Source: Acidimicrobiales bacterium (lineage in GTDB: Bacteria; Actinomycetota; Acidimicrobiia; Acidimicrobiales; SHLQ01). Taken from it: 54,408 bases of DNA. Location: NCBI GenBank assembly GCA_020628865.1, contig JAHDEJ010000015.1, positions 1 through 54,408 on the forward strand, in the 5' to 3' direction. The notes beneath the pieces are model-generated. The model had not been told where the DNA came from. It saw only the letters and a list, made by a program, of their open reading frames with translations, and made no database searches. The translations under genes were made by a program, and so were the position numbers. Below, in pieces: positions 1 through 54,408 of this stretch (the stretch's first letter is position 1; each line of letters opens with the position of its first letter).

Positions 1-2360
1 TCGGTCTGCCATGCGCTGATGACGAAGTGGCCGATACGGGTGGTGACCCGCACGAGGCCGTTCTCTTCGATGTTCAGCTTCTCGGCGTCCTCCGGGTGCA
101 GCCACAGCGGATGGCGGTGGCTGATCTCACTGAGCCACTTGCTGTTGGCCGAGCGGGTGTGGATCAGCGTCGGGATGCGGAAGGTCGGCAGCAGGATGCG
201 CTCGTTGCCGGCCATGTCGAGGTCCTCCCAGTGCACGTGGCTCGGGATCCACTTCGGCGTGGCGTACTCGGGCCAGCCCCAGTCCTTGAGGGTCGTCGAG
301 TAGAGCTCGAGCTTCTTCGACGGGGTGACAAAGCCTTCCTTGAGCTCGCCGTCGATCTCGACCGCCGGGGAGCCGTCGCCCAGCGGCTGGAGCTTGATGT
401 CGGCGAGGCCTTCGGGTGTGCCGTCCCACATGGCGGCGGTGCCGGGCTTGCGGTACACACCGTCGTCGCCCTTCACGCAGCCTTCGACGGCCGACGGATC
501 GACGTCGCGCTCGTAGGGCGTTTCCTGATCGCCGGGGATCGAGTACGAGCCGCGGTTGCGCATGTACTCGAGCGGCGTCTCGCCGGCCTCGGCGGCAGCC
601 TCGGCGAGGCCGGGCACGTTCTCGGCGAACATCTTGCCGTAGTACTCGTCGACGCCGATCGGCTTGCCCGGGTTCTCCTCGGACTCGAAGTACTGACGGA
701 TGCCCATCGAGCCGTCCGGGTCGATGGCCCAGCTGAGGTCGATCCAGAATTCGTTCTCTTCCCAGACCTCGCCGGGGTTGAACTCGTGGGTGCGGGAGTC
801 CTCGTTGACGTCCTCGCCCTGAATCTCGGCGTAGCGACGGAACACGCTCTGCCGGAAGGCGATCCAGCGACCCTGGTGCGTCTCGTAGCTGACGACGTCG
901 TGGCGCTCGGCGCCGACCCCCATCGGGAGGACGTAATCGGCAAACCAGGCGGTCTCGTTCCACGTTGGCGTGAGCGCCACGTGGCATTCGACCTTCTCCG
1001 GGTCGGTCAGCGCTTCCATCCAGGAGAAGCCGTCCGGGTTGGTCCAGATCGGGTTGTAGACGCGGGAGAAGTAGGTGTCGAGCTTGCCGCGGCCCTCGTT
1101 GAGGAAGTGCGGAAGCAGAATCGACATCTCGTGGTAGGCGAGGGGGAACTCCTTCGGCCATTCGAGGTCGTTCCAGCGTTCGATGCCAGGGGCGCCGAGC
1201 GGTGCGGCCGGCTTGAACTTGTTCCAGCCGTTGCCGGAGGTGCCGCCGACGGTGGCGACCGAACCGGTCATGACGGCGATGAAGAACAGGCAGCGGGCGA
1301 CCTGCCATCCGCCCATGTTGCCGGCGCCGGCGGCCCGCCAGTTGTGCGAGGCGAACTTGGTCGGGTGGGCGCCGATGATGGCGGCGATCTCCCGGATCTG
1401 CTCGGCCGGGATGCCGGTGACGTGCTCGGCGCGCTCGGGCGTGTACTCGGCGTAGTGCTGCTTGAGTGCCGGGCCGACCGAGGCGAACTCGTTCGGCATC
1501 TCGGGGAACTCCTCGGCGAGGAAGGTCTCCCAGTTCACCCAACGCTCCACGAAGTCCTTGTTCCAGGTGTCGTCTTCGAGCATCTGGTGGATGATCGACA
1601 GGCAGAGGAACGGTTCGGTGCCGGGCCAGGTGGGCAGCCAGTGGTCGGCCTTGGAACCGGTGTTGGACAGGCGCGGGTCGCACACGATGACCGTGGCGCC
1701 CTTCTGCTGGGCTTCGATGATGCGCTGGGCGTGCGGGTTGAAGTAGTGGCCGGACTCGAGGTGGGCAGAGATCAGGAAGATGACCTCGGCGTTGGCGTAG
1801 TCGGCTGACGGACGGTCGTGACCCATCCAGCTCTGGTAGCCGATGCGGGCATTCGAGGAGCAGATGTTCGTGTGGCTGTTGTGGCCGTCCACGCCCCACG
1901 CCTTGAGGACGCGGTCGGTGTAGCCCTCTTCGCCGGGGCGACCCACGTGGTACATGATCTCGTTGTGGCGGTCTTCCTGCATTGCGGTGCGGAGACGCTC
2001 ACCGAGCTCTTCGAGGGCCTGGTCCCAGCTGATGCGCTCCCAACCGCCGGAGCCACGTTCACCGACGCGCTTCATCGGGAACATGATGCGCTCGGGATCG
2101 TAGATCTGGTTGAGCGTGGCCGGACCCTTGGCACAGTTGCGGCCACGGCTGGCCGGATGCTCGGGGTTGCCTTCGACCTTCTCGATCTCGCCGGTGTCCT
2201 TGTTGAACCAGGCAGTGAGGCCGCAGCCGGCTTCGCAGTTGAAGCAGCTGGTGGGGACGAGGGTGTGGTGCTTTTCCACCTTCGTCGGCCAGGCCTTGGC
2301 GTCGAGCGAGGTGACGTCGTGCCAGTCCTCGAGCGGTGGGTACTTCTGCAGATCGGTCAT
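1..2360 (-). CDS. Molybdopterin oxidoreductase catalytic subunit, partial (SoeA/PsrA-like; candidate sulfite dehydrogenase)
   Basis: The frame reads leftwards from an ATG at 2358-2360 and is still open at base 1, giving about 786 codons; the C-terminus lies outside the window. C39, C42, C46 and C76 form the N-terminal 4Fe-4S motif of the DMSO-reductase (CISM) family. C167, in HTNICSSNAR, sits where the cysteine Mo ligand of the PsrA/SoeA branch is expected. No twin-arginine leader is visible, so the subunit should act on the cytoplasmic side, as SoeA does. The fused electron-transfer/membrane subunit is immediately upstream (2437-3999), giving a two-gene operon. Sulfite oxidation is inferred from this architecture and from the sulfonate genes elsewhere in the window. 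Thiosulfate, polysulfide or another oxyanion remains possible. Confidence 0.8.
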   Translation of the reverse strand, partial: MTDLQKYPPLEDWHDVTSLDAKAWPTKVEKHHTLVPTSCFNCEAGCGLTAWFNKDTGEIEKVEGNPEHPASRGRNCAKGPATLNQIYDPERIMFPMKRVGERGSGGWERISWDQALEELGERLRTAMQEDRHNEIMYHVGRPGEEGYTDRVLKAWGVDGHNSHTNICSSNARIGYQSWMGHDRPSADYANAEVIFLISAHLESGHYFNPHAQRIIEAQQKGATVIVCDPRLSNTGSKADHWLPTWPGTEPFLCLSIIHQMLEDDTWNKDFVERWVNWETFLAEEFPEMPNEFASVGPALKQHYAEYTPERAEHVTGIPAEQIREIAAIIGAHPTKFASHNWRAAGAGNMGGWQVARCLFFIAVMTGSVATVGGTSGNGWNKFKPAAPLGAPGIERWNDLEWPKEFPLAYHEMSILLPHFLNEGRGKLDTYFSRVYNPIWTNPDGFSWMEALTDPEKVECHVALTPTWNETAWFADYVLPMGVGAERHDVVSYETHQGRWIAFRQSVFRRYAEIQGEDVNEDSRTHEFNPGEVWEENEFWIDLSWAIDPDGSMGIRQYFESEENPGKPIGVDEYYGKMFAENVPGLAEAAAEAGETPLEYMRNRGSYSIPGDQETPYERDVDPSAVEGCVKGDDGVYRKPGTAAMWDGTPEGLADIKLQPLGDGSPAVEIDGELKEGFVTPSKKLELYSTTLKDWGWPEYATPKWIPSHVHWEDLDMAGNERILLPTFRIPTLIHTRSANSKWLSEISHRHPLWLHPEDAEKLNIEENGLVRVTTRIGHFVISAWQT

Positions 2361-2377
2361 CGTGGGAACTTTCGGTT

Positions 2378-2422
2378 TCTGTGAAGCGCTGGATGCCGAT
2401 CCGGCACCTGCAGCTTCACAGA
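2378..2422 (-). other. Intercistronic stem-loop
   Basis: TCTGTGAAGC (2378-2387) and GCTTCACAGA (2413-2422) are a perfect 10-bp inverted repeat in the 76-bp gap between the ferredoxin-NrfD gene and the molybdoenzyme gene. There is no U-tract in the transcribed direction, so it looks more like an mRNA processing or stability hairpin than an intrinsic terminator. Confidence 0.5.
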
Positions 2423-2436
2423 TCGGGTTGAGGAGG

Positions 2437-3999
2437 TCAGGAGAGGGGGACGGACTGGCCGGCGCGAACGAAGGCCGTTTCGGAGAGGAACATGCCGACG
2501 AGGGCGAGGAGGCCGGCGACGGCGCCGAGGCCGACAGCGGTGCTGGCCGATTCGACGATCACCGCAGCGATTCCGAGAAGCAGTGGCACGACGCCGCCGA
2601 GGGCGATGCCACCCCAGAAGAGCGAGCCATGCTCGCCCTTCACCATCTCGTGCACGGCGAGCTCGACGTGGCGGCTTCCGTGGCTGACGGTTTCCATCCA
2701 GCTGAGGGCGAGGACGGCGCTGACGCCACCGATCAGCGACCACCGGACGGCGTCGGGTGAGGGCACCTCGACGAAGAGGTCCATGATCAGCCAGGTCGCT
2801 GCACCGGCCGTGACTGCCCGGGCGAGCAGCATCGGCAGCAGAAGCGGTGTCTGCCAGAGGTCCCGGCCTTCGCACTGGGCGAAGAGGAATGCGGTGTAGC
2901 CCGCCGTGGCCAGGCCGGTGATTGCCGCCGGCACGGCGAGCGCCTGCAGGAGCCCTTCGCTCTCGGTCACGCCGCCGATGAACCAGAGTGCGCTCACGGC
3001 GCCGAACGCCATCAGCACGTACGCACCCTTCACCAGCCAGGACGTCCAGTTGCCCTTGGTGAGCAGGTAGTAGAAGCGAGTGGGCTGCTTCAGGTCGAGG
3101 ATCAGCAGGGCGCTCGTGATGCCGAGGAACAGCAGCGCAACGATCGGCGCCATGATGCCGACAGAGGACTGCACATCGGCGTGGCCGAGGAGCACCATCA
3201 GCGCAGCGACGAGCATCGAGCCACCGGCGATCGCCTTGGTGACGAGGTAGCCGGACACCATCTGTCCCCACGTGGGCTTGTGGGCCGTGGTGTAGGCCGT
3301 GCGAGCGACGACGCCGTCGAGGTCCGACGGCTTCTTGCCGAGGCTCACCGACACGGTCGAATGGTTCGGCGTCGTGTCGGCCCAGATCATGCCGTCGTTC
3401 GCGATGGCGGTACGGGTCGGATCGAGGGCCGCCTGGTCGGCTCCCTTGTAGAACACCTTGGGCTTGGTGTTCTGCTCGGGCGCACGAACGGCAACGTCGT
3501 TGCGGGCAATCATCTGGCTGATCTTCGACGTGGGATCGTCGAGGTCGCCGATGATGATGGCCTCGGTCGGGCACACGATCTGGCACGACGGCTCGAGGTC
3601 CTGTTCGAGTCGGTGGTTGCACATGTTGCACTTGTGCGCCGTGTTCGTCTCCGGGTTGATGTACAACGCGTCGTACGGGCAGGCGTTCATGCAGGACTTG
3701 CAGCCGATGCAGTCATCGTCCTGGAAGTCGACGACGCCGTTGTCGGAGCGGAACAGCGCCGACGTGGGGCAGATCGCCATGCACGGCGCGTCCTCACACT
3801 GGTTGCATCGCATCACATTGAACTTGCGAGCAACGTCCGGGAACGTGCCGGTTTCGATGTACTTGACCCACGTTCGGTTCACACCGAGGGGGACGTCGTG
3901 TTCGCTCTTGCAGGCGACCGTGCAGGCGTGGCAGCCGATGCAGTTGTCGCTGTCGAGGAGAAAGCCCAGTTTTGTCACCCGTACAGTGTCGCTGGTCAC
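2437..3999 (-). CDS. Fused 4Fe-4S dicluster ferredoxin / NrfD-type membrane anchor (electron-transfer plus quinone subunit)
   Basis: 520 residues. Residues 1-190 are a DmsB/PsrB-type ferredoxin with four cysteine groups (CIGCHACTVAC from C20, CNQCEDAPC, CIGCKSCMNAC, and CNMC with SCQIVC), enough for four 4Fe-4S clusters. From about residue 250 the protein is an NrfD/PsrC/DmsC-like integral membrane domain with roughly eight hydrophobic spans and the family-like LDLKQPTRFYYLL loop. The two subunits are separate proteins in SoeB/SoeC and PsrB/PsrC; here they are one chain. It should carry electrons between the adjacent molybdoenzyme and the quinone pool. The GTG start at 3997-3999 is preceded five bases upstream by TATGAC (4005-4010, minus strand), so a leaderless mRNA is plausible. 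It diverges from a LysR gene. Confidence 0.85.
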   Translation of the reverse strand: MTSDTVRVTKLGFLLDSDNCIGCHACTVACKSEHDVPLGVNRTWVKYIETGTFPDVARKFNVMRCNQCEDAPCMAICPTSALFRSDNGVVDFQDDDCIGCKSCMNACPYDALYINPETNTAHKCNMCNHRLEQDLEPSCQIVCPTEAIIIGDLDDPTSKISQMIARNDVAVRAPEQNTKPKVFYKGADQAALDPTRTAIANDGMIWADTTPNHSTVSVSLGKKPSDLDGVVARTAYTTAHKPTWGQMVSGYLVTKAIAGGSMLVAALMVLLGHADVQSSVGIMAPIVALLFLGITSALLILDLKQPTRFYYLLTKGNWTSWLVKGAYVLMAFGAVSALWFIGGVTESEGLLQALAVPAAITGLATAGYTAFLFAQCEGRDLWQTPLLLPMLLARAVTAGAATWLIMDLFVEVPSPDAVRWSLIGGVSAVLALSWMETVSHGSRHVELAVHEMVKGEHGSLFWGGIALGGVVPLLLGIAAVIVESASTAVGLGAVAGLLALVGMFLSETAFVRAGQSVPLS

Positions 4000-4021
4000 A
4001 ACGAGTCATAGAACCAAGCTT

Positions 4022-4050
4022 TGACCTTGAAGGTCATAGCTCTGGACTAT
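4022..4050. promoter_or_regulatory. Divergent operator: palindrome plus LysR box (ATAG-N7-CTAT)
   Basis: The 81-bp divergent gap holds TGACCTTGAAGGTCA (4022-4036), a perfect 7+1+7 palindrome. It is followed by ATAG-N7-CTAT (4036-4050), which fits the T-N11-A consensus of LysR-type regulators. The pair lies between the likely -10 elements of the molybdoenzyme operon and of the LysR gene, so it is the natural binding site for that LysR. Confidence 0.7.
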
Positions 4051-4068
4051 GAGTTCACGCCGGTCCTG

Positions 4069-4074
4069 TAGACT
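4069..4074 (+). promoter_or_regulatory. -10 element of a leaderless lysR transcript
   Basis: TAGACT followed by six bases and then the GTG start at 4081. A start at +1 would make the mRNA leaderless; no Shine-Dalgarno sequence is present. Confidence 0.5.
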
Positions 4075-4080
4075 GATCGG

Positions 4081-4980
4081 GTGCCCCTCTCCCCCAGCTT
4101 CCCCGAGCTCGCCGCCCTCGACCTCTACGCCTCGGTCGTCGAACACGGCAGCCTCGGTGCCGCCGCACGAGCGCACGGCATCGCCCAACCGTCCGCAAGC
4201 AGCCGCATCAAGAACCTCGAGCGCCAGCTCGGTGTGCAGCTCCTCGAGCGTTCTCCCACCGGTTCCAAGCCGACGCCGGTCGGCATCGTCGTCGCCGGCT
4301 GGGCCGACGCGATCCTGCGCGCCGCCGGCGAGCTCGAGGCCGGCCTGACCGCGCTGAAGGCAGAAGAGCAGGGTCGGCTCCGAATCGCGGCCAGCTACAC
4401 GATCGCCGAGTACCTCCTCCCCAACTGGCTGGGCCGATTTCTCACCGACCATCCAGAGGACACCGTCTCGCTCGACGTCGAGAACTCGACCGCGGTCCTC
4501 CGAGGGCTGGAGGCCGGCGAGGCCGATCTGGGATTCATCGAAAGCCCGATCGACGTGCCCGAGATGGACGAAACCGTGGTGGCCACCGATCGCCTCGTCA
4601 CGGTCGTGTCACCAACCCACGGCTGGACCAGAACACCGAAGATCACACTCGCCGAACTGGCGGCCACGCCACTCGTCATGCGTGAGGAAGGCTCGGGCAC
4701 GCGAGACGCTCTGGTGGAGGCGATCCGAGACGCCGGACACGGAGAGCCGACATCGGTCCTCGAGCTCGGCTCGACGTCGGCGGTGCGCTCCGCCGTGATC
4801 ACCGGCAACGCCCCGACCGTGATCAGCCGCCTTGCCGTGGCTGACGACCTGGCAGCCGGACGCCTGGTCGAGGTCGAGGTCGCCGGACTCGAAATCGAAC
4901 GCGACCTCCGGGCCGTCTGGCTCCGAAGCCACCCGCTCCCCCGGCCGGCCGCCGACCTGCTCCGTTCCCTCGGGGCCTGA
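4081..4980 (+). CDS. LysR-family transcriptional regulator
   Basis: 299 residues, normal for the family. An N-terminal winged helix-turn-helix occupies about residues 9-68 (LDLYASVVEHGSLGAAARAH and QPSASSRIKNLERQLG). A periplasmic-binding-like effector domain runs from about residue 95 to the end. It is divergent from the molybdoenzyme operon and convergent with the siroheme reductase operon, so either or both are likely targets. The LysR box at 4036-4050 supports control of the molybdoenzyme operon. A CysB/CysL-like sensor of sulfur metabolites would fit the neighbours, but the effector is unknown. The GTG start was chosen because a -10 box lies six bases upstream and the HTH begins directly after it. 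Confidence 0.9.
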   Translation: MPLSPSFPELAALDLYASVVEHGSLGAAARAHGIAQPSASSRIKNLERQLGVQLLERSPTGSKPTPVGIVVAGWADAILRAAGELEAGLTALKAEEQGRLRIAASYTIAEYLLPNWLGRFLTDHPEDTVSLDVENSTAVLRGLEAGEADLGFIESPIDVPEMDETVVATDRLVTVVSPTHGWTRTPKITLAELAATPLVMREEGSGTRDALVEAIRDAGHGEPTSVLELGSTSAVRSAVITGNAPTVISRLAVADDLAAGRLVEVEVAGLEIERDLRAVWLRSHPLPRPAADLLRSLGA

Positions 4981-4998
4981 CCGTCCACCTGAGCCGGC

Positions 4999-6795
4999 TC
5001 AGGCACACTCCGACGTACCGATTTCGCGCACGTACGGCGCAGCTTCGCCGTAGTCGACGAAGAAGTCGGGTTCCGTCTCCGGGTGGGGAAACTGGTCGAA
5101 GGACCGCAGGCTCGCGGCCAGGGCGGAAACCCCGCCCACCCGTTGCAACCACGTGCGGAAGTTCTCTCCCGCCACACGCTCGCCCACGTAGCGCGACACG
5201 ACCGCGACCGTTGCGGCAGCCGCAGACTTCGCCGGGAGTCGCAACGCCTTTTCGCCGAACTCGATTCGTTCATCGCCGACGTGGCCGCCGAGCAGCATCT
5301 GGTAGCCGGGAGCGGAGCGGCCGTGCGCACGTCGTTCCAGGCCGAAGAACCCGATGTCCGCCACATGGTGCTGACCGCACGAGTTCGTGCAGCCGCTGAT
5401 GTTGATGCGCAGGCCCGGCACTTCCGCCAGCCCGGCCTCCTCCAATGCGGAGCCGATCGCTGTCGCCAGCCCACGGCTCTGCGTCACCGCGAGGCCACAG
5501 GTGTCGGCACCGGGGCACGACACGACGTCTCGCAGGAGCTCTGCTCCGGGCTCCGCCATGTCGAGCGCGTCCAGACGCCCATGGAGTTCGCCGAGCTGGG
5601 ACTCCTCCAGCCCTCGAAGAATGAAGTTCTGCCGGTTCGTGGTGCGGACCTCGACATCGAAGTCCCGAACGATGTCGGCCAGGCCCCGGAGCTGCGACAC
5701 GGTCACGTCGCCGAGCCGGCACCACGCATACGCCGAGACCGTTCCGTTGGCGACCCCGCGAACCACGTTGGCGGCCGCCCATCGGTCGTAGGGCGTGGCG
5801 CCACCGAAGGCAACGCTCACGCCCTGCCCCACTGCGGTTGCCGGACCGGCGCCCCGACCCGCCGGGGCATCACCGTCACGGCGAACGATGTCTGGCAGGC
5901 CGCCGGGCCAGCTCGAGCTCGCGACGAGCTGGCGTCGGGTGGTGAGAATCCGACGTTGCGTCTCCTCCCAGCCCAGCTCGCCGACGACCCATTTCATCCG
6001 GGCGCGAAGCTTGTTGTCGCGGTTGCCGGTCTGTTCGAAGACGCGAAGGATGGCCTCGAGGGTCGGCAGGAGTTCTCCCTTGGGCGTGAACTCCTCGACC
6101 GCCAGCGCGGCGTGTGGGTTCGCTCCGAGGCCACCGGCAACGAAGACCCGGAACCCGGCTTCGGTCCTTCCGTCGACCGTGCGGGTCACGGCGATCACGC
6201 CGGCATCGTTGAACATCGCCTGGCCGCAGTCGGTCGCGCACCCGCTGAAGTTGATCTTGAACTTCCGGGGAAGCCGCTGACCCAAGGGATTCCGAATGAA
6301 GTGTTCGTTCGCTGCGTCTGCCCACGTCGAGATGTCGATGACCTCGTACGGGCACGCTCCCGCAAGGTGGCAGCCCTGGATGTTCCTCACCGTGTCGCCG
6401 CACGCCTCCCGGGTGCTCAACCCGACCGAGCCGAGGTGCCGCATCACCTCGGGAATCAGCTCCAACTGCACGAAGTGGGCCTGCAGGTTCTGTCGTGTGG
6501 TGATGTGCGCCCAGCCGCGGCTGTAGTGCTTCGTCACGAACGCGAGCATGTCGAGCTGATCGGCCGTGACGGCGCCGTAGGGCATCCGGACGCGGATCAT
6601 CTGATTCCGTCCACCCTGGCGCTGTCCGTAGATTCCGTTGGCGAGCCGGAAGAGCCGAAACACGTCCTCGTCGACGTCGCCGGCCAGGTACCGGGGCAGG
6701 AGCTCCTCGAATTTCTCGATGTCGCCGAGGATGTCCGGGTCGGTCACCGGCGCCGGGCGGAGATCGACCAGCGGAGTGTTGGTGGTGACGGTCAT
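4999..6795 (-). CDS. Siroheme/4Fe-4S sulfite (or nitrite) reductase
   Basis: 598 residues with the duplicated ferredoxin-like half-domain plus siroheme-domain layout of the CysI/NirA family. C427, C433, C469 and C473 (C-x5-C and C-x3-C) form the 4Fe-4S/siroheme site, and TTRQN in both halves is the parasitic-domain signature. It catalyses six-electron reduction of sulfite to sulfide or nitrite to ammonia in the cytosol. The operon upstream supplies siroheme (Met8 and CobA), with ATGA overlaps. With no nitrate genes here and much sulfonate/sulfite chemistry in the window, sulfite is favoured, but sequence alone does not decide. The ATG at 6793-6795 follows a good GGGAGG ribosome site; the open frame extends further upstream but there only overlaps cobA. 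Confidence 0.85.
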   Translation of the reverse strand: MTVTTNTPLVDLRPAPVTDPDILGDIEKFEELLPRYLAGDVDEDVFRLFRLANGIYGQRQGGRNQMIRVRMPYGAVTADQLDMLAFVTKHYSRGWAHITTRQNLQAHFVQLELIPEVMRHLGSVGLSTREACGDTVRNIQGCHLAGACPYEVIDISTWADAANEHFIRNPLGQRLPRKFKINFSGCATDCGQAMFNDAGVIAVTRTVDGRTEAGFRVFVAGGLGANPHAALAVEEFTPKGELLPTLEAILRVFEQTGNRDNKLRARMKWVVGELGWEETQRRILTTRRQLVASSSWPGGLPDIVRRDGDAPAGRGAGPATAVGQGVSVAFGGATPYDRWAAANVVRGVANGTVSAYAWCRLGDVTVSQLRGLADIVRDFDVEVRTTNRQNFILRGLEESQLGELHGRLDALDMAEPGAELLRDVVSCPGADTCGLAVTQSRGLATAIGSALEEAGLAEVPGLRINISGCTNSCGQHHVADIGFFGLERRAHGRSAPGYQMLLGGHVGDERIEFGEKALRLPAKSAAAATVAVVSRYVGERVAGENFRTWLQRVGGVSALAASLRSFDQFPHPETEPDFFVDYGEAAPYVREIGTSECA

Positions 6796-7541
6796 GCGAA
6801 GACCTCCCTCTCGAGAGCAGTTGACGATGCGAACGATGCAAGTGATGCCGCGGCGACGTCGCCGACGACGAGGATCGACGGGTTCTCCACCGGCTGGCGA
6901 CCGAGATCGGCAAGGACGAGCCGCGTGATCTTCTGGTCGGGCGTGGTGGCGCGCGTGACCACGGCCACCGGCGTGTCGGGCGCCATCCCTCCACGGAGGA
7001 GTCGGTCCCGCAGCAGGGCCGCTCTGCTGGCGCCCATCAGAATCACGAGCGTGGTTCCCAGCGCCGCAGCTGCACGCCAATTCACCGGACGGCTGCCATC
7101 GGCCACCTCGGTACCGGTGAGGACGGTGACACCCCTGCTCACCCCTCGTTGGGTCACCGGGATCCCTGCGGCCGCTGCACCAGCCAGCGCCGAGGTGATC
7201 CCGGGTACGACGACCACATCCACGCCGGCGTCCGACAGCGCGGCGGCCTCTTCCCCGCCCCGACCGAAGACGTAGGGATCGCCGCCCTTCAGCCGGACGA
7301 CCACGTCGTGCAGGCTCGCCTCCGCAACCAGAATTTCGTTGATCGTGCTCTGCGGGACCGTCTGGCCCTGCGGGTCCTTCCCCACATCGATGCGGCGAAC
7401 CCAACGGGGAATCATGGCGAGCACGCCGGGGCCGACGAGGCGGTCGTGCACGACGACGTCGGCGCTGCCGAGCAGGCGCGCAGCTCGGAGCGTGAGAAGA
7501 TCCGGGTCACCCGGGCCGGCGCCCACGAGGTGCACGGTCAC
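6792..7541 (-). CDS. cobA: Uroporphyrinogen-III C-methyltransferase (SUMT)
   Basis: 249 residues. It transfers two methyl groups from SAM to uroporphyrinogen III, giving precorrin-2, the branch point to siroheme and cobalamin. The N-terminal VGAGPGDPDLLT loop, the VVRLKGGDPYVFGRGGEE motif (residues about 81-98) and the GITSALAG and PVTQRG segments are diagnostic of the family. Start and stop overlap both neighbours by four bases (ATGA), so it is translationally coupled between met8 and the siroheme reductase. That makes siroheme supply to the reductase its main role. Confidence 0.93.
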   Translation of the reverse strand: MTVHLVGAGPGDPDLLTLRAARLLGSADVVVHDRLVGPGVLAMIPRWVRRIDVGKDPQGQTVPQSTINEILVAEASLHDVVVRLKGGDPYVFGRGGEEAAALSDAGVDVVVVPGITSALAGAAAAGIPVTQRGVSRGVTVLTGTEVADGSRPVNWRAAAALGTTLVILMGASRAALLRDRLLRGGMAPDTPVAVVTRATTPDQKITRLVLADLGRQPVENPSILVVGDVAAASLASFASSTALEREVFA

Positions 7542-8197
7542 GACTCGGCCCTCCCGGCCGCAACCAGCCCCAACCGTTCCCGCAGGACGGTTCGGGCTTC
7601 GGCGACTGCGCCGTTGGCGACGAGCTCCGGCACTCCGTCATCGAGTGCCTCCATCCACCCCGGAACTTCGCTGGTCCCGAAGTGCGATCGGACCTCGCTT
7701 CTGACCGAGGCGAGGAGGTCGAGCAGCTCCGACCATTCGGCGGTGAACTCGTGCTCGAATCGGTGTCGGAGCCACATCGCGAGCGCTGGGGAACGACCGC
7801 CGGTGGAGATGGCGATCTGCAGGTCGCCCTGGCGCACCACCGAAGCGAGGGTGAACGCGCAGTTCTCGGGATCGTCGGCCGAGTTCACCCAGACCTGCGC
7901 TGTCTCACCTTCGGCAAAGACGGCCGCGTTCACTGCAGGATCGTCGGTGCAGGTGATGGCGAGCCGGAAGTCGGCCACGTCTCCGCTCCGGTAGCTCCGC
8001 AGCTGGATGGTCACCGGCAAGCCCGACAGTTCCGGGATGACGTCGGGTGCGACGACGGTGACGACGGCGCCGGCGTTCAGGAGTTGGGAGGTCTTCCGAA
8101 GCGCAACGCGCCCGCCTCCCACGACGAGAACGGGTACGCCCGCGAGCTGGAGGTTGACCGGGAAGGGAGCGATGACGGGTGCGTCACAGATGGACAT
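7538..8197 (-). CDS. Precorrin-2 dehydrogenase / sirohydrochlorin ferrochelatase (Met8/CysG-N type)
   Basis: 219 residues from the chosen ATG at 8195-8197; an in-frame ATG at 8213-8215 would add six residues. The NAD-binding fold begins PVLVVGGGRVALRKTSQLL, and the family segments SADDPENCAFTLASVVRQGDL and AISTGGRSPALAMWLR are present. It oxidises precorrin-2 to sirohydrochlorin and inserts iron to finish siroheme. It is the first gene of the met8-cobA-reductase operon and overlaps cobA by four bases. A TACGAT box at 8205-8210 (minus strand), seven bases before the inner ATG, is why that start was preferred. The C-terminal part is weakly conserved, as is usual in actinobacterial versions. Confidence 0.88.
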   Translation of the reverse strand: MSICDAPVIAPFPVNLQLAGVPVLVVGGGRVALRKTSQLLNAGAVVTVVAPDVIPELSGLPVTIQLRSYRSGDVADFRLAITCTDDPAVNAAVFAEGETAQVWVNSADDPENCAFTLASVVRQGDLQIAISTGGRSPALAMWLRHRFEHEFTAEWSELLDLLASVRSEVRSHFGTSEVPGWMEALDDGVPELVANGAVAEARTVLRERLGLVAAGRAES

Positions 8198-8300
8198 CCG
8201 GCGGATCGTAGACATGCACTGACGCGCATGATCTCGGCATGGCCGAATTCAACCCGAGGTATTGGTCCGGATGTTTGGGATGCCGGATCTCCGGTCCCCG

Positions 8301-8326
8301 ACCTGCTCCGATGACTCGGAGCTGGT
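8301..8326 (-). terminator. Hairpin just after the lysozyme-like gene
   Basis: GCTCCGA-tgac-TCGGAGC (8305-8322), extended by outer ACC/GGT pairs, lies directly beyond the stop at 8329. There is no strong U-run, so it is a terminator-like hairpin of moderate certainty. Confidence 0.5.
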
Positions 8327-8328
8327 CG

Positions 8329-8994
8329 TCAGCGCTTGCGCCAGCAGGTCCAGGCGTTGAGTCCGCTGCTGTGCTCGTCCTCGACGACGGCGGCCATGTA
8401 GCCGTTGAGCAGCGGATCACGGATCCAGTCTTCGAACACGAGCCCGGTGAGCTCCTCGAAACGGTTCTTCCAGGTCGGACGGTTGATCTGCGAACGGCCC
8501 CAGTCGTCGGTCGGGCCGACGGCGGCGTCGGGGTCGATCTCGCCACCCGACTCGCAGGGAAGGATCACGTTCTCGAATGCGGAGAGGTTCTGACCACCAC
8601 CGATGCGGTAGCCCACACGCCAGCGTTCGAGCGCAGCCTCCCGGGTCGCCGTGGCGAATCCTTCGGACTGCTGGAACTTGACGATCGTCTCGCGCTGGCT
8701 GTCCACCCGGTCCTCGCTCTGCAGCGTGGCCTGTCGGGCGATGGCGACCTGCTCCTGAAGAACCGAGATCTGGAGCGCCTGTTCGGCGATGATCGCCTCC
8801 AGCTCGGCAACGGTGGGATCGCTCTGCAAGGATGGCGCAGCGGCCTCCGTGGATTCGGTGACGTCGGCAACCACCACCTCCGCCGTCTGTGCGTCGGAGC
8901 GAGCGGCTCCGAAGATGATGAGTCCGGCGAGCGTCAGCAGAATCACGGAGAACGCTGGCGGACGCGACGAAGATGCCTCTGTGGCGGTATTCAT
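8329..8994 (-). CDS. Exported coiled-coil protein with lysozyme/transglycosylase-like C-terminal domain
   Basis: 221 residues from the ATG at 8992-8994; a GTG at 9001-9003 would add three. A hydrophobic segment (residues about 15-32) ending GAARSDAQ looks like a signal peptide or anchor. A predicted coiled coil follows (VAELEAIIAEQALQISVLQE, about residues 62-110). The C-terminal 80 residues contain LPCESGG, then WGRSQINRPTWKNRF and a closing WTCW. These resemble the E-S-x-x and G-x-x-Q-I-N landmarks of the lysozyme fold, with the Glu of CESGG as candidate acid. Cell-wall cleavage outside the membrane is inferred. It appears to be a single-gene unit. Confidence 0.65.
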   Translation of the reverse strand: MNTATEASSSRPPAFSVILLTLAGLIIFGAARSDAQTAEVVVADVTESTEAAAPSLQSDPTVAELEAIIAEQALQISVLQEQVAIARQATLQSEDRVDSQRETIVKFQQSEGFATATREAALERWRVGYRIGGGQNLSAFENVILPCESGGEIDPDAAVGPTDDWGRSQINRPTWKNRFEELTGLVFEDWIRDPLLNGYMAAVVEDEHSSGLNAWTCWRKR

Positions 8995-9117
8995 ATTTGG
9001 CACACGGTAGGGGTCGGACGCCGACTTCCTCAGCTGAAAGCACGGTGACCTACGCCACTTGGCCCGTTTTCCATCGCGGCCGTCAGGGCAAAAAAGACCG
9101 GGAATTCAGGCCATTTC

Positions 9118-9879
9118 TCACATTGAGGCGTTGAGTCTCAGCCCATCTCGTGAATTTGCGCTCCAGTCTGCGACAAATCGGTACCTGTCGCCGCGGATCG
9201 TTGTCGTTCGCCACTCGATGACTTCGTCGCCATGCTGGCCGAGCCGCTCGAGGAAGAAGGCGGCGTCGTTGCGTTTGAGGCCGAGCCGTTCCCGGTCGGC
9301 GAAGCTCGGCAGGACCGGCTTCAGCCGTTCCCAGCCCTGGTTCGGCCGCAACCCGCAGGCCCGCTCGAGCTCGTCGTACAGCGCCGTGCGTGAGAAGTCG
9401 GCCTGCAACACGGGTTCGGCGATCGAACGGGGAAGCCAGGCTCGGTCCACGGCCAGCGGCGCGTCACCGGCGTTACGAAGACGCTCGAGGTAGACGAGCT
9501 CGGCATCTTCGGCGAGACCCAGGTGGCTGGCGGCTTCGGCGTTGGTGACGACACCAAGTTCGAGCACCTCGCTGGTCTGGGTCACGCCGGACGCCTCGAT
9601 CGAACGGAAGAGGCTGTAGAGACCGCCGAGGGGTTGTTCGAACTCCGCCTTGTTGACGACGGTTCCACGGCCACGTTCCCGTCGGAGCACGCCGGTCTTG
9701 TTCAGATGACGGATGGCCTCGCGGACCGTGTGCCGGCTCACGTCGTATCGCTTCACCAGTTGGGCATCAGTCGGAAATCCGTCGTCGAACTCGCCCGCTT
9801 CGAGGCGGGCACGGAGCTCGGCTTCGAGCTGGGCCCAGAGCGGGAGCGGGCTGTTTCGGTCGAGTCGTGTTGTCGTCAC
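9118..9879 (-). CDS. GntR/HutC-family transcriptional regulator
   Basis: 253 residues from a GTG at 9877-9879. An N-terminal GntR winged helix (LWAQLEAELRARLEAGEFDD then PTDAQLVKRYDVSRHTVREA) is followed by a UTRA effector-binding domain (about residues 85-245), typical of the HutC subfamily. TAGCAT (9887-9892, minus strand) lies seven bases before the GTG, favouring this leaderless start over the ATG at 9886-9888. It diverges from the epimerase gene at 9959 across about 80 bases and may regulate the surface-glycan genes. The ligand cannot be told from sequence. Confidence 0.88.
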   Translation of the reverse strand: MTTTRLDRNSPLPLWAQLEAELRARLEAGEFDDGFPTDAQLVKRYDVSRHTVREAIRHLNKTGVLRRERGRGTVVNKAEFEQPLGGLYSLFRSIEASGVTQTSEVLELGVVTNAEAASHLGLAEDAELVYLERLRNAGDAPLAVDRAWLPRSIAEPVLQADFSRTALYDELERACGLRPNQGWERLKPVLPSFADRERLGLKRNDAAFFLERLGQHGDEVIEWRTTTIRGDRYRFVADWSANSRDGLRLNASM

Positions 9880-9946
9880 GCAAGCCATGCTAGCGACACC
9901 ACACCAATCCACTCATTTGTATGGCAATGGTGTCCGGTCCGGCTGC

Positions 9947-9952
9947 TACGGT
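9947..9952 (+). promoter_or_regulatory. -10 element of a leaderless epimerase transcript
   Basis: TACGGT, six bases, then GTG at 9959. No ribosome-binding sequence is present. Confidence 0.45.
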
Positions 9953-9958
9953 GCCAGC

Positions 9959-10843
9959 GTGCGCATGTTCCAGATGGCTGGTCCCGAGGGGCGGCGGACG
10001 ATCGTCGTGATCGGTGAAGGTCTGCTCGGCGGAGCCGTCTCGGACCGCCTCCGTCGAGGCAATCCGCTCGTGGAATCACACCGACCGACGAACTGGGCCG
10101 AACCGCCCGCATCGCTCGGCTCCGATCTGGCTCTGCTCCTCGACGGCCTCGAACCGTCCGGTTCGGCGGAGGTGATCTGGACGGCGGGCGAGGCCGGCAT
10201 GCAGCTCCCCGACTTCGACCACGCAGCCCATCGCACCCAGTTCGCCGCGCAGCTGGAGGCGGTCGAAGCCGCTGCCGGTTCGCATGCCCCGACCGTTCGG
10301 TTCCACCTGGCGAGCTCTGCAGGTGCGCTCGGGCCGCCGACACCGTGGCCGCGGGCACCAACGCAGACGTCCCCGTACGCCGAGCGAAAGCGGATCGAGG
10401 AAGAGACCCTGCTCGGGCTCGGCGGCGAGCATCGGGTGTACCGCATTGCCTCCGCCTACGGGGCGCCCACGGCATCGGGGCGGGCCGGCGTGATCGGGCT
10501 GCTCATTCGCAATGCGCTGCTCGGGCGGGAGACCGAGCTGTTCGCCCGACCGTCGACGCTGCGCAACTACGTGCACCATCACGATGTCGCCGAAGCCATG
10601 CTCCGTTCGCTCGATGTCGCAACGGACGCTCGGCTGCTGCTGGCCGCAGACCGTTCCCACACGATGAGCGAGGTGCTTGCCGAGGTCGGCCGTGTCGTCC
10701 GTCGAGCCGTTCCGGTGATCCACCGCCCTCCGGCCAACGACCACGACATGGTGTTCGACCCGGACGCAACCTCGCCACTCCTGCCGCAGCGGTCGCTGGC
10801 CGCCGGCGTTCGCTCCACCTACGACGCCCTCCTCTCCCGCTGA
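9959..10843 (+). CDS. NAD-dependent epimerase/dehydratase (extended SDR)
   Basis: 294 residues. The N-terminal nucleotide-binding turn IVVIGEGLLGGAVSDRL (near residue 15) and the YAERK catalytic Tyr-x3-Lys place it in the extended short-chain dehydrogenase/reductase family. HLASSAGALG supplies the usual Ser. RNYVHHHDVAEAML matches the conserved HxxDxA region of sugar-nucleotide epimerases. It probably remodels a nucleotide sugar for the glycosyltransferase downstream. The GTG at 9959 is preferred because of the -10 box six bases upstream; the ATG at 9965 is an alternative. The C-terminal half is short and divergent, so the substrate cannot be named. Confidence 0.8.
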   Translation: MRMFQMAGPEGRRTIVVIGEGLLGGAVSDRLRRGNPLVESHRPTNWAEPPASLGSDLALLLDGLEPSGSAEVIWTAGEAGMQLPDFDHAAHRTQFAAQLEAVEAAAGSHAPTVRFHLASSAGALGPPTPWPRAPTQTSPYAERKRIEEETLLGLGGEHRVYRIASAYGAPTASGRAGVIGLLIRNALLGRETELFARPSTLRNYVHHHDVAEAMLRSLDVATDARLLLAADRSHTMSEVLAEVGRVVRRAVPVIHRPPANDHDMVFDPDATSPLLPQRSLAAGVRSTYDALLSR

Positions 10844-10873
10844 ACCCACCGCAGCCCGACCCGAGCCGGGTGC

Positions 10874-10879
10874 TAGCGT
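10874..10879 (+). promoter_or_regulatory. -10 element of a leaderless glycosyltransferase transcript
   Basis: TAGCGT, six bases, then GTG at 10886, repeating the TANNNT-N6-RTG layout used elsewhere in the window. Confidence 0.45.
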
Positions 10880-10885
10880 TTCCGG

Positions 10886-11887
10886 GTGCTTCAGCTGTCC
10901 GTGATCGTGCCCGTCTACATGGGCGCCGACTACCTCGATGACCTGTGCGCAGCGCTCGCTGCCTTCGGTGAGGACCTGGAGCGAGATGGCGTACCGCTTC
11001 GCCTGCAGGAAGCCATCTTCGTGGACGACGAGTCCCGCGATGACTCGGCGACCGTTCTGGCCGGGCTGGCCGAACGTCACGACTTCGTGCAGGTCATCAC
11101 GCTCTCACGCAACTTCGGTCAGCACGGGGCGACGATCGCCGGCATCCTGCATTCCGCCGGCGATTGGGTCGTGTCGATGGACGAGGACCTCCAGCATCCG
11201 CCCGATCTCATCCCCACGCTTCTGGCCGCAGCCGTCGCCGAGCAACTCGACGTCGTGTACGGGTCCCCGTCGGGCCGGGCCCACTCTGCGTTCCGCGACT
11301 TCGCATCCCGAACAGCGAAGCGGCTCGTGGCCGCAGTGTCCGGGGCCGATCAACTCAATCTGGCGTCGAGCTTCCGGGTGATTCGGGGACCGATCGCCCG
11401 AGCCGCCGCAGCAACCGCGTCGCACGAGACCTACCTCGACGCTGCGCTGTCCTGGTACACGACGAGGGCCCATCGCATCGAGCTCGATCTGGTCGACGAG
11501 CGGGTGCAGTCCGGGCAGGCCAGCGGGTATTCGCTTCGGCGTCTGATCTCGCACGCCCGGCGAGCGCTGACCGCGGGCGACATGAAGTTCCTTCGCCTGA
11601 TCGGCGGCGTCGGGATCCTCGGTGTCATCGCTGCCGCGGTGCTCGGAGGAAGATTGGCGCTGCTGTGGGCGACGGGCAATCTGGACCGCGCAACCGCCGG
11701 CTGGCCATCGACCTTCGCCGCGCTGCTCTTCTTCGGTGGAGTGATCGCCGTGCAGTTGGTGGTGCTGACCGAGTATGCGATCTCGTCGGCCCTCCATCTG
11801 CGGGGCAAACCGGCGTACTTCACCGTCGACCGAAGCACCGATTCGCAGCTGGCCGACTGGTACGCATCGAACCCGCCGGCAGGATGA
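10886..11887 (+). CDS. Glycosyltransferase family 2, membrane-anchored (DPM/GtrB-like)
   Basis: 333 residues. LSVIVPVYMGADYL opens a GT-A fold, VDDESRDDS supplies the nucleotide-binding acidic residues, and MDEDLQHPPDLIP is the DxD-like metal site of dolichyl/undecaprenyl-phosphate sugar transferases. Two hydrophobic spans (about residues 235-257 and 275-298) anchor the C-terminus, as in GtrB/ArnC-type enzymes. It likely moves a sugar onto a lipid carrier at the inner face of the membrane. Its stop overlaps the start of the next gene by four bases (ATGA at 11884-11887), so the three genes from here are translationally coupled. Confidence 0.9.
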   Translation: MLQLSVIVPVYMGADYLDDLCAALAAFGEDLERDGVPLRLQEAIFVDDESRDDSATVLAGLAERHDFVQVITLSRNFGQHGATIAGILHSAGDWVVSMDEDLQHPPDLIPTLLAAAVAEQLDVVYGSPSGRAHSAFRDFASRTAKRLVAAVSGADQLNLASSFRVIRGPIARAAAATASHETYLDAALSWYTTRAHRIELDLVDERVQSGQASGYSLRRLISHARRALTAGDMKFLRLIGGVGILGVIAAAVLGGRLALLWATGNLDRATAGWPSTFAALLFFGGVIAVQLVVLTEYAISSALHLRGKPAYFTVDRSTDSQLADWYASNPPAG

Positions 11888-13002
11888 GCTCGGAACGAGA
11901 CTCCCGGTCATCGGTTGGCGTGCTTGCCACGGCGCTGAACTTCCCGCTCGTCTTCATCGGCATTCTCGCCATCACGACCCAGACAGACGGCGATCAAGAG
12001 ATCGCCTTGCTGAACCTCTGGGCGCTTTGGGGCTTCCTGCAGGCGCTTCTCGGACAGGTTGGCCTCGCCACAGCGGTTCTTGATCGACTCCGCTGGAACG
12101 TGCCCTCCGTCCTTGCCCGTGCGGGGTTGCTGGCGCTGACGGCCGGGCTGCTCGTGGGTCCGTTCCGAAGCCGGCTGTTTCCCGGGCAGGAACGGTGGAC
12201 GGCCGCGGTGATGGTGACCGCCGGAGCCGTCTTCCTCATCGGTCGCCTTCGCGGCGGCCGCTCGCTCGCCGGCGACGCCGTCTCGACCGTGGTCATCACC
12301 GCAGTGGAAAACCTCGTGCGCACCACGCTGCTCCTGCTGATCCTTGCGGCGGACCGCGACCCGGTTGCCGACGTGGCCATCGTCGGGCCATTCCTTCTTT
12401 CCATCATCCTGCTGCATCGCCGCGGACGTGAGGGAGATCTCGGCCCCGCAGAATCGTCGAGCCCGGCCCGGATCTGGAGCGGCGTGCTCGCCGGCCTCCC
12501 TGCGGTGGCCGCCTACGCCGTCGTGCCGGGTTTGACGCTGCTCGGAACGGTCGACGACCTCGATGCGTACTCCATCGCGACATCGCTGCTCCGGGGCCCG
12601 CTGCTCGTGGCCACCTTTGCGTCTGCGTGGATCGTTCAGGGTCTCCTGGGTGGCGATGCGCCGTCGTGGCGCTTCGGGCTGCTGCTGCCGGTCCTTCTGG
12701 TGACTCAGCTCCTGGTCGAGGCACTCGACTTCGGGTTGATCCCCGGGCTCGTGGTCCATGGTTTCGTGAGCGGAACGGCGCTGTTCCTGAGTTACATGCT
12801 GACGCTTGGCGCGCTCACCGACATCGACCAGCTCGGCCGCCGGGGCGTGGCGGCAACACTCGTCGCCGTGGTTGTCTTCGTCGTCCTTCTGCGCTCTTCC
12901 TCCAACGACCTCATCCACCCCTTCCTCTCCCTCACCGCCGTCGCCACTGCGATCGGCGGGTTCGCCATGTTCGGAATGCGACAGGCAACGGTCACCACAT
13001 GA
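11884..13002 (+). CDS. Multispan membrane protein, candidate polysaccharide flippase-like
   Basis: 372 residues that are almost entirely hydrophobic, with about ten predicted spans and no soluble domain. The pattern (short loops, a cytoplasmic arginine-rich loop HRRGREGDLGP mid-protein) resembles MATE/Wzx-like exporters of lipid-linked sugars, but no diagnostic motif is visible. Coupling to a GT2 upstream and a sulfotransferase downstream through ATGA overlaps on both sides argues for a role in making or exporting a surface glycan. Function is inferred from context only. Confidence 0.7.
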   Translation: MSSERDSRSSVGVLATALNFPLVFIGILAITTQTDGDQEIALLNLWALWGFLQALLGQVGLATAVLDRLRWNVPSVLARAGLLALTAGLLVGPFRSRLFPGQERWTAAVMVTAGAVFLIGRLRGGRSLAGDAVSTVVITAVENLVRTTLLLLILAADRDPVADVAIVGPFLLSIILLHRRGREGDLGPAESSSPARIWSGVLAGLPAVAAYAVVPGLTLLGTVDDLDAYSIATSLLRGPLLVATFASAWIVQGLLGGDAPSWRFGLLLPVLLVTQLLVEALDFGLIPGLVVHGFVSGTALFLSYMLTLGALTDIDQLGRRGVAATLVAVVVFVVLLRSSSNDLIHPFLSLTAVATAIGGFAMFGMRQATVTT

Positions 13003-13733
13003 TCGTCGTCACCGGCATGCATCGATCGGGTACGTCGTTGGCGGCGCTCGTGCTTCGGGAGCTCGGTGCCGACTTCGGGCCCACCGAACGGCTCTACGAC
13101 GCCGACCGCTGGAACGCAAACGGCTACCTCGAACGGGTCGATGCCGTCGATCTCAACAGCCGGATGATCACCGGCCACGCCCGCACGACGAGCCGAGTTG
13201 CCGCCGTGCGATCACAGCTCGGCTACCTCCAGATGCCGTCAGCTGATCGTGTTGCCGCGCGGGCGCAACCGCTGGAAGACGAACGGCGGGCCCTGGCCGG
13301 TTCGCTCGACGGGCTGTTCGTCAAGGATCCACGCTTCTGCATCACCCTCCCCCAGTGGACGGAACGACAGGCGGGCCTCGTCGTCGCGCTCCGTCATCCT
13401 TCCGCTTCGGTGGCGTCGCTCCGAAAGCGAAATCGCCTGCCCGAGCCGCTCGGACATCGGTTCTGGCGGTGGCACATGGAGCAGGTCCTACCGTTCCTCG
13501 GACCCGAGACCCTCGTCATCCGCCAGGATCGACTCACCGGCCCCGACCACGGGGACGAGGTGGAGCGCATCCGCGATTGGATGACGGAGGTCGCCGGAAC
13601 GACCACGACGGCGATGGCGACCAACGTGATCGACACCTCACTCGTGCATCACGCGCCGTCGACCGAGGGCGTTCCGCAGCGCTCGCTCGAGCTTTGGGAT
13701 CAGCTCCTCGCCGCGCCATCGTGGCGCAGCTGA
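12999..13733 (+). CDS. Sulfotransferase-family protein (PAPS-dependent, P-loop)
   Basis: 244 residues from the ATG at 12999, which overlaps the upstream stop (ATGA). VVTGMHRSGTS at residues 3-13 is the 5'-phosphosulfate-binding loop of sulfotransferases. FVKDPRFCITLP (about residues 107-118) and VVALRHPSASVASL (about 127-140) match the 3'-phosphate-binding R/S region. It is expected to transfer sulfate from PAPS to a carbohydrate or other hydroxyl acceptor. As the last gene of the coupled set it suggests a sulfated surface glycan, a feature common in marine bacteria. The acceptor is unknown. Confidence 0.82.
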   Translation: MIVVTGMHRSGTSLAALVLRELGADFGPTERLYDADRWNANGYLERVDAVDLNSRMITGHARTTSRVAAVRSQLGYLQMPSADRVAARAQPLEDERRALAGSLDGLFVKDPRFCITLPQWTERQAGLVVALRHPSASVASLRKRNRLPEPLGHRFWRWHMEQVLPFLGPETLVIRQDRLTGPDHGDEVERIRDWMTEVAGTTTTAMATNVIDTSLVHHAPSTEGVPQRSLELWDQLLAAPSWRS

Positions 13734-13865
13734 GTCCCCGCTGACGGGATCGGCCGGCGCCGACCGTCGGCATGCGAAACTGATTTCTGCGGGCGGAGTG
13801 CCGATTGGACCCCAGACGGCGGCGGCACACTCCCGTGTCTCCTCCGGCGGACCTCAGGAGGAACC

Positions 13866-16043
13866 ATGGCGAAGTCCCGCCCCCACGTGCGTACCCGATG
13901 GCTCACCGTTGTTGTGCTGGCGCTTGCCGCAACGTTGCTGCAGATCGCTCCAGCCGGAGCTCAGGGCCCCGGTGGTCATTGCACGCTCACGCCACTCGGC
14001 GACGGCTCCGCTTCGCTCGAATGGAACGTTGACGGCGGTTCGAACCGCGAGACGAGCATCCGGGTGGACGACCGTTGGTTGTTCACCGCCGCGGTCGGCG
14101 AGACCACCGCGACCATCGACGACTGGAACCCGGGCTCCCAGTATTCGATACGTCAGTGGAAGCAGGAGACGCGGTTCGACTTCGCCTGCGGCACACCCGC
14201 TCCCCTGCCCACCCCTCAAGGCTGGTGCACCCACGCTCCCGCTGAGAACGGGCTGGTGCAGCTCGACTGGCACGTCGAGGGTGGCGACAACCGCGAGTCC
14301 AACATTCGGGTGAACGGCGACTGGGTTCGCACGTTGGCTCCGGGGGTTGCCTCGACGACCGTCGATGCGACCGCCGGCGACACGATCGTCGTCCGGCAAT
14401 GGAAGCAGGCCAACCTGTTCGAGTATCCGTGTGTCGCCGGCGAGCAGGCCGAAGATGCAACCGACACGGGTGAAGAAGCTGAAGAACACGACGGCGACGA
14501 CGAGGCCGCCGAAGGGACAGAAGACGCTGGCGATGCGATCGGCGAGCCCGTCGACCTGCCGCCAGAATGCGAGTTCCTGTTCCTGCCCGCGGCTACCGAC
14601 GTCGCCACGAACAACATCTCCACGCTCGGCCTGGTCGATGTCCTCGACCGCTTCGGCGCTGACGTCGGCCTCTTCGGCACGCCCGACGGGTTCGTCTTCG
14701 GCGAGTGGGACTACCAGAGTGCCGTCGTCTCCGCGATCGCCACCAGTTGGTACCAGACGATGACCTTCCCCGACGTGGCGCTTCCCGACTTCGACGAAGA
14801 GATCCCGATCGAGTGCTTCGGCCCGATCCCTGAGGAGGAACTCGCCCAGCAGCAGGCATATGTCGACGCAGTGGTCGCGGCGTTCACCGAAGCCGGAATC
14901 GCTCACGAAGTGGTCACCGACGGGCCGTTCACCTTCGTCGAATTCGATTTCGACGACCCGGAAGCCGCAGCGATCGAGTTCGCGATCGCCGAGGAGATCT
15001 TCGGCCCGTTCGACGAGATCCCCGAGGAGGAGCTCGAGTTTCAGCGGGCGTTCAACGACGCACTCGCTGAAGCCTTCACCAACGCCGGCGTCGAGTTCGA
15101 ACGCGTCACCCTGCCCGACGGCTGGGAGATCATCGAGTACGACTTCGAGGACGAGAACGCGCTTCAGATCGAACAGGAGGTCGCGGAGGAGTTCTTCGGC
15201 CCGTTCGGCGGCGACTTCGACCCGAATCTGTGCTTCGTGCCCGAGTTCGAGTCCGGCTTCTTCCCACCATTCGAGCCTCGTGAGCTCTCCGACGCGGAGC
15301 TTGCGGTCATCGAGGAGCTGAACACGGCCATCGCCGGGGCACTCGATGCCATCGGAGCCGACTACACCGTGTTCACCGATGGTGCGTTCCCGCAGATCAG
15401 CTGGGACTTCCTCGACCGAACGGCGAACGCCGCAGCCGACGAGGCCTATCGGGCTGTGGTGGGCGATGCGCTACTCGATGACGACTTCATCCCAGCCGAC
15501 GTGCTCGAGCAGATCCAGATCGAGAACGACGCGTTGGCGGTCGCCTTCGACAACGCCGGCGTTCCCTACATGGTCGTGACCGACGAGTTCGGCTTCACCA
15601 CGATCGAGTACGACTTCACCGACGAGGAGGCTCAGGCGATCGCCGCGGCCGTTCTCGAGGAGCTCTACGGCCCGTTCGAGGGAATCCCCGAGGCGGAACT
15701 CGAACGGATGGCCGCGGAGGTCGCTGCGCTGTCCGAGGCCTTCGACGCCGCCGGCATCGCGTACGTGTTGATCGAGGACCCGTTCGGCGGCCAGTACATC
15801 GAGTTCGACTACGAGGACGCGGAAGCCTTCGAGATCTATGACCAGGTACAGATGGATCTCTACTACGCCCCATGCGACGAGATCCCCGGCTTCGTCGAGC
15901 GCGTGACCACGCTCGAGCAGCTCGCCGCAGAGCTCGAGGCCGCTGGCGTCCAAACGACCCTGATCGTCGAGGGCCCGTACGTGGACCTGACGTTCGATCT
16001 GGACGACCCGGCGGCCGTCGCCGTGGTCTCCCGATACCTCTGA
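13866..16043 (+). CDS. Secreted acidic protein with a novel seven-fold repeat
   Basis: 725 residues after a strong CAGGAGG ribosome site. Residues 1-33 are a signal peptide. Two 65-residue beta-type repeats follow (GHCTLTPLGDGSASLEWNVD and GWCTHAPAENGLVQLDWHVE, each ending in RQWKQ and a Cys). A very acidic linker (about residues 197-230) comes next. The rest is seven tandem copies of a roughly 65-residue unit: a helix with A-F-x-x-A-G, a short strand (VVTDG-like), then F-x-E-[FY]-D-[FY]-x-D and an alanine-rich helix closing in GPF-x-x-IP. Clear copies start at 14832, 15024, 15291, 15495, 15690 and 15888; a worn first copy lies near 14592-14760. No known family was recognised. Calcium binding or an extracellular matrix role is speculation. 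Confidence 0.8.
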   Translation: MAKSRPHVRTRWLTVVVLALAATLLQIAPAGAQGPGGHCTLTPLGDGSASLEWNVDGGSNRETSIRVDDRWLFTAAVGETTATIDDWNPGSQYSIRQWKQETRFDFACGTPAPLPTPQGWCTHAPAENGLVQLDWHVEGGDNRESNIRVNGDWVRTLAPGVASTTVDATAGDTIVVRQWKQANLFEYPCVAGEQAEDATDTGEEAEEHDGDDEAAEGTEDAGDAIGEPVDLPPECEFLFLPAATDVATNNISTLGLVDVLDRFGADVGLFGTPDGFVFGEWDYQSAVVSAIATSWYQTMTFPDVALPDFDEEIPIECFGPIPEEELAQQQAYVDAVVAAFTEAGIAHEVVTDGPFTFVEFDFDDPEAAAIEFAIAEEIFGPFDEIPEEELEFQRAFNDALAEAFTNAGVEFERVTLPDGWEIIEYDFEDENALQIEQEVAEEFFGPFGGDFDPNLCFVPEFESGFFPPFEPRELSDAELAVIEELNTAIAGALDAIGADYTVFTDGAFPQISWDFLDRTANAAADEAYRAVVGDALLDDDFIPADVLEQIQIENDALAVAFDNAGVPYMVVTDEFGFTTIEYDFTDEEAQAIAAAVLEELYGPFEGIPEAELERMAAEVAALSEAFDAAGIAYVLIEDPFGGQYIEFDYEDAEAFEIYDQVQMDLYYAPCDEIPGFVERVTTLEQLAAELEAAGVQTTLIVEGPYVDLTFDLDDPAAVAVVSRYL

Positions 16044-16051
16044 GATGACGG

Positions 16052-16073
16052 CCCGGGCGCAGCGGCGCCCGGG
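16052..16073. terminator. Bidirectional hairpin between convergent genes
   Basis: CCCGGGCGC-agcg-GCGCCCGGG, a perfect 9-bp GC-rich stem in the 30-bp gap between the repeat protein and the AhpD-like selenoprotein; it could stop both transcripts. Confidence 0.6.
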
Positions 16074-16553
16074 TCAGTCTCCCGGCAGGTTGATCAGCTG
16101 CTTTGCCGCATTGCCGACACGGTTGTTCAGGTTCGCCTGACCGGCGACCAGCACCAGTTCGGCCAGCTCCGGGTCGGTGAAGTGTGCACGAGCTCCATCG
16201 ATCAGGTCGCCGTCGAGGTCGTGCGTCGGCCCGCACATCGCATCGGTGATCGCCAACGCCATGCGGGTGCGTTCATCGAACTGGTCGGGCCAACGGTCGG
16301 GGTGATCGAGCGCGTCGATCTCCTTGTCGGTGACCCCTCGTCGCCTCGCCGAGGCAACATGTGCTTCCAGTCAAGTGGGGCACTGGTTGACGATCGACGT
16401 GCGCAGGAAGACGAGCTCCTTGAGCGTGATCGGAATCGCACTGTTCTCTTCCCAGAGGGCGCTGCCGAACGAGCCGTAGGCCGCGCGGGTTCCCTCGACC
16501 ATCGTGAGCGTCTTGCCGAGCGGTTCGCGCGCCGGCTTGGGACGGATGTTCAT
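16074..16553 (-). CDS. AhpD/carboxymuconolactone-decarboxylase-fold selenoprotein (CxxU)
   Basis: 159 residues if the in-frame TGA at 16371-16373 is read as selenocysteine 61. The frame is the same on both sides. The first half (from ATG 16551-16553, MNIRPKPAREPLGKTL) ends LRTSIVNQCPT; after the TGA it continues LEAHVASARRRGVTDKEID and runs on to NNRVGNAAKQLINLPGD. The join recreates the CMD/AhpD signature C-x2-C-x3-H as C58-P-T-U61-x3-H65. That motif is the redox centre of AhpD-type proteins, and Cys/Sec exchange is known in this family. A bacterial SECIS-like hairpin follows the TGA (16340-16358). It starts ten bases after the CoxL-like gene, so the two form an operon. A peroxidase or disulfide reductase role is inferred. 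Confidence 0.85.
16340..16358 (-). promoter_or_regulatory. bSECIS hairpin for the AhpD-like selenoprotein
   Basis: On the mRNA, GTTGCCTC-GGC-GAGGCGAC forms an 8-bp stem with one G-U pair. The apical loop begins with G and lies 20 bases after the UGA, inside the 16-37 base spacing described for bacterial SECIS elements. Confidence 0.75.
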
Positions 16554-16563
16554 CGGTGACTCC

Positions 16564-18849
16564 TCAGCCGTTGATCGCCGACCACACCTTGCTCGGGCTG
16601 AGCGGCATGTCGATGTGGCGGACGCCGAGGTGCGCAATGGCGTCGAGCACGGCGTTGTGAATGGCCGGGGTCGACCCGATCGTGCCGGACTCGCCGATGC
16701 CTTTGGCGCCGAGCGGGTTGCGGAAGGTGGGCGTCTCGGTGTTCTCCGACTCGAAGGAGCAGAACTCGGACGCCGCCGGTATCGCGTAGTCGGCGAGGTT
16801 CGAGGTGACCGGGTTGCCGTACTCGTCGTACTGGATGCCCTCGAACAGCGCCTGGGCTGCGCCCTGTGCGATGCCGCCGTGCTGCTGGCCGGTGACGATC
16901 AGCGGGTTGAGGAGGCGGCCGGCGTCGTCGACGGCGATGTGGCGGAGCATCTCCACGCCGCCGGTCTGCGTGTCGACCTCGACGACCGACACGTGCGCAC
17001 CGAATGGGAAGGTCGCATCGGAGCCGTCGAAGTCCAGCTCGTGCTCGAGCCCGGCATCCATTCCCTCGGGCCGCTGGGCGTCATCCATCGAGGCTGCGTA
17101 GAGCTCGGCCCAGCTGACGGACTTGGCCGGCACGCCGGCGACGCCGAGCCCGCCGTCGGCCTTGACGATGTCTTCCGGCGCTGCCTCGAGCAGGTGGCCG
17201 GCGAGCTGCTGGGCCTTCTCGAACACGACCTCCGAGGCGACGTACATGGCCGAGCCGGCCGTCTGGAGTGACCGGGAACCCATCGTGCCCGCACCCTTCG
17301 GCACCTCGGCCGTGTCGGACTGCAGGATCGTGATGTCCTCCATGGGGACGCCGAGGTGGTCGGCGATGATCATCGAGAACGACGTGATGTGGCCCTGGCC
17401 GTGAGCGCTCGTCCCGACCCGACCGACGACCTTGCCGTCGTCGGTGATCTCGACCTTGCCGTACTCCACGTGGAGGCCAGCCGGCGCAGTCACCTCGACG
17501 TACGCGGAGACACCGATGCCGAGCTGCTTGTCGGCGCCGGATGCCCGCCGCTCGGCCTGCTCGGCCCGCAGGTCGGCATAGCCAGCCGATTCGAGGGCCC
17601 GGTCGAGGGCCATGGCGTACTCGCCGTTGTCGTAGTTGGCGCCGGAGTGGGTGGTGAACGGAAAGGAATCGGGGCTGATGAAGTTCTTCCGGCGAATCTC
17701 CGCCGGGTCCATGGAGAACTCCTGGGCGGCGAGGTCCATGAGACGCTCGAGCATCTGCGTGGCCTCGGGCCGGCCGGCGCCCCGGTAGGCCGCGATCGGT
17801 GTGGTGTTCGTGACGACGGAGTCGGCCGTGTATCGCACGGCCGGGATGTCGTACACGCCCTGAATCATCGTCTGGGTGAACGTGGTGAGGACGGCACCGA
17901 TGTTCGGGTAGCAGCCGCAATCGGCGACGACGTGCACGTCGAGGCCCGTGATCGTGCCATCGGCCGTGAAGCCCATCTTCGCATCGAGGATCATCGCCCG
18001 ACCCTGGAACATCGACACCATGTTCTCGCTGCGGGTCTCCGCCCACTTGACCGGCGTGCCCAAGGTCTTGGCGAGCAACGTCACGATGACGGTCTCGGGG
18101 TAGAGGCCGGCCTTCGAGCCGAACCCGCCGCCCATCGCCTTCGGGGTGGCCACACGAAGTTCCGGCAGTTCGATGCCGACGAGTTGCGACAGCTGACCGG
18201 CGATGGCCTGCGGGTTCTGGCTCGGCGCCCACACCATCATCGAGTCCTCGCATGGGATCGCGAGCGTGCCGTTCGGTTCGATCGGAACACCCGCGAGCCG
18301 CTGGCTTTCGATCTTGAGCTCGAGGACTCGATCTGCACCCTCGATGGCGGACCCCTCGCCGAGTTCGGTGTGGAAACAGACGTTGGTCTCGGCGTCGGGG
18401 AAGAGGAGCTCGGCATCGGGTGCGCCAGCGGCCTCCATGTCGAGCACGACGGGAAGCTCGTCGTAATCCACGAAGACCATCTCGGCGGCGTCAGCCGCCT
18501 GCTCGCGGGTCTCGGCAACGACAGCGGCGACGATGTCGCCGACCTGGCGGACACGCTCCTTGGCGAACAGCGGCCGCCCGAAGGCCGGATGCCCGAAGGC
18601 GAACGGCATGTCGGGAAACTCGGTGTTGTTCGCCGCGTAGACGCCGATGACCCCGGGCATCCCCTCGGCGTCACTGAGGTCGAGTTCTGCGATCGTGGCG
18701 TGGGCGATGGTCGAGCGAACGAAGTGGATATGGACCGTGCCTTCGGCCGCGATGTCGTCGAGGTAGAGCTCGGACCCCTGCAGGAGTGTCGGGTCCTCTC
18801 GCCGAACCACAGCGTTTCCGAGAATCGAACCTTCAGTGCCGACAGCCAT
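16564..18849 (-). CDS. Form II CoxL-like molybdenum hydroxylase large subunit (xanthine dehydrogenase family)
   Basis: 761 residues, full length for the Mo-binding subunit of the xanthine oxidase family. A354-YRGAGR-360 is the form II (putative) signature, whereas true CO dehydrogenase large subunits carry AYRCSFR. E720 in GAKGIGESG is the expected catalytic glutamate, and KAMGGGFGSK and GTSAHGQGH are cofactor-binding segments. It probably hydroxylates an aldehyde, purine or other small molecule rather than oxidising CO. The FAD (CoxM) and 2Fe-2S (CoxS) partner subunits are not adjacent: upstream lies a divergent gene and downstream the AhpD-like selenoprotein, ten bases away. It must borrow partners encoded elsewhere. 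Confidence 0.88.
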   Translation of the reverse strand: MAVGTEGSILGNAVVRREDPTLLQGSELYLDDIAAEGTVHIHFVRSTIAHATIAELDLSDAEGMPGVIGVYAANNTEFPDMPFAFGHPAFGRPLFAKERVRQVGDIVAAVVAETREQAADAAEMVFVDYDELPVVLDMEAAGAPDAELLFPDAETNVCFHTELGEGSAIEGADRVLELKIESQRLAGVPIEPNGTLAIPCEDSMMVWAPSQNPQAIAGQLSQLVGIELPELRVATPKAMGGGFGSKAGLYPETVIVTLLAKTLGTPVKWAETRSENMVSMFQGRAMILDAKMGFTADGTITGLDVHVVADCGCYPNIGAVLTTFTQTMIQGVYDIPAVRYTADSVVTNTTPIAAYRGAGRPEATQMLERLMDLAAQEFSMDPAEIRRKNFISPDSFPFTTHSGANYDNGEYAMALDRALESAGYADLRAEQAERRASGADKQLGIGVSAYVEVTAPAGLHVEYGKVEITDDGKVVGRVGTSAHGQGHITSFSMIIADHLGVPMEDITILQSDTAEVPKGAGTMGSRSLQTAGSAMYVASEVVFEKAQQLAGHLLEAAPEDIVKADGGLGVAGVPAKSVSWAELYAASMDDAQRPEGMDAGLEHELDFDGSDATFPFGAHVSVVEVDTQTGGVEMLRHIAVDDAGRLLNPLIVTGQQHGGIAQGAAQALFEGIQYDEYGNPVTSNLADYAIPAASEFCSFESENTETPTFRNPLGAKGIGESGTIGSTPAIHNAVLDAIAHLGVRHIDMPLSPSKVWSAING

Positions 18850-18960
18850 TGACGCTCCTGATCGTGTGGTCTGACGACTCGTCAGACGTGCCCGTTGTCA
18901 CCGTAGTCCGAAGGCTGCGTTACCGGGAACCCAAACGTCCGGGCACGTGGGAACGATTGC

Positions 18961-18966
18961 TAGCGT
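18961..18966 (+). promoter_or_regulatory. -10 element of a leaderless FAH-family transcript
   Basis: TAGCGT, six bases, then ATG at 18973; the same hexamer and spacing as in front of the glycosyltransferase at 10886. Confidence 0.45.
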
Positions 18967-18972
18967 GGCGAC

Positions 18973-19794
18973 ATGCAGCTGGGAACGATCCGCCACCAGG
19001 GAGCCACGAGGGCCGTTCGAGTCGAGGGAGACGACCTCGTCGTACTCGATCCGCCCGACGTCCGATCGCTCCTGGCCACGGGTGGCGACCCATCGGGGGA
19101 CGGTCCGCTCGTCGCGGCAGCCGAAGCCGACTGGGCGCCCCTCGTTCCCCAGCCCGACAAGATCATCTGCGTCGGCCTGAACTACCGGGACCACATCCTC
19201 GAGATGGGACGGGAACTCCCGAGCCACCCGACCTGCTTCGCGAAGTTCAGCGGCGCGCTCATCGGTGCGAACGACGACATCCATCTTCCGCCCGCCGACG
19301 TGTCGACGTCCGTCGACTGGGAGGTCGAGCTCTGCATCGTGATCGGATCCGGCGGCCGGAACATTGCGGCAGCCGAAGCTCTGGATCACGTTGCGGGCTA
19401 CACCGTGCTCAACGACATCTCCGTCCGCGATTGGCAGCGGCGGACGATCCAGTTTCTCGCTGGCAAGACCTTCGAACACACCACCCCGGTCGGCCCGACG
19501 ATGACGACCGTGGATGTGCTGGGCGATGCTTCGGGGCTCGAGGTCGAGACCCTCGTTGACGGCGTGTCGAAGCAGCATTCGACGACCGACCAGCTCGTGT
19601 TCGGCGTACGGGATCTCGTGGCGGATCTCTCCACCATCATCACCCTCCAGCCCGGCGACCTGATCGCCACCGGCACGCCGGGAGGCGTGGGCGCCGCCCG
19701 CACACCCCCGGAGTTCCTGCAGCCGGGGCAGGAAGTCGTGACGCGCATCGAGGGAATCGGCGAGCTCCGCAACCAATGTGTGCGGGCTGGTTGA
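18973..19794 (+). CDS. Fumarylacetoacetate hydrolase-family protein
   Basis: 273 residues. The FAH fold begins near residue 60 (KIICVGLNYRDHILEMG). The metal ligands fall in DWEVELCIVIG (acidic residues about 115-120) and the later YTVLNDISVRDWQ. TGTPGGVGAAR is the conserved glycine-rich loop, and GKTFEHTTPVGP and LITLQPGDLIATG-type segments also match. Members hydrolyse C-C bonds or decarboxylate or isomerise 2-oxoacids in aromatic-ring catabolism. No ring-cleavage genes are near, so the substrate is open. The start is supported by the leaderless -10 six bases before it. Confidence 0.88.
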   Translation: MQLGTIRHQGATRAVRVEGDDLVVLDPPDVRSLLATGGDPSGDGPLVAAAEADWAPLVPQPDKIICVGLNYRDHILEMGRELPSHPTCFAKFSGALIGANDDIHLPPADVSTSVDWEVELCIVIGSGGRNIAAAEALDHVAGYTVLNDISVRDWQRRTIQFLAGKTFEHTTPVGPTMTTVDVLGDASGLEVETLVDGVSKQHSTTDQLVFGVRDLVADLSTIITLQPGDLIATGTPGGVGAARTPPEFLQPGQEVVTRIEGIGELRNQCVRAG

Positions 19795-19831
19795 TCGGGA
19801 ATCCTCAGGCCGATCAACCGGTTTCCGTTCG

Positions 19832-20830
19832 GTGAACACCCAACGCAAGGCCACCATCGAACGACGAGTCCGGACGATCCCCTCAATGCTCGGCGCCACC
19901 TTCGTGGCCTTTGCCGGCCTGCCCGTCCTCCTCCCCGTTGCGATCGTCCGGGATCTGAGTCGGGGGAAGCTCCGCTTCCCGACGGCACGAACGTACGGCT
20001 TCCTCCTGCAGTACCTCTTCAACGATTCGGTGGAGATCCTGCTCGCTCCCCTGCTCTGGGTTCAGGCGAGCTTCGGCCGGCGACTCGACAGCGCCGCCTC
20101 GATCGAACGCCACACCCGGCTGCAACAGTGGAGCCTCGACCTGCTCGAACGTCGGGCAGCGCAGCTTCTGGGGCTGCGAGTGCACCTGAACGACGACGCC
20201 ATTGCGACGGCACGGACCGGCCCAGTCGTGGTGATCAGTCGCCACGTAAGCCTGTTCGACTCCACGCTCCCGGGGCTGCTGTGTGGTCGTGCCGGTCTTC
20301 GGGCTCGGGGCGTCATCATGGCCGAGCTGCTTGCCGACCCCGGGTTCGATCTGATCTATGGACGCATCGGGTCCGTCTTCATTCCCCGGGACGACGGCGC
20401 CGCAGCGATCGAGGCAATCGCTTCGATGACCCACCACGCCGACGACGAATCCGCGTTCATCATCTACCCCGAAGGTCGGCTCTTCACCCCAGCCGTCTCG
20501 GAGCGCACGATGTCTCGCCTGGCGGCCAAGGACCCCGAGCGAGCCAGGCGTCTCGCCAAGCTGGACCGAATGCTGCCGCCGCGAGCGGGCGGCCTGTTCG
20601 CGCTCCTCGATTCGATCCCCGAAGCCGACTTGGTCGTCGTGGACCATGCCGGACTCGATGATCTCCCCACGCTGACGGCGCTGACCGACTCCGCGCCGTT
20701 GGACAGGACGATCACGGTCACGGCTCGCCGCATTCCGCGAGCAGAGATCCCAAAATCAGGGGACGATCGGGAGCGGTGGCTGGACGAGCTTTGGCTGGCG
20801 TGGAACGAGGAGCTCAGCGGACGGGATTGA
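19832..20830 (+). CDS. 1-acyl-sn-glycerol-3-phosphate acyltransferase-like (PlsC) protein
   Basis: 332 residues from a GTG at 19832. SRHVSLFDS supplies the H-x4-D acyltransferase motif (residues about 135-140), and IIYPEGRLFTP is the FPEGT-like substrate motif. A hydrophobic N-terminal region (LGATFVAFAGLPVLLPVAIV) should anchor it at the membrane. It would acylate lysophosphatidate or a similar lipid. The protein is longer than minimal PlsC, with a charged insertion after the second motif (SRLAAKDPERARRLAKLDR). The frame is open upstream to 19778, but that part overlaps the FAH gene. It ends 17 bases inside the convergent Lrp gene. Confidence 0.8.
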   Translation: MNTQRKATIERRVRTIPSMLGATFVAFAGLPVLLPVAIVRDLSRGKLRFPTARTYGFLLQYLFNDSVEILLAPLLWVQASFGRRLDSAASIERHTRLQQWSLDLLERRAAQLLGLRVHLNDDAIATARTGPVVVISRHVSLFDSTLPGLLCGRAGLRARGVIMAELLADPGFDLIYGRIGSVFIPRDDGAAAIEAIASMTHHADDESAFIIYPEGRLFTPAVSERTMSRLAAKDPERARRLAKLDRMLPPRAGGLFALLDSIPEADLVVVDHAGLDDLPTLTALTDSAPLDRTITVTARRIPRAEIPKSGDDRERWLDELWLAWNEELSGRD

Positions 20831-21287
20831 GAACGGGCTTGCGTCGGCGTTCGAAGACGATCACGGTCTGCTCATCACTGACCCCTTCGAAGCTGGCGAT
20901 GTTCTCCAACACGACGCTGCGCAGGTGATCGATCGACGCCACGCTCAACTCGACTTGCAGGTCGTAGGGACCAGTCAGCAGCGTGATGGCCACGACACCA
21001 TCGAGCGCCCAGAGCGACTCGATGAACCGCTCGACCAGCGCTTCCGACTTCGGCGACAGTCGCACGGAAACGAGCGCACCGACACGACGGCCGAGCGCCC
21101 GCGGATCGACATCGGCGTGATACCCGCAGATGACGGCTGCCTCTTCGAGTTCACGAATCCGAGTGAGCGAAGTGGACGGCGCCACTCCCGCTGCGGAAGC
21201 GATCGCCTTGTTCGACCTCCGAGCATCTGACTGCAGCGCGGCCAATATCGCATGGTCGATCTCGTCCATATTCGGGAAAGCTTCCAT
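20814..21287 (-). CDS. Lrp/AsnC-family transcriptional regulator
   Basis: 157 residues from the ATG at 21285-21287 (an ATG at 21267-21269 is equally usable). An AsnC-type HTH (DEIDHAILAALQSDARRSNK then GVAPSTSLTRIRELE) is followed by the RAM/ligand domain with LTGPYDLQVELSV. It diverges from the indolepyruvate:ferredoxin oxidoreductase gene across about 74 bases, so control of that gene by an amino acid or 2-oxoacid is likely. The 3' end overlaps the acyltransferase gene. Confidence 0.88.
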   Translation of the reverse strand: MEAFPNMDEIDHAILAALQSDARRSNKAIASAAGVAPSTSLTRIRELEEAAVICGYHADVDPRALGRRVGALVSVRLSPKSEALVERFIESLWALDGVVAITLLTGPYDLQVELSVASIDHLRSVVLENIASFEGVSDEQTVIVFERRRKPVLNPVR

Positions 21288-21360
21288 TTGACCAGCATAT
21301 GTTCGGTTCACTGGACGATCACAGGAGAACTGCGAGAGCATCGATCATTCAGCGGAACCC

Positions 21361-24300
21361 ATGGAGAGCTTGATGACGTCGCCCGTGCTGCCCTATCGCC
21401 TCGAAGACCGGTACGAGCGTGAGGACGGCCGGGTGCACCTGACCGGCATCCAGGCGCTTGCCCGGATCTGCGTCGAGCAGCTTCGGATGGACCGGGCCGC
21501 AGGCCTGCGCACCGCGGCGCTGCTCTCCGGCTACCCGGGCTCACCGCTGGGCGGTTTCGACATGGAGGTCGGCCGGCTGCTCCGCCAGGTGACCGACCTG
21601 CCGATTGTCCACCAGCCTGCGGTCAACGAGGAGTTGGGGGCGAGCGCAGTGATGGGTTCGCAGCTTGCGGCCGCACGCCCCGACGCGAAGCACGATGGCG
21701 TGGTCGGGTTCTGGTACGGCAAGGCACCCGGGCTGGACCGGGCCACCGACGCCATCCGCCACGGCGTGTTCGCCGGCACCGCCCGACACAGCGGCGCGGT
21801 GGCGCTGGTCGGCGACGACCCGATGGCCAAGTCCTCGACGATGCCGTCGTCGTCGGACGCAGCACTCATCAGCCTCCACATGCCCATCCTCTATCCGGGC
21901 ACCGCGCAGGAGTGCCTGGAGCTCGGACTGCACGCGGTCGCGATCAGCCGAGCGTCGGGGCTCTGGTCGGCCATGAAGATCGTGACCCCGGTCGCCGATG
22001 GCGGTGGCACCGTCGACCTTCCTGTGCTCGACGAGCCGCCGATCCTGCCCGAGCTGGAGGTCGACGGCGTGCCGTGGCGGAACACGCCGAGCGCCGTCTT
22101 CCTCGGCCCACGAATGGTCGATGTCGAGCGCGAATTCCACGAGGTTCGTTCGGTGCTCGCCCATCGATATGGGGCCGAGAACAAGCTGAACCGCGTCACC
22201 GTCGACCCCGAAGACGCCTGGGTCGGGCTGGTGGCCACCGGGTTCACGTACCACCAGTTGCTCGATGCGCTTCGCCGGCTTGGCTTCGCCAACGAAGACG
22301 AGCTCGCTGCGGCCGGCATCCGCCTGCTGCAGCTTCGGATGCCGGTGCCGTTCGACCGCGACCTCGTTCGCCACTTCGCTCGGGGCCTACAAGAGATCGT
22401 CGTGGTCGAGGAGAAGAACCCCTCACTCGAGTGGCTGATCAAGGACGCCCTCTACGGCACGGCGTCGCCCCCTCGGGTGCTCGGCAAGACGCACGAAGAC
22501 GGCCGGCAGCTGATGCGCATGTGGGGCCGCCTCGACGCCGATGCGATCGCGCCCGGCCTTCGGGAACGGCTGGCAGCGAAACTCGATCAACGCATGACCC
22601 CTGCGGCCACCGTGGCGCCGCCGAAGAAGCGGACGCGCATCCCGCTCTCCGTCAACCGCACGCCCTTCTTCTGCTCGGGATGCCCGCACAACTGGGGGAC
22701 GAAGGTACCGGAGGGAACGCTGGTGGGGGCCGGCACCGGCTGTCACGGCATGTCGCTTCTCATGGATCCCGAACGCGTCGGCGAGACCATCGGCATCACT
22801 GCGATGGGCAACGAGGGGGCGCACTGGATCGGCATGTCGCCGTTCGTGGACACGCAGCACATCGTGCAGAACTTCGGCGACGGCACGTTCTTCCACTCGG
22901 GCCAGCTTGCGGTGCAGGCGGCCATTGGCGCGGGCGCCGACATCACCTTCAAAATCCTCTACAACGACACCGTCGCCATGACCGGAGGCCAAGACGCCAC
23001 CCACCAGATCGGCGTGCCCGCGTTGTGCCGGGCGCTGCTCGCCCATGGCGTCGCCCGCGTGCTGGTCACCACGGACGATGTGAAGGGCTACGACCGGCGG
23101 GCCCTGCCCGACGGAGTCGACCTCTGGGACCGCACCCGAATTCTCGAGGCGCAAGATCTGCTCGCCGACGTGCCCGGCGTGACGGTCCTCATCCACCATC
23201 AGGGCTGTGCTGCCGAACTTCGCCGAGATCGCAAGCGTGGTCGCATCGAGACTCCGACGGAACGCATCGTCATCAACCATCGCATCTGCGAGGGATGTGG
23301 CGACTGCGGCGACGTGAGCAACTGCTTGTCGGTCCAGCCGCTCGACACCCCGCTCGGCCGCAAGACGACGATCGATCAGGCCAGCTGCAACATCGATCGC
23401 TCCTGCCTTCAGGGCGACTGCCCGTCGTTCATGACGGTCCAGGTCACACCGGGCTCGAGTACCGCATCCGACGGCGCACCTGCCGTGCCAGCGCCGCCGA
23501 CGAGCGACCGCCGGCACGTGGCACTGCGGCTCGCAGGCATCGGAGGAACCGGCGTGGTGACCGTTGCACAGATTCTGGCGACAGCAGCGATGTTCGATGG
23601 GTGGGATGTGCAGGGGCTGGACCAGACCGGCCTCTCACAGAAGGCAGGTCCGGTGGTCTCGGACCTGGTGCTCACCCGCCAGGGAGCGACCGCCTCGAAC
23701 GTGATCGGCGCCGGTGAAGCCGACGCCGTCATCGCGTTCGACCAGATGGTCGCGGCCAGCGACCGCGTCGTCGGGGTCATGGGCCCGGCGACGCGGGTCG
23801 TCGGTTCCACTCACCAGACCCCGACCGGAGCGATCGTCGCCGATCCGTCGATCCCCTACCCCGCCGCCGCCGATTTCGACGAGCGACTCTCTCGCGGGCA
23901 GGAGGCTCCCGATCGGTGGATGAACGCCGCCGACCTCGCCGAGCGACTGGCCGGCTCGCCTGCGGCGGCGAATGTGTTCGTGCTCGGCGCTGCCGTCCAA
24001 GTGGGCGCGGTCCCGATCGCCGTCGACCACATCGAAGAGGCGATCCGGCTCAACGGGGTGGCCGTCGATGCCAACCTCGCTGCGCTCGGTTGGGGGCGGG
24101 CATGGGCCGCGGATCCCGCGGCGGTGGAGGCAACGGCCAGACGCCACGGAACGGGAGCCCCGGAGGTGGTGGTCGCCGACCTCCCGGACGACCTCCAGCG
24201 CCGGATCGACGCTCTGCCGTCCGCCGTTCGCGAGCATGTGCAGATTCGGACGGCCGATCTTGTCGAGTGGCAGGACGCCGCATGGGCGGCTCGCTTCCTG

Positions 24301-24849
24301 GCGACCATCGAGCGCATCGCTGCCGCCGAAGAGACCGCTGTTGCGGGCTCCGTCGACCTGACCAGGTCGGCGGCTCATGGTCTCCACCGGTTCATGGCCT
24401 ACAAGGACGAATACGAGGTGGCGCGGCTCATGGTGGCGCCGGAAGCCCAGCAGTCCGTCCGAGCAGCCGGGGGCAAGGTGTCGACAATGGCTTTCCACCT
24501 GCATCCCCCGCTACTGCGAGCGATTGGGGTCGACCGCAAGCTTCGGTTCACCGCCCGCTCCCGACGCTCCTTCGCCCTGCTTGCGAAAGGAAAGCGCCTT
24601 CGGGGCACGATTGCGGACCCGTTCGGGCGGGCGGAGGTCCGTCGAGTCGAGCGTGAGCTCATCGACGAGTACGAGCAGCTCCTCGACACGTTGCTCGCCG
24701 GACTCCGGGCCGAGCCATCAGCCGATCGCTTGCAACAGGCCGTGGAGATCGCCGATCTCGCCGACTCGGTCCGCGGGTTCGAGGACCTGAAGCTCCGCCG
24801 AGCCGCCGAGTACCGATCGACCGTCGCCGCCGCCCTCCAGCACTGGTAG
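21361..24849 (+). CDS. Indolepyruvate:ferredoxin oxidoreductase, fused subunits
   Basis: 1162 residues, the length of the fused IorA/IorB-type enzyme of actinobacteria and proteobacteria. It begins with a 2-oxoacid:acceptor pyrimidine-binding domain (ALLSGYPGSPLGGFDMEV). A TPP-binding domain (GAGTGCHGMSLLM and AMGNEGAHWIG) follows, then a cysteine cluster region (ICEGCGDCGDVSNC, C-x4-C-x4-C) and a C-terminal gamma domain (LAGIGGTGVVTVAQIL, from about residue 723). It oxidatively decarboxylates aryl- or branched-chain 2-oxoacids to acyl-CoA, reducing ferredoxin. The adjacent divergent Lrp regulator fits amino-acid catabolism. It is oxygen-sensitive chemistry, but the fused form is common in aerobes. 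Confidence 0.92.
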   Translation: MESLMTSPVLPYRLEDRYEREDGRVHLTGIQALARICVEQLRMDRAAGLRTAALLSGYPGSPLGGFDMEVGRLLRQVTDLPIVHQPAVNEELGASAVMGSQLAAARPDAKHDGVVGFWYGKAPGLDRATDAIRHGVFAGTARHSGAVALVGDDPMAKSSTMPSSSDAALISLHMPILYPGTAQECLELGLHAVAISRASGLWSAMKIVTPVADGGGTVDLPVLDEPPILPELEVDGVPWRNTPSAVFLGPRMVDVEREFHEVRSVLAHRYGAENKLNRVTVDPEDAWVGLVATGFTYHQLLDALRRLGFANEDELAAAGIRLLQLRMPVPFDRDLVRHFARGLQEIVVVEEKNPSLEWLIKDALYGTASPPRVLGKTHEDGRQLMRMWGRLDADAIAPGLRERLAAKLDQRMTPAATVAPPKKRTRIPLSVNRTPFFCSGCPHNWGTKVPEGTLVGAGTGCHGMSLLMDPERVGETIGITAMGNEGAHWIGMSPFVDTQHIVQNFGDGTFFHSGQLAVQAAIGAGADITFKILYNDTVAMTGGQDATHQIGVPALCRALLAHGVARVLVTTDDVKGYDRRALPDGVDLWDRTRILEAQDLLADVPGVTVLIHHQGCAAELRRDRKRGRIETPTERIVINHRICEGCGDCGDVSNCLSVQPLDTPLGRKTTIDQASCNIDRSCLQGDCPSFMTVQVTPGSSTASDGAPAVPAPPTSDRRHVALRLAGIGGTGVVTVAQILATAAMFDGWDVQGLDQTGLSQKAGPVVSDLVLTRQGATASNVIGAGEADAVIAFDQMVAASDRVVGVMGPATRVVGSTHQTPTGAIVADPSIPYPAAADFDERLSRGQEAPDRWMNAADLAERLAGSPAAANVFVLGAAVQVGAVPIAVDHIEEAIRLNGVAVDANLAALGWGRAWAADPAAVEATARRHGTGAPEVVVADLPDDLQRRIDALPSAVREHVQIRTADLVEWQDAAWAARFLATIERIAAAEETAVAGSVDLTRSAAHGLHRFMAYKDEYEVARLMVAPEAQQSVRAAGGKVSTMAFHLHPPLLRAIGVDRKLRFTARSRRSFALLAKGKRLRGTIADPFGRAEVRRVERELIDEYEQLLDTLLAGLRAEPSADRLQQAVEIADLADSVRGFEDLKLRRAAEYRSTVAAALQHW

Positions 24850-24915
24850 ACGCGCCTGACGCGTTCGGGGGCGCTCCCCGGTGACTCCTCGCCGGAGCAT
24901 GCCCATTCTGGAGAC

Positions 24916-26532
24916 ATGACCTCTTCTACGCCTCCGAATCGGCCGCTTGCCGTGGTCCTGCTCGTTCCGATCCTGATCGCCGTGCTCGTCGCTGCCGCGT
25001 GCACGAACGCACCGTCCGACGTCGCCACAGAGGATCCGAGCGAGGCCGTTGACACTCCCATCGATGAGAGCAGCACAACGACCCCGTCGCCGACGACCGT
25101 CGCAGACTCGCCGGACGAGACGGACACATCCGTCGTGCCGGCCGCGCTCGAGATCGACGACGACGGTTGGTTTCCGTGGATCTTCCCGTCGCCCACCCTC
25201 TCCTGGTACGAGGACGGCTGTCCGGCACCCGAGGACGTGGCCCGCAACTTCATGTCCAACTTCTTCGATGAATCCGACCCCGTACTCAGCTCACTGAGCG
25301 CGTCTTCCTCCCCCGACCATCGCCGCTACCTTGTGCACATGCGCGGCGAGGGTGGTGCGCCCGTCGAGACCGGCACGGTGCTCGAGTTCGCCCGGGTCGA
25401 CCTCGACATCGTCGACTGCGACGCGTGGGTCATCGTCTCTGCCAGTTCGGACTCAGTCACCATCGACAGCGTCGAATTCTCTGGTGGAGACGATCGAACG
25501 CTGGTCGAGATCGCAGGCGTCGGCACCGGCTTCGAAGCCCTCATCGATCTCCGGGTGCACGACGAGTCGTTCCGAGTCGTCGCCGACGGATTCGCCATGG
25601 GTGGCGCCTACGAGGTGCAGCCGTTCACAGGGACTGCCGGCTTCGTGGACATGCCGATCGATCCGAACCTGATCGTGATCGGCTCGAGCAGCAACCCCGC
25701 CGACGGGGCGACGCCGAAGTTCGCAGCGGTGAAGGCTCGCTGCTGTGGCGCAGAAACCGTTGTCGTGCCCGTATCGACGGCCGAATCGGTGGCGCTGGCA
25801 GTCGTGGGCGTCGAGGCCGACGACACGCTCAATGTTCGATCGGGGCCGGGCGTTGGCAACGACGTGGTCGGCGAACTCTCCCCCTTCTTCGTGGGGGCAC
25901 GGTGGTTGGACGACGACCCCGTGCCGGTTGGCTCCGACGTCTGGATCCCGATTGCGACCGACCGGTTCAGCGGATGGGTGAACGCCCGTTTCGTGACGCC
26001 GGTTGAAGCGGATGGTCCGGTGACCGATGCATTACTGAACGCGGTCAGGGAAGTTCGAATCGCACTCTCGTCGAACGCGGCCCATCAGCGGATGGCCGAC
26101 CTTTCGTTCGACTACTTCGGCGACGAGGTTGCGGTGTCGACCGATGCGTTCGTGTCGCCTGACGACCAGCGGCTGACGGCGGACGACTTCCTTGGCGCCG
26201 GCTCCGATTCGGATCTCGACCGACAGTGGGGCATCACGGACGGCGAAGGTTCGCCGATCGTCGCCACGATCGCCGAGCACCTCGCCGGATACGCCTCGTC
26301 GCCCGCCCTGGCGAGCACGGATCGGATCGCCGTGGATCAGCGTCTGCGCTCATCGAACACGATCGACAATCTCGCAGACGTCTTCCCGAGCGCAACGGTG
26401 GTGGAGCTGCACCATGAGGGCGGCACGGGCGAGTCGGCCGACTTCCAGTGGGGAACGATTCGCCTCGCCTTCGACCCGACGGATTCCGGCCCCCGCCTCG
26501 TCGCCATCGTCGCCGACAACTGGACGATCTGA
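24916..26532 (+). CDS. Lipoprotein with SH3-type domain
   Basis: 538 residues. A lipobox (LVAAAC, Cys29) follows a single hydrophobic helix, then a Thr/Ser/Asp-rich linker (about residues 33-75). A first beta domain spans about 85-240, and VEADDTLNVRSGPGVGNDVV (near residue 300) is a bacterial SH3 (SH3b) domain like those in wall-binding proteins. The C-terminal 170 residues match nothing recognised. The protein should sit on the outer face of the membrane and contact peptidoglycan. CATTCT-N6-ATG just before the start may be a leaderless promoter; GGAG nearby is an alternative ribosome site. Confidence 0.75.
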   Translation: MTSSTPPNRPLAVVLLVPILIAVLVAAACTNAPSDVATEDPSEAVDTPIDESSTTTPSPTTVADSPDETDTSVVPAALEIDDDGWFPWIFPSPTLSWYEDGCPAPEDVARNFMSNFFDESDPVLSSLSASSSPDHRRYLVHMRGEGGAPVETGTVLEFARVDLDIVDCDAWVIVSASSDSVTIDSVEFSGGDDRTLVEIAGVGTGFEALIDLRVHDESFRVVADGFAMGGAYEVQPFTGTAGFVDMPIDPNLIVIGSSSNPADGATPKFAAVKARCCGAETVVVPVSTAESVALAVVGVEADDTLNVRSGPGVGNDVVGELSPFFVGARWLDDDPVPVGSDVWIPIATDRFSGWVNARFVTPVEADGPVTDALLNAVREVRIALSSNAAHQRMADLSFDYFGDEVAVSTDAFVSPDDQRLTADDFLGAGSDSDLDRQWGITDGEGSPIVATIAEHLAGYASSPALASTDRIAVDQRLRSSNTIDNLADVFPSATVVELHHEGGTGESADFQWGTIRLAFDPTDSGPRLVAIVADNWTI

Positions 26533-26591
26533 CAACGACGCCCACCCAACCTTTTCGTGACAACGGTGCCCCGCAGCGCCGACAGCCAAAC

Positions 26592-26653
26592 GTGCCTGGC
26601 ACCTTTGACGCCCGAAGGGGCCTGGCACCTTTTGCGGCAAAAGGTGCCAGGCC
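26592..26653. repeat. GTGCCTGGCACC palindromic repeat, copies 1-2
   Basis: GTGCCTGGCACC (26592-26603) is followed by GGCCTGGCACCTTTTGC (26619-26635) and its exact complement GCAAAAGGTGCCAGGCC (26637-26653), a 17-bp stem with a one-base loop. Related copies lie at 30320-30437. The element sits between the convergent lipoprotein and Lrp genes. Confidence 0.75.
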
Positions 26654-26667
26654 ACTTGGGATGATCG

Positions 26668-27132
26668 TCACTTACGTGGCGAGATCGGGAGCTCAGTTGT
26701 GCGCTTGATGCTCTTCATCGCGAGCTGCGAAGTGAGCTTCTGCACATAGGGCAGGTTTGCCAAGGCCTCCATGTACAACACCTCGAACTGCTCCGGCCCC
26801 GCAGCGACCACACGGAGGAGGTAGTCGGGCTGCCCCATCATCCTGGCGACCTCCACGATCTCGGGCACATCGAGCACGGCCGCCTCAAACTCGAGCAACG
26901 ATGCATGAGTGACGGCCTCGAGCGTGACCCAAACCAACGGCTCGAAGCTGCAGCCGACTGCCTCCCGATCGAGCACTGCCGCATAACCGGAGATCACGCC
27001 CGTCGACTCGAGGTTTCGAACACGGCGCAGACAAGGTGAGGGACTCAAACCCACCGCCTCGGCGAGTTCGTTGTTCGGAATGCGAGCATTCCGCTGCAGC
27101 TGGCTCAGAATTGCGCGATCGATATCATCCAC
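26668..27132 (-). CDS. Lrp/AsnC-family transcriptional regulator
   Basis: 154 residues from a GTG at 27130-27132. VDDIDRAILSQLQRNARIPN followed by LAEAVGLSPSPCLRRVRNLE is the AsnC HTH. The RAM domain carries MMGQPDYLLRVVAAG, close to the classical Lrp G-x-x-D-Y-L-L-R-V core. It diverges from the UGSC selenoprotein gene across 79 bases, so that gene is the likeliest target. The 3' end abuts the palindromic repeat cluster. Confidence 0.9.
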   Translation of the reverse strand: MDDIDRAILSQLQRNARIPNNELAEAVGLSPSPCLRRVRNLESTGVISGYAAVLDREAVGCSFEPLVWVTLEAVTHASLLEFEAAVLDVPEIVEVARMMGQPDYLLRVVAAGPEQFEVLYMEALANLPYVQKLTSQLAMKSIKRTTELPISPRK

Positions 27133-27211
27133 GGCAGCCAATGCTACAAATGCCCTCGTTCGTGATCCAGAACGCCAGCACCTGCGGGGCACCTTCCGGC
27201 ATGATGGTGGC

Positions 27212-28963
27212 ATGACCGCGCAGTACGAGACCGTCTGGCCCCGCTCTCCGCAGGGGGTGCAGCAACAACGACGGGCGCAGCGTCTCGACTCGCTGGACAA
27301 TGTCCGGGTCGCCTTCCTCTGGGACTACCTGTTCCGCGGGGACGAGCTCTTCCCGGTTCTGGCCGACGAGCTCCGCCGACGACACCCGAGCATCGACATC
27401 GTGAGCTACGAGGAGTTCGGCAACCTGCACGGTGCCGACGAGAAGATGCGCCTGGCCCAGCTGCCGACCGAACTGCGAGATCGGAGTGTCGACGCCGTCG
27501 TCTCCGGGATGGGGTGTTGAGGCAGCTGTACGCCCGCCGTGATGCGGGCCGCAATCGCCGCCGAGAGCGCCGGCATCCCGTCCGTCTCGATCGTTTGTGA
27601 GGGGTTCGCCGGCCAAGCCGCGGCAACCGCACGGGGCATCGGCTACGACGAACTCCCGCTCGCGGTGACCGTTGGCCATGTCGATGCCCAATCACAGACA
27701 GAGATGATCGAGAACTTCCTGTCGCAGACCGTCGACGTGATCGTCGCTGGCCTCACCGACCCGACGCCGGCAGCCGGCGACGATGCAGAAGCGGAACCAT
27801 CGGCGCTCGAGATTGCCGCGGCCGGAACGCTCGACGAGATCAACGACCGGTTCGCCGAGCTTGGATGGAGCGACGGAAACGCGATTCTCCCTCCGACCAT
27901 CGAGCGGGTGGAACGCTTCCTCGACGGTTCGGGCCACGACCCCTGGAAGACGCTCGGAATCGCCCCCTCGTCAGGTCGAGACCTGACCGTCTGGTCGATT
28001 GCCGTGAACGCGGTCATGGCCGGTTGCCAACCAGAACACCTGCCGATCCTGCTGGCGCTGACCGAGGTGCTCGCCGACCCGGCCTACGGGGCCGAGCATT
28101 CCGGCAATACGACCGGCGCCGATGCGCTGATCATCCTCGACGGACCGAACGTGGAAGCCCTCGGCTTCAACTCGGGTCCGGGAGCACAGCGTGAAGGCAC
28201 ACGAGCGAACACCGCCGTCGGTCGATGGCTTCGCTTGTACCTGCGAAATGTCTTCGGGTTCACGTCGGACGAGCTGGACAAGGCAACATTCGGAAACCCA
28301 GCCCGGCCGGTCCTGGCCGAAGATCAGAGCTGTCTCGACGAGATCGGCTGGCCGTCGATCGCACAGCAGCTCGGCGGCTCCGCCAACGTGGACGCGGTCA
28401 CCGTCGCCCGCATGAACAGCGGGATCATGATCGGCAGCGTGTTCGGCTCGACCCCGGACAAGATCGTGCCGTATCTCGCCAACGGGTTGACACGTTCTGC
28501 GGGGTGGGACCTCACCCACCTCCACGGCTTGGGCCAGGACCAGTTCCAACCACTTCTGGTGCTTTCGCCCTTGCTGGCGCGGACCTTCGCTGCGTCCGGC
28601 TGGAACCTCGATCGCGTGCAGCTGGCCCTCTTCGATCACGCCCGCATTCCCGCCACGTTGTTCGAACGGTTCATCGGCGAATGGTCGAACCTGACGGCGG
28701 GCCGTCGACGGCTCGTCGACCTGGCCCGAGAGGGGGACCTCCCCGACGTGTTCGGCGTGTCCGACGACCCGGAGCGGCTGGTTCCAATCGTGACCCGACC
28801 AGAGCGTATTCGGGTTGCGGTGAGCGGAGACCCGAACCGGGCGAACGCGTTTGCCTTCAGCAATGACGGTCCGCACGGGTGGTGGACAACGAAGCCGATC
28901 GACCACACGCCGGCGAGCGACCTCGTTTGCAGCATCGGGGGTGCCTGCACCCCTCCCGCCTGA
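27212..28963 (+). CDS. UGSC-family selenoprotein, in-frame UGA decoded as Sec103
   Basis: 583 residues if the TGA at 27518-27520 is read through. The frame is continuous: residues 1-102 end VVSGMGC, the TGA follows, then GSCTPAVMRAAIAAESAGIP and the remaining 480 residues. The resulting GMGC-U-GSC is exactly the motif that names the UGSC (seleno)protein family, in which Sec or Cys occupies the first position. The N-terminal domain (VAFLWDYLFRGDELFP, then the U-G-S-C site and GFAGQAA) looks Rossmann-like. The long C-terminal domain (about residues 200-583) is of unknown function. A SECIS-type hairpin follows the UGA at 27532-27549. Function in the family is unassigned; thiol/selenol redox chemistry is inferred. 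Confidence 0.88.
27532..27549 (+). promoter_or_regulatory. bSECIS hairpin for the UGSC selenoprotein
   Basis: GCCCGC-CGTGAT-GCGGGC forms a perfect 6-bp stem and 6-base loop with G as the second loop base. The loop begins 17 bases after the UGA, within the bacterial SECIS window. Confidence 0.7.
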
Positions 28964-29000
28964 GACACGACGGCCATCGGCTGCACCACAGATCGTGTCG

Positions 29001-29006
29001 TACGAT
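29001..29006 (+). promoter_or_regulatory. -10 element of a leaderless MDMPI-like transcript
   Basis: TACGAT, five bases, then the ATG at 29012; no ribosome-binding site is visible. Confidence 0.4.
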
Positions 29007-29011
29007 TCGAC

Positions 29012-29776
29012 ATGGACTGGATCAAGCGAATCACCGACAACACCGCCGCCCTTGCGGACATCGTGGAGCGACACGAGCCGTCACTTCGGGTTCCCAGCTG
29101 CCCGGACTGGGACCTTTCCGACCTCGCCTGGCACTTACTCGAGGTTCAACACTTCTGGACCTGGATCATTGCGAATCGGCCCGTCGACCCTTCCGGCTAT
29201 GCCGCACCAGATCGACCCGCCGCCGAAGCGCTCCCGGCTGACCTTCGCTCGGGATGCGCCGAGTTGGCCGGGGTGCTCTCCGACGCAGCGCCCTCCGAGG
29301 CGGCGTGGAGCTGGGCGGATGACCAGACGGTGGGCTTCACCCTTCGACGACAGGCGCACGAATCCTGGATCCACCTCGTGGATGGGGCATTGGCGAGCGG
29401 CGAGGAGGTACCGATCGCAGACACCATGTTCGCCACCGATGGAATCGAGGAGTTCTTCGCCAACAATGTGGCGGCGTCGATTCCTGGATGGGCGAGCTTC
29501 GAGCCGACGAGCCAGCACATCACGCTTGAGACGGCAGAGGGTGCAAGCTGGACACTTCAGTTCGGACGCTTTCGGGGCGAGTCACCTTCCGGAACGACCT
29601 ACGACGATGACTACTGCCAGGTCGCAGCGGCGGCGAGCGACGCGACCGTTCGAGCCGAGTCGCCGACACTGCTCCGCTGGCTGTGGGGAAGGGCCGACGA
29701 CAATGCCGTGACGGTGGCCGGCAATCGGGAACTCAGCACGCGATTGCGCGAGATCGCCACGCAGGGTTCCCAGTGA
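29012..29776 (+). CDS. Mycothiol-dependent maleylpyruvate isomerase-type (DinB fold) protein
   Basis: 254 residues. The N-terminal four-helix DinB/MDMPI domain carries CPDWDLSDLAWHLLEVQHFW (first His) and RRQAHESWIHLVDG (second His group), the metal-binding pattern of the mycothiol-dependent maleylpyruvate isomerase family. A small C-terminal domain begins near residue 160. Family members use mycothiol, the actinobacterial thiol, in isomerisation or detoxification. It follows the UGSC gene by 48 bases on the same strand, but has its own leaderless-type -10. The actual substrate is unknown, since most members of this family are not maleylpyruvate isomerases. Confidence 0.82.
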   Translation: MDWIKRITDNTAALADIVERHEPSLRVPSCPDWDLSDLAWHLLEVQHFWTWIIANRPVDPSGYAAPDRPAAEALPADLRSGCAELAGVLSDAAPSEAAWSWADDQTVGFTLRRQAHESWIHLVDGALASGEEVPIADTMFATDGIEEFFANNVAASIPGWASFEPTSQHITLETAEGASWTLQFGRFRGESPSGTTYDDDYCQVAAAASDATVRAESPTLLRWLWGRADDNAVTVAGNRELSTRLREIATQGSQ

Positions 29777-29831
29777 CGAACTGCCAGCACCCCGTCAACC
29801 CGAGGGCCCAAACCAATCAAACCACGAAAAC

Positions 29832-29860
29832 TTGACACCATTTCAATTGCCCCTTATATT
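29832..29860 (+). promoter_or_regulatory. Near-consensus sigma-70 promoter, leaderless
   Basis: TTGACA (29832-29837), exactly 17 bases, TATATT (29855-29860), then six bases to the ATG at 29867. It lies in an unusually A+T-rich patch and is the strongest promoter by eye in the window. Transcription should begin at or next to the start codon. Confidence 0.75.
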
Positions 29861-29866
29861 TAAGGC

Positions 29867-30301
29867 ATGACTTCGAACCGCTATCAGATGAGAATTCACA
29901 CCCACACCGAGACCGCCCTCGCCGGCCTCCTCCTTCCGGGCGAACAGATCGAGGCCGTCGTCGCCCAGGGCGGACCAGCCTTCGCCTACGCGATCTGGTC
30001 CCGCCTGCTGCCATTCGCCAGCGTCGTTGGCGGCGCAATCCCTCACCTCGTGGTCACCAACGAACGACTGCTCCTGTGCGACTTCGGCCGCGGCTTCCCT
30101 GCGAAGGTCGATGCTCAGGTCGCCCCAGCCACCATCACGGCGGAGCGCATCCGCCGCCCCGGGGAGACGGTGAACTTCGCCCAGTCGGCCCGACAGATGG
30201 ATGAGCCCAACCGGCTACTGAACCCGAAGGCGATTCGGATCGACGAGTCGACCACGTTCTGGCCTGCCCGTGGCTGGACATTCGAGACCGCTGCCGCCTG
30301 A
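29867..30301 (+). CDS. Small protein of unknown function (possible PH-like domain)
   Basis: 144 residues, no signal peptide. LLPGEQIEAVVAQGG, then HLVVTNERLLLCDFG and a late basic/aromatic segment (RIDESTTFWPARGW) resemble the GE-x-V and VTNxRL turns of bacterial PH-like domains, but the match is loose and no catalytic motif is visible. It is headed by a near-consensus leaderless promoter and followed by a hairpin terminator made from the GTGCCTGGCACC repeats, so it is an isolated and probably well-expressed transcription unit. Confidence 0.65.
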   Translation: MTSNRYQMRIHTHTETALAGLLLPGEQIEAVVAQGGPAFAYAIWSRLLPFASVVGGAIPHLVVTNERLLLCDFGRGFPAKVDAQVAPATITAERIRRPGETVNFAQSARQMDEPNRLLNPKAIRIDESTTFWPARGWTFETAAA

Positions 30302-30319
30302 TCCGGCGGCACCAAGACA

Positions 30320-30437
30320 TGGGGCCTGGCACTTCTCCCCCTCCAAGGTGCCAGGCCCCATCAACATCGCATCGTGCCTGGCACCTTCGACCTCCGAAGG
30401 TGCCAGGCACCTTTTTGTACGAAACGTGCCAGGCACC
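30320..30437. repeat. GTGCCTGGCACC palindromic repeats, copies 3-5, including a terminator
   Basis: Hairpin one pairs TGGGGCCTGGCACTT (30320-30334) with AAGGTGCCAGGCCCCA (30345-30360). Hairpin two pairs GTGCCTGGCACCTTCG (30374-30389) perfectly with CGAAGGTGCCAGGCAC (30395-30410) and is followed by CTTTTTG, a classical intrinsic terminator for the plus strand. A half copy (GTGCCAGGCACC) lies at 30426-30437. The sequence is the same family as 26592-26653. Confidence 0.75.
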
Positions 30438-30456
30438 ATTGAGACGAAGCTCCGGA

Positions 30457-32142
30457 TCAGAGGAAGAGGCGTTCGAGGACCCGGTAGCTGGCGAGCGTTA
30501 GGGTGCCGGTGAGGTCGAGGTCGACGGAGCGGCTGAAGAAGTCGTCGACCGGTTGGTCGATTGCGATGGCACCGATATCGACCCGGGGATCCCGTTCGAT
30601 CCGATGCACGACGTTGGCCAGATGCGCCTCGAGGAACGCCTCGCCGTTTGCGTTGATCGTGGCCGCCTCCATCGGTGCACCATCGGACACGATCAGGAGC
30701 AGCTTCTTCGGTTCGGGACGATCGAGCAGTCGCCGGTAGGCCCAGGCGATGGCCTCGCCGTCGACCCCCTCACGGAAGTGCTGGGTTCGCATCATCGAGG
30801 CCGTCGACAGCCGGGACCGTTTCCACGGCGTATCCGCGTCCTTGTAGACGATGTGGCTCAGCTCGGCGAGACGACCCGGGTCGTCCGGTTCCATCGCCCG
30901 ACGCCATTCGCGCAGCGGCTCGCCGCCGTTCCAGGCGTTGGTCGTGAACCCGAGGATCTCGCTGGTCGCACCGGCGAGATCGAGGGCCCGCGCCAACGTG
31001 TCGACCAGCACAGTCACGGTCTCGTGCCGTTGCCGCTTCATCGAACCCGAATTGTCGATCAGGAACGACACCACGGCGGGGCAGGTGATCCGGTAGCGCT
31101 CGCGCTGGAAGATCTGCCGTTGGGCCGGGTTGGCGACGATCTGCGACAGTCGGGCGGCGTCGAGCACGCCCTCCTCCTGACCGTGGCTCCAGCCGTCCCG
31201 TTCCAGCCCCGTCAGCAGCCGCTGGAACCGCCGGGCGAGCGTGAACACACTCACCGCCTGCGCGGCGATCTCCTCATCGAGGTGTTCTCGCAGTTCTCGC
31301 CGTTTCGCCTCCGGGTAGAGCGAAGCGCCCATGTGCTCGACATCGTGCTCGCGGGTGAAGACGTGATAGCCGCCCACCTCGTCGAGGGACCGCTCGTCCA
31401 CTCGATCGAGGTCCGACCCTGCGCCGGGCATCTCGCCGTCGCCTTCCGGCGGGTCCTCTGTCCAGTCGGGTGGAATGAAGAGCTGAGTGGCGACCTTCTC
31501 GGCGCCGGCCACCATCTCTCCGCCGCCTTGCTCGTCGACCATCTCGGCAATGGCTTCTGCAACGCCACGGGCGTGATAGGCGTATTCAATCTGATCGTCC
31601 GTATTCGCCTTGAGGTGCCGCAGGCCGGTTCCGATCACGGGCGAGATGTTGGCGCGGGTCGACTCGATCGTGTCTTCGATGAACTCGTTCTGCAGCGGAT
31701 GCACCATGCGGGATCGGGCCATGTGCATCACCGTGTACAGCAGCAGGCCGAGCGCACTGTCGGTGATGTTCTGTCGGGCGCACCAGGCCCGGAAAGCGTG
31801 TTCGATGTTGTCTCGGACCCCGTCGAGCGAGTCGGGGACCTGCGCCTCGCATCGCACCTGCTCGAGGATGTCGAAGACGATGCGGGCCACGAGGTCGTGA
31901 GGTTCGCCGACGGCATGCAGCGCACGGTCGCTGTAGCGGAGGCGCACACCGAGTGCGTCAACCAGACCTCGATAGACGCGGTCGTCGAGCTCGTCGGCTG
32001 CGTCGTGGTCGATCGCCAACCAGGGTGCGGCGATGGGAACCGTCCGATCGGCGACGGTCAGCTGGTGGGCCCGGTATTCGGCGCGCGGTTCGGCGCCGAC
32101 CGCTCGTAGCGCCGCTGCCCCCTGCCGTTCGCGTGCCCGCAT
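30457..32142 (-). CDS. cobT: CobT-like cobaltochelatase subunit (VWA domain)
   Basis: 561 residues. An N-terminal CobT domain is followed by an acidic central region (ADDEL-type helices and WTEDPPEGDGEMPG) and a C-terminal von Willebrand A domain whose MIDAS is DNSGSMKRQR (near residue 365). With CobS (17 bases upstream in the same operon) it forms the chaperone-like AAA+/VWA module that drives Co2+ insertion by CobN in aerobic cobalamin synthesis. No CobN or other cobalamin gene is in the window, so either CobN is elsewhere or this pair serves another metalloenzyme. The gene ends next to the palindromic repeats. Confidence 0.8.
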   Translation of the reverse strand: MRARERQGAAALRAVGAEPRAEYRAHQLTVADRTVPIAAPWLAIDHDAADELDDRVYRGLVDALGVRLRYSDRALHAVGEPHDLVARIVFDILEQVRCEAQVPDSLDGVRDNIEHAFRAWCARQNITDSALGLLLYTVMHMARSRMVHPLQNEFIEDTIESTRANISPVIGTGLRHLKANTDDQIEYAYHARGVAEAIAEMVDEQGGGEMVAGAEKVATQLFIPPDWTEDPPEGDGEMPGAGSDLDRVDERSLDEVGGYHVFTREHDVEHMGASLYPEAKRRELREHLDEEIAAQAVSVFTLARRFQRLLTGLERDGWSHGQEEGVLDAARLSQIVANPAQRQIFQRERYRITCPAVVSFLIDNSGSMKRQRHETVTVLVDTLARALDLAGATSEILGFTTNAWNGGEPLREWRRAMEPDDPGRLAELSHIVYKDADTPWKRSRLSTASMMRTQHFREGVDGEAIAWAYRRLLDRPEPKKLLLIVSDGAPMEAATINANGEAFLEAHLANVVHRIERDPRVDIGAIAIDQPVDDFFSRSVDLDLTGTLTLASYRVLERLFL

Positions 32143-32159
32143 CGGTCAGCGACCTCTGG

Positions 32160-33110
32160 TCACGCCAGGTCGAGTTCGACGTTGAACGCCCGCTGGTAGT
32201 ACTCGGCGACCAGGGCGTGCTCGGCGTCGTCGCACTTGTTGAGGAAGGCGAGCCGGAAGGCATTGTCGATGTTGCCGAAGATCTGGACGTTCTCGGCCCA
32301 GCTGATGACGGTGCGCGGCGACATGACCGTGGAGAGGTCGCCGGCGGCGAACCCGTGCCGGGTGAGATCGGCGACCGCAACCATCTTGGCAACGACGGCG
32401 GGGTCGGCGTCGGGCACCTGCGCCATGACGACGCCGACCTCGTGGTCGGCGTCGAGGTAGTTGAGCGTGGCGACGACGTTGAAGCGGTCGATCTGCGCCT
32501 GGTTGAGCACCTGGGTGCCGTGATACAGCCCCGTGAGGTTTCCGAGCCCGACCGTGTTGGCGGTGGCGAACAGTCGGAACGATGGGTGCGGCGTGAGCAC
32601 GCGGTTCTGGTCGAGCAGGGTGAGCCGCCCGTCCTTCTCGAGCACCCGCTGGATGACGAACATGACGTCGGGTCGGCCGGCATCGAACTCGTCGAAGATG
32701 AGCGCCACGGGGTTCTGCAGCGCCCACGGCAACATGCCTTCGACGAACTCGGTGACCTGCACGCCGTCGCGCACCACGATGGCGTCGCGCCCCACCAGAT
32801 CCATACGAGAGATGTGCCCGTCCAGGTTCACGCGCACTGCCGGCCAGTTCAGTCGAGCCGCCACCTGCTCGATGTGGGTCGACTTCCCGGTGCCGTGCGC
32901 CCCCTGCACCAGCACCCGCCGGTTGTGAGCAAACCCGGCAAGGATCGCCAGAGTCACCTCAGGGTCAAACCGATAATTCGGATCGACAACAGGAGTCCAT
33001 TCCGAAGGCTCGTCAAACGCCAAGACCCGAAGATCCGTCTTGAACCCAAACACCGAAGCAACATCAACCTCGCTCGACGGCGCTTGGGCGGGATTCGAAA
33101 CGTCAGTCAT
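32160..33110 (-). CDS. cobS: CobS-like AAA+ ATPase (cobaltochelatase subunit)
   Basis: 316 residues. It has a Walker [10 protein letters not shown] (near residue 72), a Walker [11 protein letters not shown] (near 136) and the [13 protein letters not shown] sensor segment typical of CobS/MoxR-type AAA+ proteins. The N-terminal stretch ending [20 protein letters not shown] is close to that of CobS. It hydrolyses ATP to power metal insertion together with CobT, encoded 17 bases downstream. Immediately upstream, toward xsc, lies a long hairpin (33197-33302), so the chelatase operon probably starts in that gap. Confidence 0.85.
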
Positions 33111-33196
33111 ATGTGCTCAACCTAACGATCATCGGCGCTGCCACCTTGGCTGAACCGAGACATGTCGGAACGACGCAAAGAGAGCGCCAGCCGCCG

Positions 33197-33302
33197 GTTC
33201 GAAGGAGAGGCCCCCGGGAGGAACCTGGGCGATGGCGACATGCCGAAGCCGACGTTGCGAAGCTGGAGGCGAGGCATGTCGCCATCGCCCCCAGCTTCGA
33301 AC
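33197..33302. repeat. Compound inverted repeat (18 bp perfect, plus outer 8 bp)
   Basis: GGGCGATGGCGACATGCC (33227-33244) and GGCATGTCGCCATCGCCC (33273-33290) are exact complements with a 28-base loop. Outside them GTTCGAAG (33197-33204) pairs with CTTCGAAC (33295-33302). The structure fills most of the 207-bp gap between xsc and cobS, both on the minus strand. It could end the xsc transcript, or be a small palindromic mobile element. Confidence 0.65.
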
Positions 33303-33317
33303 AACGCCACAGGAGGC

Positions 33318-35084
33318 CTAGACGTAGTCCTTGTACTTCGGCAGGTGCCGCACCGGCTTCGAGAGCGCATCCTTGCGGAACGGGTCGCCCAGTTCCTTGG
33401 TGCACATGATCTCGATGACGGTGGTCTTGCCTTCGTTCATCTGCGCTTCGACGGCGGCGGTCAGCGCGGGGCCGACCTCGTCGATGTTGTCGATGCGGAC
33501 GCCTTCGGCGCCCATCGACTTGGCCATCTCGGCGTAGTTCTCGCCGCCGTCGAGCTCGCCGGCAACGAAGCGGTGGCCGTAGAAGTCGACCTGGTTCTTC
33601 TTCTCGGCGCCCCACTGGCGGTTGTGGAACACGACTGCGGTGACCGGGATGTCGTGGCGGACGGCGGTCATGAGCTCGACCATGCTCATCGCCCAGGCGC
33701 CGTCACCGGCGTAGGAGATGGCGGGACGGTCGGGGGCGGCGGCCTTGGCACCCATGATGGTGGGGAGGGCGTAGCCGCAGTTGCCCCAGCTCATCGGTGC
33801 GAAGAAGCTGCGGGGCTCTTCGAAGCGAAGGTAGCTGTTGGCGACCGAGTTGATGTTGCCGATGTCGGTGGAGACCATGGCTCGGGCCGGCATGGCCTTT
33901 TCGAGCTCGCGGAGGACCTGGCGGGGGTGCAGCCAGTTGCCTTCTTCGTTCTTGGCTTCCTCGATCATGGCGAGCGAGAAGTCGTCCTTCTCGTGGATCC
34001 ACGCGTCGAGCTCGGCCTCCCAGGCGTCCTTCTCGGCCTTGGTGGTGGCGGCGCGCTCGTCCTTGGTGGCGTCGCAGGCGAGGGTGCGCTCGTTGAGGCG
34101 CTCGAGCAGTGCGACGGCTGCTTCGCCGGCGTCGCCGTGGATGGCGACGTCGACGGTCTTCACGAGGTTGAGCATGGTGTGGTCGGCGTCGACCTGGATG
34201 ATCTTGGCGTCCTTCGGCCAGTAGTCCATGTCGTGCTGCGGGAGCGTGCCGAACGGGCCGAGACGGCTGCCGAGGGCGAGGACGACGTCGGCCTTGTTGA
34301 TGAGCTTCATGGCGGCCTTGGAGCCCTGGTAGCCGAGGGGGCCGGTCCACTGCGGGTGGCTTGCCGGGAAGCTGTCGTTGTGGAGGTAGCTGTTGACCAC
34401 CGGGCCGCCGAGGCGCTCGGCGAGCGCAACGCACTCGTCCATGGCGTCGCCCATGACGACGCCGCCGCCGCTGAGCAGGACGGGGAATTCGGCTTCGGCG
34501 AGAAGGTCGGCTGCGGCGTCGAGGCTGGTGGCGCCGCCGGGGCCACGGTCGATGCGCTTGGGCTGCGGAATCTCGACGTCGATGTCGCCGTAGAAGCGGT
34601 CACGCGGGATGTTGAGCTGGGTGGGGCCCATGTCGGAGATGGCACGGTCGAAGGCGCGGGCCGTGAGTTCGGCCATGCGGTTCTCGTTGTCGACCTGCCC
34701 CTGGTACTTCACGAACTCCTCGAACATGGGGAGCTGGTTGGCTTCCTGGAAGCCGCCGAGGCCGATGCCGCCGGAGCCGGTCTGCGGCGTGATCATGACG
34801 ACGGGGGTGTGGGCCCAGAAGGCGGCGGCGATTGCGGTGACGCAGTTGGAGATGCCGGGACCGTTCTGACCGATGACGACGCCGTGGCGACCCGAGACGC
34901 GTGCGAATCCGTCGGCCATGTGGGCGGCGCCCTGTTCGTGGACGACGGGGACGAGGCGGATGCCGGCGGGAGCGAAGATGTCCATGGCATCCATGAAGGC
35001 GGAGCCCATGATGCCGAAGGTGGTGTCGACGCCGTTGGCGACGAGGGTTTCGACGAACGCCTCGCTCGGGGTCATACGGGTCAT
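33318..35084 (-). CDS. xsc: Sulfoacetaldehyde acetyltransferase (Xsc)
   Basis: 588 residues, the usual Xsc length, after a good AAGGAG ribosome site. It is a three-domain TPP enzyme: HEQGAAHMADGFARVSG carries the catalytic glutamate, and GDGAWAMSMVEL with the following HNRQWGAEKKNQ forms the TPP/Mg site. Landmarks special to Xsc among TPP enzymes include FGIMGSAFMDAMDIF, QNGPGISNCVTA, GGFQEANQLPMFE, PLGYQGSKAAM, DYWPKDAKIIQVD and the C-terminal KELGDPFRKDALSKPVR. It converts sulfoacetaldehyde and phosphate to acetyl phosphate and sulfite, the desulfonation step shared by taurine, isethionate and some C3-sulfonate pathways. It is divergent from the IclR regulator; Pta (50366) would use its product. 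Confidence 0.92.
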   Translation of the reverse strand: MTRMTPSEAFVETLVANGVDTTFGIMGSAFMDAMDIFAPAGIRLVPVVHEQGAAHMADGFARVSGRHGVVIGQNGPGISNCVTAIAAAFWAHTPVVMITPQTGSGGIGLGGFQEANQLPMFEEFVKYQGQVDNENRMAELTARAFDRAISDMGPTQLNIPRDRFYGDIDVEIPQPKRIDRGPGGATSLDAAADLLAEAEFPVLLSGGGVVMGDAMDECVALAERLGGPVVNSYLHNDSFPASHPQWTGPLGYQGSKAAMKLINKADVVLALGSRLGPFGTLPQHDMDYWPKDAKIIQVDADHTMLNLVKTVDVAIHGDAGEAAVALLERLNERTLACDATKDERAATTKAEKDAWEAELDAWIHEKDDFSLAMIEEAKNEEGNWLHPRQVLRELEKAMPARAMVSTDIGNINSVANSYLRFEEPRSFFAPMSWGNCGYALPTIMGAKAAAPDRPAISYAGDGAWAMSMVELMTAVRHDIPVTAVVFHNRQWGAEKKNQVDFYGHRFVAGELDGGENYAEMAKSMGAEGVRIDNIDEVGPALTAAVEAQMNEGKTTVIEIMCTKELGDPFRKDALSKPVRHLPKYKDYV

Positions 35085-35140
35085 TGCATATCTCCTTGGG
35101 TTACGGAGGAAGGGGTTGGCGTGATCAAGTGTGCCTCTTC

Positions 35141-35188
35141 GTGAGAATTTCACACATTGGTGTGAGACCGTATAACAGATGCGTGAGA
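35141..35188 (-). promoter_or_regulatory. Phased GTGAGA array and palindrome upstream of xsc
   Basis: GTGAGA occurs at 35141, 35162 and 35183, exactly 21 bases apart (two helical turns), with GTGATC at 35121. The middle copy is one arm of TCACAC-attg-GTGTGA (35150-35165), a perfect 16-base palindrome. The array lies about 60-105 bases before the xsc start, where an activator would bind. Confidence 0.6.
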
Positions 35189-35217
35189 GCGTCTATTGGA
35201 GCGATCGAATCACAGCA

Positions 35218-35242
35218 TTCCACATTGTGGAAAGCGAATTCT
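35218..35242. promoter_or_regulatory. Putative IclR operator A (xsc/iclR gap)
   Basis: TTCCACATTGTGGAA (35218-35232) is a perfect 7+1+7 palindrome overlapping GGAAAGCGAATTCT (35229-35242). Near-identical elements lie before the FAD dehydrogenase and the TRAP genes. Confidence 0.65.
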
Positions 35243-35345
35243 AATCATTTCTCGGACTTTTCGAGCTGAACCCGAGAACTCCCTTGATTTCTCAACCATT
35301 CTGAGCCGTTGGTACGCTCAGGCCCACGGAAACCCAGTGGGGCAC

Positions 35346-36152
35346 ATGAGCACATCGCAGACAAAAAGGGCCAAGTCGACGGCTGGTGCCACCGCCACCG
35401 GCACCAAGGCGATCGACCGGGCGATGCAGGTGCTCTCGAGCTTCGTTGAGGATTCCGAACAAGGGATCACCGACATTGCAGGACGTACAGGCCTCAGCCC
35501 GAGCACGGTCCATCGCATCGTGCGGGCATTCGTCGAGACCCGATACCTCGAACAGGACGAGGACACAGACCGCTATCACCTCGGACACGCCGCACTCATC
35601 CTGGGCCAGAGCGCACGCGAATCCCTCGGATTCGATCGAGCACTTCCCGTGCTCGAGGAGCTCGGGGCCATCACCGGCGAATCGGTCAACATGGGGGTTC
35701 GGGACGGCACGGACGTGGTGGTGATCCTGCGGGTGCAGTCGGTCCAACCGCTCCGATTCGATCAGGCCCCCGGCACCCGAATCTCGATGCACTGCTCCTC
35801 GATGGGCAAGTCGATCCTTGCCTTCAGCGACGAACCGCTCCCCGACCTGTCCTTCGAGAAGATCACTGCGTCCACCATCACGTCGAAGCGCAAATTCGTC
35901 TCCGAGCTCGACACGGTCCGCGAACGCGGGTTCTCGACCGACGATGAGGAGAGCATCGCCGGCGTCAGCTGCGTCGGCGCCCCCATCGTGAACTCGGAAG
36001 GTCGAGCGGTTGCCGCAATCGCCGTGCAGGCGCCAACCGTCCGGATGACGACGAGCCGTCAGACGGCCCTGGCGGCCCAAGCGGTCGAGGCAGCCGCCGA
36101 GATCCGCAGAATCCTGCGACTCGACACGCTCACGTCGTTGCCGACGGTCTGA
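35346..36152 (+). CDS. IclR-family transcriptional regulator
   Basis: 268 residues. After a flexible Ser/Thr/Ala start, the IclR winged HTH spans about residues 22-85 (GITDIAGRTGLSPSTVHRIV). The GAF-like effector domain follows (MHCSSMGKSILAF and GVSCVGAPIVNSEG). It diverges from xsc over 261 bases that hold the palindromes described at 35141-35242, and copies of the second palindrome occur before the FAD dehydrogenase (37547) and the TRAP operon (40409). It is therefore the best candidate for the pathway regulator of the sulfonate cluster. The ATG at 35346 was preferred over longer starts because the HTH then has normal spacing and GTGGGG lies upstream. Confidence 0.9.
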   Translation: MSTSQTKRAKSTAGATATGTKAIDRAMQVLSSFVEDSEQGITDIAGRTGLSPSTVHRIVRAFVETRYLEQDEDTDRYHLGHAALILGQSARESLGFDRALPVLEELGAITGESVNMGVRDGTDVVVILRVQSVQPLRFDQAPGTRISMHCSSMGKSILAFSDEPLPDLSFEKITASTITSKRKFVSELDTVRERGFSTDDEESIAGVSCVGAPIVNSEGRAVAAIAVQAPTVRMTTSRQTALAAQAVEAAAEIRRILRLDTLTSLPTV

Positions 36153-36165
36153 CCCGATACACCCT

Positions 36166-37473
36166 CTACCAGTACGACACCGCGCCGGCGTAGAGGCCAG
36201 CGAGGACTTCCTCGTCGATGTTCATCGGGGCGTTGTCGAGCAGTCGGCGCTGCTTGATCGAACCTTCGACGAGCGCATCGATGTCCGACGCGCCGTAGCC
36301 CACGCCCTGCAGGCCGTTGGGCATGTTGGTCGCCTTCATCAATTCGATGATGCGGTCCGACAGCACCTCACCCGCCTCGGCGTCGCCGGCGTCGGCAACG
36401 TCGGCGCCGAGCCACCGGGCGCCGTCGAGGTGGCGGTCCGGCGTCTGCGGTGCCGTGGTGCGGAACACCGACGGCGAGTTGACGATCACCGACATCCCGT
36501 GCGGCACCATCGGCGCGCCCATGGGATAGCCCTCAGGCTGGAAGTGCTCGCAGAGCCCCGACACCGAATACGACATGCCATGGGGTGCATGACAACCGGC
36601 GTTTCCGAAGGCGATGCCGGCCAAAGTCGATGCCCACATCAGCTGATGGCGGGCCTCGACGTCCGTGTCGTCGTTCACCGCTCGGACGAGGTAGTCGCCG
36701 AGCAGCCGGAGTGCCTCGGCGCAACCGAGGTCGCTCCAGGGGTTCGCACCCTGGCTCGACGGACGCAGCGACGGTGACGCCGCTGCCGGCCGCTGCGTGT
36801 ACGGCCGGGCGGTGTAGGACTCGAGCGCATGGCTGAGCACGTCGAAGGCACTCGACGCAACCACGTTCGGCGGCAGGGTCATGGTGACCTCGGGATCGAT
36901 CAGCGCTCGCGTCGGGCGCAGCATCTTCGACGCGATGCCCGTCTTCGCCTTCATGTCCAGGAGGTCGAAGACGGCGATGCCGGTGCATTCGCTTCCGGTT
37001 CCGGACGTGGTCGGACAGGCGATGTGCGGCTTGAGCGGGCCGGGGACCGGTGTGCCGAGCCCGATCGGGGCGTTCACGTACGCAAGAAACTCTGCGGGAT
37101 GGGTGGCGTAGAGGTTGGCGGCCTTTGCCGTGTCGATGACCGACCCTCCGCCGACGGAGATGAAGCCGTCCACCTTGGCGTCGACGGCGAACTTGGTCGC
37201 TGCCTTGAACGACTCATCGGTGGGCTCGACCCGAACGGTGTCGTACATGGCGATGTCGACCCCGGCCTCTTTGAGGGAGTCGACGACTCGCGAGACGTGC
37301 CCGGCATCGACCAGTCCCTGGTCGGTGAAGAGTGCGATTCGTTTGATGCCGAGGCTCTTCGCGATTTCACCGGCCTCGTTGAGGCATCCGGCACCGAAGG
37401 TCACGTTGGACGCATCGACGCTGAAGGCGGTGTCCGCTCCGTCCATGCCGATTTCGTAGTGGCGGCACATCAT
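36166..37473 (-). CDS. Iron-containing alcohol dehydrogenase, hydroxyacid-oxoacid transhydrogenase (ADHFE1/HOT) type
   Basis: 435 residues. The start [12 protein letters not shown], then [70 protein letters not shown] and [17 protein letters not shown] follow the hydroxyacid-oxoacid transhydrogenase branch of group III Fe-alcohol dehydrogenases closely. D and H residues in the last two segments are the iron ligands. HOT passes hydride from 4-hydroxybutyrate to 2-oxoglutarate with bound NAD. Inside a sulfonate cluster it could instead act on a hydroxysulfonate (DHPS, isethionate or sulfolactate), as other Fe-ADHs such as SarD do; that is inference. It shares the divergent gap with the FAD dehydrogenase. 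Confidence 0.85.
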
Positions 37474-37546
37474 TGTCTGGATCCCCCTGTTTGTCCGGCG
37501 GCGCGCACAACGCCGCTCCGGACGATACTGCACCTTCGACAGAAAA

Positions 37547-37564
37547 ATGGAAAGCTGTTTCCAT
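37547..37564. promoter_or_regulatory. Putative IclR operator B overlapping the FAD-dehydrogenase start
   Basis: ATGGAAAGCTGTTTCCAT is a perfect 7+4+7 palindrome whose last two bases are the first two of the ATG at 37563. Its core GGAAAGCTGTTTCC matches GGAAAGATGATTCC at 40431. It lies in the divergent gap with the Fe-ADH gene. Confidence 0.65.
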
Positions 37565-40328
37565 GATCAGCCCGCCCGGCCCCGACGCCCTCGTCCGCAC
37601 CGACCGGGCCACTCGGGTCGTCTACGCCACCGACAACTCGATCTACCAGCTGGAACCTTCGGGTGTTGCGCTTCCGCGAACGGCCGACGACATCGTGCGG
37701 CTCGTGGCCGAAAACGCTGCGGCGGCACGACCGCAGCCGATCGTCGCCCGCGGCGGCGGAACCGGAACGAACGGCCAGAGCCTGACCACCGGCTTGATGA
37801 TCGATTGCAAGCGGCACCTCAACGAGATCATCTCGCTTGACGTCGAGGAACGCTCCGCCTGGGTGCAGCCGGGCATCGTCACCGATGAGCTGAATCGCCA
37901 GCTCGCGCCCCACGATCTGTTCTGGGCTCCGCATACCTCGACCACGAGCCGCGCCACCGTGGGCGGCATGATTGCGACCGATGCTGCGGGGAAGGGATCC
38001 CTCGTCCACGGGCGAACCCATCGCCACGTACTCGCCCTCGATGTGGTTCTTGCCGACGGTTCCACGTTTCGAGCAGAACCACTACCGATCGCCGAAGCGG
38101 AAGCTCGAGCGGCCGGCGGCAACTGGGCGGCGGCCATCTGGCGCGGGATCCTGGACCTTCCGCTCGATGAGGACACCGACCTCGGCCTGCCAGAACTCGC
38201 CCGCGGGTTCAGCGGCTACGGCATCGATCGGGTTCGCCGCGATGGCATGGTCGACCCTGTTCCCCTTCTGGTGGGCTCGGAGGGCACACTTGCGATCACC
38301 AGCGCGGCAAAGATCCGACTGACGCCACGGCCGGCGCACACCGTCCTCGTGATTGCCGGCTACGACTCGTTCGACGATGCCCTCCGAGATGCCGTCGAGC
38401 TCCGAGCTACCGAACCGACCGCAATCGAATCGTTCGACGAACGGACACTGGACGCCGGAACGGCCTCCCCGGCGTGGCCGGCCCTCGCTCCCGTCGTCGG
38501 TGACGGCGGCGGCTCCGTCCTCCTGCTGGAGTACTCGGGAGCGGAGCCGGTCGACACCGACGCGATCATGGCCGCCATCGCCGCCAACGGCCGCTCCTCC
38601 ACCCAGCGGGTGGTGCACGATGCCGGCGAGCAGAAGATGGCGTGGAAGGTCCGCGCCGACGCGGTCGGCCTGTTGGCCAAGATCGTCGTCGGCGCCCCTG
38701 AACGATCGGCCCGGCCGACGGCATTCGTGGAGGACTGTGCGGTGCCGGTCGCCAACATGTGCGAGTTCATCGCGGACTTCCGTTCGGCGCTCGACGACTT
38801 CGGGGTGGAGTACGCCATGTTCGGCCACGCGGACGTCGGCTGCGTCCACGTTCGCCCGGCCCTCGACCTGACCGATCCCGAGCACGAGGCGCTGGTGCGC
38901 TCGATCACCGATCGGGTTGTCGAGGTGATCGGCTCGCATGGTGGAGTCCTCTGGGGCGAGCACGGTCGTGGTTTCCGCGGCGACCCGGTCGAGAAGTTCC
39001 TTCCCGAAGCGACGATCGCCCTCATGCGCGAGGTGAAGACGATCTTCGATCCCGGTGATCTCCTCAACCCGGGGAAGTTGTACCGGCCGGTCGACTCGAC
39101 CGAACCGATCGTGCCGCTCGATTCGGCACCGCTGCGAGGCCACGCGAACCGCCGGGTGTCGCTGGAGGTTCGGGCGGAGTACGAGTCCGCGTTCGCGTGT
39201 AACGGAAACGGGCTCTGCCACCATCACGCCGAGACCGAGGTGATGTGCCCTTCGTACAAGGCAAGCGGCGACCCGGCGCTTTCCCCGAAGGGACGGGCCG
39301 ACCTGATGCGGGCGTGGCTGGCCGGACCGCCGGACGCCGACTTCGAGGATCAGATGGCGGAGAACTTCAGCCAGTGCCTGTCGTGTTCGGCGTGCACCGG
39401 CCGTTGCCCGGTCGAGGTGGACGTCACCGAGCTGAAGTCACAGTTCCTCGAGCGGTACCACGAATCGCGGCGCCGCCCGCTGGCGCACCACGTCCTCCGG
39501 CGTTTCGAATCGCTCGCTGTACTCGCTGCCCGAACCCCCGGGCTCGCCCGACTGGGAGCGGGACTCGCCGGACGCGTGTTGGGCCTGGTTGACCTGACCA
39601 CGCCGAAGGCGGCCGTCGCGCATGGTGCGCCCGGATTCTCTGCAGGTGGGCCACCTGTCGATCTCGTGGTGGTTCCCGACGTGTTCACGGCGGTCATCGA
39701 GCCGGCGACGCTGGCGGCTTCCGTGGACGTACTGCAGCGCGTCGGCTTCTCCGTCGCGGTCGCCCCGTTCCGGCCGTCCGGCAAGTTCGAGCACGTGAAG
39801 GGCATGCGCTCGGCCTTTGCGCGTGCGGCGTCGGCGCAACGACAGTTACTGGAGGAGATCGCTGGTACGGGCGCCCGCGCCGTCACGATCGAACCTGCAG
39901 TCTCACTACTCCACGGACACGAATACCGGATTGCGGATCCGGCGCACCCGAGCCACTCGGTTCACCACCTGGCGGAAGTCCTGCTCGAACGGATCGACCG
40001 CGTGGAACGGGCAGCCGAGTCGAGGACGGTTCAGCTCTTCGGCCACTGCACCGAGACGGCGTTGGCGTCGCAGTGGATCGATGCATGGGAACAGCTCCTG
40101 CTCGCCGCAGGCCACGACGTGCAGCGTGCCAGCGCCGGATGTTGCGGGATGGCAGGCATCTTCGGACACGAACGCGAGAACCAGGCGACATCGACCCACC
40201 TCTGGAATCTGGGATGGGCGCGGGCGATCGACGCAGACCGCTCAACGGTCGCCACCGGCTACAGCTGCCGGTCACAGGCGGAACGCCACGGCGTTCCGGG
40301 TGTGGACCACCCGGTCCATCTGCTCTGA
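37563..40328 (+). CDS. FAD/Fe-S 2-hydroxyacid dehydrogenase, GlcD-GlcF/YdiJ type (candidate sulfolactate dehydrogenase)
   Basis: 921 residues. An FAD-binding-4 domain (about 40-210; [19 protein letters not shown] and [15 protein letters not shown]) is followed by an FAD-oxidase C domain (about 250-520; [13 protein letters not shown]). A ferredoxin-like module has Cys groups at C546 (CNGNGLC) and C605 ([12 protein letters not shown]). The C-terminal cysteine-rich CCG-type domain includes [14 protein letters not shown]. This fused layout is that of D-2-hydroxyglutarate/D-lactate dehydrogenases feeding the quinone pool. Sulfolactate dehydrogenase SlcD is also a GlcD relative, so in this cluster oxidation of 3-sulfolactate to sulfopyruvate is proposed. 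The ATG at 37563 lacks a ribosome site and is overlapped by a palindrome. Confidence 0.85.
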
Positions 40329-40408
40329 CTTCGAGGGGCCAAGCCTCGGCTCGGATCGTTTGACAGGCCCCTCCCGTCCGACAAGGATGACAAGAAATAG
40401 AAACTCGC

Positions 40409-40445
40409 TTCCACATGGTGGAACGTGAGCGGAAAGATGATTCCA
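40409..40445. promoter_or_regulatory. Putative IclR operator C (TRAP operon)
   Basis: TTCCACATGGTGGAA (40409-40423) differs from the xsc/iclR site by one base, and GGAAAGATGATTCC (40431-40444) follows 22 bases later. At the xsc site the two elements are 11 bases apart, so the helical phase is kept. It lies 34-70 bases before the TRAP gene start. Confidence 0.7.
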
Positions 40446-40478
40446 TCGGGGAATCACACATAGAGGGGGAAACTCGAC

Positions 40479-41771
40479 ATGACCACCGAACCAACGCGCG
40501 CTTCCGCGCGTGTCCGAATGCGGTTGCTCGCACTGCTGGCGATGATCTTCGTCGTCGCAGCGGCCTGCACCGGCGATGCGGTCAACAGTGACAACGCCGG
40601 AGGCGACGACTCGTCGAGCAGCTCCGACGACTCGGGCAGCAGCGACAGCTCCGGAAGCGACGATGACGCATCCTCCTCCTCGGACGACGACGAGGGCGAT
40701 GAGACCGAGTCCGTCGACCTCACCGCCCAGGGCGAGACCTTCGAGTTCCAGGTCCAGACCGGCGTGCCGGCATCGTCCGTGTACCACGCAGAGATCGTCG
40801 AATGGGGCGAGCGCCTCGAGCGCATGTCCGGCGGTCGCCTCGTGGCCGAGGTCGTCCCGTCCGGCGCCGTGGTCGGCGCCCTCGAGATCCTCGACGCCGT
40901 CGACACCGAGATCGTGCCGGTCGGCATGGCCTGGTCCAACTACTGGACCGGCAAGAACCCGACCGCTGCGCTCTTCTCGAACCCGCCGGTGGGCTCCACC
41001 GGTCTCGACCAGAGCTCCTCGCTCGCATGGATGTACGACGGTGGCGGCCTTGAGCTGTACGAGCGTCTCTACACCGAGGAAATCGGCGTGAACGTGAAGC
41101 CGCTCCCGGTCTGCCCGATGGGCCCGGACCCCTTCGGTTGGTTCAGCGAGCCGATCACCAGCGTCGCCGATGTGCAGGGCCTGCCCTTCCGCTCGCCTCC
41201 CGGCCTGCCGGGCCTGACCTTCCAGGAGCTCGGCGTGGATGCAATCGCCATGCCCGGTGGCGACATCGTCCCGTCCGCCCAGAGCGGCATCATCGACGGT
41301 GCGGAGTGGATCTCCCCGGCGGACGACCGTGCACTCGGCCTCTCCGACGTGTGGGACAACTACTACCTCCAGGGTCTGCACCAGTCCACGGACATCGGTG
41401 AGCTCCTGTTCAACATCGACTGGTGGGACTCCCTGCCGGCCGACCTGCGCGAGATGATCATGATCGCCACCCAGGCAACCATCGTCGATTGCCAGAACGT
41501 GTCGATCACGGTCAACGCCGATGCGGTCGCCGAGTACCAGGCAGAGGGCATCAACATCTTCAACACTCCGCCGGAGTTCTACGACGCCTTCATCAACGCA
41601 TGGGAGACCGTGGCCGCCGACCTCGCAGCGGAGGATCCGTTCTTCGCCGAGGTGCGCGAGTCGCAGCAGGCCTACGCCGAGCGTGTCATGCCGTTCCGTC
41701 TGACCATCACCGAGCTCTACCAGGAAATCGGCGAGACCTACTTCCCTGAGAAGGTCGGTCAGAATCCGTGA
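40479..41771 (+). CDS. TRAP transporter substrate-binding lipoprotein (DctP family)
   Basis: 430 residues behind a GAGGGGG ribosome site. A lipobox (FVVAAAC, Cys30) is followed by a long Ser/Asp linker (about residues 38-78), then the DctP fold (TGVPASSVYHAEIVEWGERL onward). Q/R-rich pocket segments include LPFRSPPGLPGLTFQELG. It captures an organic anion outside the membrane and delivers it to the fused DctQM permease, whose GTG overlaps this stop by four bases. TRAP systems (TauKLM, HpsKLM, IseKLM) are standard importers for sulfonates, and a palindrome shared with xsc lies upstream. The exact ligand (DHPS, cysteate, sulfolactate, taurine) is inference. Confidence 0.9.
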   Translation: MTTEPTRASARVRMRLLALLAMIFVVAAACTGDAVNSDNAGGDDSSSSSDDSGSSDSSGSDDDASSSSDDDEGDETESVDLTAQGETFEFQVQTGVPASSVYHAEIVEWGERLERMSGGRLVAEVVPSGAVVGALEILDAVDTEIVPVGMAWSNYWTGKNPTAALFSNPPVGSTGLDQSSSLAWMYDGGGLELYERLYTEEIGVNVKPLPVCPMGPDPFGWFSEPITSVADVQGLPFRSPPGLPGLTFQELGVDAIAMPGGDIVPSAQSGIIDGAEWISPADDRALGLSDVWDNYYLQGLHQSTDIGELLFNIDWWDSLPADLREMIMIATQATIVDCQNVSITVNADAVAEYQAEGINIFNTPPEFYDAFINAWETVAADLAAEDPFFAEVRESQQAYAERVMPFRLTITELYQEIGETYFPEKVGQNP

Positions 41772-43879
41772 CAAGCACGACCGACGCCGAAGTAGCCGCC
41801 AGGTACGGCGTAACGGTCGACGAGGAAGCCGAGGGTATTGCTGAACCGTGGAACACCGACGGGGGCAATATCCGATGGATAGCCGCACTCAGTGAGTGGG
41901 TAGGGAAGGCCGCAGCATGGCTGACCCTCCCACTCCTGGCGGTCCTCGGAGGCTCGGCGCTGTGGCGCACGCTGGGGATCGGCAACTCGATCGTGTGGGC
42001 GCAAGACGTCGGCTACATGATCTACGCAACGCACTTCCTGCTGGGAGCTGCGTACACGCTGAAGCGCAGCGGCCACATCCGGACCGACTTCGAGTACCGG
42101 AAGTGGAGCACGAAGCGCCAGGCGGGCATGGACATCGTCATCTATGGACTGCTGTTCATTCCGGTGATGATCCTGGCGCTCGACGTGTCGTTGGAGTTCG
42201 CGTACAAGTCATTCGACCAGCGGGAAACGACGATCCTGAGCCCGTGGGATGGTCCGCTCTGGCCGCTCAAGGCGATGCTGCCACTCGGCATCTTCCTGTG
42301 GCTCCTGCAGTCCATCTCCGAGCTGGTGAAGTCGGTCCGGGCCTACCGGGCCGGTGCCTGGGAGCCGGAAGCTCCCCTGTCCAAGCGCAGGACCGGAGCG
42401 CTCGCTGCCATTGCGGTTGCGGTCGTGATCGGTCTCGTGGGGCTGACCGGCGAGTGGGCACCCGACGACGTTCCTCGCGGCGAGGATCCGAGCGATCAGG
42501 TCTTCGGGCTTGCCGATCTGATCTCGAGCGTCGTTGGGGTCTTCGGCGGCATCCTGCCCGACTTCTCCACCGAGACGATCGGATTCCTCATGCTGGGGGC
42601 GTTGTTCGTCGCCATCGTGGCCGGTTTCCCGATCGCACAGACCCTGCTCGTGATGAGCTTCGGGTTCGGTGCATGGGCAATCGGCGACACCGTGTTCAAC
42701 CTGTTCACGTTGTCGGCGATCAACAACATGACCAACGTGCAGCTGGCCGCCGTGCCGCTGTTCATCTTCATGGGGTACCTGCTCGAGCAGGCCGGTCTGA
42801 TGGACCGATTGTTCCGGGCGTTGCAGCTCGCGATGGCGAACCTTCGCGGTTCGTTGTATCTCGCCGTCATCTCGGCGGCGACGATCTTCGCAGCGGCCAC
42901 CGGCATCGTCGGTGCATCGGTGACCCTGATCGGCCTGATGGCGATCCCGTCGATGACCCGCAGCGGCTACGACACGAAGTTGTCGGCCGGTGCGATCACC
43001 GCCGGCGGCACGCTGGGCATCCTCATCCCGCCGAGCATCATGCTCGTCGTGATGGCACCGGTGCTCGGTGTCAACGTGCTCGAGCTTTTCGCGGCGGCGA
43101 TCTTCCCCGGGTTGATCCTGTCCGGCCTCTACATCGCCTACGCGATGGTGCGGTCGTGGAAGAACCCGGAGCTGGGGCCGCCGCTGCCCAAGGATGAGCA
43201 GACGCTGTCCCGGAGCGAGATCGCCAAGGAGATCCTCCTCGGCATCATCCCGCCGACCGTGCTCATTGCGGTCACGTTGGGGTCGATTCTGTTCGGCATC
43301 GCCACCACGGTGGAGGGTTCGGCATTGGGCGCCTTCGGTGCTCTGCTGCTCGCCATCGGCTCGCGCCGGCTCGACGTTGCGCTGATGCGGGGTGCGCTCG
43401 AATCCACGATGCTGACGACATCGATGATCATGATCCTGATCGTTGCGTCGGACTTCTTCGGTCGGGTGTTCTCCCGGGTCGGAAGTGCGTCGGCGATGGC
43501 GAACACGCTCGTGGAGATGCAGCTGCACTTCCTGATCATGTTGGGCCTGATCCTGTTGCTGATCTTCGTGCTCGGCTGGCCGCTGGAATGGGTCCCGATC
43601 GTGTTGATCTTCATCCCGATCCTGCTCCCGGTCGTCGAGGAGTTCGGATTCGACAAGGTCTGGTTCGGGATCTTGGTGGCAGTGACCCTGCAGACGGCGT
43701 GGTTGAGTCCACCGGTTGCGCTGTCGGCGTACTTCCTCAAGGGGGTTGCGCCGCACTGGGATCTGAAGGACATCTACGGCGGCATGTTCCAGTTCATGGG
43801 ATTGCAGGTGGTCGGCCTGATCATCGTGCTGGCCTTCCCGCCAGTGGCCCTGTGGCTGCCGTCAGTGCTCGTGAGTTGA
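41768..43879 (+). CDS. TRAP transporter permease, fused DctQ-DctM
   Basis: 703 residues. The first 190 are the small four-span DctQ domain (VWAQDVGYMIYATHFLLGAA). After a charged loop, the 12-span DctM domain begins near residue 270 (GFLMLGALFVAIVAGFPIA) with the conserved LFIFMGYLLEQAGL, GITAGGTLGILIPPS-like and WLSPPVALSAYF motifs. It imports the DctP-bound substrate using a sodium gradient. The GTG start at 41768 overlaps the DctP stop. The N-terminal 35 residues are hydrophilic and not part of the usual DctQ. It ends just before a hairpin at 43902-43942, toward the convergent LysR gene. Confidence 0.93.
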   Translation: MTSTTDAEVAARYGVTVDEEAEGIAEPWNTDGGNIRWIAALSEWVGKAAAWLTLPLLAVLGGSALWRTLGIGNSIVWAQDVGYMIYATHFLLGAAYTLKRSGHIRTDFEYRKWSTKRQAGMDIVIYGLLFIPVMILALDVSLEFAYKSFDQRETTILSPWDGPLWPLKAMLPLGIFLWLLQSISELVKSVRAYRAGAWEPEAPLSKRRTGALAAIAVAVVIGLVGLTGEWAPDDVPRGEDPSDQVFGLADLISSVVGVFGGILPDFSTETIGFLMLGALFVAIVAGFPIAQTLLVMSFGFGAWAIGDTVFNLFTLSAINNMTNVQLAAVPLFIFMGYLLEQAGLMDRLFRALQLAMANLRGSLYLAVISAATIFAAATGIVGASVTLIGLMAIPSMTRSGYDTKLSAGAITAGGTLGILIPPSIMLVVMAPVLGVNVLELFAAAIFPGLILSGLYIAYAMVRSWKNPELGPPLPKDEQTLSRSEIAKEILLGIIPPTVLIAVTLGSILFGIATTVEGSALGAFGALLLAIGSRRLDVALMRGALESTMLTTSMIMILIVASDFFGRVFSRVGSASAMANTLVEMQLHFLIMLGLILLLIFVLGWPLEWVPIVLIFIPILLPVVEEFGFDKVWFGILVAVTLQTAWLSPPVALSAYFLKGVAPHWDLKDIYGGMFQFMGLQVVGLIIVLAFPPVALWLPSVLVS

Positions 43880-43901
43880 CGTTGCGCTGAGTTCCCTCCT
43901 G

Positions 43902-43942
43902 TGGGCCGGTTCCGTTCGGGTTTTCCGTTCGGGGCCGGCCCA
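43902..43942. terminator. Bidirectional terminator-like hairpin
   Basis: TGGGCCGG (43902-43909) pairs with CCGGCCCA (43935-43942). The loop contains a tandem TTCCGTTCGGG duplication. It lies between the convergent TRAP permease and LysR genes. Confidence 0.6.
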
Positions 43943-43950
43943 TTTGGCGT

Positions 43951-44871
43951 TCAGCGCACGAGGAGCCGCTCTGCCTCAGTCGATTCGAAGTGGGAAACGC
44001 AGGCGTCGACGAACGCTCGGACAAGCCGGCGCGGGTTGTCGGCGAACCAACCGATGGCGATTCGCAGTGGCGGAACCCCCGGGTCCAGTGGTACGGCGCG
44101 CAGGGCAGCGCCGTTGTAGGCCTGGTCGACCAGCGGCTGCATGTGGAGGAGCGAGACACCGAGGCCGGCGGCCACGAGGCTGCGCACCATCTCGAGGTGG
44201 GTCGCGGTGGATATCACTCGTGGCGAGATGCCGGCCTGTTGGAACACGTCGTTGTAGTACTCGGTGATGTTCGGTTGATCGAGCAGGATGAATGGCTCGT
44301 CGCCGACCTCGGCCAGCGACAGCGAGGAGCGACTTGCCAACGGGTGCTCGGCCGGGACCAGCAGGTAGCCGGGTAGTTCCAGGAGCGTCTGGTAGGTGAC
44401 CTCGGGGCGGGTCTGTTCGGGGAAGCAGACGATGACGTCATGGGCCCCGGAGAGCAATCCGTCCTGCGCCGCCTGGTTGTCGCAGTCCACGAAGGTGATG
44501 TCGAGGTCGGTGTTGCCCTCGAAAATTCCGTCGACGATGGCGGGCATGAACGCCGGAGCAATCGGCGCGTAGTAGCCGACTCGGAGCGTTCCGGTCAGCT
44601 GGGTTCGGAGATCAGCCCCTTCCTTGAGGAGGGTGTTGTACTCGTCGACCAGATGCTGAATGCGCGGCTTGAGGGCGTGGCCGGCAGCGGTGAGGGCGAC
44701 GCCTCGGGCTCGATGACGGGTGGTGAGTTGCAGCCCGAAGGCCGCCTCGACCTGATTCACGCCGGCGAGCACGGCCGAGGGAACGACGTGAAGACTCCGG
44801 GCCGCGCCGGCGATCGTGCCGGCCTCAACGGTTGCCAGAAAGTAGTTCAGTGCCTTGAGCGAGACGTCCAT
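43951..44871 (-). CDS. LysR-family transcriptional regulator
   Basis: 306 residues from the ATG at 44869-44871 (a GTG at 44893-44895 would add eight). The HTH is MDVSLKALNYFLATVEAGTI then SLHVVPSAVLAGVNQVEAAF; the Ala-Val-Leu in the recognition helix departs from the usual SQPAxS. The substrate-binding-like domain follows (LRVGYYAPIAPAFMPAIV). It diverges from the decarboxylase/HpsN-aminotransferase operon across about 117 bases and is the likely regulator of those genes, perhaps with an acidic amino acid or sulfonate as ligand. No clear T-N11-A box was found in the gap. Confidence 0.9.
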   Translation of the reverse strand: MDVSLKALNYFLATVEAGTIAGAARSLHVVPSAVLAGVNQVEAAFGLQLTTRHRARGVALTAAGHALKPRIQHLVDEYNTLLKEGADLRTQLTGTLRVGYYAPIAPAFMPAIVDGIFEGNTDLDITFVDCDNQAAQDGLLSGAHDVIVCFPEQTRPEVTYQTLLELPGYLLVPAEHPLASRSSLSLAEVGDEPFILLDQPNITEYYNDVFQQAGISPRVISTATHLEMVRSLVAAGLGVSLLHMQPLVDQAYNGAALRAVPLDPGVPPLRIAIGWFADNPRRLVRAFVDACVSHFESTEAERLLVR

Positions 44872-44988
44872 CAGGCCAGCCTGCCAGTTCGTCACATTTT
44901 TTGATGAGTCTTGACACAGAAATCAGGTTTTCAGACCTCTCGTGCTCGCCTACGGTTCGGGCAGCGACCACAACCGAGGAGTCCCTCC

Positions 44989-46497
44989 GTGTCGAAGTCA
45001 CTCGAGGAAGCCATTGCCGAACGCGCATTGGCCTACGTCACCGCACCACCCTCCGATCCGGACGACGTGATTCGCTTCGCCTCGCCGACGGAGCTGGTCG
45101 ATGCGTTCGCCGGCACGGTGGCGCTGACCTTCGATGCCGAAGCTCCGAACGAGTCGGCGGATTCGATTCTCGACGCAGTCGACCTCGTCATCCGACACTC
45201 GGTCCACACGAGTCACCCCCGGTTCCTCAACCAGAACTTCGCCGGTCCGGACCCGGTCTCGGTCGTGGGCGACTGGTTGGGTGCTGCGCTGAACACGACG
45301 GGCGCAACGTTCGAGGCGGCGCCCGTGTTCACGCTGATGGAGAGCGCGGTGCTCCACAAGCTCGGCCGCATCGCCGGCTACGTCGAGGAAGGTTCCGATC
45401 CGCTGCCCACGCTCCCACCCGGACTCTTCTGTCCGGGCGGCAGCACGGCCACGCTGTACGCGCTGCAGCTCGCCCGCCATCGGCACCAGCCCGACGTGGC
45501 CACGGCCGGAGCCAACGGCGACCGCCTCACCATGTTCGTCAGCGATGCCGGACACTACGCCGCCACCAAATCCGCGGCGCTGCTCGGCATCGGCTCGGAT
45601 GCCGTGATCAAGGTGGCGAGCGATGAACACGGCGCCATGCTCGTCCCCGCCCTCGAAACTGCTGTTGCGGCGTCGCGAGCTGCCGGCGACGTTCCGTTCG
45701 CCGTCATCGGCACGTCGGGAACGACCGTTACCTCCGCATTCGATCCGCTCGACGCCATCGCCGACGTGTGCGAGCGGGAGTCGCTCTGGTTCCACGTCGA
45801 CGGCTGCTACGGCGGATCGGCGCTCTTCTCCCCCACGCATCGTCACCTGCTCGACGGCGTCGAACGCTCGGACTCCTTCGTGTGGAACCTCCACAAGATG
45901 ATGGGCATGACGCAGCAGTGCACGGCACTTCTGGTTCGCAAGCCGGAACAGCTGGCCCCATGTTTCGCCGGCAAGGCCGACTACCTGTTCCAGCCAGACA
46001 AGCTCTATGCCGACTACGACTCGGGTGACCGCACGTTCCAGTGCGCCCGCCGGGTCGATGTCTTGAAGCTGTGGCTCGCATGGAAGCACCATGGCGACAT
46101 CGGCTTCGCCAACCGCATCGATCACGCCGTCCGCATGGCCGACCACACCCGAGCCCGGATCGCCGCCAGCGGCGGCACGTTCCACCCGGTTGCCGGCGTG
46201 TTCACCAACGTCGTGTTCTGTTGGGTGCCCCCGCACCTCCAGCCAATCGATGCATCGGTCACGCACCTCGATCAACTGGCGGAGGATGTGCGGGCCGAGC
46301 TCCACGCACTGCCGCCGCGCATCAAGTCGCAGATGCAGGCCGCCGGCACGGCGATGGTCGGCTTTCAACCGGTGCAGGGAATGAACACGTTCCGGATGCT
46401 CTACATGAACTCGACCGTCACCGAGGCCGACGTCGACGCGATCCTCGACCGCATCGACGCGTACGGCACCGCGGCGCTCGCCGAGATGGGAGCCTGA
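44989..46497 (+). CDS. Group II PLP-dependent decarboxylase, cysteine-sulfinate/cysteate (CSAD)-like
   Basis: 502 residues from a GTG with GAGGAG upstream. It follows eukaryotic CSAD/GAD sequences closely: FHVDGCYGGSALFS, THRHLLDGVERSDS, then NLHK with K303 as the PLP lysine, DYLFQPDKLYADYDSGDR (Y340 is the catalytic-loop tyrosine that favours plain decarboxylation), FQCARRVDVLKLWLAWK, CWVPPHL and MVGFQPV. CSAD/GAD enzymes decarboxylate acidic amino acids such as cysteine sulfinate, cysteate, glutamate or aspartate. Being two bases from the HpsN-aminotransferase fusion, cysteate to taurine is the favoured reaction. Glutamate or aspartate decarboxylation cannot be excluded from sequence. Confidence 0.88.
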   Translation: MSKSLEEAIAERALAYVTAPPSDPDDVIRFASPTELVDAFAGTVALTFDAEAPNESADSILDAVDLVIRHSVHTSHPRFLNQNFAGPDPVSVVGDWLGAALNTTGATFEAAPVFTLMESAVLHKLGRIAGYVEEGSDPLPTLPPGLFCPGGSTATLYALQLARHRHQPDVATAGANGDRLTMFVSDAGHYAATKSAALLGIGSDAVIKVASDEHGAMLVPALETAVAASRAAGDVPFAVIGTSGTTVTSAFDPLDAIADVCERESLWFHVDGCYGGSALFSPTHRHLLDGVERSDSFVWNLHKMMGMTQQCTALLVRKPEQLAPCFAGKADYLFQPDKLYADYDSGDRTFQCARRVDVLKLWLAWKHHGDIGFANRIDHAVRMADHTRARIAASGGTFHPVAGVFTNVVFCWVPPHLQPIDASVTHLDQLAEDVRAELHALPPRIKSQMQAAGTAMVGFQPVQGMNTFRMLYMNSTVTEADVDAILDRIDAYGTAALAEMGA

Positions 46498-46499
46498 CG

Positions 46500-48971
46500 A
46501 TGGCTGAGTACCTCAAGCGCAAGCAGGACGGCGCCGCTGTGCAGCCGCCCGACGTGTCTGCCACCGTGCGAGACCTGCTCGCCGGGCTCCGGTCGGGCCG
46601 GGAGGAGCGGGCCGAAGAGCTCGCCCGTGACTTCGACGGCTGGAGCGGCCCGATCCTGGTAGATCCCGCCGACGTCCGGGCCGCTCGCTCCGCGCTCGCC
46701 CCCACGCTGGTCGACGACATCGAAGCCGCCCATCGCAACATTCGGGACTTCGCCGTCGCCCAACGCGAGACACTCGGCGAGTTCGAGATGGAGGTGTCGC
46801 CCGGCCTGCGCGCCGGACATCGTCTCGTTCCCGTGAACGTGTCCGGCTGCTACGTGCCTGCCGGGCGATTCGCCCACATCGCGTCGGCGCTCATGAGCGT
46901 CACCACCAGCCGCGCCGCCGGCGTGGAGACGGTCGTCGTCACCTCCCCCGCACGCGACGATCGGGGCGGCGTCCATCCGGCGATCCTCGTGGCCGCCGAC
47001 GTCGCCGGCGCGGATCACGTGCTCGGCCTCGGCGGCGTGCAGGGCATTGGCGCCCTCGCATTCGGCCTGTTCACCGGCGAGCCGGCCGACATCCTCGTCG
47101 GCCCCGGCAACTCGTATGTCGCCGAGGCGAAACGGCAGTTGTTCGGCGAAGTCGGTATCGATGTGGTCGCGGGCCCGACCGAGTCGATGATCGCCGCAGA
47201 CGAGACCGCCGATGCGCACCGGGTCGCCGTCGATCTGGTCGGCCAGGCCGAACACGGCCCGGACTCACCGGTCTGGCTCGTCACCACGAGCCGCACGCTG
47301 GCCGAGGAAGTCGCGGCGCTCGTTCCGGGCATCGCCGATGCCCTCACCGAACCCGGCCGCACCTCGGCCCTCACCGCCTGGGAGAACCACGGCGAGATCA
47401 TCCTCGCCGCCGACCGCGAAGAAGCCGCAGCGGTGTGCGACGACTACGCAGCCGAACATCTCCAGGTGATGGCCGCCGACCTCCCCTGGTGGCACGCCCG
47501 CCTTCGCAACTACGGGTCGCTGTTCCTGGGCGAACAGGCAACCGTGACCTTCGGCGACAAGAGCGCCGGGCCGAACCACATCCTCCCAACGGGCCGAGCC
47601 GCCCGATATACGGGCGGGTTGAACGTGTTGAAGTTCCTGAAGCAGCTCACCTTCCAGGAGCTCACCACCGAGGCGGCGGTGGGACAGGGCGAGCTGTCTG
47701 CCCGAATCTCCCGCTACGAGGGCATGGAGGGCCACGCCCGCTCGGCAGACCTGCGAGCCGAAGCGCAGGTCGATGCGGCTCCGGCGACCGACCCGAGCAC
47801 GCTCGATCTCGACTTCACTGCGCAGGAGCCGATCCCACCGCAAGCGGTCGCTCGAGCCAACGACCTGATGGCCTCCGGAAAGCTCTTCCGGTACGGCGAG
47901 GCCGGAACCGACGAAGCGGATGCAGCGCTGCTCGAAGCAGAGTTCGCCGCGCTCGTCGGCCGCAAGTACTGCGTGGCGTTCAACTCGTGCGGTGCGTCGC
48001 TCGCCGTTGCGCTGATGGCGGCGGGTGTGGAGCGGGGCGATTCGGTGATGATGAACGCGTTCACGCTGGCTCCCGTGCCCGGAGCCGTGGCGCACGCTGG
48101 CGCCACACCGGTGTTCGTTGGCATCACGTCGGACTGGCACATCGACCTCGACGACCTTCGCCGAGCGGCAGAGACCAGCGGCGCCCGATGGCTCCTGCTC
48201 TCCCACATGCGCGGCCACATCACCGACCTCGATGCGGTGATGAAGGTGTGCAACGAACTCGGCGTGCAGGTGATCGAGGACTGCGCCCACACGATGGGCG
48301 CGTCGTGGGCCGGCCGACCGACCGGAACGTTCGGCGTCGCCGGATGCTTCAGCACCCAGTCGTTCAAGCACGTGAACTCGGGCGAAGGCGGATTGTTGGT
48401 CACCGACGACGAGGACCTTGCCGCCAAGGCCGTTCTCTACTCCGGCTCGTACATGCTCTACGAACAACACGGCGCCCGACCGTCGGCCGAGGTGTTCGAA
48501 CGCCACCGATTCACCACGCCGAACTTCTCGATGCGGATGAGCGCGCTCGCGGCTGCGCTCGTCCGACCACAGCTGGCCCAGCTCCCCGACCGCGCCCGAC
48601 GCTGGAACGACCGCTACCGGCAACTCGCCGACCTGCTCAACGACGTCGACGGCATTCGAGTTCCGGCCCGTCACGGTGACGAGGACTTCGTCGCCTCGTC
48701 CATCCAGTTCGATGTGGACGGCGATGTCGCCGCCATGGTCGAGCGGGCGGCAGCTCAGGGTGTGTTCATCAAGTGGTTCGGTGCGCCGGACCCGCACGGC
48801 TTCACCAGCCGGTTCGATCACTGGCGCTACGCGCCCGAGCAGACCCTTCACGCCACGCAGCAGGTCCTGGCCGGGTTGTGCGACATGCGCATCCCGCTCA
48901 CGATGACCGAGGCCGACGCCACGCAGATCGCCGGAGTGATCCGGACGGCGCTGACCGACACCGCCGACTAA
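46500..48971 (+). CDS. hpsN: Fusion: HpsN-type sulfopropanediol dehydrogenase (HisD family) + DegT/DnrJ PLP aminotransferase
   Basis: 823 residues in one uninterrupted frame. Residues 1-430 are a histidinol dehydrogenase homolog of the HpsN branch: VSGCYVPAGRFAHIASA, GLGGVQGIGALAFGLFTG, PADILVGPGNSYVAEAK, DLVGQAEHGPDSP, YAAEHLQVMAADLPWW, FGDKSAGPNHILPT and ARISRYEGMEGHARS. HpsN oxidises (R)-2,3-dihydroxypropanesulfonate to sulfolactate with NAD. After a short linker, residues 445-823 are a DegT/DnrJ/EryC1 aminotransferase (AFNSCGASLAVALMAAGV, IEDCAHTMGASWAG, CFSTQSFKHVNSGEGGLLVT with K623 as PLP lysine). I know of no described HpsN fused this way. The second domain could transaminate sulfopyruvate to cysteate, supplying the decarboxylase encoded two bases upstream. 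There are no his genes nearby, so histidine synthesis is unlikely. Confidence 0.88.
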   Translation: MAEYLKRKQDGAAVQPPDVSATVRDLLAGLRSGREERAEELARDFDGWSGPILVDPADVRAARSALAPTLVDDIEAAHRNIRDFAVAQRETLGEFEMEVSPGLRAGHRLVPVNVSGCYVPAGRFAHIASALMSVTTSRAAGVETVVVTSPARDDRGGVHPAILVAADVAGADHVLGLGGVQGIGALAFGLFTGEPADILVGPGNSYVAEAKRQLFGEVGIDVVAGPTESMIAADETADAHRVAVDLVGQAEHGPDSPVWLVTTSRTLAEEVAALVPGIADALTEPGRTSALTAWENHGEIILAADREEAAAVCDDYAAEHLQVMAADLPWWHARLRNYGSLFLGEQATVTFGDKSAGPNHILPTGRAARYTGGLNVLKFLKQLTFQELTTEAAVGQGELSARISRYEGMEGHARSADLRAEAQVDAAPATDPSTLDLDFTAQEPIPPQAVARANDLMASGKLFRYGEAGTDEADAALLEAEFAALVGRKYCVAFNSCGASLAVALMAAGVERGDSVMMNAFTLAPVPGAVAHAGATPVFVGITSDWHIDLDDLRRAAETSGARWLLLSHMRGHITDLDAVMKVCNELGVQVIEDCAHTMGASWAGRPTGTFGVAGCFSTQSFKHVNSGEGGLLVTDDEDLAAKAVLYSGSYMLYEQHGARPSAEVFERHRFTTPNFSMRMSALAAALVRPQLAQLPDRARRWNDRYRQLADLLNDVDGIRVPARHGDEDFVASSIQFDVDGDVAAMVERAAAQGVFIKWFGAPDPHGFTSRFDHWRYAPEQTLHATQQVLAGLCDMRIPLTMTEADATQIAGVIRTALTDTAD

Positions 48972-48979
48972 ACGGCGAC

Positions 48980-49540
48980 TCAGAGGCGCCGGACGCCGGC
49001 GCAGAGCAGGTCGATGATGTGGTCGAACGTGTCGTCGAGGTCGTGCGGCTTCGGGTGGCCATCGCCGGCTTCGAGGTGGGCGAAACCGTGGAAGGCGCTG
49101 CGCAGGAGCCGGGCGGCATGCACTTCGTCGTCGGGGCTCAGGTCGTAGCCCTTCAACGCCTGCGCCAGCGTGGCAACGATGTCTTCGACCGCCTCTTCCA
49201 GCTCGGCATCGCCGGCGCACGGGCACCGGTCGGTGGCGGCATAGAGCCCGGGGCGCTCCATGACGGTTCGTCGCCAGGCCTTGCCCATCGCACGAACGGC
49301 GTCGTCCATGGAGACACCGATGGCCGCGTCCTGAAGCCGGCTGGCCAGCAGCCGACGACCCTTCAGGCTCAGGCTGCGAAGGAGGTCGTCGTACCCCTCG
49401 ACGTGCCGGTAGAGGGCGGGCTGGCTGATTCCAAGCTCCTTGGCGACCCGGGTGAGCGTCATCGCATCGAGACCCTCTTCGTCGGCAATCGTCGCCGCCG
49501 TTTCGATCACCACGTCTTCATCGAGCTGCGTTCGCGCCAC
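48980..49540 (-). CDS. TetR-family transcriptional regulator
   Basis: 186 residues from a GTG at 49538-49540 with AAGGGGA upstream. The TetR HTH is VIETAATIADEEGLDAMTLT then VAKELGISQPALYRHVEGYD. The C-terminal domain resembles the TetR/WHG type (AWRRTVMERPGLYAATDR and LLRSAFHGFAHLEAG). It is convergent with the fusion gene (eight bases between stops) and divergent from the CDGSH gene; repeats at 49552-49579 are its likely operator. The open frame upstream to 49732 is rejected as an N-terminal extension because it crosses the operator and reads as low-complexity sequence. Confidence 0.88.
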   Translation of the reverse strand: MARTQLDEDVVIETAATIADEEGLDAMTLTRVAKELGISQPALYRHVEGYDDLLRSLSLKGRRLLASRLQDAAIGVSMDDAVRAMGKAWRRTVMERPGLYAATDRCPCAGDAELEEAVEDIVATLAQALKGYDLSPDDEVHAARLLRSAFHGFAHLEAGDGHPKPHDLDDTFDHIIDLLCAGVRRL

Positions 49541-49551
49541 GTGTCCCCTTG

Positions 49552-49579
49552 CGTTAGACACTCTCACCATAACGTTAGA
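49552..49579. promoter_or_regulatory. Likely TetR operator
   Basis: CGTTAGA is directly repeated at 49552-49558 and 49573-49579, exactly 21 bases apart, and the second copy is part of the palindrome TAACGTTA (49570-49577). It sits in the divergent gap between the TetR and CDGSH genes. Confidence 0.5.
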
Positions 49580-49679
49580 GGGCGCGCATCTTTGGACGCC
49601 GTGTCTGACGTCACCATTTCGAGCGCACGGGCCTGAACGATCTGCAACACTCAACTCACGCAACCCGGGGGGAATGTTC

Positions 49680-50348
49680 ATGTCGGACGAGCAGTCGATC
49701 ACATCACGCGAAGGTGGCCCGCTGATGGTCAAGGGCGCGGTACCGCTGGTACGAAAAGCGGACGTTCAGAGCGAACACGGCGAGCCGTTGACCTGGACCA
49801 CCTCGGAGGAGCTGACAGACAAGTCCACCTACGCGCTCTGCCGTTGTGGAGCGTCCGACAACAAGCCGTTCTGCGATGGATCTCACACCGCCGCAGGATT
49901 CGAAGGTGCGGACAGCGCCGACGGATCGTCCTACGACGACCGTGCGTCCGAGCTCGGTGGCACCGGGCTGACCGTGAGCGATGACCGAAGCATCTGTGTC
50001 CACGCGGGATTCTGCGGCAACCGGCACACCAACGTCTGGAAGCAGGTCGCCGGAACGGACGACTCGATGGTGCGTCTCGCCGTGATCAACGAGATCGAGA
50101 AGTGCCCGTCCGGTGCACTGACCTATCGGCTCGACGGCGAGGCCGAGGCAACGGAGCCCGACATGCCCACGCAGATCGGCGTGATCGCCGACGGCCCACT
50201 CTGGGTCTCCGGCAGCATCCCGGTCACCACCTCGGCCGGCGTCGAGCTCGAGGCTCGGAACCGCGTCACGCTCTGCCGGTGCGGCCAGTCGTCGAACAAG
50301 CCGTTGTGCGACGGCAGCCACAAGGAAGCCGGCTTCGCGGACGGCTGA
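49680..50348 (+). CDS. Double CDGSH iron-sulfur protein with central Fer4_19-type domain
   Basis: 222 residues. CRCGASDNKPFCDGSH (about residues 58-73) and CRCGQSSNKPLCDGSH (about 199-214) are two complete C-x-C-x2-[ST]-x3-P-x-C-D-G-x-H motifs, each binding a 2Fe-2S cluster. Between them CVHAGFCGN and EKCPSGALTYRL belong to the divergent 4Fe-4S mono-cluster (Fer4_19) domain. This CDGSH-Fer4-CDGSH layout is a known bacterial electron-transfer or redox-sensing form of mitoNEET relatives. The ATG at 49680 was chosen because GGGGGG lies seven bases upstream; an ATG at 49674 is too close to it. It is divergent from the TetR gene. Confidence 0.88.
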   Translation: MSDEQSITSREGGPLMVKGAVPLVRKADVQSEHGEPLTWTTSEELTDKSTYALCRCGASDNKPFCDGSHTAAGFEGADSADGSSYDDRASELGGTGLTVSDDRSICVHAGFCGNRHTNVWKQVAGTDDSMVRLAVINEIEKCPSGALTYRLDGEAEATEPDMPTQIGVIADGPLWVSGSIPVTTSAGVELEARNRVTLCRCGQSSNKPLCDGSHKEAGFADG

Positions 50349-50365
50349 TCGGCGTACGCCGATCG

Positions 50366-51259
50366 CTATCGCTGCGATTGCAAGGCCGCGATCACCGCGA
50401 CGTTCACGATGTCCTCTGCGGAGCAGCCTCGGGAGAGGTCGTGCATCACGCCGTTGATGCCCTGAAGGAGCGGACCGAATGCCTGTGCGCCACCGAGCCG
50501 CTCGGTGATCTTGTAGGCGATGTTGCCGCTGTCGAGGTCCGGGAAGACGAAGACGTTGGCGCGGCCGGCCACAGGCGAATCTGGCGCCTTCTTGGTTCCG
50601 ACCGAAGGAACCCAAGCGGCATCGAACTGCAGCTCGCCGTCGATCGGGAGCTCTGGATCGGCCTGTTGTGCGAGCGCGGTGGCGGCGCGCACCTTGTCCA
50701 CGCGGGGATGTTCGGCGCTGCCCTTGGTGGAGAACGACAACATCGCTACACGCGGGTCCTCGCCCGAGAGCTGGCGGAACGTCCCGGCGGAGGAGACGGC
50801 GACAGAAGCAAGCTGCGCCGCGTCCGGGTCCGGCAACACGCCGCAGTCCCCGTAGACGATTGGCTGGCCATCGGGCAGCACGAAGAAGAAGCAGCTGCTG
50901 ATGGCCTCGACGCCCGGGGCGACGCCGAGCAGGTGGATCCCGGCCCGCAGCACATCCGCGGTGGATCGGCTTGCGCCGGCGACGCATCCGTCCGCCTCGC
51001 CGGTGCGCACCATCAGCGTGGCCACGTGGAGCGGATCGTCCAGGTTCGCTCGCTCGCCGACCTCGGCCGCTGCGGCAACAACGGCCGGGGTGCGAAGGGC
51101 GTCGAGATCGTCGGCGACCACGGCGTTCGCCAGCCCACGGTCGTTCAAGGTGATGGCGGCGGAGTGGGCCCGCTCGTCACCGGCGTCGGCGAGCACGATT
51201 CGTTGCGGTGCAGCCGCGGCCCGATCAAACCACGACTGCTGAATGGGGGAGATCTCCAT
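50366..51259 (-). CDS. pta: Phosphate acetyltransferase
   Basis: 297 residues, a compact Pta without an N-terminal regulatory domain. [76 protein letters not shown] and [19 protein letters not shown] are the conserved CoA/acetyl-phosphate-binding segments of the PTA_PTB family. It converts acetyl phosphate and CoA to acetyl-CoA. Since Xsc in the same window makes acetyl phosphate, Pta closes the sulfonate route into central metabolism; Xsc-Pta pairing is standard in such clusters. A TAGGTT box six bases before the ATG suggests a leaderless mRNA. Confidence 0.92.
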
Positions 51260-51265
51260 ACCCGC

Positions 51266-51271
51266 AACCTA
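51266..51271 (-). promoter_or_regulatory. -10 element of a leaderless pta transcript
   Basis: TAGGTT on the minus strand, six bases, then the ATG at 51257-51259. Confidence 0.45.
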
Positions 51272-51309
51272 GGCGATACTGTCGCCATGGCCCGTCCCCG
51301 AGGAGCTCG

Positions 51310-52671
51310 ATGCGCCACCCCCGCTCCAGCGGATCCCTAGCCCTGATCGTCATGCTCGCCTTCGCCGGGTGCAGCAGCGACTCCAACACTGATCAGGCCG
51401 TCACCGACCCGGTTTCCACCGAGCAACCGCGTACGCCGACGACCTCGGCGACGGCAGCAGAGGCGGCCGCCGCCACGACCACGACAGCGCCGCCGGCTCC
51501 CACCTCCGCAGCCCCCGAGATTGCGCTGACCACCGGCATCGATGCCACTCCCCCGTCGCCGACGTGGGAACGCCCGCCACTCGGCGAGACGCGGCCGGAC
51601 CCGGCCTACGGTCTCCCCGTCACCCGCATGACGTCGGCCGAAGACACCAGGTTCGATCGCAACACGTACAGCCGTCGCAACCCGGAGAACGCCGACGGGT
51701 CCATGTTCTTCAGCTACCACGGCGACGCGACCTACAACGTCCGCCGAGTCGACGACGGTGCCTTGGTGGCGGTGACGCCGATCCACCCGGACGGCGAACC
51801 GCAGTGGCATCCGACCGACCCGAACATCCTGCGTCATGTCGCCGGGCCGAACGTGTCGGTCGGGGCACTCCAGCTTCTCGAAACAGCGGTGAGCAGCGGG
51901 CGCACCACCGTCGTCGCCGACCTGACCGAGCGGCTCCAGGCCCGATTCCCGGACGCTGCCTACATGGTCGACCGCGCCGAGGGCGCTCCGAGCGCTGACG
52001 GCAACCGTTGGGCCTGGATCGTGTACTCCACCGCAGAGCAACCCATCGGCATCGTGCACTACGACCTCGCCACCGACTCGATCCTCGGCACACTCGAACT
52101 GAACGAGGACCCGGATGATCGACTCGATTGGGTCTCCTCCTCCCCGACCGGCGATCACGTGGTCGCCGGATGGTGGAGCCGCACCGTGGCCTTCGATGCC
52201 GATCTGGGCAACCCTCGGACGCTGGTCGACGGCGCCGAGCACTCCGATCTCGTGCTTGGCTCGAACGGCAACGACATCTACGTGTGGATCGACTTCGTGG
52301 ACTCCGGCTGGGCGATTGCGACGGACCTGGTGACCCTCGAGCAAACCAGACTCTTCGATCTCTACGACGGCGCCAACACCTCGATCCACTTCTCGGGCAA
52401 GGCGTACGACTGGCCGGGTTGGGTCGTTGCGTCCACGTACAGCTGCAAAGAGGACGGGTCGCCATGGAGCTGCCACAAGGTCTTCGCCGTCAACGTCGCC
52501 ACGGCAGAGATCGTCAACCTGGCACACACCTACAACTGCGGTCAGGACTATTGGACCGAAACCCACGCCGCCACGAACCGGGACCTCAGCCGAGTGTGGT
52601 TCAACAGCGACGGCGGCAGCTGCGGCATCGACGCCGAGGTCTACCGCCTCGACGTACCGCCGCTCAACTGA
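51310..52671 (+). CDS. Secreted lipoprotein, possible beta-propeller
   Basis: 453 residues behind CGAGGAG. The lipobox LAFAGC gives lipid-modified Cys21; a Thr/Ala/Pro-rich linker runs to about residue 85. The rest (PVTRMTSAEDTRFDRNTYSR, then repeated strands such as WHPTDPNILRHV, GNRWAWIVYST, DHVVAGWWSRTVAFD and GNDIYVWIDF) alternates in a way that suggests a TolB/WD-like beta-propeller, with several Cys (SCKEDGSPWSC, NCGQD, SCGID) that could form disulfides. No enzymatic motif was recognised. It ends six bases from the convergent ABC permease gene. Confidence 0.7.
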   Translation: MRHPRSSGSLALIVMLAFAGCSSDSNTDQAVTDPVSTEQPRTPTTSATAAEAAAATTTTAPPAPTSAAPEIALTTGIDATPPSPTWERPPLGETRPDPAYGLPVTRMTSAEDTRFDRNTYSRRNPENADGSMFFSYHGDATYNVRRVDDGALVAVTPIHPDGEPQWHPTDPNILRHVAGPNVSVGALQLLETAVSSGRTTVVADLTERLQARFPDAAYMVDRAEGAPSADGNRWAWIVYSTAEQPIGIVHYDLATDSILGTLELNEDPDDRLDWVSSSPTGDHVVAGWWSRTVAFDADLGNPRTLVDGAEHSDLVLGSNGNDIYVWIDFVDSGWAIATDLVTLEQTRLFDLYDGANTSIHFSGKAYDWPGWVVASTYSCKEDGSPWSCHKVFAVNVATAEIVNLAHTYNCGQDYWTETHAATNRDLSRVWFNSDGGSCGIDAEVYRLDVPPLN

Positions 52672-52677
52672 GTCAGC

Positions 52678-53505
52678 TCACCCGGCGAGCCAGTCGCCCA
52701 GGCGCCGAAGTGCAAAATCCACAAGTGCACTCACTCCAACCAGCGCGAAGATCGCGACCAGCACGAAGCCGTACTGGAAGAAGGTTCGGGCCGTCCAGAT
52801 CATCGCGCCCAACCCCTTCTGAAACGAGATCAGTTCGCCGGCCACCAGCACGTTCCAGTTGACGGCGGCGGCAACCCGCAGTGCGAGGAAGGTGGCAGGC
52901 AGTGCCTGGCGCACGGTCCGCAGATCGACTCGGTCCGCTGACGAGCCCGGCATCGGGCCTCGCCCGGCGACGTGGTCGCGTACGGCGATTGCGACGATGA
53001 AGAACGTCGTGACCGCGAGCAGACTCACAAGCCGCATGCTCCCGGGCCCGAACCTCACGAAGATCAGCGGAAGGAGCCCGAGCACGGGCACGAGTCGGAA
53101 GAAGCCGAACGCCGGTTGCACGATCGATCGAATCGTGCGGGAAGACCCGATCGCCAAGCCGGCGACCACGCCGGCAACGCCACCGAGCCCCAGCCCAAGC
53201 GCCATTCGCATGAGGCTCATCGCCAGGTGCTCCCACAGGGTGACCCGTTGAAATCCGTCAGTCGCCAACTGCCAGAAGTCCTCGGCCGTGGCTCGCGGAC
53301 CAGGCAGAACCTCCGGATCGACGATGCCCAGCTGCGCCGAAACCACCCACAGCGCAAGCATCGCGCCCACACCGGCAACCCCGAGCAGGCGATTCCCGCT
53401 GGAGACTGCTTCTCCGCCAAGGATCAGCGGGACAGCCCGACTTCCAGCCGGCCGATCCACCAGGCCTCCGGATACATTGCCGCCATCCACCGCCGACTCG
53501 GCCAT
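52678..53505 (-). CDS. ABC transporter permease, NitT/TauT (SsuC/TauC) type
   Basis: 275 residues behind AAGGAG. Five to six spans and the BPD_transp_1 fold are clear (FWQLATDGFQRVTLWEHLAM, GLGGVAGVVAGLAIGSSRTI, VPVLGLLPLIFVRFGPGS, AGELISFQKGLGAMIW). The family imports sulfonates, nitrate or thiamine precursors. The coupling-helix loop is unusual: where relatives have the G-A-S-x-x-Q-x-x-x-x-V-x-L-P type EAA motif, this one has a shortened VDLRTVRQALPATFLALRV stretch after a Gly/Pro-rich segment, so ATPase contact may be altered. It is a paralog of the next permease, 102 bases upstream on the same strand. Confidence 0.88.
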   Translation of the reverse strand: MAESAVDGGNVSGGLVDRPAGSRAVPLILGGEAVSSGNRLLGVAGVGAMLALWVVSAQLGIVDPEVLPGPRATAEDFWQLATDGFQRVTLWEHLAMSLMRMALGLGLGGVAGVVAGLAIGSSRTIRSIVQPAFGFFRLVPVLGLLPLIFVRFGPGSMRLVSLLAVTTFFIVAIAVRDHVAGRGPMPGSSADRVDLRTVRQALPATFLALRVAAAVNWNVLVAGELISFQKGLGAMIWTARTFFQYGFVLVAIFALVGVSALVDFALRRLGDWLAG

Positions 53506-53607
53506 CGAGCTCCTTCCGCCGCTCGGGCGCCATCTCGGGCCCCGGGTTCGACGGAAGGATGCTACGGGCGGAAGGGGTGCTGCACACCCGAATCCGAGTG
53601 CGCTGAA

Positions 53608-54408
53608 TCAGCCTCGGCCGCGCCAGGGGATGAAGCGTTCCTCGGCCTTGCGCATGATGAGGTCGAGGATCACACCGATCACGCCGATGATGATGATGCC
53701 GAAGACGACGAGCTCGTTGCGGAAGAACGTGCGTGCGGTCCAGATCATTGCGCCGAGGCCGGTCTGGGCGCCGACGAGTTCGGCGGCGACGAGCGTGCCC
53801 CAGCACACGCCGATGGCGACACGCATGCCGACGAAGATCTCGGGAAGAGCGTTCGGCAGGATCACGTTGCGAAGGATCTGCTGCTTCGATGCGCCGAGCG
53901 AATAGGCGGCATGCACCTTGGACAGCCGCACCCCGGTGACGCCGGCGCGTGCCGCAATCACCATGATGAAGAAGGCGGCGAAGAAGAGCATGACCACGGC
54001 CGGGGTCTCGCCGATGCCGAACCAGAGGATCAGCAGCGGGATGAATGCGAGCGGCGGGACGGGACGGAAGAGCTCGATCAGCGGATCGAAGATGGCTCGC
54101 AACGTGTTGTTGAGGCCCATGGCGAGCCCGACCGGCACACCGACGACCACACCGATGCCGAACCCGATGAGGATGCGGCGCAGGCTGGCGAAGACGTGTT
54201 CGGCCAGCGTGACTCGCTGGAAGCCGTCCGTGGCGAGCTCCCATCCGCCCTGGATGGTCTCGATCGGCCCGGGGAAGAAGGTGGGGTCGGCAATGCCGAG
54301 CGCCTCGGAGAGCAACCAGATGATGAACAGCACGACGAGTGTGACGAGGCTGATCAGGCGGTTGCCCGTGACGGCCGAGCCATCGCCGAAGGTGACGGTC
54401 TTGCGCTG
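53608..54408 (-). CDS. ABC transporter permease, NitT/TauT (TauC) type, partial
   Basis: The frame is open to the right edge and shows 266 codons. The true start lies outside: residues at the edge (VTGNRLISLVTLVVLFIIW) align with SGNRLLGVAGVGAMLALW inside the paralog at 52678-53505. It has a normal EAA loop (AAYSLGASKQQILRNVILPN then ALPEIFVGMR) and the VPPLAFIPLLILWFGIGE core. It probably works with an ATPase and a binding protein encoded just beyond the window. Taurine or another sulfonate is a reasonable ligand given the neighbourhood, but nitrate or other small anions are possible. Confidence 0.9.
   Translation of the reverse strand, partial: QRKTVTFGDGSAVTGNRLISLVTLVVLFIIWLLSEALGIADPTFFPGPIETIQGGWELATDGFQRVTLAEHVFASLRRILIGFGIGVVVGVPVGLAMGLNNTLRAIFDPLIELFRPVPPLAFIPLLILWFGIGETPAVVMLFFAAFFIMVIAARAGVTGVRLSKVHAAYSLGASKQQILRNVILPNALPEIFVGMRVAIGVCWGTLVAAELVGAQTGLGAMIWTARTFFRNELVVFGIIIIGVIGVILDLIMRKAEERFIPWRGRG

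Follow-up and report, generated by a model that had tools for sequence, protein, structure and literature searches.

A two-domain UGSC selenoprotein gene of an Acidimicrobiales bacterium and its putative distant kinship to the PrdB/GrdB selenoproteins

Introduction

UGSC-containing (seleno)proteins were reported by Zhang and Gladyshev in 2008 (PMC2398784), and the parts of that paper that deal with them also describe a fusion to an unknown domain, 'Unknown_1', and propose a thioredoxin-like (Trx-like) fold for the family. The family (PF24696, NCBIfam NF041046) is known already, with an uncharacterised function, and the gene described here adds a two-domain member to it. The other described selenoproteins of importance here are GrdB and PrdB (PF07355), of glycine and D-proline reductase, which work with a pyruvoyl-type substrate subunit (GrdE/PrdA). 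The passages on UGSC in the selenoprotein papers hold no statement on a relation between these two groups. The present study focused on a gene in a stretch of 54,408 nucleotides of an Acidimicrobiales bacterium (the window), the features of which are collected in Table 1.

Table 1. Positions of the features of the window that are discussed in the text
Feature	Position	Strand	Basis or remark
Sec-containing UGSC-family gene	27212..28963	+	583 residues plus stop; UGSC domain at about residues 1-186, fused to partner domain at about 201-583
UGSC domain (PF24696)	27230..27769	+	profile match; modelled parallel alpha/beta fold
In-frame TGA, codon 103 (GMGC-U-GSC, UxxC motif)	27518..27520	+	read as selenocysteine
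bSECIS hairpin, 6-bp stem GCCCGC (27532-27537)/GCGGGC (27544-27549), loop CGTGAT	27532..27549	+	frozen synonymous sites, 40/40 genes
C-terminal partner domain, near-invariant Cys272 (VMAGC)	27812..28960	+	sequence conservation
Lrp/AsnC-family regulator, divergent from UGSC gene	26668..27132	-	PF13404, PF01037
AhpD-like CMD selenoprotein, CPTU, TGA 16373-16371	16074-16550	-	PF02627

Results

The initial annotation had recognised a TGA at 27518 within GMGC-U-GSC and a frame running on for 480 codons, and the translation agrees: the TGA is the sole internal stop of the frame (context VVSGMGC-U-GSCTPAVMRA), and 480 open codons follow it up to the end codon, TGA at 28961-28963, which is taken as the true stop because homologs terminate nearby with TGA, TAG or TAA. 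A gene caller that reads TGA only as a stop would split this gene. Membership of the UGSC family, also claimed at the outset, is supported by a PF24696 match that spans the TGA. With the TGA read through, residues 7-182 score 103.7 bits (gathering cut-off 25), and the sides taken alone score 30.3 bits (upstream, profile positions 2-92) and 36.6 bits (downstream, positions 101-171); the positions are contiguous, and the joined and split scores place the match across the TGA far beyond chance. The NCBIfam equivalog NF041046 (UGSC_fam) gives 57.2 bits, below its curated cut-off of 125, and the window protein is therefore assigned to a divergent subgroup of the same wider family.

Across 84,980 species genomes, 52 related loci were detected, mostly from Acidimicrobiales, with some from Betaproteobacteria, Alphaproteobacteria and Chloroflexi. 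Wherever the match extended to the Sec site in a single unbroken frame, TGA was found there without any other stop (the Sec site of locus L060 was read separately from the others), and in all 40 genes compared the TGA is present at this site as the only internal stop. In a codon alignment of these 40 genes, used for comparing rates and four-fold degenerate sites, the parts before and after the TGA evolve alike (e.g., 71% and 76% identity to the relative L021), with third positions varying most. When homologs were aligned over the TGA, as had been recommended, the UGSC proteins L078, L094, L097 and L098 were found to carry Cys in place of Sec. The mechanical ORF present at 27539-28963 would fit a UGSC gene truncated at 27520 and followed by a separate ORF (e.g., from GTG 27539), or a sequencing error, with no selenoprotein at all, but this is extremely improbable: TGA and hairpin are both kept in 40/40 genes, which refutes truncation and error on conservation grounds, the coding-type evolution proceeds at an equal rate on both sides, the genome holds Sec machinery, and Cys replaces Sec in relatives. 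Reading of the TGA as Trp was likewise rejected, because the relatives have Cys and not Trp at this position and the gene's own stop is a TGA. Separately, the protein L103 (G136:C25) is a fusion of a UGSC-like domain and partner in which Met-Gly-Thr-Ser replaces U-G-S-C, apparently with neither Sec nor Cys.

A perfect 6-bp stem had been placed 17 bases after the TGA. The hairpin itself stands, but 17 nt is the distance to the start of its loop, and the stem begins 11 nt after the TGA. Of the four-fold sites, 45 have an invariant residue, and at only five of these (T107, P108, A109, V110 and R112) is the third base identical across all 40 genes; all five lie in or beside the stem or loop, while at none of the 38 such sites outside the hairpin is the same third base kept in at least 97% (median 51%). 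The confinement of frozen third bases to the hairpin therefore shows directly that the RNA is under selection. Distant UGSC genes have another stem, GTCGTGG/CCACGAC (7 bp), at nearly the same position; aligned over nine sequences, it shows two compensatory changes, and 93.7% of its cells are paired; its shuffle control (25 of 500) is only suggestive with so few sequences. An Rfam search of the window gave no match.

In the host genome (5.36 Mb, 95.9% complete), which was searched family by family, contig C64 carries SelA (380 bits) with SelB (281 bits) directly after it, C106 carries SelD (359 bits), and a tRNA-Sec with anticodon TCA (65.1 bits) was located on C13. SelA, SelB, SelD and tRNA-Sec(UCA), the components that bacterial selenoproteins require, have thus all been located, so that absence of the machinery no longer stands against the gene, and a working Sec system is very likely, as the initial annotation had expected. 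The view that Sec use is notable for an actinobacterium of this kind is to be softened, since UGSC genes with TGA are found in many genomes of the same order, where Sec use is not exceptional. The further selenoprotein that had been noticed 11 kb away is real (AhpD-like, Table 1), and the genome also has a second UGSC gene, single-domain and with TGA, on contig C106. Because PF24696 matches across the TGA, the Sec machinery is present, the TGA is kept in 40/40 genes and five hairpin sites are frozen, the in-frame UGA, as judged from comparative sequence data, really does encode selenocysteine, and the original call of a selenoprotein is borne out.

Other Sec-related genes were seen in the same genome. 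SelD (C106:117069-117992, L010) is itself a selenoprotein, with an in-frame TGA before GCKLAPGE, and the region 146181-146483 of contig C44 (L074) contains a PrdB-like gene whose in-frame TGA lies in LLVPV-U-PVCHQSV (UPVC), with more PF07355 matches on C44 and C18.

The C-terminal domain had been described as lacking an assigned function. It did remain without a name in Pfam and NCBIfam, where no family match was obtained, but it fits the fusion described in the UGSC passages of the 2008 paper, and we infer that it is the 'Unknown_1' of that source (PMC2398784). D221, N266, C272, R338, D356 and E370 are conserved in it, and a Cys near the C-terminus is kept in the Acidimicrobiales fusion proteins. 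A PDB sequence search with its profile (A1) gave no match. Structure prediction, a check proposed in the initial annotation, gave a confident model of the domain alone (pLDDT 88, pTM 0.89) without a clear PDB match, and Foldseek and VIA revealed no clear known relative (best Z 4.9). Candidates rejected as noise-level matches were class I fumarase (Z 4.9), thiamine-monophosphate kinase and cyclic amide hydrolase, and profile comparison ruled out a GrdE (hhalign 0.1% against GrdE-like ORFs upstream of GrdB, which were identified by position only) and a relative of GrdB or PrdB (0.6% and 0.3%).

Pairing of the two domains was surveyed in a phylum sample, beginning from PF24696 alone. The partner domain is fused or adjacent in 29/29 of the UGSC loci so found; 27 of the 396 genomes sampled have UGSC over the cut-off, all 27 with the partner domain, and just one further genome of the 396 (G183) has a strong partner-domain match without UGSC. 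By this co-occurrence across genomes, UGSC and its partner domain form an obligate pair. In G183 (C272), several partner-domain pieces occur in frames of 664-782 aa, and no UGSC was found in that genome. The separate partner genes of several Acidimicrobiales begin with a CxxC domain, the profile of which (A4) found only thioredoxins among its 60 best PDB matches (best E 3.4e-6); the L082 row of this alignment, having been excised in the wrong frame, counts as noise. In the Betaproteobacteria L057, L059 and L060, two or three UGSC-partner copies lie near each other among TctC genes, a local expansion.

The full-length protein was modelled with AF2 (pLDDT 88, pTM 0.88). Over residues 27-186, strands and helices alternate in the Rossmann manner, forming a parallel alpha/beta fold with Sec103 right after the third core strand and Cys106 opening the next helix, and the VIA neighbours of the UGSC domain are PurE-like and similar Rossmann-type alpha/beta proteins (Z about 10). 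A general thiol-redox selenoprotein (a thioredoxin-like reductase or peroxidase) was suggested for the family in the 2008 passages (PMC2398784), and would be in keeping with a UxxC at a helix start and with the thioredoxin domain borne by the separate partners; on this reading, the partner would be a protein substrate or docking module. This is nevertheless unlikely in view of the parallel beta-alpha alternation, the site of Sec after the third core strand, the Rossmann-type neighbours, and a profile score of 0.8% with thioredoxin against 92.9% with PrdB; that no Trx fold appears in the VIA list does not by itself prove the point.

The latter scores come from hhalign comparisons of 79 UGSC domains with the Sec regions of PrdB-like proteins (probability 92.9%, E 3.8e-7) and GrdB (probability 85.5%, E 5.7e-6), these pairwise E-values not being database-calibrated. 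Both alignments place U on U and UxxC on UxxC, the PrdB score persists once the UxxC motif is masked, and the controls stayed low (reversed <= 0.5%, thioredoxin 0.8%, partner domain 0.2%, GrdE 10.8%). The link to GrdB is weaker in some subsets (28.7% for one clade), and the window protein had no PF07355 match with the threshold relaxed to E 10, the PF07355 matches of the genome lying elsewhere. From profile similarity, the UGSC domain is read as remotely homologous to the GrdB/PrdB Sec domain, and not as a member of that family.

The Lrp/AsnC regulator is the only recurrent neighbour in the Acidimicrobiales loci, being directly upstream in nine (L021, L022, L030, L039, L040, L042, L052, L054 and L056; copies 60-78% identical). 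TctC solute-binding genes adjoin the betaproteobacterial copies, and the L061 locus has Asp/Glu racemase and lyase genes; across phyla, the neighbour genes are not conserved. Such neighbours hint that the substrate is a small carboxylate or resembles an amino acid. The mycothiol-isomerase-like gene downstream (29012) was discarded as a functional neighbour, having been seen only in the near-identical L020. Elsewhere in the window, 21361-24849 (+) encodes a large TPP/POR/DUF6537 protein of the indolepyruvate ferredoxin oxidoreductase type, possibly amino-acid-related.

Discussion

Its apparent distant kinship to the selenoproteins of glycine and proline reductase suggests that the UGSC protein is probably a selenium-dependent catabolic reductase. 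We consider it somewhat probable that it is a GrdB/PrdB-like Sec enzyme that is recycled by thioredoxin and whose substrate is a small carboxylate or a compound resembling an amino acid, with the chemistry modelled on those enzymes. The partner domain would bind the substrate, the selenolate of Sec103 would attack an electrophilic carbon, and reductive cleavage might follow, by analogy with glycine or D-proline reductase. The Se intermediate could be resolved by Cys106 through a selenenylsulfide, and the selenol would be regenerated by a thiol reductant, of the thioredoxin type or another, this reductant presumably being fused in the two-gene relatives and separate for the window protein. Expression may be controlled by the adjacent Lrp/AsnC regulator upon binding of a small ligand.

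An alternative is a Sec-dependent enzyme without net reduction (a lyase, hydrolase or dehalogenase), in which Sec would serve as nucleophile and the partner as main catalyst. In its favour, the partner weakly resembles both class I fumarase and the cyclic amide hydrolases (Z <= 4.9) and has the conserved residues listed above (D221 to E370), and cleavage of the C-F bond of fluoroacetate has been proposed for GrdB-like proteins (PMC10838667). It is quite unlikely, given that the fold matches do not rise above noise and the thioredoxin partner points to redox turnover.

For the reductase reading, a wider view is possible, if a little short of probable: together with its partner, UGSC may represent a class of GrdB/PrdB-type Sec reductases that has so far gone uncharacterised, in which the substrate domain has a new fold and the thioredoxin is its own, and which works outside Stickland fermentation in free-living bacteria that are probably aerobic. 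What is added here includes the obligate partner, the fusion to thioredoxin and the proposed relation to PrdB/GrdB, and these turn an abundant orphan selenoprotein into the subject of a concrete hypothesis, with UGSC and partner as a ready two-component system for expression and assay.

Compared with described systems, the window protein shares with the UGSC family (PF24696/NF041046) the conserved UGSC motif, the bSECIS and a domain match that covers the whole profile, and differs in belonging to a GCUGSCTPA subgroup; of the Sec or Cys that the family carries in U/C-G-S-C, with a bSECIS when encoded by TGA, it has the Sec form together with its hairpin. The Trx-like fold suggested in the 2008 passages (PMC2398784) is not borne out by its model, which is Rossmann-like. 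The AhpD-like CxxU selenoprotein, the other Sec gene of the window, presumably uses the same decoding machinery but belongs to an unrelated family. To our knowledge, Acidimicrobiales and Betaproteobacteria, in which the window's UGSC subgroup occurs, are not known as Stickland fermenters, whereas PrdB and GrdB belong to D-proline and glycine reductase. With these the UGSC domain shares profile-level similarity around UxxC and the order strand-U-helix-(E..GIP)-strand, the motif itself being UGSC in the window protein, UPxC in PrdB-like proteins and UGTG in the GrdB found in this analysis. GrdB has an N-terminal part covered by PF07355 that UGSC lacks, and in place of a pyruvoyl-type subunit UGSC has a partner that is not GrdE-like, so the reaction need not be identical to that of glycine reductase. 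Since the homology is remote, it is more fitting to say that UGSC works like GrdB/PrdB than that it is one of them.

Follow-up and report, generated by a model that had tools for sequence, protein, structure and literature searches.

The window analysed here is the whole 54,408-nucleotide stretch of Acidimicrobiales bacterium contig JAHDEJ010000015.1 (assembly GCA_020628865.1; forward strand, positions 1 to 54,408). At 46500-48971 (+) it contains one open reading frame of 823 codons that begins with ATG, ends with TAA and has no internal stop codon, and that starts 2 bp after the stop codon of the upstream decarboxylase gene. A Pfam search identified a Histidinol_dh domain at residues 17-419 (E = 2e-117, profile positions 9-410 of 411) and a DegT_DnrJ_EryC1 domain at residues 475-814 (PF01041; E = 1e-57, 196 bits against a cut-off of 19.8, profile positions 26-359 of 360), both nearly full length. 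The PLP lysine, K623, lies in CFSTQSFKHVNSGEGG and is invariant in the 26 sequences aligned. An AlphaFold2 model built on an alignment of 56 relatives had a mean pLDDT of 91, with two confidently predicted domains joined by a short flexible linker (residues 423-430, pLDDT below 50), although their relative orientation is uncertain (pTM 0.54). The original prediction, that an HpsN-type dehydrogenase is fused in frame to a DegT-family aminotransferase with both domains complete, is confirmed. The features of the locus and the rest of the window are listed below.

Table. Features of the 54,408-nucleotide window.
Coordinates	Strand	Feature	Remarks
3-3999	-	Molybdopterin oxidoreductase (786 aa, cut by the window edge) and a fused Fe4S4-NrfD protein	Resembles a sulfite-oxidising SoeABC-type or related complex, which would fit disposal of sulfite from Xsc
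4081-4980		LysR gene	Beside the NIR_SIR gene
4999-7404	-	Nitrite/sulfite reductase (NIR_SIR)	Probably assimilatory
21361-24849	+	Large protein with POR (pyruvate/2-oxoacid ferredoxin oxidoreductase) and DUF6537 domains	
30457-33110	-	CobT- and CobS-like cobaltochelatase subunit genes	Next to Xsc
33318-35153	-	Xsc, sulfoacetaldehyde acetyltransferase	997 bits, cut-off 676; Pfam scan of 33162-35144 on the + strand empty
36166-37533	-	Fe-type alcohol dehydrogenase, weakly like SarD	Between Xsc and the TRAP genes; possible sulfoacetaldehyde or hydroxyacid enzyme
37473-40328	+	YdiJ/GlcD-like FAD-FeS dehydrogenase	Below the YdiJ cut-off; start uncertain; between Xsc and the TRAP genes; role uncertain, possible sulfoacetaldehyde or hydroxyacid enzyme, conceivably a 2-hydroxyacid dehydrogenase
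40479-41771	+	TRAP solute-binding protein (DctP)	
41768-43879	+	TRAP permease, fused DctQ-DctM	
43951-44895	-	LysR regulator	Divergent from the decarboxylase-fusion pair
44911-46497	+	PLP decarboxylase nearest to cysteine sulfinate decarboxylase	Proposed L-cysteate to taurine; start codon uncertain
46500-48971	+	Fused HpsN-type dehydrogenase/DegT-type aminotransferase	823 aa
46500-47759	+	HpsN-type domain	Residues 1-420
47760-47922	+	Linker and N-terminal start of the DegT half	Residues 423-430 predicted disordered
47923-48968	+	DegT/DnrJ/EryC1/StrS domain	Pfam residues 475-814; similarity to stand-alone relatives begins somewhat earlier, near residue 439
50366-51259	-	Phosphate acetyltransferase (Pta)	Would take acetyl phosphate from Xsc
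52678-54408	-	Two ABC permease genes	The one at 53608 is nearest to taurine permease TauC (below its cut-off)

The N-terminal half is about 54% identical to Cupriavidus pinatubonensis HpsN, the R-DHPS 3-dehydrogenase (structures 8v35 and 9cp7; Ruegeria pomeroyi HpsN is 8wwe), and its best structural match is the C. pinatubonensis enzyme with L-cysteate bound (9cp7). In C. pinatubonensis numbering it retains the equivalents of the sulfonate ligands His126 and Lys353, the zinc-site residues Gln248, His251, His411 and Asp352, and the catalytic Glu318 and His319 (residue roles from PMC11382572). The sulfonate motif, GRY(A/S)H in HpsN, is GRFAH here (Y to F). His126 and Lys353 are conserved in 79 of 79 HpsN of the DegT-associated type, and His126 is also present in all seven hpsNOP-type HpsN but absent from HisD-like relatives, suggesting that the substrate is likely to be sulfonated. 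One residue, 321, separates the two groups, being Gln in most DegT-type HpsN and Thr in six of seven hpsNOP types. The sequence exceeds the curated hisD cut-off (TIGR00069, 383.5 bits against 243.8), but this model does not separate HpsN from HisD. We rejected an ordinary histidinol dehydrogenase identity because HisD, which shares the fold and the amino alcohol to amino acid chemistry but is only about 29-34% identical, has a non-His residue (mostly Leu) at the position of His126; other HisD-family genes exist elsewhere in the genome. Naming this half HpsN by similarity is therefore fair, although its lineage is uncharacterised and its operon is not a DHPS operon. The characterised HpsN are stand-alone proteins, in operons with hpsO/hpsP and no DegT. 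Neither hpsO nor hpsP is present in the window, and a search of the genome for HpsO returned only generic SDR hits at 35-39%.

The C-terminal half has the fold and PLP lysine of DegT/DnrJ/EryC1/StrS aminotransferases but is only about 21% identical to solved members, falls below every named NCBIfam equivalog cut-off and has its own invariant motifs, such as MRGH. Its nearest solved relatives (e.g., 2-deoxy-scyllo-inosose aminotransferase 2c7t and KdnA 5k8b) act mostly on keto-sugars or keto-cyclitols, whereas the genomic context here is sulfonate rather than sugar.

Distribution of fused and separate genes

To determine whether the fusion is genuine, we scanned public genomes with the whole protein, which returned 80 loci (numbered here with the prefix L, as are the plasmid records). 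Both halves are present in 73 of these and are adjacent on one strand in 60. A single open frame spans both halves in five other Acidimicrobiia (L009, L010, L011, L041 and L089; about 74-75% identical), which form one supported clade with the window, and in a Phycisphaeraceae MAG (L025), which is placed elsewhere in the tree and represents an independent fusion. The other acidimicrobial relatives checked (L031-L033 and L035-L037) have two overlapping or closely spaced genes, and the halves are separate, usually adjacent genes in Proteobacteria, Desulfobacterota and SAR324. Separate adjacent genes in the same class could point to an assembly artefact or frameshift, but we rejected this as highly improbable because six distinct acidimicrobial genomes and one planctomycete share open fused frames. 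The condition set beforehand as refuting the fusion, halves that are always separate together with a frameshift in this assembly, is thus not fulfilled. In a sample of 296 genomes of the class, only the window's genome and one other have the full-length protein, so it is patchy in its own class.

In the phylogeny, the characterised hpsNOP-type HpsN lineages are nested within a larger set of DegT-associated HpsN, with the window's lineage separate from them, so no deep split marks a change of substrate; however, the sample was drawn with the fused protein as query and is biased. The hpsN on one contig (L060), from a MAG labelled Klebsiella pneumoniae, groups with Burkholderiales-type sequences, suggesting a mislabelled or contaminated bin.

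Gene partners of the two halves

Annotated plasmids provided a clean contrast between two types of operon. Ten of ten plasmid operons with this DegT carry cysteate lyase (cuyA) and cysteate racemase (cuyB) with hpsN, commonly with a LysR regulator, TauABC or TRAP uptake and a YeiH-type exporter, and lack hpsO. Seven of seven operons with hpsO/hpsP have a LacI regulator, with suyAB or comDE in most, and lack DegT, cuyA and cuyB. DegT, CuyA, CuyB and often TauABC thus stand in for the HpsO, HpsP and SuyAB/ComDE of the hpsNOP-suyAB and hpsNOP-comDE DHPS operons, with which they share HpsN and the C3-sulfonate theme. Examples of CuyA and CuyB exceed their NCBIfam equivalog cut-offs (563 against 450 bits and 271 against 190 bits). 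A search of all plasmids with the DegT half alone found only those ten records. Paracoccus seriniphilus carries one operon of each type on two plasmids (L119 and L130), a DegT-cuyAB-hpsN operon and an hpsNOP operon with two UxaA-family genes (suyAB type), so the two are unlikely to be redundant and the strain is well suited to telling their substrates apart. A Ruegeria sp. SCSIO 43209 plasmid (L133) has a cuyA-cuyB-hpsN operon and no DegT match anywhere on its 512 kb, which makes it a natural control for the role of DegT. A TauA-type binding protein is found in 16 of 73 loci, and the Ensifer example exceeds the taurine-binding equivalog cut-off, which fits an aminosulfonate. In 19 of 28 carriers, including this one, the best HpsO match is only a generic SDR (177 bits or less).

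The window lacks CuyA, and in this genome the best CuyA-like hit (294 bits) is below the cut-off of 450 and no SuyB match was found at E = 1e-60, and we rejected a CuyA or SuyAB exit here on these grounds. Instead, the gene immediately upstream of the fusion encodes a Pyridoxal_deC family (PF00282) decarboxylase whose closest solved relative is cysteine sulfinate decarboxylase (CSAD 365 bits, against 348 for GAD1 and 335 for GADL1), although the margin over glutamate decarboxylase is small. Across 49 genomes carrying the pair or part of it, a homolog of this decarboxylase (E at or below 1e-70) was found in 13, none of which has CuyA over cut-off, compared with 25 of the 36 others (Fisher p = 1e-5), and all 13 have Xsc. 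The 13 genomes are ten Acidimicrobiia and three Oceanospirillaceae, so independent events are few and the p value overstates the case. In addition, 32 of 73 loci show no CuyA, CuyB or decarboxylase within the stretch examined. Nevertheless, two unrelated cysteate-consuming exits imply that the pair makes cysteate, and we consider this product well supported. In the literature consulted, neither CuyA/CuyB cysteate desulfonation nor the exit from taurine through sulfoacetaldehyde, Xsc and Pta is tied to an HpsN-DegT input.

Proposed role in cysteinolate catabolism

The original prediction also proposed that sulfolactate/sulfopyruvate is oxidised and aminated in place, and this interpretation is only partly supported. 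A sulfonate-type HisD-family oxidase and an aminotransferase do appear to belong to one catabolic route, and the DegT half does fall below every named equivalog cut-off. In the proposed DHPS route (pathway c of PMC11382572), the HpsN half would make R-sulfolactate, a separate dehydrogenase would make sulfopyruvate and the DegT half would aminate this to L-cysteate (the missing Coa), followed by CuyB/CuyA or decarboxylation. This route also yields cysteate and so fits CuyA/CuyB and the decarboxylase, the N-terminal half has every residue of an R-DHPS dehydrogenase, the gene for the sulfopyruvate aminotransferase of R. pomeroyi is stated to be unknown (PMC11382572, which mentions no DegT), and the window has a YdiJ/GlcD-like dehydrogenase and a TRAP transporter nearby. 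However, the route needs a sulfolactate dehydrogenase between the halves, so that the fusion would join non-consecutive steps, and a search restricted to the SlcD-type oxidase, leaving out types such as SlcC/ComC, found it in only 1 of 73 loci. hpsO/hpsP are missing from most of the operons and often from the genome, CuyA-CuyB-HpsN occurs without DegT, and known DegT enzymes mostly use keto-sugars rather than alpha-keto acids. In Neoroseomonas (L051) and two Acetobacteraceae (L071 and L081), the DegT gene sits with hpsO/hpsP, SuyB is in the genome and CuyA is absent, so making cysteate from sulfopyruvate would lead to no known exit there. We therefore regard the route via sulfopyruvate as doubtful. 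The partner context points instead to cysteinolate and its C2 ketone.

The explanation we favour, with moderate confidence, is that the fused protein is a bifunctional catabolic enzyme for the C3 aminosulfonate cysteinolate (2-amino-3-hydroxypropane-1-sulfonate, a hydroxymethyl taurine). In this view, the HpsN-type half would oxidise the primary alcohol in two NAD+ steps to L-cysteate, chemically the same as histidinol to histidine, with the amine taking the zinc site that the hydroxyl of R-DHPS takes in HpsN. The DegT half would be a PLP aminotransferase working at C2, interconverting cysteinolate and 3-hydroxy-2-oxopropane-1-sulfonate, the ketone that HpsO/HpsP handle in DHPS operons, and so supplying or re-forming the enantiomer the oxidase accepts. 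Cysteate would then be decarboxylated to taurine in this organism and leave as sulfoacetaldehyde through Xsc and Pta, while many other carriers would use CuyB and CuyA. This reading is favoured by the TauA-type uptake, by the Ruegeria plasmid, as expected if the HpsN step itself yields cysteate, by the chemistry of HisD and by the binding of L-cysteate in the active site of C. pinatubonensis HpsN as a mimic of R-sulfolactate (PMC11382572). The genomes with DegT, hpsO/hpsP and no CuyA suggest that the shared node is plausibly the C2 ketone, and CuyB next to CuyA implies that HpsN makes L-cysteate, so DegT may serve to convert the other enantiomer or the ketone to L-cysteinolate.

Our analysis establishes the fusion, the integrity of its domains, the active-site residues, the conserved partners and the replacement of CuyA by the decarboxylase plus Xsc. 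The substrate and catalytic activity of the N-terminal half, the DegT reaction with its substrate, direction and stereochemistry, any channelling, the activity of the decarboxylase on cysteate and the step from taurine to sulfoacetaldehyde are inferred from sequence and context, as no activity is known for any member of this DegT subfamily or for any HpsN from a DegT operon, and no taurine transaminase or dehydrogenase was located in this genome. HpsN is R-specific on DHPS (PMC11382572). Algal cysteinolate is usually described as the D (S) form, which would need inversion. If HpsN alone turns cysteinolate into cysteate, the need for DegT is not fully explained. An alternative is that the DegT half is an epimerase rather than a net aminotransferase, inverting D-cysteinolate to L-cysteinolate on PLP as the counterpart of HpsO/HpsP epimerising DHPS. 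This would fit the position of DegT in place of hpsO/hpsP, the R-specificity of HpsN and the L-cysteate product implied by CuyB, but it is unlikely because no epimerase is known in the DegT family and K623 and the conserved core are those of ordinary aminotransferases.

Cysteinolic acid reaches intracellular levels like those of DHPS and DMSP in marine microalgae (PMC8703288), and roseobacters use it in lipids (PMC11631085). Published work describes cysteinolate as abundant, detects the C2 ketone in algae and regards its biosynthesis as unsettled (PMC8703288, PMC11131964, PMC8319176). Literature searches for cysteinolate catabolism or a DegT-HpsN link gave nothing relevant and no description of catabolic genes for cysteinolate, although prior description cannot be excluded because these did not extend to a 2022 review of cysteinolic acid metabolism (Burchill and Williams 2022, doi 10.1039/D2OB00362G; cited in PMC11631085). 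It is about as likely as not that the pair represents an undescribed, widespread bacterial pathway, in which an HpsN-like cysteinolate dehydrogenase and a new DegT subfamily acting on a C3 amino/keto-sulfonate, fused at least twice independently, feed cysteate into either CuyA or decarboxylase-taurine-Xsc. If correct, this would assign a step in sulfur recycling to a conserved gene pair found in several phyla, warn that many genes annotated as hisD or DHPS dehydrogenase may act on an amino alcohol, give a DegT subfamily a non-sugar, sulfonate role and offer a marker gene pair for metagenomes. The fusion itself hints at which two steps are consecutive.

In some carriers the substrate may be an N-methylated relative, for example a betaine of cysteinolate, with the pair forming the lower part of a demethylation pathway. 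A DAO-GCV_T demethylase-type oxidase is present in 12 of 73 loci, including three of the fused loci (L010, L011 and L041), and an MttB protein in 5, and some have betaine-type ABC transporters, FolD and PurU. As a general explanation this is very unlikely, since these genes were not found in the window and are absent from most loci, and demethylation would still end at cysteinolate. MttB-family proteins and DAO-GCV_T oxidases lie near hpsN, DegT and in some loci cuyAB at L085:2858-6850, L118:2797-6947, L039, L065, L072 and L073.
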